A DNA stretch of 64,000 bases, from positions 17,954,761 through 18,018,760 of the forward strand of contig OY540818.1 of the NCBI GenBank assembly GCA_961205875.1. Reading direction: 5' to 3'. The DNA comes from Sialis fuliginosa. Its lineage: Eukaryota; Arthropoda; Insecta; Megaloptera; Sialidae. Below are positions 1 to 64,000 of the stretch, piece after piece (position 1 is the first letter of the stretch; the number at the start of each line of letters is the position of its first letter). The translations under genes and the position numbers were made by a program. The notes below the pieces were generated by a model. The model did no database searches and had not been told where the DNA came from. It saw only the letters and a program-made list of their open reading frames with translations.

Positions 1-437
1 CAAACATTTCACGTAGTACGTACTTCGGAACCCTTATGACATACACTCGTGTATGTCTTGCCCGAATTATTGTTTATTTACAGATTAATTTGTTCAAAGC
101 TTATACAAAAAAATTGATCGCGCCAGTTAGAAATTGATTTTTTGATTTTAGAATCAATTTTATGTTATTAATATTTCAATAGGTACACTAATGTTTTTAT
201 TTCTGATATTTAAGAATTCGCGGTAAAGGTATATAGATTTGATAAATGTAAAAATAGCCAGTCTTATATAAAGAATGTTGACTAAGATCGTTTATTCTAA
301 TAATATACCCTGCAATATTTCACCGTCATTTTCGTATGACGAAATATAAAAGATGAAAAATGCATTACAGTTATTTTAATTTGTAATTAACCGCTAGCAA
401 AATTTCACGTGAATTTAAACGATTCAATGTTTTGAGG

Positions 438-1115
438 CCAGTGGCGTACGTAGGGGGGTAGGAGGTGTTTTTTTTAGATTTTTTTTTAATGGTTTCGAGG
501 GCGCTAAATCTAATCTTAACTCATGTTTTTTTGCAGATTAAAAATAAACATCTCTGAAACATTTTTTCTGAAAATGTTCGTTTTTTATTATGACACAAAT
601 ATTTTCTGTATTTTCAATTATTTTTTTACTCAAAAACTATTTTTTTTTTAATCAAATAATCGCAAGAGGCAAAAAAGGCGTAAATTTAAGTATGGATTCT
701 CGGAAAATTTATTCTTATTTGTAATTCATTTTTTTTTTCTAAATTTCAGATTTATTTTCATTATAAAAAAGTTGCATAAAAAATTAATAATAATAAATTC
801 TACTTTTTTTCTCGCGATTTTTCTTAAAAATTGATTGTTTTCCAGTAAAAAATTATTGAACATCCAGAAAAATCTATTTGTTTGCCTCCATATCATAAAA
901 ATAGACATTTTCAGAAAAAAATTTCAAAGAAAAGTTGCTTACTTTTTTCCTTAATTAAATTACAAATTTGCAACTTTTGTCTGAAACATATTTTCTGGAA
1001 ATTCGTTATTTTGGAAATTTACACTGGAAAGTCTTAAAAAAAACACCACCCAATTTAATAAAAACAATTTTCATGGTAAATTTTCAGTAATCTTTGAATC
1101 CTGCGGACGCCACTG
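438..1115. mobile_element. Foldback element, CCAGTGGCGTA termini
   Basis: Starts CCAGTGGCGTACGTAG and ends with the inverse GCGGACGCCACTG. The same termini bound elements at 35608-35780, 37449-37748 and 63041-63337, and the 64-kb window edge cuts another. The interior is T-rich non-coding sequence. hAT-like by terminus and by the 8-bp target duplication seen at the 35.6-kb copy. It lies upstream of the first visible USP2 exon, probably in an intron. Nothing else recognisable was seen in 1-1219. Confidence 0.6.
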
Positions 1116-1219
1116 TCTGACACAGTATTAATTTCAATAATTGTACCGGAGGGGGTGGGGGCATCACAGCAAAATATGTTTAAAACAATGTCGATGAAGT
1201 AATGAATTTTTTTCTGTAG

Positions 1220-4200
1220 CCTTTTCAACGGTGATACAAGAATTATGGTCAGGCGATTATAATAAAGTAGTCAACACAACAGCACTGAAATCACAAATAC
1301 AACGGTTTGCACCAAGATTTATGGGGTACGCTCAACAAGATGCACAGGTGAAGTATTAATTATTATAGTCCAGCCAATGAAACAGCTCAAAATGGAAAAT
1401 TTTCCGGAACATCAATTATACAGGATAGTTTAATAGTGCGTCCGGTTTTCCTAGCGTAGGAGATAGAAAAAAAAGTCTAGTACATAATATAATTGGTCTA
1501 AAAGATGACATCAGAAGACATAAAAAATTATAGGGTAATCCATTTAAAAAAAACTTTGTTTTTGTTATAGCGCAAAAATGGGACACCCTGTATTGTTGAA
1601 AATAATTTTACGACGTTGATCTTTTCAGACCAATAATATTATGTACCAAACTTTTTTTTCTATCTCCTACGAGAAGTGCGCTAGGAAAGCTGGACGCACT
1701 ATTGAACTACCCTGTATAAATTTTGATAACATTGCTGTTACGGAAAATTTCCCATCAAATTGCTTTGTTCACTGGACTGGAATACGTTTTAAAATAAAAT
1801 AGTTAGCATTACAAAGAAATAGCTTAATTAAATTTCAATCTTTAACAATATTCTCGTTACTGAATATATTTTGTATTAGGAGTTCCTAAGATATTTACTA
1901 GAAGGACTACACGAAGATGTTAATAGAGTCAAAACACGACCAACACCAGATCACAGTGAAATTAGTGATACCTTAAGGTATGTTTACTTAATTAATTAAC
2001 TAACTGACTGTACATATTACAACAATAAATTATTCAACATTCTGTTGGATAAATTCTAACTAACAACTAATAATTTCAAACTAACAATCTGTTAGTTACT
2101 TTGACTGTTGAATAATTATTATAAAAATTACTAATTCATGTTGAAATTCTAGTGATGGACAAAAATCAATAGAATCATGGAATCGCTATTTACGTATTGA
2201 CGATTCACTGATCGTAGACATATTTGTCGGCCAGCTGAAGTCGACGCTGAAGTGCACTGTATGCGGTCACTGTAGCGTGACTTTCGACCCATTTTGGGAT
2301 TTGAGCATGTCGATTTCTTCGTCGTCGCTATCTACGTGTTTTGAACATTTCACACGTGAAGAAACTCTTGATGGACATGAAAAACCTGTAAGCTATATGT
2401 TTCAGTCGTCTTAACTTAAGTCATATTAACTTAAATTAAGTATTAATTGATTTTAAATGTAAACTATACTTTTTTATTTGAATTAGTTGATTTCAGTTTA
2501 TATAATTAAAATTTATGAAATTATTAAAATCATTTCTTTGTATTTTAGGTTTGCGCAAAATGTCAACAAAGGAGAAAATGTACAAAATCATTTTCAATTC
2601 AAAAGTTCCCAAAAGTATTAGTAATTCGTATCCTTTAAAAAAACAATGTTTTTATAGAGTATATATAATTATTACACAAATATTGTAGTCCCAAGCACGA
2701 CACAGGTTCTTAAACATTTTTACTAGCGGCTTCTATTCCACAAACTAGAAATCATCACAGAATATCTTAAAACCGCTCAATAATGAGTCATGCTTCATGA
2801 AATTTACATTTATTATAACCTTAACACACAAAAACAGATCTTAAACGATTTTCACCAACTGAACAGTTTCGAGGTAAACTGAACATGTTGGTAGATTTCC
2901 CACTTCAAGTTGATCTGAGTTCGTACGCAGCGACGCGCAGCCCTACGGACAGTTCGATCATGTATAACCTGTACGCCGTGTCAAACCACAGCGGGACTAC
3001 ATACAGCGGGCATTACACGGCGTATTGTAAACATCCGTTCTCAGGGGAATGGCACGAATATAATGACTCCAGGTTTGTATTTCAGTATCTTTACACTTTA
3101 CTTCCGTCCGTCACTGAACTACAGGCTGTTTAAAAACTGCCTTCAGAATAGTACTTACAAACAAAATTTACGTGGATTACATAAAATAAAACGCTTAATT
3201 ATAAATTATATCTATTTATTTTTGTTTATTTACATACATTATATTTGTTAAAAGAAAATACATGTAATACATTTGTGTTGTTTTAATTATTGTTCATTAT
3301 CATTTCTGTATTAAAACAAATATTCAACAATTTTGGTATCCTCTTAGTACGTAATATTAATTATTTTGGCTTTCTGTAATAATCAATTGCCAGTAAATTC
3401 AATTATAGTATTTTAGAGTATATAGAATACCAATAAATAATAATAATTTGTTGTCTAAATGTCGAAATTTATTAAATAATTCACAGAAATTACAGAATCA
3501 TCGTTATATTATTATTATATTTTTTGCCTGATGATGATTCTGTAAATCGAAAGCTTGAGTATACTTTTTATTTAATAAATTTTGACGTTTAGACAATAAG
3601 TTGTTATTATTTAATATATTTAAGATCACTACTATTATATTATCGAAAGGATTCATAAATATAATGTATTTTTTAATTTGTATTAGTTTCTAACATTTTT
3701 ATGATTTTAATCTTTAAGAAAATATTTTATATTGTCAGCTAGCTTAATTATATCTTGCTTTTATATAAAATATAACTAGTGCACAAATAATTAAGTAACT
3801 CAAATTTGGCAACTAAGTAATTATGAAATTTATTAAATTAAATTAATCAAGTAGATGCTCCCAAAAAATCTCAATTGTTAAATGTGATTTTTATAGGCAG
3901 CATCTATAAATTTATTTACTAGTATAGTTATTAATATTTTCAGACGTACATAATATTATAATTATGTATTAATGAGAGCTGGTTTCTTAGAATATCTGTA
4001 TAGACGGCTTTCAAGTATAAACTTCTCATAAGAAAAAAAATTAATAAAATTTAAAAAAAAAACACTATGATGTATTCGGAGGGCAATCACCATTTTTTAT
4101 AGCATGAGAACTACCTTAAAGTAATAGTATATTGTGCAGTTTCATTAAATTCCATATAAAAATAAGTGTACAGAAAATGCGTTGTATTTAATGAGAATAT

Positions 4201-4300
4201 ATTTGATTTCAGAGTGTCTTCAATATACCCAAGGAACGTTGTATCAAGTGAGGCTTATGTGCTATTTTATGAACTTTCATCTGGAAACGTACACATCTGA
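1220..4300 (+). CDS. Usp2: USP2-type ubiquitin-specific protease (5' partial)
   Basis: Cysteine deubiquitinase that removes ubiquitin from substrates. Six coding exons are seen: 1220-1347, 1880-1977, 2153-2387, 2549-2627, 2838-3072 and 4213-4300 (TGA at 4298), all GT-AG with matching phase, giving 286 residues. The first visible residues (QRFAPRFMGYAQQDAQEFLR) are the USP family block after the Cys box, so the catalytic Cys exon (GNTCFMNS in the family) lies left of the window. The zinc ribbon is visible as CTVCGHC and CAKCQQRRKC. The catalytic His is in SGHYTAYC, followed by EWHEYNDS. The block LYAVSNHSGT and the ending AYVLFYELSS match animal USP2 closely (from memory of the family, not a search). 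No break or missing residue in the visible part. It converges on the E2 gene, with 312 bp between stop codons. Confidence 0.93.
1366..1782. mobile_element. Foldback element (outer), split by an inner MITE
   Basis: Left arm 1366-1408 (TAGTCCAGCCAATGAAACAG onward) and right arm about 1741-1782 are inverse copies, including the shared GGAAAATTTTCCG core. Nearly everything between them is a second foldback (1417-1718). Lies in the USP2 intron between exons 1220-1347 and 1880-1977. Confidence 0.6.
1417..1718. mobile_element. MITE with TATACAGG termini
   Basis: Inverted ends: TATACAGGATAGTTTAATAG and, at the right, the inverse of a matching sequence ending ACCCTGTATA. The next arm block (GTGCGTCCGG, CCTAGCG, GGAGATAGAAAAAAAAG) is also mirrored. 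About 300 bp, no coding capacity, TA at both outer edges, consistent with a TA-target (Tc1/mariner-like) family. Confidence 0.7.
3433..3612. mobile_element. Short foldback MITE
   Basis: Arms of roughly 40 bp (TTGTCTAAATGTCGAAATTT on the left, its inverse AAATTTTGACGTTTAGACAA on the right), with a second mirrored core around ACAGAATCATCG / CGATGATTCTGT type sequence. About 180 bp in the last USP2 intron. Confidence 0.65.
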
Positions 4301-4374
4301 CTATATACCTTTATTATTATGTTGTTTGTTTGCACATTAATTAACAAAATAATTTATTGTGAATATTAAAATTG

Positions 4375-4380
4375 AATAAA
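4375..4380 (+). terminator. Poly(A) signal of the USP2 gene
   Basis: A canonical AATAAA lies 75 bp after the USP2 stop codon, in AT-rich DNA. The E2 gene's own signal (TTTATT read on +, 4491-4496) is 111 bp further on, so the two 3' ends nearly meet. This is inferred from position and motif only. Confidence 0.5.
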
Positions 4381-4490
4381 TTAATATTTTTGATTGATTT
4401 TTCTTATTTACTTAATAATTATTTACACACATATTTGTTGTAATACAAAAAATATATTTACAGAAAGAAGACAGCGTAAAGAAGATTTAA

Positions 4491-4496
4491 TTTATT
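4491..4496 (-). terminator. Poly(A) signal of the E2 gene
   Basis: TTTATT on the plus strand (AATAAA on the minus strand), 117 bp past the E2 stop codon. Assigned by motif and distance. Confidence 0.45.
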
Positions 4497-4612
4497 TTCA
4501 GACTACTTAAAATAAAACAAGGAAATGTATAAATGCGTTCATACAAAATATAATTTAAAATCAAATTTAGAAAAAGGGAATATGTATATATAATAACAGC
4601 GCATATAATAAT

Positions 4613-6602
4613 CTAATCTGAGGGTCGTTTTTCACTATGTTTCTTTGTAAATTCTTCTGCGTTTTTAGAGAATTTCTTACGATCCTTCAGAAATTCTTCA
4701 GCTAAATCAGCCCTCAGTGGATGTTCAGGTTCGGGATCATTTACTAATGCAACTAATGCTTGTATCACTGAAATAAAAATGTCAAATATAAGTCAGAATC
4801 AAGGTGCAAAAATATCCCAAACATCAAAAACACAATAATCCGGAAATTATTGACATACCTTTTTTATTACTTAATTGCAAAGATTAAGCTAAAAAAATAA
4901 TAATAGCATTGAACAAATTGTTTTTTTATTACTCAATATTAAAAGTCGTAAAAATCAGCTCGCATTTAAAACACAACGTGATTGATTAAAGGGTTTGTGA
5001 CATCACAATTCGTATTCTGTCAACTATATAGAATTACCTTACTTTCATTTAAAATCTTCTACAGTTTTTCTTAACTTGCACACAGCTGGTCGATCTTTTC
5101 TCTAAGAAAGGCTGTAGCGACCAGAATAATTCAAATGTCACGACCAAAATTTAACAGCATGTTTATGAATGTTCATATTTTACGATAAAGCAACAAAAAA
5201 AGATTTTAAATGAAATATACTTGTGCAAAGTAAAATTATGATTGATAACTAAGCCACTGTGACGGGTGAAAAAATTGTCAATGTTTGGGGATTTTTTTCA
5301 GATATAACTAATTATTTTATGATCGGGTAAAGAACAGTTTATTAAGTATGTATTAAAAAAATTTTATTCGGTTCATTAGTCTGAGAAATCGCTGGGACAA
5401 GGTCAAAAAAAGTCGCTCTCACTAAATTGACTGTAACTCAGGTAATTTTCTGAATTTTAACTTAAATTTTTGTTTACACATTTTTAAATATGTATACATT
5501 AAAAAAATGCATAAAAAAAAATATTTCCGTCACAGTGGCTTTCCCCCTTAACAAAACAACAGTTAAAATGCAAATCTGTAAAAAAAACTATGGGTGAATT
5601 TTAAACTAAATAAAATCAATGTATTTGTACCTTGGTCAGTCTTTGTAGCCGGTTTCCAATTCTCTGCAGTTATAATAGGTAAACACACTTGACCTTTTTC
5701 ATCTATATTCGGGTGATAAATTTTTGTTTTGAAATTTATTTTAGGTGGCTTGAAAGGATATTCTGCTGGGAAGTTTATCTCAATTTTGAAGGCACCCTTA
5801 TTATATGGAGGATTGTCCTAAAAATAAACATACAAAATTAATATACAATATATAAATTTAATAAAATTAAATTTCTTTTAAATAGAAGCATATTGATTTC
5901 AAAACTGTTATTTTTAATTAGCGACCTTCAAATATCAATGTTCTCAGAAATAAGTTTTTACATGTTATTAAATTATAAATTACATGAACATTACAAAATA
6001 CAGTATTAATTATTTATTTATTTATTATTATAATTATTTAAATTCAGTAATTTACCGGAACAATTAACCCTTGCCACGTTAATATATTTTGTTCATCCAC
6101 ATGAATATCTCTAAATGATTTTAATCCAGATGTTCTAATATCATTTAGTTCCTAGAATGAAAATAAATCATTAATAAATTATTTATATCATGTTATAAAC
6201 ATTTCACTAAAATATTTAGCAGAAGATTGACACCAGTAATAAACTATTTTTACATCATGAAGGTTAAATATATAATGACCATTGTTCAGTGTAAAATCCA
6301 AATTATATTTTAAAAATAGGTACATTAAAACTCTATCTTAAATGAATTGCAATATAAACACACAAATGTAATTTGATTTTTGAATATTTAATGATATATG
6401 TATTAGTATTTTCTAGAAACTATTACAAAATAACCTTATTTATAATTTATTAAAGCTTAATGTATCTATACTCAAAATATTTAAGTAAATGTGCTTATCT
6501 CCTATATTTATTTAAGTGGAAGATTAAAGATTTATAATAAATTACAAAATAAAATAAAAATTAAAAATAATTCACCTTTTGCAATCGTTTTGTTGCTGCC
6601 AT
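4613..6602 (-). CDS. Ubc10: Ubiquitin-conjugating enzyme E2 L3 (UbcH7/Ubc10 type)
   Basis: E2 enzyme that accepts ubiquitin from E1 and passes it to HECT and RBR (Parkin/ARIH-type) E3 ligases. Four coding exons on the minus strand: 6576-6602 ([12 protein letters not shown]), 6056-6151, 5631-5817 and 4613-4767 (TAG). The total is 465 bp, 154 residues, exactly the length of human UBE2L3. The UBC fold is complete: [51 protein letters not shown] with the catalytic Cys, then [13 protein letters not shown] and the C-terminal helices ending EKRPSD. The Cys lies in the HPN..GQVCLP context with no Asp gate, typical of this HECT/RBR-preferring subfamily. Intron 3 holds a foldback repeat. Start codon is the only ATG in the first exon and aligns with the family start. 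Confidence 0.97.
4842..4895 (+). repeat. Dispersed repeat shared with 30.15 kb
   Basis: AATCCGGAAATTATTGACAT and the next 30 bases recur at 30150-30205 with about 90% identity by eye. Here it lies in E2 intron 3; there it lies beside a PPIP5K exon. Confidence 0.55.
5251..5545. mobile_element. Foldback element, CCACTGTGACGG termini
   Basis: GCCACTGTGACGGGTGAAA at the left is mirrored by GTCACAGTGGCTTTC at the right, about 295 bp apart in E2 intron 3. A looser relative (CCCCACTGTGATGGG ... TGTCACAGTGCGG) is at 21978-22245. Confidence 0.5.
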
Positions 6603-7838
6603 TTTTTAAATAATACTTAACAATTTATTAATACGATTTATAAAGTTCACAAAATTATACTATTCAGGAATAATATTTAAAATCGTACTTAAAATTCTGA
6701 TTAAACACAGTTCACAATCCCATTCATACAAAACATGACAAAACTTTATGACAAATGGATGACAAATTGTATGACGCAAAGTTAGCGGCGACTGTTGTCA
6801 TGGTTGTCATGTAGTAATTACATATTGCCAACGAAAAGAAACCAAAGAAACTTACTCAACCGTAATAAATGAGATAAATCTGATAAATTCCATAGTTAAT
6901 TAAATTAAATGATAAAGTTGATTATCAAAATGTACTAAATGAGATAAGTATATTTTTTATGCAATTAATAATTATTTTTAATATTATTTGAAATTATATT
7001 GGAATTTATAAATATAATTTATTATAACTATTATTTTATTTTTATGAACAACTTAAAATATTCTAAAATTTGTTAAAAAAATAACACAGATAATAAAAAT
7101 TTAATTACCGCATTGCTGATAACAAATACATTGCAATATGGAAGAGATAATTTATTATATTATATCAATTCCAAAATTAAAAAATAAATCTTGATGTTAC
7201 ATTATGTATTTTTTAACAACAATGTTATTTGCAAAATAGGTATATATTTAATATTTTGTATTTAATATATTTACAAATTTTGATTTTTGTATTCGCGCTT
7301 TACGCATGCGTTTTCATTTTCATAGATACGTGAGAATTAGCATTACGCGTAAAATTGTAGAATGGTCTTATTTTATTATATTTCTGCTTAAAATAAGAAC
7401 TTAACTCGCGTTAAAATTTAATTTTATGGAAACATTGGCAAAACAGTAAAAAAATCAAAATGCTCAAAATTAATAATGCAAATTGTAAACAATATTTGTC
7501 GGAATAATTCTGAAAATAAATTTGTTTATATTTATTTTAATGATTAATACTTTCTACATTCACATCAATTAAACTAATAACACATAACAAAATGATCCAC
7601 AACCTTAAATCAAAACAGAAAAGTAAATAATTAATTTAAATTGATAAATTAAATCAACAGGTACTGGAATTATCTCTAAAATAACAAGTTGTCCCGCCAT
7701 TAAAGTTCGCGGTGTAGCCAGCTGATTGTGACTACTGGAAATGACAAGGGAAAATGTCTGTGCTTAATAAAAGTGAATTTGGAAACCTTTTCGTGTCGGA
7801 AAACCACAGGAGAAAGTCCTGTTAATATTTGCATTAAC
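6603..7838. promoter_or_regulatory. Divergent upstream region, E2 and RFX7 genes
   Basis: 1.24 kb between two opposed start codons. It must hold the promoters and 5' UTRs of both genes, or their first introns. It is AT-rich, and I could not place a TATA box or initiator with confidence. Two GC-containing patches, around 6775-6830 and 7290-7350 (with a GCGCTTTACGCATGCG segment), are the most promoter-like stretches. Inference from gene layout. Confidence 0.4.
7741..7825 (+). other. Upstream ORFs in the RFX7 leader
   Basis: Two short ATG-initiated reading frames sit just before the RFX7 start: 7741-7767 (8 residues) and 7754-7825 (23 residues). The second ends 13 bp before the main ATG at 7839. 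Both are out of frame with the main CDS. If this region is in the mature 5' UTR they would be expected to lower main-frame translation. That it is leader and not intron is an inference. Confidence 0.4.
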
Positions 7839-10800
7839 ATGGACGAAGTCAAATGGTCAAAGAATAATGTTTCCGACACTAATATCAATTTTCCTCACAC
7901 CAGTGTATCTAGTTCCGAAAAGTTGTCTAACGAAATTGTGTTAAACAATAATTTAAATAATGTTAATTTTAGTAATAAACCTCAACAAAGTACAACATTT
8001 GATAGTAAAAATATTAAATTACAAAATGAATCTAAGGAAAAAATTGATAACAGTGTCCTTGACAATAAGCTCAAAATACAGCAAATTGTTGAAAGCACAA
8101 TCAGGTGTGTTATTTTAAATTATTTTATTATTTTAGTGATCATGCTAATTTATTATTTATTATAACTACAAGTTATGTATACAAACTTATAAAAAAATTT
8201 AAATTATATCCAATATTTATTCATTGTAATTTTACAATATTTTAGCTTCATTAATTCAACAAACAAACTACTTGACAAAATTTAATCAATTTTTGAATAA
8301 AAAGACATACATAAATATAAACAACCATTATTTATAAATCTATTAAAATAAATTTTGATTTTATAGATACTTATTTGTTTTTTAATTAACTATTTTACAC
8401 ATTTGAAATTAAAGCATGAATTAAGATAAACATCTGCACAGTGCTTCCTCGTGCTAAATTCACCAGGTGATTAAATAAATTTAAATAAAAACCGATTAAG
8501 TGTTTAGATGAATTGCCTGGCATTCGTTAATCATTTAATTTTTATACAATTTTACTAAAAAATATTAGTCATAACATAAACATAACATAACATAAATCAA
8601 GTTAAAATTTTTATATCGGAGAACAATTTTTTTGTCTCATTTTTGATATTGAGAGGAAGCAATAAACAAATATTGATAATTTTACTATTTACTTTATTGC
8701 TTAAAAATCTACCATATAAACTCATAGTTTAATAAAATAATTTTCCTAATTAAATAATTTAATTTAATTTTACGCCAACGTAATAAAAAATTCACAAAAA
8801 TTATTAAAATTTCAGTGAATCTTCACGAGAAAAAATCTCTCAGATTGTCGAGTTGGTATCAGCTCTTTCGTCCCCTGAGAAGTTGTTACTTTATATGCGG
8901 CTACCTACAGATACAGTGACGACTGACCCACTGCGCCAACCATTAAACCCACTCGGATCTAGAACAGAGATCAGCCAAACCATCAACTGGATTCGAACAC
9001 ATTTAGAGGAAGATCCCGAGCTGTCATTACCAAAACAAGATGTGTATGAAGAGTATACGTGAGTATATTGTAGTATACAAATACAAGCTGTTAAAAAATA
9101 ATACCATAACATTTAACACATTCGTGCGTGGCTGTCAAATATTAAATAAGTAAAAAAGCTAAAAAAATTCTGAAATACCTACTCTTTATAATAAAATTTA
9201 TTTTCTCCAATTTATTCCTCATTATCTTTATTGTATAATAATCCACAAATCACAAAATAAATCAAATTCAACAATTGAATCAATTAACAACAATCAACAA
9301 TTATTTGTCAACAATAGAACTTTTTGAAAAAAATTACACGTTTTTTATTTGTATTTTGCTACTCAAAAATAAGTGTACATAGGAAATACGATTCATTTCA
9401 GTATTGTATTTTTTATTTTAGAAGTGATTTTTTATATCCCAATTTTAATTTATTTTCTAAAAAAAATTTTATAACTAATATCATACATGTTTACAGAAAC
9501 TATTGCCATGCAAGTAATATGAAAGCATTGTCGACAGCCGATTTCGGCAAAGTGATGAAACAGGTGTACCCAAGAGTACGTCCGAGACGATTAGGCACAC
9601 GCGGGAACTCCCGCTACTGTTACGCAGGCCTCCGCAAACGTATAAAGCTGGAACCGCCGCAGCTGCCCGATTTCAACGACAACCCGAAATCGACGGAGCC
9701 TCCGTGCTCTCAGGCAGATCTCACCGCGGCTGCTTCGTGTCTCATCAGGGAGTGGGCCAAGAACTTATTGGGTATACAGTTTCCAACGCTCTGCTCTCTC
9801 GCGTGTCATCTGTTGGAGACGCTGAGCGTGGATACGCAGTCGATTGCCGCTTTAACACTTCTCAATGCTTTTGGTCGTGGATCAGACAAAGGTACGTTAT
9901 GGAATTTTAGTATACTTAGCAATATCGGTAACAAAACAAACCTCAGTCACGATTGGGTTAAAGTGTATTTTAATCTCAGTAAATAAAAATATGTATATAA
10001 AATATATAGATTCATTTTATTATTTATAGGGAGTATATCACCAACGGGTGGAATATGTTTAAACAACAATAAACATAGAGAGACGCAACTTCAGTTACAA
10101 AGGAAAATACAGCAGAGAGAAGTTATTCGTGAACAAAAACGTAAATTACAAGTAAGTACTTTAAAGGAGTTGTCAAATACAGAGTGTCCAAGATAACGGT
10201 AAGAGATACAAATTCGGTTAAATGAGATTTATTTTATTTTATATATTTTATTTCGGTTCTATTCCGGCAAAAAATAACGGTTTTTCCGGTTTTCGGTTCA
10301 GTTCCAGTTTGAAGCCCTGCATTTTATCTTGGAAACCCTGTATAATGCCGTGTTTAGACCGTAAAAACAAAACAGCAACATCATGTCTTTTTGATAAAAA
10401 TGCAATGCTATGCATTTTTAAATATGATGTGTTTTCTGTTTTGTTTTCTTTGGTCTAAACACGACTTATTTTATGGATTGTTATTTTAGCTTCAGTCATC
10501 TAAATGTGAAATGAAACACAACAGAAACAAAAAACCGAAACTTGAACAGTTTACACCTTGCCCTTCGCCCAGTTTTGTAGGAGATGAAGAAACGGGTTGT
10601 TTCGCTACATCTTCTTGCAGCAGTCCGCAAGCTCAGGTGATGGAACCTGCCTGTCAAAATTCAGTCTGTGATAATAACAACAAAGTAGCTGTAACTTCAA
10701 CGACGAAGCCGCTGACTTCCTTGCCAGATTTCAGCAGTTTTCAACAAGCACAAAACTTTGATGTCGTCCATGATTTTTCTACTAAAAAGAATTGTGAGGG

Positions 10801-13663
10801 ACCTAAAAAACCCAAACAGATATCAGTTAGAGCTTTCGCAACCAAGTCAATATCTCGATCAAATTCTTATGAAAGTAACAAAAATTCAAAATTCAATACT
10901 CCAAATACTCCTACACAAGAGTTTAGATTCGATTCTGCGTTGGAAAACGTAGATTTATCACAGTCAAGTGAGCATAAAGAAGTGAATCTAATGAACGAAC
11001 TCGTTGAAAACAAAGTTAAAAGTGTAGTCACCGATCATACGGTGATTATGAACGAATGCAATGGTAAAAGTAAAGTCGTCGAACAGTCATTATTAGCGCC
11101 TGATTTTAATTGTAAACAGATCGACGTCAAAACAAATAAAGTAGCTATACCGCGTTTACCTAGTCGTGGGAAATCATCTAACGTCACATCACCTTCTTCT
11201 ATAATCATTTTTTCTAATTCAACTCCAGTTGTCCCTCAAAGACAAAAAAATAAGTACAAAACCATCCAACCTAAACTTAACCGTGATACACAAATCCGAT
11301 CTCAAGAAAATACTGTAGAAAGTAAAGAACAGCAAGTATTGCAAACAGAAGAATTGATTAATTCACCGAAAATCAGTCAGATATTGACGAACCTTCCGCA
11401 AGATATTGATCCTGTAAATAAAATATCTAACTTCTCGGAAGTAGACAAAACATATTTAGCAAGTCAAAAACATCGGGAGCGTGGAATCAGTCTTGGAAAT
11501 ATCGATAAAGATGCACTCGATGATTATTTATACGGTGGAAGCAATTCTCAAGAACACGAAGAAGAAATTATGCAGTATTTTCAAAACAATTCATCTGCAC
11601 CTATCGACGAAATCACTTTACCGCAAGATACCGTCAGCGTAGCTGTCGAGAATAAAACTGTTGACGAACCTGATAAGATTTCACAACTTAGACAGTTATT
11701 ACAGAAAAATTTAAAACCCGAACAAAAGGAATTGGTAAAATCTACCAATAAAATAGAACCGAACGATACGATTTTAAAGAAGACGATGCAGACTTATTTA
11801 ATGCGACAGCACAGTTACAGTAATTTAAAACCGAGCGCTATCTTACCATCGTTATTAACATCTACTTCTGCAAGGAGAAGGGTAAGCTTTGAAACTCCTG
11901 CATACGATAACGTTCCAGCAAGTCCGAACACACGTCGAAAGAATTTCAGTTTTACACCTATCTCGCCTGGACCGCAGTCTCCGCAACAGTCTAAATCCTC
12001 CAGTACAAATGCGAGCCCGTTTGTGAGTCCGAGAAATACTCCGGTACCCAGAAACAGGACAAACAACTGTCCCAGTTTAACAAATACACGTCTTAATAGT
12101 ACTGTTATTGCGTCTGGGAAAAATAATAAAGTAACTCATGATTTTATAGCAGATAATCACATATCAACTCAAAACGAAGTAACTGCAGGACAGTTTGCTA
12201 TTCCAATTGAAAACCAGTTACTCAGAAAACATAGTTTACCTATGTCGGCGCCACCAAGTCCGATGTTGCCGTTAAGAACAAAATCAACGACTCAATCAAA
12301 TTATCTTCAGACGTTACTTGATAACGACAGTATGTCTCTGTGCAGCTATGTTCCAAATTATCAGACAAATATAAATGAGTATATTGATAAACGACTCAAA
12401 ATTGATACAAAAAGAAAAATTGAATCTGCAGAACCGAGAATTCGATTAGAAAAATTAAAAATTGGTCCCGACTCTCCGAACGTATATCTAGCAGAAGCCG
12501 GTCCTTTTGATACGAAAATAAGTCCTTCAACGCATTCAAGCGACCCTCTCTCGCAGGAAGTTAGTAGATTTTTTCCCGATGATACGGCGAGTAACGTAAA
12601 CACTGCAGATAGTTTGTCGTATCGATCTCAGTCGGTTCCGTTACACCAGATGAAAAATTTATCATCTCCATTGTTACAAAATCAGTTCTATAATCAACAG
12701 TTTAATTTCAATATCGCTCCAGTTCCATCTGCAAATAGTTCTGTCGGTCAGACACCGATACCAAATGAATTCTCAGATTTCGGCAATACGTTTGGCGAAA
12801 ACAATTTATTGAACAATGAAAATCTTGATAAGATTTTTAATATTCTCGACACAAATAATGCAGAAAACAATTCGTTTGTTAATAATACAGTAACTGATAT
12901 TGAAACGCCGTTACTTACAAATACCAATCAGAATTATCTGAGTGAATTTCCTGTTATGAAATCGGAGAACAGCATAAAAACTACACGGTTTAATTCCGAA
13001 GCAAACTTTCAACAAAATCAAATTATATTAAATCAAAACTTTACGTCAAAAAATAATTCCATTTTGAATCGTTCACAAAGTATAGATTTATCGGAAGTAG
13101 AAATGGAGACGTTTAAATTATCTAATCAGCCATCACGCTCTGTACCGAACACACCTCTGCCAATTAGTTATAACGATAGAGGAATAGATTATACTGAATT
13201 TTCACAAGATAACGTTTCTCGTTCGTATCCGACGACTCCTTTGAACTCTGAGTCAAAACCTATCCAGATGAGTTCTACAAATGATTATTTATTAAACGGG
13301 CAGCCGGTAGTCAATAAAGTGATCAACAATAACGGATTGGCATTCATTCAAGAGAACAAAAGAATCGATGAAAGTTTATTTGTTGATGAAAAAACTGAAA
13401 ATATTGTTGCTGAAAATTATGACTACCCTTTCAATACACCAATATTGTTAGATAATGAAACTTATCAATTTAATCGGGAAGCAAACGAACAAGAAAGCAT
13501 TGGATTTAATGAACCATTGCTTAACAGTGCTCCCGATGATTTTATACAACTCCAGAGTGACAACACAGATAATTTCACAACAAATATCAATATAAGTGAC
13601 CAAACTTTTTTACTTAAATCAGAAAACGACGAGTTTAACGTTGATTCAGTTGAAATTAAGTAA
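7839..13663 (+). CDS. Rfx7: RFX7/RFX5-type winged-helix transcription factor
   Basis: Sequence-specific DNA-binding factor of the RFX family, expected in the nucleus on X-box type sites. Exons: 7839-8104, 8816-9058, 9497-9891, 10030-10151 and 10490-13663 (TAA); 1,399 residues, close to human RFX7. The start MDEVKW is the first in-frame ATG; the same frame is open further upstream without an ATG. Residues about 88-115 form the helix before the DNA-binding domain. The RFX domain runs about 115-215 and shows PLNPLGSRTEISQTINWI, EEDPELSLPKQDVYEEY, STADFGKVMKQVYPRVRPRR and LGTRGNSRYCYAGLR, the last carrying the recognition segment. A charged, Gln-rich stretch (about 310-360) follows. The remaining 1,000 residues lie in one 3.2-kb exon, are rich in Ser, Asn, Thr and Gln, and contain repeated S/T-P motifs. 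This fits RFX7 over RFX1-3, which carry a C-terminal dimerisation domain not seen here. Intron 4 holds a MITE fragment. Confidence 0.9.
8437..8464 (+). repeat. Dispersed 28-bp repeat, copy 1 (RFX7 intron 1)
   Basis: CACAGTGCTTCCTCGTGCTA and the 8 bases after it recur at 40385-40412 (+) and, diverged, at 32864-32897 (-). In two of the copies CATCTG precedes it. Probably the end of an unidentified transposon family. Confidence 0.5.
10222..10319. mobile_element. Right end of a hAT-like MITE (AGGGCTTCGAACCG family)
   Basis: This stretch in RFX7 intron 4 matches 50818-50890: a block of CGGTT-rich sequence ending in AAGCCCTG, the reverse complement of the CAGGGCTT terminus seen at 50536. The left part is missing; the sequence just before it (10183-10230) resembles the foldback at 38153-38687 instead. 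Confidence 0.55.
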
Positions 13664-13746
13664 CAATGTATGAAGCATATTTTAAAATGTAAGAATTGTA
13701 TGTGGCAAAAAATGGAAACTTTATTGCAAAAGTGATAACAAAGATT

Positions 13747-13940
13747 AGGCCAATCCCTAGATCGTTAATTCATACAACGTAAATTATTTAGGTTCATTAA
13801 GGATTAATCTTTTTTGTGACCTTGAATTCTAACCGGAATAAAAAAAAATAAAGTGCAATTCAAGGTCACAAAATGGAATGTATTAATGAACCCATTTATC
13901 TAATAATTTACGTTATATGAATTAACGCAGGGACTGGTTT
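13747..13940. mobile_element. Foldback element just after the RFX7 stop
   Basis: Arms mirror each other over about 85 bp: AGGCCAATCCCTAGATCGTT at left and its inverse ending GCAGGGACTGGTTT at right. The apex contains two AATAAA-like motifs (around 13837-13853). It begins 83 bp after the RFX7 stop, so it is probably transcribed in the 3' UTR and may supply the poly(A) signal. Confidence 0.7.
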
Positions 13941-14758
13941 AGGTTGTGTTAATTGGGGAATTATATTGTGTTTCTCTAAGAATGCTTTATTTGTAATTTT
14001 AAAGGTAAGTTTTAATTTTCCTTCCGTACTATGTATTGTAGGTATATACTAAACCATTGCGTGATTTATTGTTCTTGGAATTGTATTCACATCCGTTTCC
14101 CCTATTGAAACAACTGTGAGTTTTCATTTGCACAGAGTAGTCCAATCTATATATTTCATTAAATCGAGAAGAACATATTTTTATATATATTTCAAATTGT
14201 AAATTTAAGAAATGTATATGTGCTATTAATTAACAACCATCAATTCTACAAATAAATGTCAATTGTTATATATTTGATATCTAGTTTATCATATTATACA
14301 AATTTATAATTATCGATATAAAATTTATTTTATTTGTTGAAAAAATAATTAATATTTTAACTTTTCTTATAATTTTTGTATAGGATGAGAAAATCTTAAA
14401 TTCATTATATTTTTTATTAATTTAATTAATTCTTAATATACATTTTTATTGTAAATATTTTTATTTATAAAATAATTATTATACATTTGAAAATTTCGGT
14501 TATTGAAATTTTAGGTTTTCTCATTCAAATATTTTTATAAAAACTTGAAGGTGCATTATATTTTAAAAATTTGAAAAAAAAACCTTAATAATATAATTTT
14601 AAATAATCAATGTAAATAATTCATAATTTTTCCAATAGGAACGAAAATATTTTCTAAACACCTAGTTTACGTTATTAAATATATAATAACATTTATTTTA
14701 AAAATGTTTCAAATGTTATACGATTTTAAGAAAAATTTTCTAATTTTTTTAATACTAG

Positions 14759-15341
14759 TATAAGAGGCAGGGACAATTTTTGCAACAATCAGTAAGATAA
14801 CTGAATTTATATTTTTATGTTGTGTGATGTAAAAACAGAGATTTAGCGCTTAAAAGATGCCTTATGATTCAATTGTAAAAATAAACAATTAGTAGAATGG
14901 CTGAAAATTACGTAGTATTAAAGTGACAATCCATACTAATCTGGTAATACGAAAATTTAACAAATATTTGGTCAAGGGTTATTTTAAGAACATTTTTTAA
15001 CTGCAAATACCTTCTTACTTACAGTTTTTTATATTTTCTTTCCTTGCAATTTTTCAACTATACAAATTAGTTTTTACAACTGTTCTTACAAATTAAATTC
15101 TGGGAAGTCAGGTATTTTTCCAAGGCAGTGCCTTTATACTAATTACTAATTTTGTCAAAATACTGAAAATAGCTATTTAATTCGGCTATAACTACAAGGT
15201 GCAACCAAAGATTTGTTAAGTGGATTGTTACTTAAATACTACGTAACTTTCAGCCATCCTACTTATCGTTCTTTTTTGCAAATATAAATCATCTTTTAGC
15301 CATATTACTGATCATTGCTGAAAACATCCCTGCCTCTTATA
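14759..15341. mobile_element. MITE with TATAAGAGGCAGGGA termini
   Basis: TATAAGAGGCAGGGACAATT at the left end and the exact inverse of its first 15 bases (TCCCTGCCTCTTATA) at the right. Sub-terminal blocks (AGTAGAATGGCTGAAAATTACGTAGTA / inverse near 15235-15255) are also mirrored. 583 bp, no coding capacity, TA at each end. Confidence 0.8.
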
Positions 15342-15673
15342 CTATACATCTTTAATGAATAAAATAACTATCTAATTACGTTATATGTACTGTATTCATT
15401 AACGATGTAATTATTTACAAGTGAACATAATAATTAAAATATGCCATTTATATTTTTATTTATATTTTGAAAACCTAAAATGTATAAAATATTTACTAAA
15501 TGTGGACCATATATTGTGTATATTGTTACGTACTATATTTTAATGTGTATAATACTGATACGTCACTTCAAAATCATTAAAATACAAAACAAACAAATTG
15601 AAGTGACGTAAAAGTGATTATTTAGAGATGCATCCAAACAATAATTACTTTCTATAAATAACAAAGTTTATGA

Positions 15674-16284
15674 ATATTTGACGATACCATTGTATTCTTA
15701 TATATTTTGACGTCCTGAATCCGAATCTGAAATCCGTTGACCTTGGTTAGCTCAGTTTCAAGGTCATTTCATGGTCAAATTTAAAAAAAACGCTAAATGA
15801 TTCTGGTAAAAGGTGATATATAGGTTTCTCTGGTTGCTGATTCTGAATTTGACGTCCGTTGACCTCTACGAGGTTAGGTTCAAGGTCAAAGTGGGAAAAA
15901 TCGCTCGAAAATTCTGACAAAACAGTACATATAGGTTTTACCAGATTTATTTAGTGATTTTTAAAAACTTTACCTTGAAATAACCTTGAAACTGACATTG
16001 TAGGGGTCTACGGACTTTATAATTAATTATAATTTTGATTCAGCGACCCCAAAAACCTATATGTACTGTTTTGTCAGAATTTTCGAGCGATTTTTCCCAA
16101 TTTGACCTTGAACCTAACCTCATAGAGGTCAAATTCAGAATCATTTAGCGATTTTTAAAAATTTAACCATGAAATGACCTTGAAACTGAGCTAACCAAGG
16201 TCAACGGACCTCAGATTTGGATTCAGGACGTCAAAATACATAAGGTTACGATGGTTTCGTCAAATATTCATTTTTTGTTTTTTG
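15674..16284. mobile_element. Long foldback element, arms about 290 bp
   Basis: The two halves are diverged inverse copies. Mirrored blocks include TTGACGTCCTGAATCCGAAT, GACCTTGGTTAGCTCAGTTT, CAAGGTCATTTCATGG and CAGTACATATAGGTTTT. Repeated CAAGGTCA-type hexamers occur throughout. No coding capacity. Confidence 0.8.
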
Positions 16285-16916
16285 TAAACTGTGTTATTTG
16301 CAGAAAGTATTATAAATGTTTGATGTATCAGTGTTATGTTTAAATTGAGTATTGTGTAGATTTGTACTCAATTTTGACTACATGTTTATCTGTGATATAT
16401 AAACACATAATGAAAATAATGGAATTTGAAAAGAGATATATATAGTTTTTTAGTGCACCTTTTTTGAGTGAAAAATTGTTATAGATATAATAATAAAATT
16501 AAATAACGCTCATTATCATTATAAATATAATGTAGAACGGTTAAGGTTTTCTGATTAACGTTAACCGATAAAAATTTGCCAGCATTTTTAAAATAAAAAA
16601 CAGCTACTAGTCAAAGTGTAAAAGAAAAACAACATATTTTTGTATAAAAGCTGTGTAAACATTGTTTTGTGAATAACTGAAAAATTGGCATAATTCGAGT
16701 GTATTTAAATTTTTATTTGATTATTTTTTTTTTTATCGAAAAGTAAATGTTAACTTTTTTAACATAAATATTACGATGTATTATTTTTTCAATATTTTAT
16801 TTACATTTATTAATAATTAATATTTTTATTACATTAATAAAAAAGGGAGCTTAAATACTCAAATCTTTACTTCAGCTTAAAAATGTTTTTATTTATTTAT
16901 TTGATATCTGATTTTT

Positions 16917-17257
16917 AGGGTTCCGTAGAAAACTAGAAACTCATAGTTTCGCTCTGTCCGTCCGTTTGGTAATCCAAAAACAGAAATGAGATTTTTGAAA
17001 AAACATTTTTTTTACCCCCTTCCTATATTTAAAAAAAAATTCACTTAATCTTTAGGTAGGTCTTCTAAAATGCAACAAAAAATATCTTATGGTCTTTTGA
17101 TTTTAACCCTTCAGTCACGATATATTTGCGTTTAAAGTCGTTATCAGAGCGCCCTTCCCCCCCCTCTATTTTCTAAACTATCGATTCGAAAAATCTGATT
17201 AATTAGTACTTTAATATCTTTTTTTATAAATTATAGTGAAAATTACTACGGAACCCT
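16917..17257. mobile_element. Foldback element, AGGGTTCCGTAG termini
   Basis: Bounded by AGGGTTCCGTAG and its exact inverse CTACGGAACCCT, 341 bp. A diverged inverse copy of the interior lies at 42755-43035 (shared TTTTGATTTTAACCCTTCAG and ATATATTTGC). Non-coding. Confidence 0.7.
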
Positions 17258-18689
17258 ATCACGTGTTTTTTATATTTATTAAAACAAATATATTAAAATT
17301 AAATATTTGTAATTTTATTGATTTTGAGTAGGTATATATTAAAAAGTAATACATTATCGATATTTATGTTTAAATATAATTTGACATCTTATTTAGTGGC
17401 ATTGTTATTTTTTCAACAAAATATTTTATAAATATTTTCTAACAATTTAAAAAAATTACGCATGCAGCCTTTATTCTTTACAAAATGCCGCTAATTTTAT
17501 CGTCATTTTAATATAAATATTTTTTCTACATTATATTATTATTTGAGTATAATTTTTGGTGCTTATACCTTATTATTGAGCAGCTAACAAATCATTCTAG
17601 GTATGCCTTAATTTTTTATTTAAAAAAAAAAAATGTTATCCATAAGAGATTTTTTGACAATAAAGTTGAAACACTATAAATATGGGTAGCTAACAAATTA
17701 TGTACTATTTTACTTTGGTAAGTTAATTTATAATAAATCGGTGCTGTAAAAATCACAATTAAAATATGTCCAAAATTAAAAGACATTTGAAATTATCCGT
17801 TGATCCAATATACAGAATATAATTAGTTACTTATGTTATGTTTATAAAAGAGCATTCGTTTAGCAAATATATGCATATTTTATGTTATATTAAATATGAA
17901 GCATTTTATTATTTGTATAGAAATTAAAGAAACATAACTTATATATGTCATACCTTAAAGAAAGATTTTGTTTGTATTATACCGGGCATAAAATTTGTAA
18001 ATATTTGTTAAAAATGCTGTTTTAATTAAAAATTGACCGTACGACATAATTAATAGAATGAAAAAACTCAGTAACATAATCCCATATAAATACATCATTG
18101 CCTAATTAGTGATAGAATTTAAAAATGTGCCTGGCTTTTTATGATTATAATTATGAACTAAAATTAAAAAGATATAAATAAATAAAAAAATTGTTATTTA
18201 ATATTATTTTGCAATATTATACCCTTTTGTATGTTGTAATTGTAAATTACTGGCAGATGACACTGTGAAAAAAAATGATATCACGATATGCTCATAATAT
18301 TCATTATTTATAACAAAAATATACATATTATACATTCTTCGGATTTAGAGATGTCCAAATTGCACTAATAATTAATTAACAAATGTCAATCGATATTTAA
18401 GGGCTCTGTACAAATTGTAACGCCCCATCAATCTGTTCTTTGTGATCAAAAATCACGTAGCCACGAACTCAGGGGAACCTTGTACAACCACAGAAAAACT
18501 TTTTTGTTAAATATCAGTTTATTTGTAAAATACACGCATATAAAGTAAAGTGTAAAAACATTTTTTTTTTAATTAATAAGTTTGCTATCGTTATAAAATA
18601 TGTATAAATATCATATTGTAGAAAATTTTTTGACACAGTAAACTTATTAATTAATATTGATATCAAGGTTAGTGAATACACAGGTTGCC

Positions 18690-18845
18690 TCAGTAGGTTT
18701 TTACCAATCAGCTTGGGCACTCCAAATGACGTATTTCCCCTTCTCGCGCCGAGTACAAGGCTATATGTATTATGATTGAGCACACCATTCCCCCTCTCCA
18801 CATTTGGGCACACCAGATGACGTATTTTCCTCTCGCGCCGAGCTA
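18690..18845 (+). repeat. Imperfect tandem duplication
   Basis: A block containing GGGCACTCCAAATGACGTAT and CTCGCGCCGAG occurs twice about 92 bp apart (GGGCACACCAGATGACGTAT in the second). GC-richer than its surroundings. Function not evident. Confidence 0.6.
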
Positions 18846-21519
18846 CTGAGGCTACCTTGTATTGATGAGCATTTATTTGGGCATCTCAATTGGAGGTTAT
18901 AATTAAACATGAATTTTATTTGTCATTAACTGCCATGTTAAATGTTACTAATAATAGTTTACAATATTAACAACTATTATATATTTTTTTAAGTAACCTT
19001 TGAAGTAACATATTAAGATATATGAACTAGATATAATTATATGATTGATCCGAAATATACAGCTGCTATTATTCTAGTTCAAACTTCTTTTTGTATTGTT
19101 ACTTTTTTATTTCATTGATCTCGCTTACTTATATTTCGCATTTTATTTGTTTTTTATTTGTTAAGTACACTTAATCATATAAACTGTAAGAAATGATTGA
19201 CCGTATTAAAGTTGGATTTTGGTTGAACAGTAAACAATGCTTGCCAAATAATTATTTTTCGTTATTTAACAATTAAATTGTGTTTTTCTATTGTTGACAT
19301 TTTTATTGTTCAACCGAAGTATAAACGACTTGTTGAATAAATTATTGAATTGAAGTATACTGATATTAAATTCGTTCTAGAATTTAGATTTTTATTGATT
19401 TGTTTTTATTAGTTTCAATATAAAATATTTATTTTTGTCCCTTATTTTATACTAATATAATATATATATATATACTAATTGCTTCATTTTTAAAATATAC
19501 CCAAGGAGGTCATATTAATGTAACTAAGCCGAATTATCCACTCCTAATAAAACAAAATGTGTAATGTATAGATTTGATCGAACGATGTTGATATTTTAAA
19601 ATGAAATTAATATAATTCAGTTTGGTATGGAAATGTAAATAGTAAATACACTTAATTTTTTTATTGAATTATTTTAATTTCTTAACTAAATAAAAAAGCA
19701 CTTACAAATTGAGATGTAGATTGTTATTAATTAAATAAGTGCAAAAACCTGAAATCTAAATTGATTCTAAAATAAAAATCAATCGATATCAATCTAATAA
19801 TAATTTATTGAATGGAGTCGTTTATCAGTTGCTATGTTGCTTAAGAGTACAAAGTACAAAATAATTGGTGTATGATGTGAAAACTGAATACATTAAACGA
19901 GAGACAAGCGCTTGCATTACGCAAGCAATACTGATTTACTATATTACTCGACTGTAGAGATAGATTCTTTTGATGTTTGGTGTAATGCTTCTATTTGTAT
20001 GGATATTAAACACAAATAAATATATATATATATCTATATATTTCCGTTGAGTTTTTGTTTTTAATTCATAGTTCGTCGATGACATCTCCGCTGGTTTTAG
20101 AGAAAAAGTTTTTCGATAAAAACTATTTCTCATCATCATGAGAAATAGTTTAAAAAGTACAACTTTTGTTCTTGCACGTTTTTCAAATATTTTGATATTT
20201 ATAATTTGTCCCATTTATTTGTATTTCCTTAAAAGTAACGCCAAGTTGTTCTGAACAGTTTTATCTGTTCAGACTAATTAACTTACTAATAAAAAATCTA
20301 AAAATATAAGATAAATAAAAAGCATACATTTTCATAGTAGATTATTTATTTATGTACAATTAAATACAAAATCATTTCTAACATTTACAATATATAACAA
20401 CCTTTTTCAAATTAAACTCTAAAATTTGAAAATGTTAAATGGAATAAAAAGATATAATTTAATTTTCTAAAATAATTTTGTAAATAGTCTCTAAGCAAAC
20501 ATAAACTTAATAAATAATTCCATAATTATTTATAAAAAAAATATTTTCAGAAACCTAGAGTTAATACTGATGATACTCTATATTTTTTATAATTATAGAT
20601 CCTTCCATTTTCATCTCCTTTTTATAATTTTATCAAATAAATATATTTCAGAATTTGATATAGATAATATATTTTTTCTTTCGTTCATAAAAATATAAAT
20701 CTGTTATCCATTTTTCTATAACTTTCAATTAATCTAAATATAACGAAGAATGATATGAAATTACGTTATTCTATTTTTCATAAAACACTTTACTGTAATA
20801 ATACTATTTGACATTATTTTGAAGTATGTATTTAAATCTTTTAAATGTACAAGAGTATTTAAATATTTTTCTTGATTTTTAAGTATATTATATAGTTATA
20901 CAGGATGTAGATCAGTATAATTATAATTTTTAATTTTCTTAACAAAAGTTGTTAATTTAAATATATTTTTTTAAATAAAGTACTAATTGATATATCATTT
21001 CATTTAAATTTTTGAATTATCCCCAATTGAAGTTTTGCATTTTTGATATGCCGCGTATGACACTTTAAATTATCCAAATCTCAAATAATCATACATCATT
21101 AGAAAGTTCATTAGTTCTAATTTCAAATAAAAATTTAAAAATAAAATTTCATTAATATTTAACGAAACTAGAGCACTTTTAGTAAAATCCTAAAATTTGG
21201 GAACAAGTTGCCATATTTTCTATATGTATCAAAAAATTTTTTTACAAAATTTTCTTACTTTTTTATGATTTTAAAATTATCTACTTTTGGATATACCATT
21301 CCATTTGATTTTGCTGAGAAACGGGCATGTACCCCTCAAACTACCCCCCAAGGGGTTGAAAATATTTTCCTGAAATTCTTAATTCAATAATTTGGGCGTA
21401 AAACATAGTGGTCTGAAACACCTGGTATTATTAATTAATATGATTATACTAATAATTAGTTTAAATGTCCACCATTTTGACACCTATTGACCTCATGTCA
21501 TCAAATCACGCTGTAAGAC

Positions 21520-21640
21520 AGTTAAATGTATATAGATTAATATTCAGAAATGGTAGTAATCAAATATCAACAAATATTTCTAATTCAGTACATTTAATTT
21601 AAAAAAAAAGCCATTACTGGGGTCATATCCAAGACTGGTG
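21520..21640 (+). repeat. Dispersed repeat, inverse copy at 54.2 kb
   Basis: About 115 bp, including GATTAATATTCAGAAATGGT and TTACTGGGGTCATATCC, recurs in inverse orientation at 54180-54300 at about 90% identity. A second shared module lies at 22010-22075 (inverse copy 54440-54505), but the modules are in the opposite order there. Confidence 0.7.
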
Positions 21641-21977
21641 CCACTACCTTATATTTATTTTCATATGTACTTTAATTCTACACCCTGTATGTACCTTCAT
21701 AACTGTAACTAGTAATGTTTAATCAGAAATATCTAACAACGTAAAACTTCCACAATGCTTAGCGTTTGAAATAAATTAATCATGATTTATTATCAGATAC
21801 AGAACAATCACAGCAAAACCATTCGTAGCAATGCTTCTAAATTAAACAATAGTTCTCGATTACAATCAAGAATCATTAATGTTCTAATTTCCGAAGGTAG
21901 CTAGAATGTATTCATTAAACATTATAATATTGACATGTTATAAGCTGATATTTTAAATATAGAATTTATTCAAGGGG

Positions 21978-22245
21978 AACCCCACTGTGATGGGTTTGTT
22001 TTTGAATTTTCTTTAATGTCCGGTATTATAAAGGAGCTAGCAAATTTGCTAGCTAGCAAGCACTTTCAAATGAGATATCAAACTTATATGACAGTTCTTT
22101 TGGAGTTTGTTGAAGACTTTGACAAGTTTCATGCACGTGTTGTAGGTAAATATTTTTTTAATAAGATCCTTACATATTTTATTAGGTTATAAAAAAAAAT
22201 TAATGAAAAATGACTTTTTTTGGGTTGTCACAGTGCGGTTCCATC
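21978..22245. mobile_element. Foldback element with CCACTGTGATGG ends
   Basis: CCCCACTGTGATGGG at the left is loosely mirrored by TTGTCACAGTGCGG at the right. It contains the GGAGCTAGCAAATTTGCTAG palindrome that also occurs, inverse, near 54465-54485. Arms are short and diverged. Confidence 0.4.
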
Positions 22246-22741
22246 TTAAATAAGCATTATTAGTTTCATTAATCACATTTGTCTGTTAAAGTACTATTAA
22301 AAAGACTCGGAGTTCATAAAAAAAACCAGCTATTGATTAAATATTAGCAAATCAAATAAAATAAATAATTGGGCGAAATTTGTAGTTTAAAACGTACACG
22401 CAGATTTCATAGTTTTGTTTGTTGGTATTAGATTATTTAGTTGTTGCGCGCGCATATGATTTATGTCAGTGATTGAACATACAAAAGTATAAAATCTGAG
22501 CGTACGTGTGAAACTAAAGTTTCACCAATAATTGTGAAATATCACAATCAATATAATACAAATATGAATACACATAGCAATTAATATTTTATAACTAATT
22601 TTACATTTAAATAATAATAATGTTACTAAATATCTTTCATACACACAAAATTAAATTATAATCTAAAATAAGTATAAATCATCAACAATATAATAACATT
22701 TTCAATTAATAATACTATATTCTTGAGGGAGATTTCGTCTG

Positions 22742-22760
22742 CCCCCCCCCCCCCCCCCCC
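22742..22760 (+). repeat. Poly(C) tract, 19 bases
   Basis: An uninterrupted run of 19 C, 184 bp past the PPIP5K stop codon. On the PPIP5K sense strand it is a run of 19 G. If the 3' UTR extends this far, the mRNA carries a poly(G) tract. Confidence 0.8.
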
Positions 22761-22943
22761 GCTCATAGACAAAGAGTAAAAAATGAATCAGTTCATTGGC
22801 TTCAGATAACTTCCGAAGGACTGCGAATTTTAAGACGATATTCTACACAAGTTTGACTAACATTTTATGCAAAAAAAAAAGGTAGTAAATAGATCTCCCC
22901 ATATTGTTTGAAAATGTAATTACCATATCACCCGTACAATTAA

Positions 22944-25900
22944 TTATTTTGGTCTAATATCAAATCCGTGCGTTACAGATGGTTTATCTGTCAAACTACT
23001 AGCCAAAGTTAAAGTTGGTTCCAGTGAAGACAGTCTCGATTCATCATTACTAGCAAACGGAACGGGAGCACTGCAAAGATGCTCTAAACTATGATTTGTT
23101 GCAAATATATCCGCACTATCTTCAATGCTTTCATCTTCTCCTTTACTATCAGGAGATATAGCGTTTGTTGTTGCTATTACAGGCGATTCTTTATGTTCGT
23201 AACTTAATGAATGATCAGTTTCATTTACTAAAGTTGTTGTAAATCTAGTTTTCATCGATACCTCGTTTGTACGTTTGATACTTTCACTCAGTAAGCTATG
23301 AACGTGTTTATTATCGTAACTGCACGACGGTTGAGACAACTGCGTCTTTAAAATATTTCTATTCTTTGATTTCGAGGCGGTAGCTTCACTAGAACGTCTC
23401 GTTCCTTCAGACAATTGGTTTTTTATCATATCGGCGAACGATAATTCGTTCTCAGGTGAATTGCTATCACTAGCTCTTCTAGTTACTTTAGTTTCACTTG
23501 TTAATCCTGAAGACGTTTTCCCATGAAAGCTTTTTGAAACACGACTTACTTTAACTGGTTCAATAAAACTTTCTTTCACTATCAAAGCACCTGGGTTTGT
23601 TTTCTTAATGTTTGAATCTACGTCTAACTTATCGCATTTATGTTTTAGTAAATCTATATTCAAATTTTTACTAACATCCGTTAAACTTTTCTCGAGGTGT
23701 TCTTTTGTAACAAAAATCTTGTCGTTTAGAAACTTTTCTTTGCTTGTACTCCATTTACCTGAACCGGTCGTTAATATATTTTTAGAGAAATCTGCGTATT
23801 TTTCAAGAGATTCAAAATTTGCGGGGGTGCTGTTTTGACGTACGCAACTTAAACTAGATTTATGTTCAGAATCCTGAGAAGTATTCAAAACTTTAACCCT
23901 ATCTTTGTTTTCGATATGTTTCAAGTTAGGCATGTTGAAATTATTTTTAAAAACCGAAACGTTGCCGGCAGATGTTTGTGGAACACTTTGCGATAGACTT
24001 AAACTGCGCTTCAGTTCGTTTTTAATCGGATTATCACATAATTGAGATTGAATCAGATCACTTTGTAATCTCAACAAACTAAAATTCGTTTCAGGTGCAT
24101 TTGAAATATTATCATGCGGTTTTGAATTCGTTAAACTTGAAACGAGACCACTTTCGGTTCCGGTACTGACAACGAAACGTCCCGAATATCTGTAATTCTC
24201 TGTATTAACTTTAGCATCTTCTGCGGGCTTTTTATTTTTATCTGCAACGTTTGTCGTCGGCGACGTTTGTTCTTCTTCTTCTGAAGGTAACGGAGCTACC
24301 GGTTGTTCTTCTAATAAATCTTCAGTGACTGTAACATCTGCTTCAGCTGTTGATCCTGCCGTTGCATCTCCGGTGTTAAATTCATATTCCGATCCACCAG
24401 AAACTGGTGTTATTTCTCCACTATCTCCTGTTCAAAAATTCAAAATATGTATTTCAATCTATAACCAAAGAGTGAACCTAAAAATCGCTCATTTGAGGGT
24501 TTGCAAATATTTAATTAATTTGTTTCAACGGGTGAAAAAAACACCTATTTTTAGAGACACTCTTTCATGGCATGTTTCAGTCGACGTTAAGCTTTCACAA
24601 GTACCTTGTAATGGTTCAGGACAACAGTCTGAATATGTTCCTGTTTCTAAAAGTAATCCAACGCTTCCTAGATCTTCATCTAGACCGGAAGCTCTCGGAA
24701 ACATTTGAGAAATGGCAGTGCCTGTATTTCCTAAACCTCCGTATCTAAAAAATAAAATTATGTACAATATCTAATGTCAATAATCTTATGAATGTATTGG
24801 TATATATAGTTCATAAATTTAAATTAAAAACAGATTATTTTTGTTATAAAAAATCGATTAAAACAATTCGTACCCATCACTGCTTATCAAGCTAACGGAC
24901 ATATCACTACTTTCTCTTGAATATATATCAGAGAGTCCAGCTGGAGATGAGGGACCACTGCTTGATACAAAACTCGGAGGTCCACTCCAACCTACACCTG
25001 GCAAATCTGAATAACACCGATAATAGGAAAACACGTCAAGTAGAAAATAAACAACATATTTAATTACAGAATTTCTACAACGCACAATATTTATAAAATA
25101 TTTTAAAATTAGTTGACAAGCTAACTATAAAACATTCAAATATAGATATATAAATTTTTACTGTATTCTGGTGCTTTTTTCATTCTTTTTCAATGTTCAG
25201 AGAATTACAATCTTCATCGACGTTATTTATCAAAATTTGTGAAATTAATTTCATTATCAGATCTTCTTTTATATCGTTGTAAAATTCTGTTATTAATAAA
25301 TGTATTGGTTAAATATCGTTTTATTTAGTGCTCCAAATTATTTCATTGAAAATCTATTATATTTTAAGGTCTAAGGTTACTACTCTATGGATACTGGCAA
25401 GAAATTATTACAACAATCAAAAAATTAAAAAAATGATTGTTGTAATTTAAAACACGAAATATAAAATTAAGATAAGAACACACTTAGATATTAAAACAAA
25501 ATAGATTTTTCATAAAATAATTTGGAGCACTAAAACGATAAATAACCAATGTGTTATTTATTTTCTTATATAAAAATATAGAGGAAAACAATAATTGATA
25601 ATTTGTTTTTTATACTTTTTTTATTGCAAAATATACATATTAAAATTTTCTCATGAAAATTACAATATTACAGATTGTAAATAAAAGTAAATACCCTCCC
25701 AATTCAACATAATAAGTCCCAAAATTTATACAATGATCAAAATTTCGAAATAATAAATAACATAGTATTGATCACAAATATAATATATTTTGTAATGTAT
25801 ATTTTAAAAACAGAAAAAGATTATAAAATTCCCTGGATTTAAATACCCTTTTTATAAAAAATAAACTAACAATAGAAATCCTATATAAGTTAAAAAATTT

Positions 25901-28900
25901 TATTGTTCGTATTATATCTCAAATTTATAACAAAAATGTGAATGTAGTAAAAGCGTTTTGAATTCCAGTTTGGTCCACGTATATTTGTATCGTTTTTTAA
26001 TAGATGTGATAAATATATTAAATTTAGTAGAAATAAAATTTTTAATCTTATACAGGTCTAATCTAACAAAGTTTTCCACATTTATTCTACTATAAAATTT
26101 GTCTATTATGTTTTTTTTTTTTATTATCTTATAACTTTGCTACTATTTGTTAATTTAATATAAAATCACCTGCGTTATGAGGTGTTGGGACGGGCGTAGA
26201 CGGGTTCTTTGGCGGAGAAGACGCAGGCGTCCTGAACATAGGCGCAGACGTCACCTTCTCTAAGAATGTATCGAGCTGTCGTAACGACAGTGCATTGTGT
26301 AATGTTTCTAAAGGCCTTATCGGAGGAACTCCACCAAAGCCTTCGATATCTAAGGGATATAAAAAATTATTAGATTGAAGAAATAATGAGGTAAACCAGA
26401 CACAAACATCTTAATACTTTAAAAAATGGTAAATAGGTCTGTTCAACTTGAAACGACTTTATTGTACTAGAATTTTGTGTACTAATACATCTTAAAAAAT
26501 TGTATACAAATTTCATAAGAAATAAATGATTTATTATAAATATACTTGTTTTTAGATTGTATTGTAGTAGCTGCTATGTCGATCTAATAATAAAAACTGT
26601 ACAGCACTTACTGGAAGCAGACGCAGTATTAGGAATCATATCCCTGAGATTAGGCGCAGACGAGCTTCCACTGATGACCGCCGTACTGAACAACGAACTC
26701 GTAGACCCTGCTCCGATCTTCTTGAGGCCGGCCGAGCCTAGCATCTTGAAATAACTCATTTGACCGGCAATGCTGTGTCGGTGACGCCTATTGGTTACGG
26801 CCGCAACCTCTGAATTAGTGCCAGGGGAGGGGGTGTTATTGTTAGCTACATTGCTGCCTACTGGGACAGTGTGGAACTGGAAATGTGCAGGGTGCGAGAA
26901 AGAGCGCACAGGTTTCCCTACCGTCGTGTTAGTGTAATATGTTCTTGTATACTGGAGTGGGGTGTAACTGTCTACCAATGGTATTGGGGGCGGAGATATT
27001 GATAAAAAAGATTTAGTACCTGCGTTTTTTGTTTTCTCAACTTGATTTTCTTTTGGTTTTACATTTTCACTTGTTGGGTTATCGTCATTAATTTTTTGCA
27101 ATTCTAAAACGTTAGAGTTTGTTACATTTAAAATCACGTCCGGTATTAAATATATTTCATCTATTGTTGCGGAAGCATTATCGATTTCATCTAAATTAAT
27201 AACATTTGTGTCGATTTTAATATTAGCGTCTAAAGGGTTTGCACTTAAAAAAGCTTCGTTAGAAAGAATTTCATTTTCAAGTATATCGGGTAACGTTCTC
27301 TCATTTACAAAATTTATATCGTCGTAGTTCAATAAATCATTTGAATTTGTATCATTTACGGATTCTTTTTCCAAGTCTTTCTCGGTAGAACGTATTTGCA
27401 AGTCCTGGCTTTTATTAGGAAATATAAACGGATCGTTAACAATATTTCCAGGACTGCTACTCTTTTCTAGACTTGTATTGCTGAAGCAAGGAGATATACT
27501 AAAATTTACACGATATGTTTTATTTCTTTCAAAAATTTCAGAATTTTCATCAATATCAATTAAATTCAAATCGCTTGGACTCGTATATAAGATATTTGGA
27601 TCTGAAAATGATTTCAAAAAAGGTAATTTGGAGTCGAAAGGAGCCAAAACGCTACGATTAAACAATAATAAAGGCTCTACAGACTGAGATAAATATGCAG
27701 TCCAATCGTTTCTACTTTCTTGTGGGATTTCTAAATCTAAATATTCACATGTTTTTTGTTTAGTAGGTATATTAATAGGCGAAGTTTTAATTTCGTTACT
27801 ATTTTCGTTTTCGTCACTAAAATCATTGCACTGCTTGTACGAATCATTATTAAACACGTAGCGTTTGTTTGTTTTCAAGGGTAAATAATTGTCTGACGCA
27901 AGTGTACGAAATAGAGAACCAGGCATACTCAACAACAAAGTATTTTCGTTATAAATCGGTTGAGAAAATTGCGCGGCTGTATTGCAACAAGAGTAAGACA
28001 GTTTGTTGTTAACATTAAGCATGTGATGATGATTATAGCAGTTGTGTTTAAATTATTAGCACGGGGGGACAAACGGAATTAAACAAGAGGAACAAAGAAA
28101 AAAGTAAAGTAATTAATATAGATATCAAAGAATTTTGAAATTAACTTTGTTATTCTCAACAAAAAAACACGATTTTTAATTTAAAAAAAAAGAACACATT
28201 AAAATGTTATTTACAATGTTATTTTGAAAAAGTAATTATTAATAAGTGTTAAAGAAAACAGTGGGAAGAAAGTATGTTGTATTACATAAAATACATTAAC
28301 ATAAAACATGAAGAAACATTAATTAGAATCAGGTTTCTATGGACTTGATATTTTAATAGAGTACACAACTATTTTCAGTGAACGACATTATAAACATTAT
28401 CAGTGCAAAGTTAAAACATTGAGTAAGGTAATATATACGGTTTCACACATATTTACTGAAATATGTAACAGCAAGACTACGGCAATTAACCGATAAAATG
28501 AAGTATGTTGAATTCTGTTCGTTCATCGGTGGTATTGTTTTACCTATTCACAATTAGGGAGAAACATAACCCCTACGGAAACTTAAACTAAATACCCTAC
28601 AATACAAACAATGAAACACGTATTTCAGCATTTCCCAAAATTCTAACCCAACAGTCGATGGTAATAATTAATTCTTTAATAGGTACCCAAAAGTTTACCT
28701 AACCTTCAAAATAACCAATAGAAAATATATGAAAGATATAAATTTAAAATTAAAGCAAGTATCTCTGTAAAACAATGCAACCAGATATGTGAACAGAACG
28801 CAACGCACACCATTGTGACACAGCAGACAGCAACCGTACAGCATTGTCGCGTCAAACGAATCATTTCATGAGATGACAGCAACAATCAATATGGTTAATA

Positions 28901-31900
28901 AAGAGAGATCATCCTACTAACATATTAAAATGCTACATTTGTTCTACCATTATTAATCTACGTTATTAAACAGTACTCAAGTATTTATTATATATGCATA
29001 TTGAATATATTTACAAAAAATATGTACATTACATACATTCGGTTTTTTAAATAAAATAATTAATATTATGTATTTTAATATCCTGAAATAAAATAGATAA
29101 CTGAATTACCATAATGTATTGATATTATCAACAATCATACATTACTTCAAAATATATTTTAATTGATTAATAGATTAAATTATTAAAAATATATAAAACC
29201 CACATCAAAAATTACTGGTTAAAATAAATAATAAATAAAATAGCTTTCAATGAATCTATCGTGACGAGACATATTAATATTACAAAATAATAATTAATAA
29301 GTTAAAAACGTTAATTATGTTTGGTGAAAATACATGTAATTTTGATTATAAGCATATATAATAAAAACTTTTTAAACATCAGAAAACATCTCAATTTATA
29401 GAAGAAATGTAGCATTCACCATGCGCACACAAAAAAAGCATTATTATCAATAAAATTTTACACACTACAAAATAGTTGAAATAATTTCTGTAGAATATGC
29501 AAAACTTGTGTAATATTCTAGAAAATTTACTCAGTGTTTTTAATTATTGCAAAGGAATATTATAATTTTTCAAACAGATATAATTTCAACTCGTCACCTT
29601 TAGATGTATCTGTAACAGATACACAGACAATTAACTTTTCTTTACATTATGAATCTACTCTTATATCAGATACGATTTTTCGACGGTATTACAATATTTC
29701 CATTGGAACAAGGAAGTAAAATTAGTATTTTTGTCTTACTAGTTGGCATCTTGAGCCCCCAGAGAATATATATACAAAATTTCAAGGTTCTAACTGTAAT
29801 AATATTTCACAAGTTTGTGCATACGTACTATTTCATATATAAATATTAATAATAAAAAGTAAAACGAGAACACTTTGCAACGGAAGTAACCCGTGTTACC
29901 TGAACCAGCATTAACATCTTTCTGGTGATCGAACGAGCGTGCCCGAGGTTCCGTCTCCGGGCTGTGACTAGTTGTGACATTGAATATACGACCTCCTGTC
30001 GTTGATTGTTGTTGTTGTATTTGCTGTTGCTGCTGGGCCAGTTCGGCTGTCAATTGTTTAGCCAAATGAGCAGCTTCGTGTCCACACACAGTATGCGAAT
30101 TGCTAAAAAAAGAAGAAATAACTAGACTCCTGAAGATATTCGAATAGAGTAATCCGGAAATTTTTGACATACCTTTTTATTACTTAATTGTAAAGATTAT
30201 TTAGTGATAATAATAATAAAAATTTATACTTGAGAGTTGCGTTGAAAAAAAATTAGTTAGTAAGTTAGATTTACTTACCCGATTGGAATTGGATCCGATG
30301 TTTTTATTCTACGTCTGTACGATTCATCATCAAAACTTTCAGTTGGAGTAACTACAATTTCTGTTTCTGTACTTTCCTATAATAATAAATATTATTTATT
30401 GCATATAAACTCTTTCTATTTTTAAACATCGAAAGAAATAAAAATAAAAACAGCTTACAGTCTTTGTAGGAGTTTGGCTATTTCTTCTCGAGCTATCTGT
30501 AGTTGTGACATCCGTATTATCAGATTCTTCATCGATTCTACATTGGCTGGATTCCTCTGTACGAGGTGTAGAAGTAGTTGTAGATTCTCCATTCTAAATA
30601 AATATAATATAAATATTGTGTGTTCTAATTTCGCTCTAAGAATTTTTTCGTATGAAAATTATTAAAGTGAGCATTACATATTAAATTTCTTCAGTAACCC
30701 ATTTAAAAGTTTACAATTTCTGAAAGAGTCTTTATATTTACTTAGTTTAATATCTATTCGTTTTAATTTTTTGTTATAAAAATATAAATAAAGTTATATA
30801 AAGACAAGGTAGTCTTATCAGCTCCTTGACCGCGGGAATTGACGTCACTTGGGGGATGTATTCAAATGCTATAAATGTATAGTAACTCTAAAATACAGTC
30901 CACTTTTAAATTTGATATTTATCGAAGGCGCAAACATCTTGTAGATCACCTACCTAAAGGATAACGCGCGTTTCACCAGTAGTATAACATAATAACTAAT
31001 ATTTTAGCCATTTATTTTGGTCTATTTATGAAAATACATTAAAATAAATGATAGTTCAATGGTAACAATTACTTACACTATTCTTTCCACTATTATTTCC
31101 TGCTGCACTATCACTACGAGAATGTGGCCTGAATCCTGGACCAGGTGGTAGATTTTTCTGAACACAACAATTAACACCAGGGCTGAAATGTAGCTCAACG
31201 TGGAATCTTTCATCACTGGACGGATCTTTAGTCGGATCTTCATACAACATTACGACCAACTGAGACATGTAGTTTAGTTCGGTTACCATCGACACATACT
31301 GCATAGCTCTACGCCACTGTTCATCTTTCACCACCTGAAATAAAAATTAAGTGTACGGCATTAGAGATAATACAACATAGAGAAAGTGAGGCAGCCAAAA
31401 ACGATAACCGTCGGTAGAAAGAGAAAGAAAAGATTGTGGACCTCTATCTATCTTTGTCAAACAATGCATCTTTCCATAGAGATGATAGTTCACATTTACA
31501 ATTTGATTATCTATGTGCTTACTTCTGACCATAGAATATACACCTGACAGTTTTCCAGTTATAAATTTATCTAAATTAATCTCCAAAGTAACTATTTTGG
31601 TACCTACCCTATTAAATAAATAATATTTTTAACTTAATAAAAATGAATAAACTCACATCCAATAATCCTCCGTAACGTAACACAGTTAGTAACGAGTGTA
31701 CGTGACTCTCGCTTGTAAAATATAAACGTGTCCGAACATGCCTGCCTGGACTACTGACGCCGTGTGAATAACGTGGGTTAAGTCTGTTGACGGTCTCTTC
31801 TTCTTCTTCTTCAATGTTACGCTGTAAGTCAGCACGGATTTTTTTCAATAATGGTGTACAGATTCCTTGACCTATTGTTAGTTTTTCTTGAACTGTTAAA

Positions 31901-34900
31901 CCGTATTCCTGCAAGTATAAATGTGAATTAGAACAGAAAGCTAGTGTTTGAATTATTCCTTTGTAAAATAAAAACGATTATGAGTAGACAGTGGAAAAAA
32001 TACGTGAATTTAGGGAATTTTTATCTCAAAAACAATTATATATTAATAGATTTTAACTTTTACCTGTGGTATCACAATATCAGCTAAATATTTAGCGTAC
32101 ATATAAAGCTCTTCAGCTTGTTCAAACTGTAACGTATGTTGATTATGTTGAAGATCATATTTGATACAATCGTAAATATCTGGAATTTTACTTATATCAT
32201 ATTTCTTGTTTTTATTACAAAAATCTTTTTCTATTTTCCCCCATCTTCTTCCCATTAACTCCCACGTTTCTCCATGATAAAGTACAGCATCTAAAAATTA
32301 ATTTGTTATACGCGCATTTATAAAATTAATTATTCAATTTTATTTTTGTTGATTTTCTAATTTTGAACCTAATGCAGAGGTTCCCAAACTTTTTTCTCAC
32401 TGCACCCTCAGATGAACAGAAGTATTCCATGGTTCTGTTTATTAATCTATACTATATATTTTTGCCATAATAGTAACTGCTTGTAAATATAATTTATATA
32501 TTATTAATACATGAACATCAAAAATTGTCGTACGTTTTTTTATCATGTGTGTACAAATGTACATGTTGCCGTTAAGGCAGGTAAAATAAAGTTAACATAC
32601 ACACATCTCAGAACCTTGAAATTTGGTATATATATTCTCTGGGGTTTTTTAGAGGCCAACTAGTGGAATGATATTTTGATGTTTGCTTAATAAAAAAAAT
32701 TTGATTTAGATTGAAATTGTCAAAAAAGTAAAAATATATGAAAAAATAATAAAGTTAAAAAAAATTTCGAATTAATATTTTTTAGTAAAATTGTATAAAA
32801 ATTAAATGGTTAACCAATTTATCTGAATACTTTTCCGATTTTTATTTAAATTGTATTACCTTTGGTGAATTTAGTACAAGGAAGAAGCACTGTGCAATGT
32901 TTTTTAAAATCTTTCTTAATTAAATAATTATTTTGTTTTTCTTAAACTTACCTCTTGTTTTAGGATCGTCGCGTTTGCACCTAACGATATCCATTAAAGA
33001 ATGAATAAGAGAATGGACTTGACGGCAACATCTGGCTGGATTTTTTACAAAATCTAAAGCGGCGGCTATGCTTGATGCATTGCAAGGATTAATCGCTTTC
33101 TGTTCTTCTTCAGTGAAGTCTCTCTCTAATTGCATTAATTCGTGTAGTTTTGCTTTACACCTACGAAAAATAGTTATATTTCTTCGTTGAATTAAGAAAA
33201 ATTAAAATAAATAAAGTACAGTAGAGACTCTTTTTACGCGGATTTTGACGTAAATAACGTCTAGTTCACTTCAGGGTCATTCCATAAATAAAAAATTACT
33301 TTTCAGGTCAACCTCGAGGATTTTCATGAATTTGCAATATGTAATAAAGGCTTCTGTAAAAGGATATAATTAAATTTTTGAGCTAATTTTTTTTAATGCC
33401 AAATATCTAAAAAAACTGTGCATTTTACGCAAAATTATCAAGAGAGCTTTTTGATCGACAAAATACAGAATTAAATAAAAACTAGCTGGGCCCACGCGGC
33501 TTCGCCCGCTTGGACTACGGAATTATTATTTAGGATTTTTGAAAAATATACATAGTTGAATTAATTATTATCGTAATAATAACTAATCAAAACCTAACGT
33601 ACCTAAAAAAACAAACAAATCAGAACAAAAATTACAAATCATTTTTGTTCTGTTTAAATTTAAAAGTTAATAATTGAAAACAAAATAAACAACTGCCGGC
33701 CGAGCGCTGAATCGTCCCTCTCCCCGCGACACATCATCATAGTTCGCGCGAATTGCCGCGAATAATATGTTATTTTATGTATATTTCACGTTATTTCCTA
33801 AACCAAAAGACCAAATTGGATTCTGTAAAGGGCAAATTATATCTAAATTAAGTACTTATGACGATGAAATCATTTATTTTGATAAGGATTAATGTTTTGC
33901 AGGTCATAAGTCCACGTAAACAGAACCCAAATATTTTTAATTTTCTTTGTAACATAAAATCAGTCATTGTGGCTTAAATATAAAAGTTAGACATATGGTG
34001 TCGCGGACTTTATTGTAGAACTTTTGATTCTACACAATTCTTTAATACATTATTTTGTTCTATATTGAACGGTTTAGGCAGCGTATTACAAAACAGCGCG
34101 CCGACGGCAAATTTTTTTCCGACTTGATTTACTATTATCGTCACTGCTTAGTTGTTATGTTACCTAACGTAACAAAATATAGCCTATAACCTGGTCAGAG
34201 AATGTACCTATGAATTAAAAAAGAAACCACGTAAATCGGATAAGTGGTTCTCGAGTGATAAGGTAACTAACGGACAGACAGACAGACAGAGAGACGTTGA
34301 GCTTTATATATATTAAGGATATATGATTTATAAAAATAAAAACACGTGTAGGTACTCACATATTTTGATATTTGCTAGAATCACAGTCATTATCAAGTAG
34401 TCCATTAGTGTTGGCACTTTTAACCATTTGAACAAGAATGGGCGTTAACTCTCCTTCTAAAGCCAGAAGACCCTTGGCGAATGCGGCAGCCGTCATCTGC
34501 ACACGGCCCTCGTCAGACGCGTATATCTTCAAGTCGTGACGAAACGTTGAATGTAGACGCAGCAATCCAAGTCCTTGTGTACCTGCATATTCGCCTGTTA
34601 GCAAAGTTATATTATTGTAATAAGAATATTGTATCCAAGAATAAAAAAACACATTTCTTTAGAAGTAAGTATAATTCTTATTTACAATCATACAACAATG
34701 CAAAAATTCGTTTCACTTAAAATCTATTTACTATTATCATTATAAAGTATAAACTGAATTTATTAATTGTTCTATCTATTTAATAACTAGCTTAAAATAC
34801 TTTATATGTATTAGGATTTTTTTCGGTACTGCAGGCCTATGTTTTAGCTTTGGATCAAAAGTTAATTGTCCCAAAATTTCAGATTCATAGATCAAACCTG

Positions 34901-37900
34901 TGGACGGCGCAAACCGATTTGATTAACATGGGAAAAATTACTTTTTTACTTACGCGTGAATATCTCGTTGAAAAATTTTTTTTTGAAAATTTCTCAGGGG
35001 AATATTTTGTAGAGATATAAGTGCTCCATTCATAAATCCAATAAATTTTAAGAAATGTTTGTTTAAAAATTATCATAAAAATTGGATTTTACTTTTTATG
35101 ATAATGTTTAAACGAACATATCTTTAAAAATATTCGATCTATTAATTGAGAACTTGGGATCTTTTTTGTAAGAAATTTATTTCTCTATGATATGCTGCTA
35201 TAAGAAATTAAAATAAATAAATTTTTCAACGAGATATTCACGCGTAAATAAAAAAGTAATTTTTCCCATGTTAATCAAATGGGAAAAAGACTCGCAGGTT
35301 TGATCTATGACTCTGAAAAAAAAACATAGGCCTGCGGGACCGAAAAAATAAAAATTAAAAAAACACCCTAATTATTTTTTTTTTAAGAAAAAACAATCGT
35401 TCTATTAAATTGACAATAAAAAGTTACGATACTTAATTCTGATAAATCTGTTTTATTATTCTCTACATCATGTCAGTAATTATTTTTTAGTGTCAATGTT
35501 CTTCAGTCAATAATGAAAAAATATTAATATTTTATGTGAACAGTTTTTATCTTATTTACCAGGGATGCTTTCATGAGTATTCTAGATTTTTAGAAAGAGT
35601 TTAAGACATTGGCGTAGTAAGAAAAAATTCCGGGGGGGATAAATACATATAAGTAAAATTTTTTGAAGGTATTTTTAACTGAAGTTTTCTCAAAACATAC
35701 GTTTTTTTAAGAACACTGAATATTTTGGGGGGAGGGGGGGGGGTCGACCCCAAAACCCCCCCACGTTCTTACGCCACTGGTTTAAGACACTCGAGTACGC
35801 AGGTCTTTGAAAAATCGAAAAAACACGTGTATTTTAAATGGGAAAATCACGCCATTTATTAAGATAGAAGGTTAAAACTTTTTCCACATTCTTTTTGAAT
35901 TATTTGGAGATGATTTGGGGGGGGGGGGCTCAAAATTCGTCCTAACCCCATAGTGTATACAAAAATTCAGCTAACTGCTATTTTTTTCGCAGTTAAAATC
36001 TAAAATTACTGGACTATTTTGCCAAAAATGAAAGTTTATAATTAAAGATAAAAACTGCCAATGAAATATTGAATTTGATGAGTTATTCACAGCATAAGTT
36101 TTAGTATATTAAAACGATAAAATGAATGTAAAAAGATATAATGAAGAACAAAGATATAAATAAATAAACTTAAATATTCATTTGTACTTTTTCTTTTTAA
36201 ATCCACAACATTTACAAAAATTACCACATTATAAAAATCTATGAATGAATTTGATTCAAGCAATATAAAAAATCAAATTATGAAACAATTAATAAAAAAA
36301 TAAAACTAAAACACTCAAATGATTTAAAGCAATGAATAATTGGCTAGATATAAAATATTTATATAAACAAAATAATAATTTTATTTAGCTAAATACAGCT
36401 TTTAATACTTTGCAATATTTAAAATTTTTTACTGTTTACGTAAAAAAAACCCAATTAAATATATGTTTTTTTATTACTTCTAAAAGTTTGTATATTTGAA
36501 GGAACCTACTATTTTTTAAATTTTAATTTAAAAAAATTATTAGGATAATTAGCTTGGAATCCGTCTATAGCGAACGGATTTTCATGGGATTTTTTTCATT
36601 GAGTTTCTAATCGTAAGAACTTTAATCTTTTATTTACATTAAAAAAATATTGTTAGTAATTATTTAATTATTTATGGGTCAATCCATATATCAGTGGTCC
36701 AGAAATGGTTGCTTGACCATTCTTAAATAAATTGATTTTTTGTGTGCAATAGGCATGATGCCTAATTTTTAAAAACTATTTTATGATGATCTTACGTGTC
36801 TCCTATTTCCAAAAAAAAACTTATTTCTGCAGAAAATAAAGGTTTAATCACAAAAATTGACCCTTTTAAAACTAATTTTGAATTTGACGCCAAAACGCTC
36901 GCAGGTGTCATGGCGCATTTTTGACGTCACGCCTATGTAAACATTCCTTGTCAACTATAATAAATCCTTGTTTCTCGGTTTTACTTTTGGTAACACAAAA
37001 CTGAGCAAATTGATAAATAATTTAAAACCACAAAATAATTTATAAACAGTGCAGATATTAATAAAACAAAAATGACGTTTACGTAGCCGTGACGTCATCC
37101 ACTCTGACCGGTGTTTTATCAAACATGGCGGATTGCTGTATTTTGCGTTTTTATTTTAACAAAAATCATATTAATCTCGCTTTTAATATAAAAATAAATA
37201 CATTTTTTAGAATCTTTTTAACTTATTTCATTATTTAAAATCATAATTTCAGTGATACTTTGTTACTGACATCATGCCTATTGCAGACAAAAAATAAATT
37301 TATTTAAGAATGGTCAAGTAACGAATAATTAATTAAATAATTACTAACAATATTTTTTTAATGTAAAAGATTAAAAAAGCTAACTGCACCGGATTAAATG
37401 GCCAGTATTAAATAAGTAACTAAATCTCAATAATCAAATTGCACGATTCAGTGGCGTAGAAAGCTTTTTGCGATGGGGGGGGGGATATGACCAGGCCCCG
37501 GGGCAAGTAGTGGCTGTAATTTTAAAGTGAATGACGTTTTTTTTTTTTTTGATCATATAAATTGTATTCACTGTACTTCCTATTACTAAAAAAAAAGATC
37601 ATTCAAAAGTTAAAAAAAAACTGAAGACTTTTTTTTTTTTACTCTTAATTTACCTAATTTCATACTTGGGAAATTTAAAAAATTGAAAAATGAAAAAACT
37701 CATGGGGGGTGATTCATCATCTTAATCCCCCCACTATCTACGCCACTGCGATAAATATATGTAAAGTATTCAGATATAGTAACTTTAGCTAAATGGTAAA
37801 AATAATAAATTGTGCAACATAAATATTTAAATAAAAGTGAAAATGATATCGACAAAGACAGATGCGTAAATGGCAAAATCAATTAGAAAACTTAAATTAA

Positions 37901-40900
37901 AAATAAAATGAAAATGTGAAATGAATCATGCGTAACTGTGAGCTATATTTTATTCAGAAACAATTTTTATACTGATAATAAAGAAAATATTAATTAATAT
38001 TATTTGATCGTTTTATCGACTGATTTTAATATAAAATAGAAATTATTAATTTTAATTAAATCAGACAGAATTAAACCAAATTTTTTTACTATTTAAAAAT
38101 TGTATTTAATTTTAGAATTACTGTCACAGTCAGTTAACTATTTTTATTTTTATCTCGGAAACTATAAGAGATAGAGATTCGGTTAAATGAGAAAAAAGTT
38201 ACCTTTATATTTACATTTACATTTCACTAAAATGTCATAGCCTACTAGATATTAGCCAAAAACCACTTTAGTCCGAATTTTTCCATCGTGAATATTTCTT
38301 AAGCGAGTTGAAATTTAAAAAAATGTTTCAAATAAATGCTGTAGGGTTTAGTATTGCCTATTTAGAAATATTTTTTTAATTTTCAGAAATGTCGTAGTTT
38401 TTGAAATATAAATTAAATAGAAGTAATATGAAATTTTGTAATTTTTGAACATAAGATTTTATTACCTTTTCAATGATATTACTTTTCTAAATATCTCAAA
38501 AAATGATCAAAAAGTATTTTTGATTATTTGGATCACTATGGAAAAATTCGGATTAAAATGGTTTTTGGCTAATATCTAGTAAGCTATGACATTTTTGTAA
38601 AATGTAAATACACCATTTAACTGTCCCCTATTAAAGGTAACTTTTTTCTCATTTAACCGAATCTCTATCTCTTATAGTTTCCGAGATCCCCATACTGTCC
38701 CCTGGTATTTAGACACCCTGTATTATAATAATATGCTACTCTAATTTCAAGTTAAAAATTGAAATAATATTTATAGCAAATAGCAAAAGTCAATGAAGGT
38801 TTTACTTCGAAACCCTTTTTTTTTAATGTTCGTTATACCATACTTTTTAAAATCAGAAACATTCCAGCTGTTGATCTAAAAATCGTTGCAGATTGTGATA
38901 GAGATTAAAACATTAATTTTCAACGTTACAACGATCTCCAGAGATCTTTGTAGATCATTGTAGATCTTTGTAAATCGTTGTAGATCTTTGTAGATCTTTG
39001 CAGGTCTCCATAAAACAAATGATTTTGTCTTAAAATGCAGATCTATCAAGATCTGATCTGATCACTTCAGTTCTAAATTTTTTTCCCAGATGTTATTACT
39101 CACAAATTCCAAATTTCCGAAAAAAAATAGAAAAACATGGAAGAAACACCTCAAATACACATTTCTAGTAAAAAAACTTCTGGAGAATTTCGGAAAAATT
39201 CCCGTAATATCCTTATTTTGACTACGTATTCTTAATCAGCGACCCCCAAAACCTCCCCAGATAAAATTTTCACATCAAAAATGGATCTAATATATGTAAT
39301 CAATAAATTATAAAATTTTTCAAAATTAGGGAATGGGGACTTTTGGATAATTTCGGAAAAATTCCCGAAATATCCTTATTTTGACTACGTATTCTTAATC
39401 AGCGACCCCGTAAACCTCCCCAGATGATATTTTCTCATCAAAAATGGGACCTAATATAGGAAATTAATAAATTATACAATTTTTCAAAATTAGAGGGGGA
39501 CTTTTGGAGAATTTCGGAAAAATTCCCGAAATATCCTTATTTTGACTACGTATTCTTAATCAGCGACCCCGTAAACCTCCCCAGATGATATTTTCTCATC
39601 AAAAATGGGACCTAATATAGGAAATTAATAAATTATACAATTTTTCAAAATTAGAGAGGGGGGACTTTTGGGGAATTTCGGAAAAATTCCCGAAATATCC
39701 TTATTTTGATTACGTATAACGAAAATTTTGAAAAAAAAAATTCATCAAAATCCGTGCTGTTTCTGAGGGTTCCGAAGTACAAGTTTTGACTTAGCTAAAA
39801 TGAATGTTCAACTAATTAATGTTCGAGTAAAAACAAAAAATATGAATTTATAATATTTTTATCAGATTTGTGTCTTTTATTGTACAAAGTCAATGAATTA
39901 TTATTATTATTTATTATTACCATAAAAATCGTTCTGAACAAAGTGCCAGCGCTATAAAGAAATCTGGTCTACACAGCTCTACAGCAACTAAATAATATTT
40001 ATCTCATAGATTTTTTGGACATACTTTGCCATTTTATATATCACGTGGGCATCTAAAATACTCCGAGGTTATCTAAAAAAAACTTTTTTCGGTCAATCCT
40101 TAACCATTTTATATAACATTATTATGTTACATTATTTTCAGTCATGTCGTAAATAAAATTTAAAAAAATAAACACTCAAATAATTCAGAGAATATTTTTT
40201 ATCGCCAAAAATGATTTAAATTAAAAAAATTTCAAAAATATTATTTTAGATATAAATAATACTGCAATATCAAAAATTATTTTAGTAACATCAATGCAAA
40301 AATTCAATTGTAATAAAAGTATATTTGTTATTATTTTAATGTCAGTTTTGAATTATTAAAAAAAAAAACATCTGCCAAGTAAATGCACGGTGCTTCCTCG
40401 TGCTAAATTCACGAAATTTTTCTCAAGGCACACCTGATTATTTTTTCGTATATTTTTAATTTTTTGACAAATGTCAAAATGACATTTAAAACGTCAAAAT
40501 GACATTTAATATCAATCCCCCTTGCACTATATATGCTAAATATGAAAATTCGATGACCTTTTCTTTTTGGTTACTATCTCAAATTTACCGCCACCAATCC
40601 ACAATTTTTACGCCCGGGGCAAATGCCCCCTTGCCCCCCACCCTTCCCCCCCTGTACGGTACTGGAACATTCTCAATTACAAACTGTGTAAATCGTGAAA
40701 AGTGGTTAATTAATTAAGTGACATAAAAAACAATCCTTTTATAAAAATAAAATATATATTGCATATTTTGTGTCGTCTAATAATAAATTAAAACAGTGTA
40801 GTAATTACGATATATACAACTAAGCAAAACTGTGTATATTTTATACAAAATACAGGTAGTAGAGAAATCTGGAATCGGTCAAATATCTCGAAAACAAAAT

Positions 40901-43900
40901 GTTTCTGAAATAAATGTTTCGAACCAAAGTTGTAAACGAGACTTAGAATAAACCAGTCCCGACTGTATCTAGAAAAACCCACGTGAACCAATGTTAAGAG
41001 AATCTAAAAGTTGACATCAGTAATGCTGGGGAACCTTGTAAATGACTTTAAAAATCTTAAAAATATGTATCATGACTTTTCCGACAACTTGCGACACCGT
41101 AAATTCTACAGCTCACAACTCAGATAATTCTTAACAATAATAGGCTGTCAAATAGTTTTGGAAACGTCTCGCACGTGTGATAAAAAATAGAGTACGCAGG
41201 TAAACGTCGTTTTGCGCCGGTTCGATTAACGCCAGTAGGTGCCGGCGTGGGATTCCCCGGTTCGGCCGACAGTAGGCGCCGCGATTCTAATAGCAGCCAC
41301 ACTTTTACACGTTGTTTTATTCTATTACCGTGTACGCGACCAGCCTATTGTGTGTGTGAAATTGTTTCCGAGTTAATTTTCGTTTTGTTTTTAAGAAAAA
41401 TAAAAAATAATACAATTATATCGTCCATTATATTTGTGTTCATTTTACGCCGGCGTCTCTCGGAACGGAACCCCGGCGTAAAACGACGTTTACCTGTATT
41501 TCACGTTGATCTTGACCTTGTCTTGACCCCCCCCCCACTCAAGGTTCGAAACATTTATCTCGGAAACGTTTCCTTTTTGAAATATTTGACCGTTTCCAAA
41601 TTTTTCTAATGTGTTTAGTAAAAATAAAAATTAAAATACTCGTGTAGTGTTGTTAAGTGTTAATCTACTGAAAATAATATAACCATACTGTTATTTATTC
41701 TTTACTTCTGATTGACTATGATTATCTACGAGATAAAATTATTGCAATCTCATGACTGACCACTGAGATGCCTGCCTTGTCCTCCGGGATACATGCAACG
41801 GAATATTCTTCCTAGTTCTTCAGCTTGTATGCGTCCCGCTGGCGTCAGCTCACCTCCCCACTTCAGAATCAATACCAAAGACGGATCTGCCGGCCTCGTA
41901 TTTTCTGCTGTTTATGTATAAAACCAATTATCAATTACTTTACACCACTTATACTTATCTATATCATAGTGTATTCCAAGTTGATTAAGTGATTGGTGCA
42001 TTTTGAAATGCCACCACAAAATTAGAATACTTTAATTTCAATAATGTATTTTATTGTTGAAAACAAAATACTGTTGATTAATTTAAAATTTATAAAAATC
42101 GGGTGTTTATAAAATAAACTGCATAAATTGCCACAAAAGTTACATAGGACAAACTAGGAGATCAATAAACATTAGATTTAAAGAGCACATGGCTCACATA
42201 AAATACAAATGGCTTGATAAATCACACAACAGATATAAATAATTTAAAACTAATTAAAACATGCTGTAATAATAATCAAGGATTTTTAATAGTGGTACCG
42301 GACCTATCCCAGCTTCAGTTCTTCTAGACCTTGCAGTTGATTGGTCAGAATCATTGAAGCGAGATAAGCCATTTTAGTATAAATATAAGGTTTGGCCAAG
42401 ATTGTATCAGTCTGTACTGTTAGGCTCTTGATGAGGACTTCTTGTGAACATTGTTTTATTGTGGTTAAGGTGTATATTTTTAGTTTAAGTAAAATTTATC
42501 AGTTAGTTTCAAGGTGGCATTTCAAATTGCACCAATCACACATCGTAAATTTTGACCAAAGGTTACTACAACACTTCTAATTGTCCCCATATTAAATTTC
42601 CTATGTCTTAATCAACTTGGAATACACTGTATATTTTTAAATACCATTTATTTGACATTTTTAGATAAAATATTAGTTCAAAATTTAAGGTGCGGAAAAT
42701 CAGACTTGTTTCCATATTGGTATGTATATTTGATACCACGGTATGGTGAAATAAAACGGCCAAGTACGTGATAGGGTTTCATAGTCGTTCTCACTACGAT
42801 TTATAAAAAAAAAATTATTCCAAAATTTTTCATAAACTATTATTATTACAGTGTTCGTTATAATTTTCGTTGAAAGTACTAATTAAAACTTATATTCTAG
42901 AATTTTTAAAGATTTTTTGAATCGACGGGGGCTCTTTCTGATAACAACATTGAAAAGCAAATATATCGTGACTGAAGAGTTAAAATCAAAAGATCCTAAA
43001 ACATTTTTTTTGCTACCATCGACCAATAAGTTATAGCAGCTTTAACTTTTGAACTATTTTTAAACGAAACAATTGCAAGTACGAAACTAGTAACAAATAG
43101 TTCATACAAGAGAAAAACATAAGCAAATCAATGTTTTACATGCAACAATTCATATTAATATTATGTAACATGAATATTGTAATCCGTGATGCAAGAAACA
43201 GTGATAAATAAAAAAAATAAAAAAAGTAAGATCAGTTTTTTGAATTTATGAATTAAAAAAAATACTATAAAATCATTAAAATGCTATGTGTTTTTTATAG
43301 TCATTACATTTTGTTTGAGTTGATAAATACTTTATTTGACATATTTCAATGGGTTTTCAATCTATTAAATGTTTTAATCCTCAGTTTTCTCATTTTTTAT
43401 AAACAGGGGTTGTTTTTACCCCTAAAAAATAAAAAAACACACATTGGCATAGGGTCACTTTTGAAGTAGAGGGTAAGACGAGCTTAATCCTAAATTTTCA
43501 TACAAATCGATGCATGTTCAAAAAATTGTCAGGGTTTTTAAAATTTTACCTTCATTTACTGGACTAACAATCAAATATACTTTAGTCATAAAAAAATTCA
43601 TTTTAATATGTCGGCGCGCGGAAGTTATTTAATTCAAATTGGCGCTAAATACGTAGAATGATGCAGACCAATCAGAAGTCAGCACCAATAACCGCTCAGC
43701 AGATCAGGAGACACGCTAAGTGGGAGGAGTTAATCAGTTCTGGTTTGGCAACCGACTTACGCTACCGTGTTTTGAAACGTGTTGCATAATACACACCTGA
43801 ACTGCAAATACAGAGTTTGGCGATTGCATAATATTCTGTGTATTTACAATTGTTATAAAGACATTCGATTAGTGTTATTTTCTATAATTTAAAGATCTTA

Positions 43901-46900
43901 TGTAATAATATTACACGCTCCGACAAATATTTAATTATTTAAAAAATATAATTTCTGCGCGATATTTAAACTGTTGCAGAAATTTACATTACCCAGACAA
44001 AATGAATACAGCACATGTACTGACAATGAGATATATACAGAACTTACCTGAACACATACAATAATAACGTAAAAAACAAAACATAAACACTAGAGAACAT
44101 TATTGTAGCTGATTGAGCAGCCTACATAAAATATATAATGGTATTAATAAAATATTCGTACTACTGCGTGAGGGTTTACCGTCGTCGGAAGATGATCCAC
44201 GTGGCCTGCCCTTCGGTTGGTACTTCATTTGTACTTTGCGGTTTATTCCAGAAAAATGTCCATACCTAAATAAACGCAATTCATAGCAAAATTAATTTTC
44301 AAAATGCTAAAGTTGAATGGTGTATTACCATTTATTTTATATGTAGGTACTACCAGAGGCGGATTATCCATAAGGCAAACTAGGGCGCGAGGTTACAAAA
44401 GGGCACGCGCGCGAAATTTTTGAAAAATAACAAAAAAATAATTGTGTCAGTAAGTACCTATGTACCTACTTACACAATATAAAAAGATTCTTGTGTGCAC
44501 TAAAAGATGATGTGATAATTTTTAACAAACAAAATATAGACGCAACAATAAGAAAATATTTGAATTTTGAAAATTTCATTGTTATATTTAATAATAATTA
44601 TATGATGAGGTGCTTGCCTAGGGCGCTCTCGACATTTAATCCGCCTCTGGATACTACTGTGATCAAATATGAACGGAAATTTTCAATTTAAACGTTTAAA
44701 TTTAAAAGTTAATTGTTAAAAACAAAATAAACAACTGACGATCGAAACACAACGGCCGAGCTGAGCGAGTCCAAATGCCGGCCAAGCGCATGTGAATCTT
44801 TCCCTCTGCCCCGCTCAGACGCGGCATTTCTTCTTTAGTTCGTGCATTATTAATAATATTTAACTTATTTAAAGATATTTCCTAAACTATACGACCAAAT
44901 TGGACACTGTAAAGGGTAAATTATATCTACATTAAGTACTTATTTACAATAAAATTAAAATCACTTACATTTCCAAAACGCTTTTTAGTTGTTCAAGTTT
45001 ACCCTGTTTTTCTTCGATTTCCGGTAGTGCTTCATGTTGTGCTATTTCAGTCAAAAGAGATCGAGCGATATCTAGAATTTCTTGCAGCTGTTTCGGCTTT
45101 TTTAACTTTACATGTCCGTGCTTGTATCCATCATACTTTTCGAATATTTCAAAGAACCTAAAAACAATTACATTCGTATCGATTTCTGAATTAAAGTACA
45201 GTCGGGACTCGTTTATTGTAACGCTCGTTTATTTTTAGCTCTCGTTTATCGTAAATACCGACTTTCGTTTATTGTAATTTTTTTCTCCTCCTTCATCTCC
45301 CACCATTCTCGAGTCATGGCGTAAACGAACATATTTTTGAAATTTTTGTAGAATTAATTAGAGACACTTATCACCGTCGTCACTCGTCACCTTGCTCATA
45401 TTCGAAATTAAAAGTAAAGTAAAATTATTTCACTATCACGATTAACTATTAACGATAAATATTAAATACCAAGGTTTCCATACATAGTCTCTATAGCTCC
45501 TTGACCAATCAGCGTTGGCGCGGGATTTCAAGTCACCACGAAGACGTATTAAAATGTTTGACATCACAGAACGTATTGCCAACTTAAGAATAGTAAAAAT
45601 GACACTTCCCGAATAGACAAAATTGTCTGTGATAGCTTTTTCATGATTTTGCAATGTCGAATTTGTACTTCTTTGATTGTATATGTTGTTAAAATATCAA
45701 AAAATACGAAGACAAGAATAAATAAAGGATTTCTTGTATTTGATATTCTATTATACATGTATAACATTTGAATACATCTTCGTGGTGATGTCAATTCCCG
45801 CGCCAACGCTGATTGGTCAAGGATCTACACATAACTTGGTGGGAGCCCCTCTCGACTTGAAATAAACGCGAGTCATATGATTCAGAAGGTTTAAAATAAA
45901 TGAGTCCCGACTGTACATATTTGAATGGAGCCTACTTTGGATGTCGCACTTCGACTTTCATTTTCTGTTTTGGTGTTCTGTCGCCGTGTCGAATTACGGC
46001 TACAACGCACCGCAACTCCATCATCTTTCCAAACGTTGTCGGCACTATCGGTGGGTCATCTAACTGGAACGGAACACTCCAAGGGATATGTAATGTTGGC
46101 GCCAACTCACGTAGAATCATGTTTCCAAGAATTTTTGCCGAGTCGTCGTAATACTTATTTGAATTTTTAACAAAACTGAATCCGTTCACATCGCAAACAA
46201 ACGATTTTCCATTTGCTCTAAAATATTTAATTTCTTTTTAAATAAGGGAGCAAACACACACAAAATCTGAAAAATCTTAGGGTCTCGAGAAAAATTCAAA
46301 AATATTAAACACAATGGGGAATTTTCGATATTCACATAAAAATTTCTAATTCATATTTTTCTATTTTAATTAAACGTTATTTGTTTTCAAACCTTTATTA
46401 TTGAAAATAAAATAAAACCATCCGACAACATAATAGTTACAAAATTAAATTTGTTAAAATAACATTTTCGATTGTCCGACTGCCACGACGTTATCTATAT
46501 CTATATATGTACATATAATAACATGTCCTGACTGATTCAACATCGCCCAGCCGAAACCCCTGGTCCTAGAAACGTGAAATTTTAAGGGTGTCTTCCTTTT
46601 ATGACGTAACTACCCACTAAGAAAGGATTTTTCGATATTCAATCCCTAAGGGGGTAAAAAAGGGTGTAAAAGTTTGTATTGAAAAAATATTTTTTGGTCC
46701 TAGAAACGTGAAATTTTAAGGGTGTCTTCCTTTTATGACGTAACCACACACTAAGAAAGGATTTTTCGATAATCAACCCCTAAGGGGGTAAAGAAGGTGT
46801 AAAAGTTTGTATGGGAAAAATATTTTTTGGTCGGATTTACTTGAAACTTAAAATAAATACTCTTCAATACAAACAATGAAATACGTATTTCAGCATTTTC

Positions 46901-49900
46901 CAAAATTAAACCTTTAAATGGGGTAAGAGGGTGTAAAAGTTTGTATGGAAAAAATATTTTTTGGTCAGATTTACTTGAAACTTAAAATAAATACTCTTCA
47001 ATACAAACAATGAAACACGTATTCTAACATTTTCCAAAATTAAACACTTGAAGGGGGTTGCAAGGGGGTGAAAAAGTTTGTATGAGAAAAACATTTTTTT
47101 TTTGTATTCACTCGAATGAAACTAGGCACAGATACTTTTTTCGATGTTGTTATACTGTAGGTTATAACTATCTTGCATAGGAGCCGATATATTTACGTTT
47201 TTGTATAATCAATAAAAAACAAATAAAGGAAAAATTAAATATTTCAGCCCATGTCACGTATGGAGGGTTGTAATTAGTTTCGAAATCCACGCGAGCGAAG
47301 CCGCGGGTAGCAGCTAGTTTTGTATAGAACTTACCTCAAAAGATCAAAGCCGCAAACAGCTTGTTTAAATGCAAGGCACACTTTTCTCGATATAAGTTTT
47401 TCTGCGTTACTTAAAATTACTGGATATCTGATTTCTTTTCCTTCACTATCCCGTTCCACCTTTCCGTCTAAGGCAGGTGATTTTCTCGCTTCTGCATGAG
47501 CGTAATCTGGTCCAACAGTATAAACCTAAATAAAAAATTAAGTTTACAAATAAAAATGGGTGCGACTGTATCACAGTCAAGGGATTGACGTGAATACGTT
47601 CTAAATGTAAGGTCGCGTCGTTTGTGAAAGTGGGGTAAAATAAAACTCCTGATCCTGTCAGCTACTGATAGCTGCTGAGACGCTCTTTCCAATGCTATGC
47701 GTCTTTAATATTTCATGCTGGTTTTTGTGCGTGTTTCAGCTGATATTCTGATTTTTTTTTATTATATGAAGTTTCTCACTCGTTAAAACCGGTTAAATGT
47801 TTTTATTTGTACTTGTACCTCGTAGATCTTGCTAGCTGCTCTGAGTGTCGAGATATACACATTGTAAATTTACGCTAGCGCGCAAAATGATCGCAGCGCG
47901 TTTTGCCGCCCTCCGCCTGTACCGTATTTCCCGCAAGGGTGGCTCAATTTTTAATGGATACAGAACTATACACCGGTTAGAATGATACCAAAATCATCCC
48001 AGTCGAACTTTCAGTTTCTGAGTTATTCAATGGCACGAAACACTAGACGTTATTTTGCTTTTTGCTACATCACAAAAACAGTAAATTACCTACCTTTACG
48101 TCAGTTCCATCGGTCGGCATAAAATCTTCATAAATATAGCTACCAGTCTTGCGTACACGAGATTCAGGAGAATAAACACTACTGCGACTTCCGATCTAAA
48201 CAAAAAATTTCACAGTAACGATCAGTACAAACTTTATCGTATGATTAAACTTAGTGTTTGTACTTTTCTGAAAAGTCTCTGACTTCCTCCGCCGGCTGAC
48301 GTCGGATAATAGATGTAAATATTATGATCTTCAGCGCTTACAGGTTTCTCCACAAAAGGTTTATTAAAAACAACACCGTTTACTTCCACGTGATCTTCCG
48401 ATTCGACGAGTTCATGGTCTACAAATAAGTTTCATTTATTTCCTAGTACTGAAACTAAAAAGAACCCTTTCTTACGTTTCGGATCAGGCGAGTCGCGATC
48501 AAGAACGGCATACCGAGGAATTTGTATTCCTTCAGATTCTAAAATCGCGTAGACCCTTCTCCGATCTTGAATATCGTACTGCATATGCAGATTGTTTATA
48601 ACGTAAGGTTTATGTAACGCTGCATAAGATATAGCCTTATCTAATGGGAATCCTTTAGAATGAAACGATATCAAACAATCACAAACTGGCCATTCGTCCA
48701 CAGATTTCTAAAAGGTATTGTAGTAATTTTATTAATACGTTTGTGTTTTTTACGTTCGTAATAATTATATTGATTTTTACACTACTTGGTCCAAATGTTT
48801 CCATCTTGTGTAGCTTAAGGTAGTTCTCGTGCTACAGTAATACAGTCAGGCCCGGATTTAGAAATTTGCTGCCCCTAGGCAGTTACGAAAATTGCCCCCC
48901 CCCCCTCGAAACTAACAGTTTAATAAAACTCAGGACCTTTTTTTTTTTTCGTCGCGTCGGTTTCAAATTTTATAAATTTTTATAAAGTTACATTAGGAAA
49001 CACTGAAAGACCTTCTTTTTTTTAGTCCTGCTTGAGTTACATGTGTAGAGAAATGATTGCTTATGGGTTGAAATTTTTACGTCTCGATTTTCGAATGGCA
49101 AACTCATCGATAATGGAATCAAAATCAAATTCAATTCCTACGAATATAACAAGTTTTCAAAGTTAAGTTACGGGACCGTAAATTCTAAGAATTAGAAGAT
49201 ACAGGGTACCCCCCCCCCCCCTTCCATCACAATACCGATCTAATGAAATGAGACGGGAATAGCTTTTTTTCCCTCACTCGCACACTTTGCTCAGAGCTAT
49301 CATGCAACATAACCCACGTGAATGATACTCTGGTGGTAAAATTGAAAAGTTATATGACAGTTCATCATTCAGAAAAAGATTTGAGTTTTATTTGAATACT
49401 AATGCTAGTATTTGATTACATATTGTTTTTTTTTTCGTCTGTTTAATAACGTTGTACGTATATTTCTATTTATATAATTGTGAAACCATTTTAATCAGTG
49501 GCGAGGCGTAAAATTTTTAAAGGGCAAGTATATTTTATCAATCCTCCCCGTCCTATTAACAAAAAAAACTAGTTATGAAACAGCTTTAAATGATTCTACG
49601 TCTTATTTTCTTGTATTTTAGTCGATATTTGTATGACGAGTTGAAGTTCACTGCAGGAAATTTCACTAAAAAATTTAGAATTTTTGATTTTGTTAAAAGT
49701 ATGTTAATTGTATAGAAAATGACGTGAAAAGTTGTTTGGTTCAAACCGCAGGTCTGTATCTCAAATCGTTCTCGAGATATAGCCTTTCAAAGTTTTAGAT
49801 TTTTCAAATTTTTGGAGAAAAAAGGCCATAACTTTTGAACAAGTGGTCGGAATTGATTTTAGTTGACGGATTTGGAATCAGCGTGTCAAAATCTATATAA

Positions 49901-52900
49901 TGACATGTATAATACTTTAAAATCCGACAAAAAAATTTTCGTCAAAAATCGACATTTTTTTAAGGTATACCCCTTTGAATTTTTTCGATTTTTCGCGAAA
50001 TTTTTTTTTTCGAGTTTTAAGATATTATACATGTCATTATATAGATTTTGACACGCTGATTCCAAATCCGTCAACTAAAATCAATTCCGACCACGCGTTC
50101 AAAAGTTATGGCCTTTTTTCTCCAAAAATTTGAAAAATCTAAAACTTTGAAAGGCTATATCTCGAGAACGATTTGAGATACAGACCTGCGGTTTGAACCA
50201 AACAACTTTTCACGTCATTTTCTATACAATTAACATACTTTTAACAAAATCAAAAATTCAAAATTTTTTAGTGAAATTTCCTACATTGAACTTCAACTCG
50301 TCATACAAATATCGACTAAAATACAAGAAAATAAGAAATAAAACTTTGATGACAGTTATCTTAAGTTTAAAACAGTCGATCTCTTTAAAATTTCACATTT
50401 CGATAGATATCATTGTTCTTTTTATTCCCTGAAGTTTTTTTTTAAATTCTATCGAAATGATATTTGCATGAGAACTACCTTAATGCAGTCAAATTTCATT
50501 AAACTTACAATTAAAATAACCAAAATACTCAGAATCAGGGCTTCGAACCGTTATTTTTTTCGTTTCGGTTTACGTTCCGGTTCGAGTAAAAAAATATATT
50601 TCGGTTCGATTCCGGTTTTAGGTCCGAAAAAAAACGGTTCAGCTTCGAGTGATTAATTTAAAAAAAATTATTTGTATTAAAAAAAATTTTTCTATCATAA
50701 TTTAGAACATTTTATGGTACTTGTATGATAGTCCGAACGACAATTGAAATGGGAAATAAGATCATGTTAACACGCGTATTTTAACATATACCTACAGAAC
50801 CGTAAAAACCGATATTTTTATTTCGGTTCTGTTCTGGTTTTCGTTCCAGCAAAAAATAACGCTTTTTCCGGTTTCCGGTCCAAAGCCTTGCTCAGAATGG
50901 TAAAAACTTTATAATACGTAGTTTGCTAACTTTTTTTTATCTTTAAGAAACCTATTTATAAAAATTTTAAAAAAATATTAAAAGATTAAATTCAGAATAT
51001 TGTATATCAAAAATAATAACAGTCAAAGTAAACAACTTTTGTGCTTACAAATGGGGGCTGACGGCACGTAACTGTCCAAATCTGAACTAAAAACGAACCC
51101 TAAATTATTAAAAATTTAATAATACATTTATATTTAGTTTCGTAAAGTTTGACTGCACAAAAAAAATGTTAAAAACAATTTTTTGAAAAAGGTGTTAATA
51201 AAGATTATAAAATAAAACCTTTAATATTACTTCCTCAGGAAAAACAGTCATTTTAATGAACTCAAATTCTTGTAAACGTGTGAGTATCTCCTTCATCGGT
51301 TTACTCTGCGACTTTTTCGCCATGGCACAGATTCCGACCACCACTTGTTTAGAGTAGCTGCCGGTAGAGGCATCACTGTCGGTACCTGTCCCTGTCTCAC
51401 AAGATCCTGTACCTGCCCGATCATCTTCTCCACAAAGTTCTAAATCACCCTGAATCAAAAACAAAATACAAAATGTACATTTATTTATCGTTTAATTTTT
51501 TTCTCGGTCCTATTAGCCTATGGCATAGGCAGGGCCGGATTAAGAAAGCGCGGGGCCCGTAGCAAATGTTATAAAGAGGCCCTTGGCATTGGCGTCGGGG
51601 GGGGTGAAACTCTAGGTATCAACGATTGAAAAAAAAAATTTTTTTAGTCGTGTTACTCATTTTTTATTTCCCTATTTTTATTTTATAAAAATTTATAAAA
51701 AATATTTATAACAAATATTTTTCCAGAAAGTCGCGGGGGCCCCCAAGGACGCGGGGCCCGTAGCATTTGCTACTCCTGCTACGTTGTTAGTCCGGCCCTG
51801 GGCATAGGTGTCCAACCTTTTGAACTTTCTGGGCCGCATAGCATAAACTCAATTTACTAAGCGCCGCACGCTAGAATAAAAACTGAGGACCTTTTTTTTT
51901 TTTTTTAGTCGTGCTAATTTCAATGCAAGTTTATTATTATCATAATTTTTTTTTTTAATTTGGGGGCCGCGGATTGGACAAGCTTGGCCTATGGGATCTA
52001 AAGAAAATTCTCGCAAAATTTCAGACTCGTAGACCAAACCTGTGAACGGCGCATTACCATTTAATTAACATGGGAAAAATTACTTTTTTACTTATGTTTA
52101 TCGAAAAAAAATTTTATGTATCACAGCAACATTTTGTAGAGAATTAAATTTCTTACAAAAAGATCCCGAGTTCTCAATTTATAGACCCAGTATATTTAAA
52201 GATATGTTCGTTTAAACTAGGGCTTCGAACCGTTATTTTTTTCGTTTCGGTTCGAGTAAAAAAAATCCGGTTTTCGGTCCAAAAAAATAACGGTTTTTCC
52301 GTTTTTTGGTTCAGCTTCGAGTGATTAATTAAAAAAAAATTATTTATATAAAATTTTTTTTTCTACCATAGTTTAGAACATTTTAATGTAAATTAATTAA
52401 ATGGTATTAAGACTGTTCACTGGTTCGATCTACAAGTTTGAAAATTTGGGAGAATTTTCTTTAGATTCAAAGTTAAAATATAGATCATTGGAACCGAGAA
52501 AAAAAGTTTAAATTTTTTTTAAAAACATCCTAATATTTATGGTGACCATATATTACGAGACTGCAAGGTTTCTATTCTGTTTAAAAATGAAATGAATTTC
52601 TTATTTAACGGATATATCCCCAAAATTTTCCATTTTTAGGGTGTGTAAAAAAAAACGTTTTTTTCCTCGCTTTCATTATAAAATATGGTAGTTTATAACC
52701 CAAAATAAATCCCCCCACAATTAAATTTTAAGAGGTGCCACAAGGGGGGTCTTGTTTCCCATTTAAACAAAACGTAAAAATTATTCTTTAGTACTAAAGT
52801 TGGTATAACTGATTCAGGATAACTGTTGAAAAATTTTTAAGGTCATCATTTTGTAGAAGATATAATTCTTTACAAAAGTGTCTACAAAGTCATAGCCGTC

Positions 52901-55900
52901 AATTCAACGTATCAAAAGTTACAGACATTCAAAATATGGTCACCATATCAATTATAAAAACATATTTATTATTTGAAATCAGTTTTAATTTAAATAAGCG
53001 AATTCCGAATCTGAAAATTGAGTTGTATATATTTGACCATATCGTTAATGATTCTATCTGTTTCTGGGTATAAAACATACATTAAAAGAAAATTAAAATC
53101 ATTCAATACATAAAAAAAGATAATCAAATTTATCTTACACCCAGAATCCAAGAATATATCATATTTAAATCAGACAAAACATGAAATGACCACTTAAATT
53201 TCTAACAATAATAGTCCTCGGTCCCGACTTTAAATTTTAAAATTAAAACTTCGTGAGTGGATTCATTTTGGCGTAACCTACAACTTTTTTATCTTCGAAA
53301 ATTCTGAGAATTGGGGCGTTTTTGATATGGCATGCGTCAAACATGTTTAGGGCGTAGATCAGGGCAAAATACCCTTGATTTTTGTAGGCCAGTATTACCT
53401 TAACATTTTACTATTATTTATCTAGCAATTGTGCAAAAATCAGCTGGTTATTTATAAATTACATAACATCATGAATTTGACATGTTGAGGGTGTAGATCT
53501 CGCTAAATGCCCCAAAAATTTTGTAGGTTAATATATTTCCCGATGTTTGCATTATAAAATCTTGTAATTCAAGTAAAAAAGAAAGGGTTATTCGTAAATT
53601 TTTTATAACATCAAAAACGCCCCAATTCTCAGAATTTTCGAAGATAAAAAGAGTATTTTTTTATTTCAAAATTTAAAGTCGTGCATGTTAAATATTTATA
53701 AAACTCACGATAAATTAAAAGTTCACGTAAATAATTAATAACAATCATTACCAGGGATGACAGATAACACTGAATACAGCTATTGTGGTCAAACAAAGAG
53801 CACATGCATGTCATATCCATTACGAAACAAAAATATTATTTCCAAACATAAAAAGCAATAATATAATTCAGAATAACAATTATATATTCACCTGAAAACA
53901 AAACATGGTAGAATTAAAACCATCACAGAAGAATTAAAATTACTAAAGGTCAAAGTATTAACTTTTATCATGAATATTAGACAGCTTTATCCATTATTAA
54001 TGTTGTTATAAAAAGTGTGATATACATTCTATTTTTATGTGTAGAAAATTATTATTTATTAAGAGGTTAGGTCTAGTCAGATTTTTCAAAAAATCGATTT
54101 TTTTTTGCATTTTCTTGAAGTATAATATTTTGAAAATGTTCTGTGTTGTTCCAATGTATAGTTTTAGAGATAAGGTATTGGATATGACCCCAGTAATGGG
54201 CTATTTTTAAAATTAAATGTACTGAATCAGAATATTTGTTGATATTTGATTACTACCATTTCTGAATATTAATCTATACACATTTAACGCTTTGTAGGTA
54301 AATACCAACGGTATTAAAACAGTGGTGATATTATGAAAATTATTTTGTACAGTGAAAGATGCCAACTGTGTTACAATTAGTTGAAGTGTCACTGCTCTAA
54401 ATTCCATAACTAATCCATAGATACTAGTACAGAATTAATACCCCATTTGAAAGTAATTGCAAGCTAGCAAATTTTGCTAGCTCCTTTATAATACCGGACA
54501 TTAGTGTAAGATCTGTTACTAAATCTTTAAACACGTTTTTCTCGAAACCACCTTTTTTTGGTTGGTAGGAAGCAGAACTGAAATTCTAATCAACCGATCG
54601 GGCTTTAATTTTAACACGTTGTTCTATACACTAATAGTTATCGTATTACCTCAAATTATTTATTTTCATAAATAATTTTTTTTTCGAAAAAAAAAAACAC
54701 GATTTTTGCAATTTTTTTAAATATATATATATTTTTTTCAATTCATTACAACCACTTTTTTTTCGAGGAGTCCAATTTGACTCCAAAAAACAAAAAGTAT
54801 TATCAAATTTACTACAAGAATTTTTTTTGTATAATTTAAAATGCAAATAAAAACATAAAAAGACTGAAAAGTTATATTTTATTTTTTTACGAAAAAAATC
54901 CTGAAATAAGCCTAAAATTTTAGACGTCACACCGCAATTCAAGGTATTTGTAAATCAAAGAATACTTGTACTTGTTAAAATGTCTTCTCATTCCTCATAT
55001 CTTCCCCTACAAGTCAAAATATTGCAAGCGACATTTTTTGCAAAATTATGGTGGTTACGATAATCTGCCATTGATTCTGAAAATCTCGTAAACAACAAAG
55101 TTCTCTTTTCCGCTAAAAAATCGTACCCACCATTGTTTTTTAAAGTATCGTAACCACCAGACAAAGTAATATAAGCACCGATATCTGCTTTACAAAATAT
55201 CGTAACCAACTATGACATTGTATCGTAATGGCACTTAAGATATTTTAAAATAACGTACCTGTTAATTGTGAATTCTATTATTGCTTGTTTATTTAATAAA
55301 TCCAAATTTTGTACATATATGTATATGAAAGAATGAAAAGGTGTTTAAGGTACAGTGTATTATAAAATATCTTAAAAGCATCTTATGCACCAATGACCAC
55401 TGAAATTGGGAGTTATAAAATATCTTAAGCGCACCATCATTGTTTTCCAATTCATCTAAAAAACGGTTAAGTCAAATGTATCAAAGTACATATTATTAAA
55501 ATTAGAAAAATGTCGCTTACGCTTTTTTACTTTGTAGAGAAGATATTAAAATACATTAACACATTAACTGCCTTCTTTATGTTACCTACAATGCCATAAG
55601 CGCAGTGTTTCTTTGAACATTTCTATCAGAAATATTTCCGGTAGTTAAAATTTACACTGCTATTTGGCAGTTAACGTGTTAATTCAGAATAGATCTAGAT
55701 CTGAACATTCTAAATAAACAATCTTCTACTGTATGTTAAAAAATTAGAAAAATGAACAAAGACGAGCAAAGAAAATGTTAAAAAATCATGTGTATATCAA
55801 TAAAATTATTTTTGCAATAACAATTGAAATAATTATTTCTACGTACACCTAAACACTCGTCACAGTAACAACACTCATTATCATTTTCGCTGATATTTTT

Positions 55901-57773
55901 ATTTCTTCTCCATTTCTTTAAACGCCACCAATTTTTTAACCAAGACCACTCCATCTCCGCTAAAGTATTTTTCAAAACAAATATTTGAAGATATTTAATT
56001 TAAGCAACATGTGATTTAAACATAAACATAACAAGATTAGATTATTTAACAAGTGTTTCAATGCCATTTAATTATCATTAATTTTTATTACAAATTATGA
56101 TACCTGTGTTTTTAAAATATACAGGGTGGGGCATTTAAAGTAATTTTTATCTTAGAACCTTTGCATATTCGAAAAAAATGTTTGGTTGTGAGGGAGTAAT
56201 CTAATAGTAATATTTATTTGATATTTTAACGTGGCTTTAAAGGTTATTTGAAGGTCAACATCATTTTTTTAAATAGGAACATACGGTTTTTATTTAATAA
56301 TATTATTCTACGAGAAAAAACACGAATCTTTCATTGAAAACTTTTTTTTTGAACAACCTAAACTTTCCAATAAAATTTATTTTGGTCTAATAAAAGTTGG
56401 AGGATTATTTTTAGAATTTTAAAGTAAAAAATTCTTGAATTTTCAAAATCTCGAAATTATTTTGTAAGATATCTTGTAAAGTTTAGATTGTTTGTTCAAA
56501 AAAAAGTTTTCAATGAAAGATTCATGATTTGTCACGTAGAATAAAATTACTGATTAAAAACTATAGGTTCCTATTTAAAAAATGTTGACCTTTAAATATC
56601 CTTGAAAGCCAAGAAAAATAAAAAACAAATATTATTATTCGATTACCCCCTCGTAACCAAACATTTTTTCCAAATATGCGATGGTTCTGAGATAAAAATC
56701 TGTAACACTTTAAATGCCCCACCCTGTATTAATCACACATTTTAAAATACTAAATGAAAATAAAAAATAAATTTTAAATGTAACGGAAACATTAATTTGA
56801 AAATAATTTTTAAAAAAATGTTTGCCATAAACTTATGTATATTTATAATTTATAACACCTTTTATATTTAAAATTGGAAAACATAATTTAATTAAGTTAC
56901 ATTATTTATTTTTGAGATGCATTTTAATACAATGCAATAATGATACATTATTTTTGTATATAAAATGTTTTGTTTACAAATAACACAGTTATCACCAAGA
57001 AGTACAGTCACTTTGTGAATTTCAAGGTCTTTGTATCTATTATTTGTACTTAGTTTTTTAATTACCTTAGTTCATGTTGCATGAATTATTTTAAAACTGA
57101 ACCGTATAATTTCCTCTACGTTTAGTTTGGAATATATTTGCAATTGAAGCAAATCATTATAAAAAAATTAGTTAATTTTATTGTTTTCTTATTAAAAATT
57201 GTTACGTGACATAAAATAAAAATAAGTTAGAGGATTTTTTTATGTACTTAATAGGTATTAATAAATTCAGCTATAAAATATCAATAATAACTTGTGGCAT
57301 AATTATATCAATTATAAGTCAATGTACTATTAACATTGAAGAGAAATTAGTTGAAGGGTATTTATTTTTAAATATACATATAATAATGTTAACATTTTTC
57401 ATAAATTTCTAGAAGTATGTATGTAAGTTTATTTTTTAAATTTCTTTATTATAAAATATAATATAATTACTTATTTTTATTATGTGCCAAAAATTAAATA
57501 TTGAAAACATAAACATTTACAAGTGCGTAAATATGTACATTTTGCAAAAAAAACATAATATACTTCAATATAAATGAAAAAAAAAATGATTAAGCACAAT
57601 TTTCTACAGAAAAAAACACATATGTTGCTATAAGAATATGATAAAAGAAAATACTTTTCGTATAAATGTTTGAAACTTACAGCAATGTCGTCTGGTAAAT
57701 AAAAATGTGCAGCAGGACCTACGACAGCTTTACGTAAGCCTTGGTAACCGTGCTCCAACTCGGTGTATGACAT
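22944..57773 (-). CDS. PPIP5K: Diphosphoinositol pentakisphosphate kinase/phosphatase PPIP5K (Vip1)
   Basis: Makes 1-position inositol pyrophosphates (1-InsP7, InsP8) with an N-terminal ATP-grasp kinase and removes them with a histidine-acid-phosphatase-like domain; cytosolic. Minus-strand exons from the 5' end: 57681-57773, 51219-51449, 48476-48707, 48264-48418, 48094-48195, 47335-47525, 45936-46217, 44969-45157, 44180-44265, 41761-41907, 34360-34594, 32952-33160, 32064-32290, 31657-31908, 31077-31334, 30459-30593, 30279-30376, 29900-30102, 26612-27976, 26170-26349, 24874-25006, 24605-24744, 22944-24427 (TAA). Phases agree throughout; about 2,208 residues. Kinase about 67-400: [73 protein letters not shown]. 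Phosphatase from [10 protein letters not shown] (about 411-420), with [31 protein letters not shown] and [12 protein letters not shown]. Then a conserved FSPG segment, poly[28 protein letters not shown] and SSSGPSSP. The disordered tail (about 965-2,208) is far longer than in human PPIP5K1 or 2. Confidence 0.93.
25306..25553. mobile_element. MITE, GGTTATTTATCGTTTTAG family, copy 1
   Basis: Left arm GGTTAAATATCGTTTTATTT and AGTGCTCCAAATTATTTCAT; right arm is the inverse (TTTGGAGCACTAAAACGATA, AATAACC). A second copy at 59703-59953 has the same arms. Here it lies in the PPIP5K intron between the exons at 24874-25006 and 26170-26349. Confidence 0.7.
27977..29899 (-). other. PPIP5K intron, 1.9 kb, mostly featureless
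   Basis: AT-rich intron. The only repeat I recognise is a lone unit (28578-28645) matching the 134-bp tandem array at 46562-47100: both share AATACAAACAATGAAACACG and TATTTCAGCATTT. Nothing else seen. Confidence 0.6.
30150..30205 (+). repeat. Dispersed repeat shared with 4.84 kb
   Basis: Starts AATCCGGAAATTTTTGACAT and matches 4842-4895. It lies about 50 bp upstream (PPIP5K sense) of the acceptor of the exon at 29900-30102. Confidence 0.55.
32372..32897. repeat. hAT-like terminus and dispersed repeat in a PPIP5K intron
   Basis: GCAGAGGTTCCCAAACTTTT at 32372 is a terminus typical of hAT-derived MITEs (CAGNGGTTCCCAAACT). I could not find a matching inverse end. At 32864-32897, on the minus strand, lies a diverged copy of the 28-bp repeat of 8437-8464. 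Confidence 0.45.
33234..33300 (+). repeat. pogo/Tigger-like terminal fragment
   Basis: TACAGTAGAGACTCTTTTTA followed by CGCGGATTTTGACGTAAATAACGTCTAG resembles a pogo-type end. Part of it (GACGT.AATAACGTCTAG) recurs at 60748-60767 in a hexosaminidase intron. No opposite end seen. Confidence 0.4.
33484..34318 (+). mobile_element. Interspersed retroelement-like repeat, GCGGCTTCGCCCGC head
   Basis: Begins ACTAGCTGGGCCCACGCGGC then TTCGCCCGC and ends with a GACAGACAGACAGAGAG run and TTTATATATATTAAGGATAT. Copies or fragments: 44690-44942 (+), 62400-62868 (-), and an end fragment at 61558-61612 (-). The core shares CCAAATTGGA..CTGTAAAGGG.AAATTATATC. Head and tail types recur in arthropod genomes, but I cannot assign a class. 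No intact reading frame. Confidence 0.6.
34817..35347. mobile_element. Foldback element with GGCCTATGTTTT ends
   Basis: Left arm (34817-34985: TTTTTTTCGGTACTGCAGGC, GATTAACATGGGAAAAATTA, CGCGTGAATATCTCGTTGAA) is mirrored at 35215-35347. Non-coding. A related copy at 51985-52510 is interrupted by another MITE. In the 7.2-kb PPIP5K intron. Confidence 0.75.
35608..35780. mobile_element. hAT-like MITE with 8-bp target duplication
   Basis: Ends ..TTGGCGTAGTAAG and CTTACGCCACTGG are inverse; flanked on both sides by TTTAAGAC (35600-35607 and 35781-35788), an 8-bp duplication as in the hAT superfamily. Interior contains G-runs and C-runs. Non-coding. Confidence 0.75.
36622..37376. mobile_element. 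Foldback element, arms about 150 bp
   Basis: TTAATCTTTTATTTACATTA at the left is mirrored at the right end (AATGTAAAAGATTAA). Inner mirrored blocks: CTTGACCATTCTTAAATAAA and GCAATAGGCATGATG / CATCATGCCTATTGC. The centre carries GACGTCA-type motifs and TCATGGCG. Non-coding, within the 7.2-kb PPIP5K intron. Confidence 0.75.
37449..37748. mobile_element. MITE, CAGTGGCGTAG family
   Basis: CAGTGGCGTAGAAAGC at left, inverse CTACGCCACTG at right, about 300 bp. G-run after the left end and C-run before the right end, as in the copies at 35.6 and 63.0 kb. Confidence 0.7.
38153..38687. mobile_element. Foldback element, TCTCGGAAACTATAAGAGAT arms
   Basis: Arms mirror over about 150 bp: TCTCGGAAACTATAAGAGAT, AGAGATTCGGTTAAATGAGA, ATGTCATAGC and TAGATATTAGCCAAAAACCA, each with its inverse on the right. 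A fragment of the terminal part is at 10183-10230. Confidence 0.75.
38938..39006 (+). repeat. Short tandem array, GTAGATCTTT units
   Basis: About six imperfect copies of a roughly 11-13 bp unit (TTTGTAGATC / ATTGTAGATC / TCGTTGTAGATC). Micro- to minisatellite. Confidence 0.7.
39165..39740 (+). repeat. Tandem repeat, about 162-bp unit, 3.5 copies
   Basis: The landmark TTTCGGAAAAATTCCCG recurs with unit starts near 39182, 39345, 39506 and 39670, spaced 161-164 bp. Other shared blocks: TTTTGACTACGTATTCTTAA, TCAGCGACCCC and AACCTCCCCAGAT. Units 2 and 3 are closest to one another. Satellite-like array in the 7.2-kb PPIP5K intron. Not CRISPR-like: no spacers. Confidence 0.85.
40385..40412 (+). repeat. 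Dispersed 28-bp repeat, copy 2
   Basis: GCACGGTGCTTCCTCGTGCT and the following AAATTCAC match 8437-8464 with one or two differences. Confidence 0.5.
40855..41600. mobile_element. Outer foldback element carrying a nested MITE
   Basis: The left block (GGTCAAATATCTCGAAAACA, then AAATGTTTCTGAAATAAATGTTTCGAACC) is mirrored near 41542-41595 (GGTTCGAAACATTTATCTCG, GAAATATTTGACC). A second complete foldback (41195-41498) sits between the arms. Confidence 0.6.
41195..41498. mobile_element. pogo-like MITE, CAGGTAAACGTCG termini (nested)
   Basis: CAGGTAAACGTCGTTTTGCG and CCGG at the left; the inverse (CCGGCGTAAAACGACGTTTA, CCTG) then TA at the right. About 300 bp. CAGG..-type ends with TA at the edge fit Tc1/pogo-derived MITEs. 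Lies inside the outer foldback 40855-41600. Confidence 0.7.
41967..42632. mobile_element. Element with 24-bp perfect terminal inverted repeats
   Basis: AGTGTATTCCAAGTTGATTA (then AG) near 41969 and its inverse (CTTAATCAACTTGGAATACA, CT) near 42607-42629. Sub-terminal blocks (GATTGGTGCATTTTGAAATG / inverse near 42517) are also mirrored. The interior includes the GIY-YIG-like fragment described separately. In the PPIP5K intron between the exons at 41761 and 44180. Confidence 0.7.
42120..42242 (+). pseudogene. Decayed GIY-YIG endonuclease fragment, Penelope-like
   Basis: A 40-codon open stretch ending in TAA reads [20 protein letters not shown] then [10 protein letters not shown] and onward. 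This matches the GIY-YIG nuclease core of Penelope-like retroelements, where a Cys pair precedes SY(I/V)GQT and is followed by R..R..EH. The arrangement C-x2-C-x2-SYIGQTRRS..RFKEH is characteristic. There is no reverse transcriptase next to it; the downstream sequence is non-coding. It lies inside the inverted-repeat element 41967-42632, so the fragment was captured or is a solo remnant. Family knowledge, no search run. Confidence 0.6.
42755..43035. repeat. Diverged inverse copy of the 16.9-kb element
   Basis: GATAGGGTTTCATAGTC near the left and AAATATATCGTGACTGAAGA, GTTAAAATCAAAAGA inside match the inverse of 17080-17257. Termini decayed. Confidence 0.55.
44354..44649. mobile_element. hAT-like MITE, CAGAGGCGGATTA termini
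   Basis: CAGAGGCGGATTATCC at left, inverse TTTAATCCGCCTCTG at right, about 296 bp. Flanked by GGTACTAC (44346-44353) and GATACTAC (44650-44657), an 8-bp target duplication with one change. No coding capacity. Confidence 0.75.
44690..44942 (+). mobile_element. Fragment of the 33.5-kb retroelement-like repeat
   Basis: Matches 33650-33870: TTAAATTTAAAAGTTAAT, AAACAAAATAAACAACTG, then a GC-rich core with CCGGCC and CCCTCT, then ACGACCAAATTGGACACTGT and AAATTATATCTACATTAAG. It ends about 25 bp from the donor of the PPIP5K exon at 44969-45157. Confidence 0.65.
45197..45915. mobile_element. pogo/Tigger-like element filling a PPIP5K intron
   Basis: TACAGTCGGGACTCGTTTAT at left and its inverse (ATAAATGAGTCCCGACTGTA) at right. 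TA is at both edges, as expected for TA-target elements with CAGT ends. Within it is a second mirrored pair (CCTTGACCAATCAGCGTTGG at 45491 and its inverse ending near 45826; GACTTGAAATCCCGCGCC type). The intron 45158-45935 is 778 bp, so the element makes up about 92% of it. No transposase frame. Confidence 0.75.
46490..47317 (-). mobile_element. Retroelement-like repeat with internal 134-bp tandem array
   Basis: On the minus strand its head reads ACTAGCTGCTACCCGCGGCT then TCGCTCGCG, the same type of head as the 33.5-kb repeat. Inside, 46562-47100 is a tandem array: unit starts at 46562, 46696, 46829 and 46963 (133-134 bp), each containing GTGTAAAAGTTTGTAT and a TTTTTGGTC block. Units 1-2 and 3-4 form two closely matched pairs. 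No open frame of length. Confidence 0.7.
49601..50334. repeat. Near-perfect 730-bp palindrome
   Basis: Left arm about 49601-49962 and right arm about 49975-50334 are inverse copies with few differences (for example GTATAATACTTTAAAATCCG against its partner, and AACAAGTGGTCGG against GAACGCGTGGTCGG). The short spacer is T/A-rich. The arms carry no gene; the two 62-codon frames they create on opposite strands are mirror images. Lies in a PPIP5K intron, so the pre-mRNA can form a hairpin with a stem of about 350 bp. Confidence 0.9.
50536..50890. mobile_element. hAT-like MITE, CAGGGCTTCGAACCG, intact target duplication
   Basis: Starts CAGGGCTTCGAACCGTTATT, ends ..CCAAAGCCTTG, and is flanked on both sides by a perfect CTCAGAAT (50528-50535 and 50891-50898). 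355 bp, no coding capacity. Related pieces at 10222-10319 and 52218-52385. Confidence 0.8.
51530..51800. mobile_element. hAT-like MITE, CAGGGCCGGATTAAG, intact target duplication
   Basis: CAGGGCCGGATTAAGAAAGC at left and inverse TTAGTCCGGCCCTG at right. Perfect 8-bp duplication GGCATAGG at 51522-51529 and 51801-51808. Inner GCGGGGCCCGTAGCA blocks are also mirrored. It inserted into an older element (next entry). Confidence 0.85.
51801..51992. mobile_element. Older element interrupted by the 51.5-kb MITE
   Basis: GTGTCCAACCTTTTGAAC ... GGATTGGACAAGCTTGGCC. The interior (GCATAAACTCAATTT, then GAGGACC plus a T-run and TTAGTCGTGCTAATTTCAAT) matches 63140-63250. So the same sequence occurs in a PPIP5K intron and a hexosaminidase intron. 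Confidence 0.5.
51985..52510. mobile_element. Foldback copy of the 34.8-kb family, interrupted
   Basis: GGATCTAAAGAAAATTCTCG, ATTAACATGGGAAAAATTAC and GTTCGTTTAAAC match 34860-35130. The right arm resumes at about 52400 (TGGTTCGATCTACAAGTTTG, AGTTAAAATATAGATC). Between them, 52218-52385 is a piece of the AGGGCTTCGAACCG MITE family. Confidence 0.6.
52538..52948. mobile_element. MITE with TATGGTGACCATAT termini
   Basis: TATGGTGACCATATATTACG at left and AATATGGTCACCATATC at right; the termini are themselves palindromic. About 410 bp, non-coding. Confidence 0.65.
53226..53688. mobile_element. Foldback element, arms about 110 bp
   Basis: Mirrored blocks: GACTTTAAATTTTAAAATTA, TTTTTATCTTCGAAAATTCT and GAGAATTGGGGCGTTTTTGA. 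Its right end lies 64 bp from candidate first exon C (53752-53820). Confidence 0.7.
53752..53820 (-). CDS. Candidate alternative first coding exon of PPIP5K (C)
   Basis: ATG followed by 23 codons ([20 protein letters not shown], then SSL) and a GTAATG donor, ending in phase 0. That is the phase needed to join the exon at 51219-51449. Cys-rich, like the candidate at 55847. It sits just upstream of a foldback element, and the frame is short, so chance is a real alternative. Confidence 0.2.
54180..54505 (-). repeat. Inverse copies of the 21.5-kb and 22.0-kb modules, order swapped
   Basis: 54180-54300 matches the inverse of 21520-21640. 54440-54505 (CAAGCTAGCAAATTTTGCTA, GGAG then TATAATACCGGACATTA) matches the inverse of 22010-22075. 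Read on the minus strand, the second module comes first, unlike the other locus. Confidence 0.65.
55223..55437. mobile_element. Small foldback with CTTAAGATATTTTA arms
   Basis: GGCACTTAAGATATTTTAAA at left and TATAAAATATCTTAAGCGCA at right. Just left of it, 55000-55220 contains several ATCGTAACCACCA-type repeats. Confidence 0.45.
55557..55682. mobile_element. TTAA-flanked MITE, piggyBac-like
   Basis: 126 bp from TTAACACATTAACTGCC to its inverse GGCAGTTAACGTGTTAA. TTAA ends and a 17-bp inverted repeat fit a piggyBac-derived MITE. In the first PPIP5K intron. Confidence 0.65.
55847..55954 (-). CDS. Candidate alternative first coding exon of PPIP5K (B)
   Basis: ATG followed by 36 codons and a strong GTACGT donor, ending in phase 0, so it can join the exon at 51219-51449 just as the 57.7-kb exon does. 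It reads [20 protein letters not shown], then an acidic/Asn spacer, then CCYCDECLG. The Trp/Lys/Arg-rich amphipathic start and the Cys cluster look like a selected sequence and suggest a membrane-associating or lipid-modified N-terminus. Splicing from the 57.7-kb exon into it does not keep phase at the obvious AG, so it is better read as a separate first exon from its own promoter. Confidence 0.45.
56120..56728. mobile_element. MITE with TACAGGGTGGGGCATTTAAA termini
   Basis: TACAGGGTGGGGCATTTAAA at left and TTTAAATGCCCCACCCTGTA at right, a perfect 20-bp inverted repeat. The arms stay mirrored for more than 200 bp (ACCAAACATTTTTT, GAAGGTCAACAT, GTTCAAAAAAAAG). 609 bp, non-coding. Confidence 0.85.
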
Positions 57774-58800
57774 TTCTTAATAAATTTTTAGTATTTATTT
57801 TTGACATTACACCTTAAAAATTCAATACTTAATTAATTGTATCACAACAGTGTTATAGTATATCTTGAATACAACTATTTGTTTATTTCATATATAAATA
57901 TCATTTTTAGAAAATTGGCAGCTGTTTTAAGTGCGTCGATTAATTAGTACGAATAAAAATAGATAAATGTATAAATGGTAAAAATAATGTGGTTTACATA
58001 GAGCAGGTCAAACAGTATTGATTTTCTAAAATTCTGTTGGCACACGTTCTAAGATGGGATGAAAATGATTTTGAAGGTATTTATAATGTTTTATAAACCT
58101 AAAATTTGCCTGAAATAATTTTGTTCTTTAAATTTCGAGTATGAAGGTTAAAAAAAATAATTTAATTGTTTTCTATACATACGTATTTATATAATTTAAT
58201 AAAATAATTATTAATTATGTAAATTCCTTTTAACTTACAAAAAATGCAATTTTTAAAATATAAAATTATTTTCTTTTATAAAAACTACCTACTTTTAAAA
58301 TTATTTTTTTGATAAATTCCATATGTCTGTAATAAGGCCCATTCACACTGTGCAATATAGTACAATTTAATCTAAGTACAGTAAATCATCTGGGATTTTA
58401 TAAATGTTAGGAGTAATACATTTATTTTGTTTTTTATGCATAGAATTTTAATTTTCGTGCATTATAATATTTTATAGGAATAATTTTCAAATAACAAAAT
58501 TTAAAAGTAATGTACAATTTTACCCTGTGACACGACCTTTAAAAAACTATTTTCAAGTCTGGATGTTGGTCAAAATGATTTTTTGCCGCTAAATTGAAAC
58601 AAGTTCCCTCCAAATTAAATCCCGCGTATTCTTCCTATAATAATATTCCAACGGTGTGTGATACTAGTTGGCTTATAAGTTTTTAATATAATTTTAAAGG
58701 TATTATATCAATTATTATATTGTATAACAACATTTCAATGCACTCAAACATAAATTAACTAAATTCCAATGTTTTAAAGTATTTTTCTAGATTTTTCAAA
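57774..58800. promoter_or_regulatory. Divergent upstream region, PPIP5K and dUTPase
   Basis: 1,027 bp between the opposed start codons. It must contain the dUTPase promoter and a leader of PPIP5K. A polypyrimidine stretch and AG at 58789-58790, just before the dUTPase ATG, looks like a splice acceptor, so dUTPase probably has an upstream leader exon. No convincing core-promoter motif seen. Confidence 0.4.
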
Positions 58801-59362
58801 ATGCCAAGTGAAATATCTGTTTCACCAGTTCTCCATTTCACTAAATTATCTGAACATGCAAGTGCTCCAACAAGGGGCTCATCAAAAGCTGCTGGATATG
58901 ATTTATATTCAGCCTACCAGTGTACTGTACCTGCTCGAGGAAAAGAAATCGTAGCAACCGATATTCAAATTCAGTTACCTGAAGGATGTTATGGGAGAAT
59001 TGCACCTAGATCTGGTCTTGCAGCAAAAAATGCAATTGACGTAGGAGGTAAATATAAGTACATCAAAATCTTACAAAGTTACAAATTCTCATTATGTTTT
59101 TAGCTGGCGTTGTTGATGAAGATTACCGCGGAAATATTAAAGTTGTATTGTTTAATCATTCCGATGTGCCATTTGTAGTTAACAAAGGTGATCGTATTGC
59201 CCAACTCGTTTGTGAGAAGATTTATTACCCAGAAATTAAAGAAGTACAGGTAATGTGTATTTATTTGTTTTTTAATTCAAATCATAAAATCTTATATTTT
59301 TTTAGAGTCTGACTGAAACTGAAAGAGGTGAAGGTGGTTTCGGATCAACAGGAACCCAATAA
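58801..59362 (+). CDS. dUTPase: dUTPase (deoxyuridine 5'-triphosphate nucleotidohydrolase)
   Basis: Trimeric enzyme that hydrolyses dUTP to dUMP and pyrophosphate, keeping uracil out of DNA and feeding dTMP synthesis. Three exons: 58801-59047, 59104-59249 and 59306-59362 (TAA), 149 residues, the usual single-domain length. All five motifs are present in order: AAGYDLYSA (about 30-38), PRSGLAAKN (69-77), [10 protein letters not shown] with the catalytic Asp (83-92), GDRIAQLV (111-118) and the Arg/Gly P-loop-like [10 protein letters not shown] (138-147). The C-terminal motif closes the active site and is intact. No mitochondrial leader is visible in this frame. It diverges from PPIP5K; a poly(A) signal AATAAA is at 59440. 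Confidence 0.97.
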
Positions 59363-59439
59363 TTACATTCTAATTCCTATTTTTTTATGGCTTGTATTTA
59401 TATTCATGTTTTCTTGTCATTATATTATATAAGTTTAAA

Positions 59440-59445
59440 AATAAA
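59440..59445 (+). terminator. Poly(A) signal of dUTPase
   Basis: AATAAA 78 bp after the dUTPase stop codon. Confidence 0.55.
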
Positions 59446-59702
59446 AAACGTTTAGATTTATTAAATTGTGTTTATTTACTTTTTATAAAAATACTTTGTT
59501 ACTGATTGTTAAACAATCATAAGAAGCATATTACGTATAAAATACAACAATGAATAATATATTTATATCTGACAGTTTATACAACATTTTCAGTCATAAA
59601 ACTGATATAAATAGTGAAATTTTACAAAAATAATAATTTATATCTAAATATCACATCACAATTTCATATAACAAAAGTAAAGTAAGTAGACAAAATAAAG
59701 GT

Positions 59703-59953
59703 TATTTATCATTTTAGTGTCCCAAATTATTTTATGATGAATTGTTTTTTTTTTAAGTCATTGTTACAATCAATGTTCCAGATATCGAAATTTATTATAA
59801 TACGTACTAGGGGCTCTGCCCCTGAGTACTTCGCACCCCAATCCTGCTATTTATAACATCAAAATTTACAATATAGCGTATTTCTATATCATTTCTGCGC
59901 ATTCTACGTGTAGTATGAAATAATTTGGGACGCTAAAATGATAAATAACCCAA
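59703..59953. mobile_element. MITE, GGTTATTTATCATTTTAG family, copy 2
   Basis: GGTTATTTATCATTTTAGTG and CCAAATTATTTTATGATG at left, with the inverse (ATAATTTGGGACGCTAAAAT, GATAAATAACC) at right; same family as 25306-25553. Its centre (59809-59850, AGGGGCTCTGCCCCTGAGTA) looks like the head of another repeat. It lies between the dUTPase and hexosaminidase 3' ends. Confidence 0.7.
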
Positions 59954-60136
59954 AATAAAACTAATATATTGTAGTGTTTTTAAAAATGCAAAAATAAAAT
60001 AACTATACCGATTATTACGTATTTGCAATTGAATATATGAAATTATATTATATTAGTAGTTTTCTATCTTAAATGGTGTACTGAACAATATTATAGACGT
60101 AAATAACTTTTATATTACTGCAATAAATACAGATGT

Positions 60137-63100
60137 CTAATCTTTATAGCAGTATCCTTGATTCTGAAGACACCATTGAGGTTCTAGTGTATCAGCAGCA
60201 ATATTACGTTCAACCATACGGTCTCGTTGAATTAACATGCGGTGTTCAGCTGCTTTCCAGGTTGTACTAGGTTCTGCCCACAGTCTTTCAGCCATTGCGG
60301 CTGTGCGTGGCCAAACACGATTATCTAATGATTGGTCATCAGCCTAACAAAAGAAAACACAATTAAAATACAAAAAGTTACATGATCAGTCTGGCATCTC
60401 TACACAAACTTTTACACCTGTGTAAACATACTCTATAGAAAGTATTATATTCTTATAATACCTGTTCAGTCCATAAAGCTGCTTCGGCACCTAGCATTTG
60501 TTTAGTTCTATTTCCAGCAACAAGAGCAGGACTATTATCGTAAACTTTCTGCCAGCCAATGTAAGGGGAACACCAGTTATTACCAGTTCCAACCCAAGCA
60601 CCAAATCCGCAATCTAAATAAAGAGCATCGTAGTTTGACAATATCAATCTGTAGTCACGTTCTAATAGGTCTTTAATTTGTTTATCTTGTCCGGTTGTCC
60701 ATATCTAGAAATTTAAACCATTTGATAATAATAATCTCTTTATTTTGACGTGAATAACGTCTAGTGTTTCAGGCCAGAATTCGAAGAAGGTTTAAGATTT
60801 ACAAATACCTGAATGATGTATTTATCTTTAGGTAGATATTGTTCAACGTATTCAGTCTTAGTCAATGTACTAGTCCACATAATGATTGGTGTGTCTTTTC
60901 GTTTAGATTTTTTGTTGTAGCGTTCAAGAGCTTTACTTTGGAAATGGTCCCATAATTTCATGAAACCTGCTTCGGTTTGTGGCCAGCCTTTTTCGTTCAT
61001 CCATTGTACAATGTTATTAGTCCTTGCCCAACAAGTTGTTGAAACCTACAGACAGAAAATATTAACAATGAAACTGAATTTATGCCTCTTATACTATACT
61101 ATAAATTATTTAAATAATAATAAACAATACCTCATCTCCACCCATATGGAAAATATCTGGATCGAAGAGATCTACAATATCACCGTACAGATCTTCTAGC
61201 ACATCGTAAACTCCTTCTTTAGTAGGATCTAACTGACCGCATGGAGGTTCTACGCAAGTTTCAAACCAGGGTTCAGCTTTGAAACAAGCAACATAATCTG
61301 TACCTTGCCAACCCTCACCTACGTGAGCAGGTGCATCAAACTCTGGTAAAACACGAACTCCTCGGATTTTTGCGTATTGTATAACCTATTAAATAAGTTA
61401 ATGAAAAATAGGCGAAACTTTAGTTTAGCAAGTACACACAGATTTTATAGTTTTGTATGTTGGTAATAACTTACTTGAAATACATAATATGATTTATGTC
61501 AGTGATTGAAAGATCCTCAAACAGTGGAATAGCTAAATATTACAACATTCAAGTTCTTGATAATCCTTAATATATATAAAGTTCAACGTCTCTCTGTCTG
61601 TCACCCAAATCATATATTACCAACAAACAAAACTATGAAATCTGTTTGTACATGCTAAACTAAAATTTCATTAAAAAATATTAAAACATTTATTCAGTTT
61701 CATAGAATATTTTTATATTGAACTAGTGTGAATTATGAATATTTATTGTAACGCTATCTATTATATGTAAATAATTGTAAAACAAATTATAATCTTACGT
61801 CTTTTATATCTTCTGGAGTGTATACTTTGTAACGATTATAAGCACCAAATTTAGCCATATCTGGTCTAGATGGAGCGACAAAAGGGAAACTTTGTGAATC
61901 AGTCATGTGCCAATGGAAGGTGTTCATTTTATTCATAGCTAAACCATCGATTGTTCTTTTAACACTTTCAACTGAAACATAATTTCGGGAGGTATCTAAA
62001 AGAAAGCCACGGTATGGGTAGACGGGTTCATCTTCGATTTGGACGTCTCTTACTGCCTAAAAATTAAATTATTATTTGAATATATATACTTATACTTATC
62101 AACGCTGAGTTTGCTGTTACTCAATTTTTTAACTACAGATTGAGGGGGCGTCCTGTTAATATTTCAATTTGTACAATTGACTTACTTGTAGTTCTTCTCG
62201 AATATCGTCAAATATGAAAAGCTGACTTAAAGTTTCTAAGCCGTGTCTAGCACCGAAAAAATTTGGAGCTCGGATTGTCGCTAAAAGACGACCATCACTA
62301 CTTTCGTTCATAGTAAGGCTATATTTCTCAGAGGTTTCTAAAGTTAAATCTGAAATATAAATATAAAATATTGAACAAAATAATGTAGTAAATAATTGCG
62401 TAGAATCAAAAGATCTAAAATAAAGTCCGCGATACCGTATTTCTAACTTTTATATTTAAGCCACAATGACTGCTTTTATGACCTGCAAAACGTTAATCCT
62501 TATCGAAATAAATGATTTCGTCGTCATATGTACTTAATGTAGATATAATTTGTCCTTTACAGCATCCAATTTGGTCTTTTAGTTTAGGAAATAACTTTAA
62601 ATAAGTTATATATGGTAAAATATTATAAATAACGCGCGAACTGAAGAACAACTGCCGCGTCGGAGCATCTCGGCCGCCATTCGGGCTCCCTCGGCTCGGC
62701 CGTTGTGTTTTGATCGTCAATTGTTTATTTTATTTTCAATAATTAACTTTTAAATTTAAACAGAACAAAAATTATTTGTACTTTTTGTTCTGATTCGTTT
62801 TTGTTAGGTAATTTATGTGTTGATATTTTTCAAAAATCCTAAACAATAATTCAGGGCAGCTAGTAATATTATAAAGTATACGTTATTTTTTATAATATAT
62901 TGTTTACATACCCAGATTTTGAGGATCATCCATTATTACAGTAACCATTAGAGTTCTACCACCAGGTTTTATGTTTGCTTTCTTGGGGATTACTGAATGT
63001 ACATGGTCTTTAAATCGCTGCAATGTTAATTAAATTAATCCAGTGGCGTAGTAAGAAAAATTTTCGGGGGGGGGGGGTAAGTTTGGGCGGTTGGGGGTTA

Positions 63101-63696
63101 AGTTTATAGAAGGGCGCCAAATGGCCCTTAACCTTTTAAACCGCATGGCATAAACCCAATTTATAAAAAGCTAAAGGCGAGAATATTATGCAACTGAAGA
63201 CCTTTTTTTTTTTTTAGTCACGCTAATTTCAATTCACGTTTATTATAAAATTATTATTATTTTTTTATTTTCTTATTTTTGGGGGCGCCAAAAAGATATC
63301 GTACCCCGGGCGCCAATTATGCTTGCTACGCCACTGGCTTGCGGCCCTTACTAAGTTGAGTTTATGCCTATGGTCTAAACAAGGTATTTCAGTGTTTTTA
63401 AAGTCGGTTTTATTTATTTTTGATAGTGATAAATATGTTAAATTACTTTAGCTGCTTCACGAATCAACTGCGCTGCCGGTGTGTCCGATGGTTCTGCCAG
63501 AACATCAATACTGTTGTAGTTAACGTGGAGTAGGAAGTTACCTAGGCTGACTTTGCCTGTAGGACGAGGCCATAGATTGGCGTTCGGGTTACAGAACATG
63601 CGACAGGCCGGGAGACTTAGCGCAGAATCAACGTCATCCTTTGTCATTGGCATTTTGTTGCACAAGCTTTCGTGACATTCCCATCGCCATCCCAAG
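60137..63696 (-). CDS. NAG1: Chitooligosaccharidolytic beta-N-acetylglucosaminidase, GH20 (5' partial)
   Basis: Secreted exo-hydrolase that releases GlcNAc from chitin oligomers during cuticle turnover. Eight exons on the minus strand: 63447-63696, 62912-63017, 62186-62349, 61799-62056, 61131-61385, 60809-61045, 60462-60704 and 60137-60343 (TAG), phases consistent, 573 residues. The first visible exon begins inside a codon, so the signal peptide lies right of the window. Order: Cys-rich WRWECHESLC region, GH20b-like domain (ending GARHGLETLSQL), then the barrel: YRGFLLDTSRNY, NTFHWHMTDSQSFPF, LPEFDAPAHVGEGW, FHMGGDEVSTTCW with the catalytic Asp-Glu pair split by an intron right after GGDE, IIMWTS, YIIQIWTTG, YDALYLDCGFGAWVG, NNWCSPYIGWQKVYDN, LGAEAALWTEQ, RVWPRTAAMAERLW and QWCLQNQGYC. 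It resembles OfHex1 (group I) more than Fused lobes or lysosomal-type HEX. Confidence 0.93.
62400..62868 (-). mobile_element. Inverse copy of the 33.5-kb retroelement-like repeat
   Basis: In a hexosaminidase intron. On the minus strand it starts near CTAGCTGCCCTGAATTATTG and includes TTAAATTTAAAAGTTAATTA, a GC-rich core with CGGCCGAGCC, GACCAAATTGGATGCTGTAA and TTATTTCGATAAGGATTAA, matching 33500-34000. It ends internally, so the copy is truncated. Confidence 0.65.
63041..63337. mobile_element. MITE, CAGTGGCGTAG family
   Basis: CAGTGGCGTAGTAAGAAAAA with a G-run at left; inverse GCTTGCTACGCCACTG at right. Interior shares a block with 51840-51930. In the hexosaminidase intron between 63017 and 63447. 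Confidence 0.7.
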
Positions 63697-63893
63697 CTAA
63701 AAATAATCATTTTAATATGATTTATTTAAGGGGTCTGCCTAAGCATAGGGTGATTTTCAATATTGCTTCCTCGCAATATCGAAGATACGAGAAGCATTGT
63801 GATCGTTTCAGATTGAGATAAAAAAAATGTTGTCCGATTTCAAAATTTTAAATTGATTTATCCGTTTCACGTCAAGATAAACACTTTTCGTTC

Positions 63894-63935
63894 CGTGTCT
63901 GTCTGTCTGTCCGTCCGTGTGTCCGTCCGTCTTAA
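63894..63935 (+). repeat. GTCT/GTCC microsatellite
   Basis: A run of GTCT units followed by GTCC units. The last bases of the window (CTTACTATGCCACT) look like the right end of another CAGTGGCGTAG-family MITE cut by the edge. Both lie upstream (gene sense) of the first visible hexosaminidase exon. Confidence 0.6.
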
Positions 63936-64000
63936 AAAACGTATGGTTTGAAGAAACATCAGTTCAAAATACCTTCAAAAATTTTTCTTACTATGCCACT

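Follow-up and report, generated by a model that had tools for sequence, protein, structure and literature searches.

A probable alternative first coding exon beside the ordinary one in a single-copy PPIP5K gene of Sialis fuliginosa

Human PPIP5K2 carries a nuclear signal, and for the PPIP5K enzymes it is an open question where cells make inositol pyrophosphates. Human PPIP5K1 is described as moving to the plasma membrane upon PtdInsP3 synthesis (PMC4063336, PMC4472268). Among calcium-channel proteins, beta2a and beta2e are described as membrane-anchored N-terminal variants that arise from alternative first exons (PMC9307272). PPIP5K is one of four genes of the insect Nasonia listed as rhythmic and, in addition, as differing in methylation with photoperiod, and the passages on this gene in that report say nothing about first exons (PMC11610487). 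Judged by their titles, none of the papers among the matches listed in our literature search dealt with N-terminal variants of insect PPIP5K, and a search of the literature for the strings MEWSW, CCYCDEC and two strings from exon 1 gave matches to MEWSW only, with no PPIP5K paper by title.

The DNA analysed here (the window) is a stretch of 64,000 nucleotides from Sialis fuliginosa, and positions are counted from its first letter. The common second coding exon of the gene under study matches PF18086 (PPIP5K2_N; E 3.2e-13), in agreement with the sequence-only reading, which had taken this exon to encode the start of the kinase, and it also matches human PPIP5K2 kinase structures (E 4.3e-12). 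A second PF18086 match lies in the exon at 48435-48707 (E 1.8e-21), and an approximate human PPIP5K2 probe gave 13 collinear matches running from 51.35 to 31.1 kb, each with E 2.7e-7 or better. The C-terminal histidine phosphatase is represented by PF00328 (His_Phos_2) matches at 45935-46237 (E 3.4e-8) and 31615-31977 (E 3.4e-13), so that kinase is followed by histidine phosphatase, the order seen in human PPIP5K1 and PPIP5K2 (PPIP5K/Vip1 family). When the 392-Mb genome was searched with the kinase-start exon and with that at 45935-46237, each was found in one place. Because of these domain, structure and probe matches and the one genomic place for each of the two exons, the locus is identified as a PPIP5K gene and, judged on those exons, as single-copy.

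Further along the same gene, the exon end at 41768 (minus strand) apparently uses a GC donor, AAG/GCAGGC, a by-eye reading made because GGQG has to join EYAG of the next exon. Downstream of the phosphatase exons lie two long open frames on the minus strand, of 492 codons (26577-28052) and 495 codons (22947-24431), which gave no Pfam match and which perhaps encode a long C-terminal tail of PPIP5K. Elsewhere in the window are a family 20 glycosyl hydrolase (GH20) gene at 60140-63725 on the minus strand (PF00728 in 61113-61385) and a ubiquitin-conjugating enzyme gene at 4616-5817, also on the minus strand (PF00179 in 5566-5817).

The sequence-only reading had proposed three first coding exons for this gene, each opening with ATG, ending at a good GT donor in phase 0 and able to join the common exon, and the coordinates of all three frames proved exact (Table 1). 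Its description of the donors as good stands best for exon 1. Exon borders were read by eye and the donor-strength matrix is an approximate one; against 19 donors of the window, which were likewise read by eye from PPIP5K and its GH20 neighbour with one GC donor omitted, the donor of exon 1 beats 12 and those of exons 2 and 3 each beat 7, which for exon 2 still makes a usable donor. A matrix trained on the same 19 donors scores the three at 3.48, 1.78 and -1.19, respectively. The proposal of three alternative first exons divides in a similar way: exon 1 is supported, exon 2 is plausible by its amino-acid make-up and exon 3 lies at chance level. The reading that we prefer, to which we give about an even chance as a whole, is that this single-copy PPIP5K gene has one ordinary first exon and a probable alternative one, exon 2, with exon 3 a product of chance.

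Table 1. Positions of the candidate first exons, the common exon and the intronic inverted repeats in the window
Feature	Positions	Strand	Description
Exon 1	57681-57773	-	93 nt, 31 residues, ATG, phase 0, donor GCT/gtaagt
Exon 2	55847-55954	-	108 nt, 36 residues, ATG, phase 0, donor GGT/gtacgt
Exon 3	53752-53820	-	69 nt, 23 residues, ATG, phase 0, donor CTG/gtaatg
Common second coding exon	51219-51449	-	Acidic linker and kinase start; phase 0 after gattcag
Inverted-repeat element	56143-56699		Intron, upstream of exon 2; arms 85 nt, 85% complementary
Inverted-repeat element	55007-55537		Intron, downstream of exon 2; arms 32 nt, 78% complementary

Two measures of coding character were applied to the candidates. 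The codon score was trained on 7782 bases of the window in 26 pieces, a set that includes 26577-27950 and 22947-24431, which were taken as coding though without a Pfam match; on calibration, the median was 8.7 for left-out coding pieces of 36 codons, 4 of 60 of which scored 0.2 or less, and -8.9 for open intron pieces. The composition background comprised 444 frames that open with ATG and are 36 codons or longer, drawn from 20 stretches of the genome, with which exons of 31, 36 and 23 codons were compared. On this scale exon 1 stands well apart, with a codon score of 11.8 that only 10 of the 444 background frames reach and an amino-acid surprisal reached by 12. Its G+C content is 0.46, against 0.216 directly downstream (57680-55955). 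We regard exon 1 as very probably the real, ordinary first coding exon of PPIP5K. Its likeness to the human PPIP5K1 N-terminus used for comparison is at most a weak AHFYL/AHFFL match, which 94 of 2000 shuffles equal.

A dUTPase gene with two exons at 58801-59312 on the plus strand (PF00692, E 8.3e-21 and 3.6e-17) lies about 1 kb from exon 1, head to head with PPIP5K. Given this arrangement, a promoter near exon 1 fits, and it is possible that the two genes share one.

The main competitor of the preferred reading is that exon 1 alone is real, the other two being frames that arose by chance in the long AT-rich intron and happen to end at phase-0 GT sites; we regard its probability as appreciable but short of even. 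It draws on how often such frames arise. In the 20 genome stretches (400 kb over both strands, with genes left in), 53 donors of such strength close a phase-0 frame that opens with ATG and runs for 20 codons or more, which corresponds to 0.83 per 6231 nt, the length of the interval between exon 1 and the common exon; for frames of at least 36 codons and the same donor criterion the figures are 28 and 0.44. The interval itself holds two such donors ending frames of at least 20 codons, namely those of exons 2 and 3. The other noncoding parts of the window gave 8 donors, or 0.71 per interval, in a control that contains genes, one of the 8 frames being a dUTPase exon. Markov shuffles of the interval (400 per order) yielded a mean of 0.55 to 0.71 frames; 11.5 to 16% of the shuffles held at least two, and 14 to 19% held a frame of 36 codons or longer. 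With about 0.8 frames per interval expected by chance, the number and the phase of the candidates therefore carry no evidence. The codon scores are of the same tenor: that of exon 2, a weak 0.7, is reached by 98 of the 444 background frames and by 10% of open intron pieces, and that of exon 3, -4.6, by 170 of the 444. The codon surprisal of exon 2 is likewise reached by 141 background frames. In favour of exon 2, only 0.25 to 1% of the shuffles of the interval (400 per order) held a frame that was 36 codons or longer and also reached its codon score.

What speaks against chance in the case of exon 2 is its composition. The predicted N-terminus has a basic, Trp-rich start followed by a cluster of four cysteines, CCYCDEC, and its amino-acid surprisal is equalled by just 3 of the 444 background frames. 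None of these frames has four Trp in 20 residues, 3 have four Cys in seven and none has both, density tests that were picked post hoc with exon 2 already seen, so that the surprisal rank is the fairer test. The same two features are absent from the candidates at the 53 background donors, and the Trp and Cys densities of exon 2 were never reached in Markov shuffles (1000 at each of three orders). When open stretches of 20 codons or more were scanned in the six frames of the window, exon 2 shared its four Trp in 20 residues with one other place, at 55186, and its four Cys in seven with a Cys run at 29998 (plus strand). On balance this make-up tips the case modestly toward exon 2 being a real first exon, and the CCxCxxC spacing makes its cysteines candidates that are possibly palmitoylated or metal-binding.

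The description of the exon 2 start as amphipathic did not hold. The best helical hydrophobic moment is 0.23, a value that 3480 of 5000 shuffled versions of residues 1-20 match or exceed, and an amphipathic-helix anchor was rejected. We also rejected the idea that exon 2 or exon 3 encodes an N-terminus of the human type; neither has any likeness to the human PPIP5K N-termini used for comparison, with 458 to 1611 of 2000 shuffles aligning as well. A search of viral and prokaryote contig collections found no relative; being collections of viruses and prokaryotes, they are therefore silent on animals.

An origin of exons 2 and 3 from repeats was rejected, since the DNA around each has a single place in the whole genome and both lie outside the repeat blocks found by comparison with the 20 stretches and the rest of the window. 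Exon 2 is flanked within the intron by two inverted-repeat elements (Table 1), for which no further copy was found in the 20 stretches and the rest of the window. Closer to the common exon, an inverted repeat at 53286-53650 has perfect 41-nt arms, lies within a repeated block (53212-53654) and looks young, and repetition within the intron peaks at 54157-54620, a block with a depth of 9 in the 20 stretches and the rest of the window. Two points count against exon 2 as a first exon: five ATGs occur within the 150 nt upstream of it, and its frame continues open beyond the donor.

Two further explanations fare worse. That each of the three exons is a genuine alternative first exon is very improbable, and the matter turns on exon 3. 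All of them fit in phase 0, and a pyrimidine-rich acceptor-like site stands 71 nt upstream of the exon 3 ATG, but the interval contains 15 acceptor-like sites, counting the true one. The sequence-only reading had credited exon 3 with five Cys in its 23 residues; there are four, at positions 5, 7, 15 and 18. Of 1000 shuffles at each order, no more than 2 to 5 contain a candidate with four Cys in 23 residues, and one candidate at the 53 background donors has them, yet so do 17 of the 444 background frames. The amino-acid surprisal of exon 3 is reached by 62 of the 444, and together with its negative codon and donor scores and the chance-level number of frames this bears out the earlier ranking of exon 3 as the weakest of the three. 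Chance is the most likely origin of this frame, and we consider it very improbable that it is a real first exon. Least probable of all is that the frame at 55954 is not a first exon of PPIP5K and constitutes an independent small ORF (58 codons) or belongs to some other transcript in the intron: it does reach its stop only 22 codons beyond the donor, with two additional Cys on the way, and an AG five bases before the ATG makes an internal exon conceivable as well, but the codon score drops beyond the donor (to -6.7 and -5.5 in 10-codon windows), the pyrimidine tract before the AG is poor (50%) and exon 1 joined there is shifted in frame and runs into a stop.

Under the preferred reading of one ordinary and one probable alternative first exon, the ordinary transcript would start upstream of 57773 and connect exon 1 with the common exon at its 51449 end. 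A second promoter, putatively located within the long first intron, would give rise to a transcript with exon 2 first, its transcription and splicing being predicted in the same way, and the same enzyme would thereby gain a different N-terminus, in which the basic Trp-rich stretch precedes the four-Cys cluster. This part could hold the kinase at a membrane through charge, Trp insertion and perhaps acylation of the cysteines. The full chain, in which an intronic promoter yields a PPIP5K with the exon 2 N-terminus and thus a constitutively membrane-fixed synthesis of inositol pyrophosphates that dispenses with the PtdInsP3 signal reported for human PPIP5K1, is a speculative extension that we think unlikely. 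If true, a choice of N-terminus encoded in the gene would offer a simple means of directing one kinase to different sites. Should exon 2 turn out to be unused, the locus would instead illustrate how easily frames of matching phase arise in AT-rich introns, here about 0.8 per 6 kb.

The arrangement proposed for Sialis resembles that described for beta2a and beta2e, where one protein body carries different short N-termini, some of them membrane-holding, the PPIP5K case being a prediction from sequence. The human PPIP5Ks, as far as the cited descriptions go, are controlled in their location by other means, namely a movement driven by PtdInsP3 and a nuclear signal.
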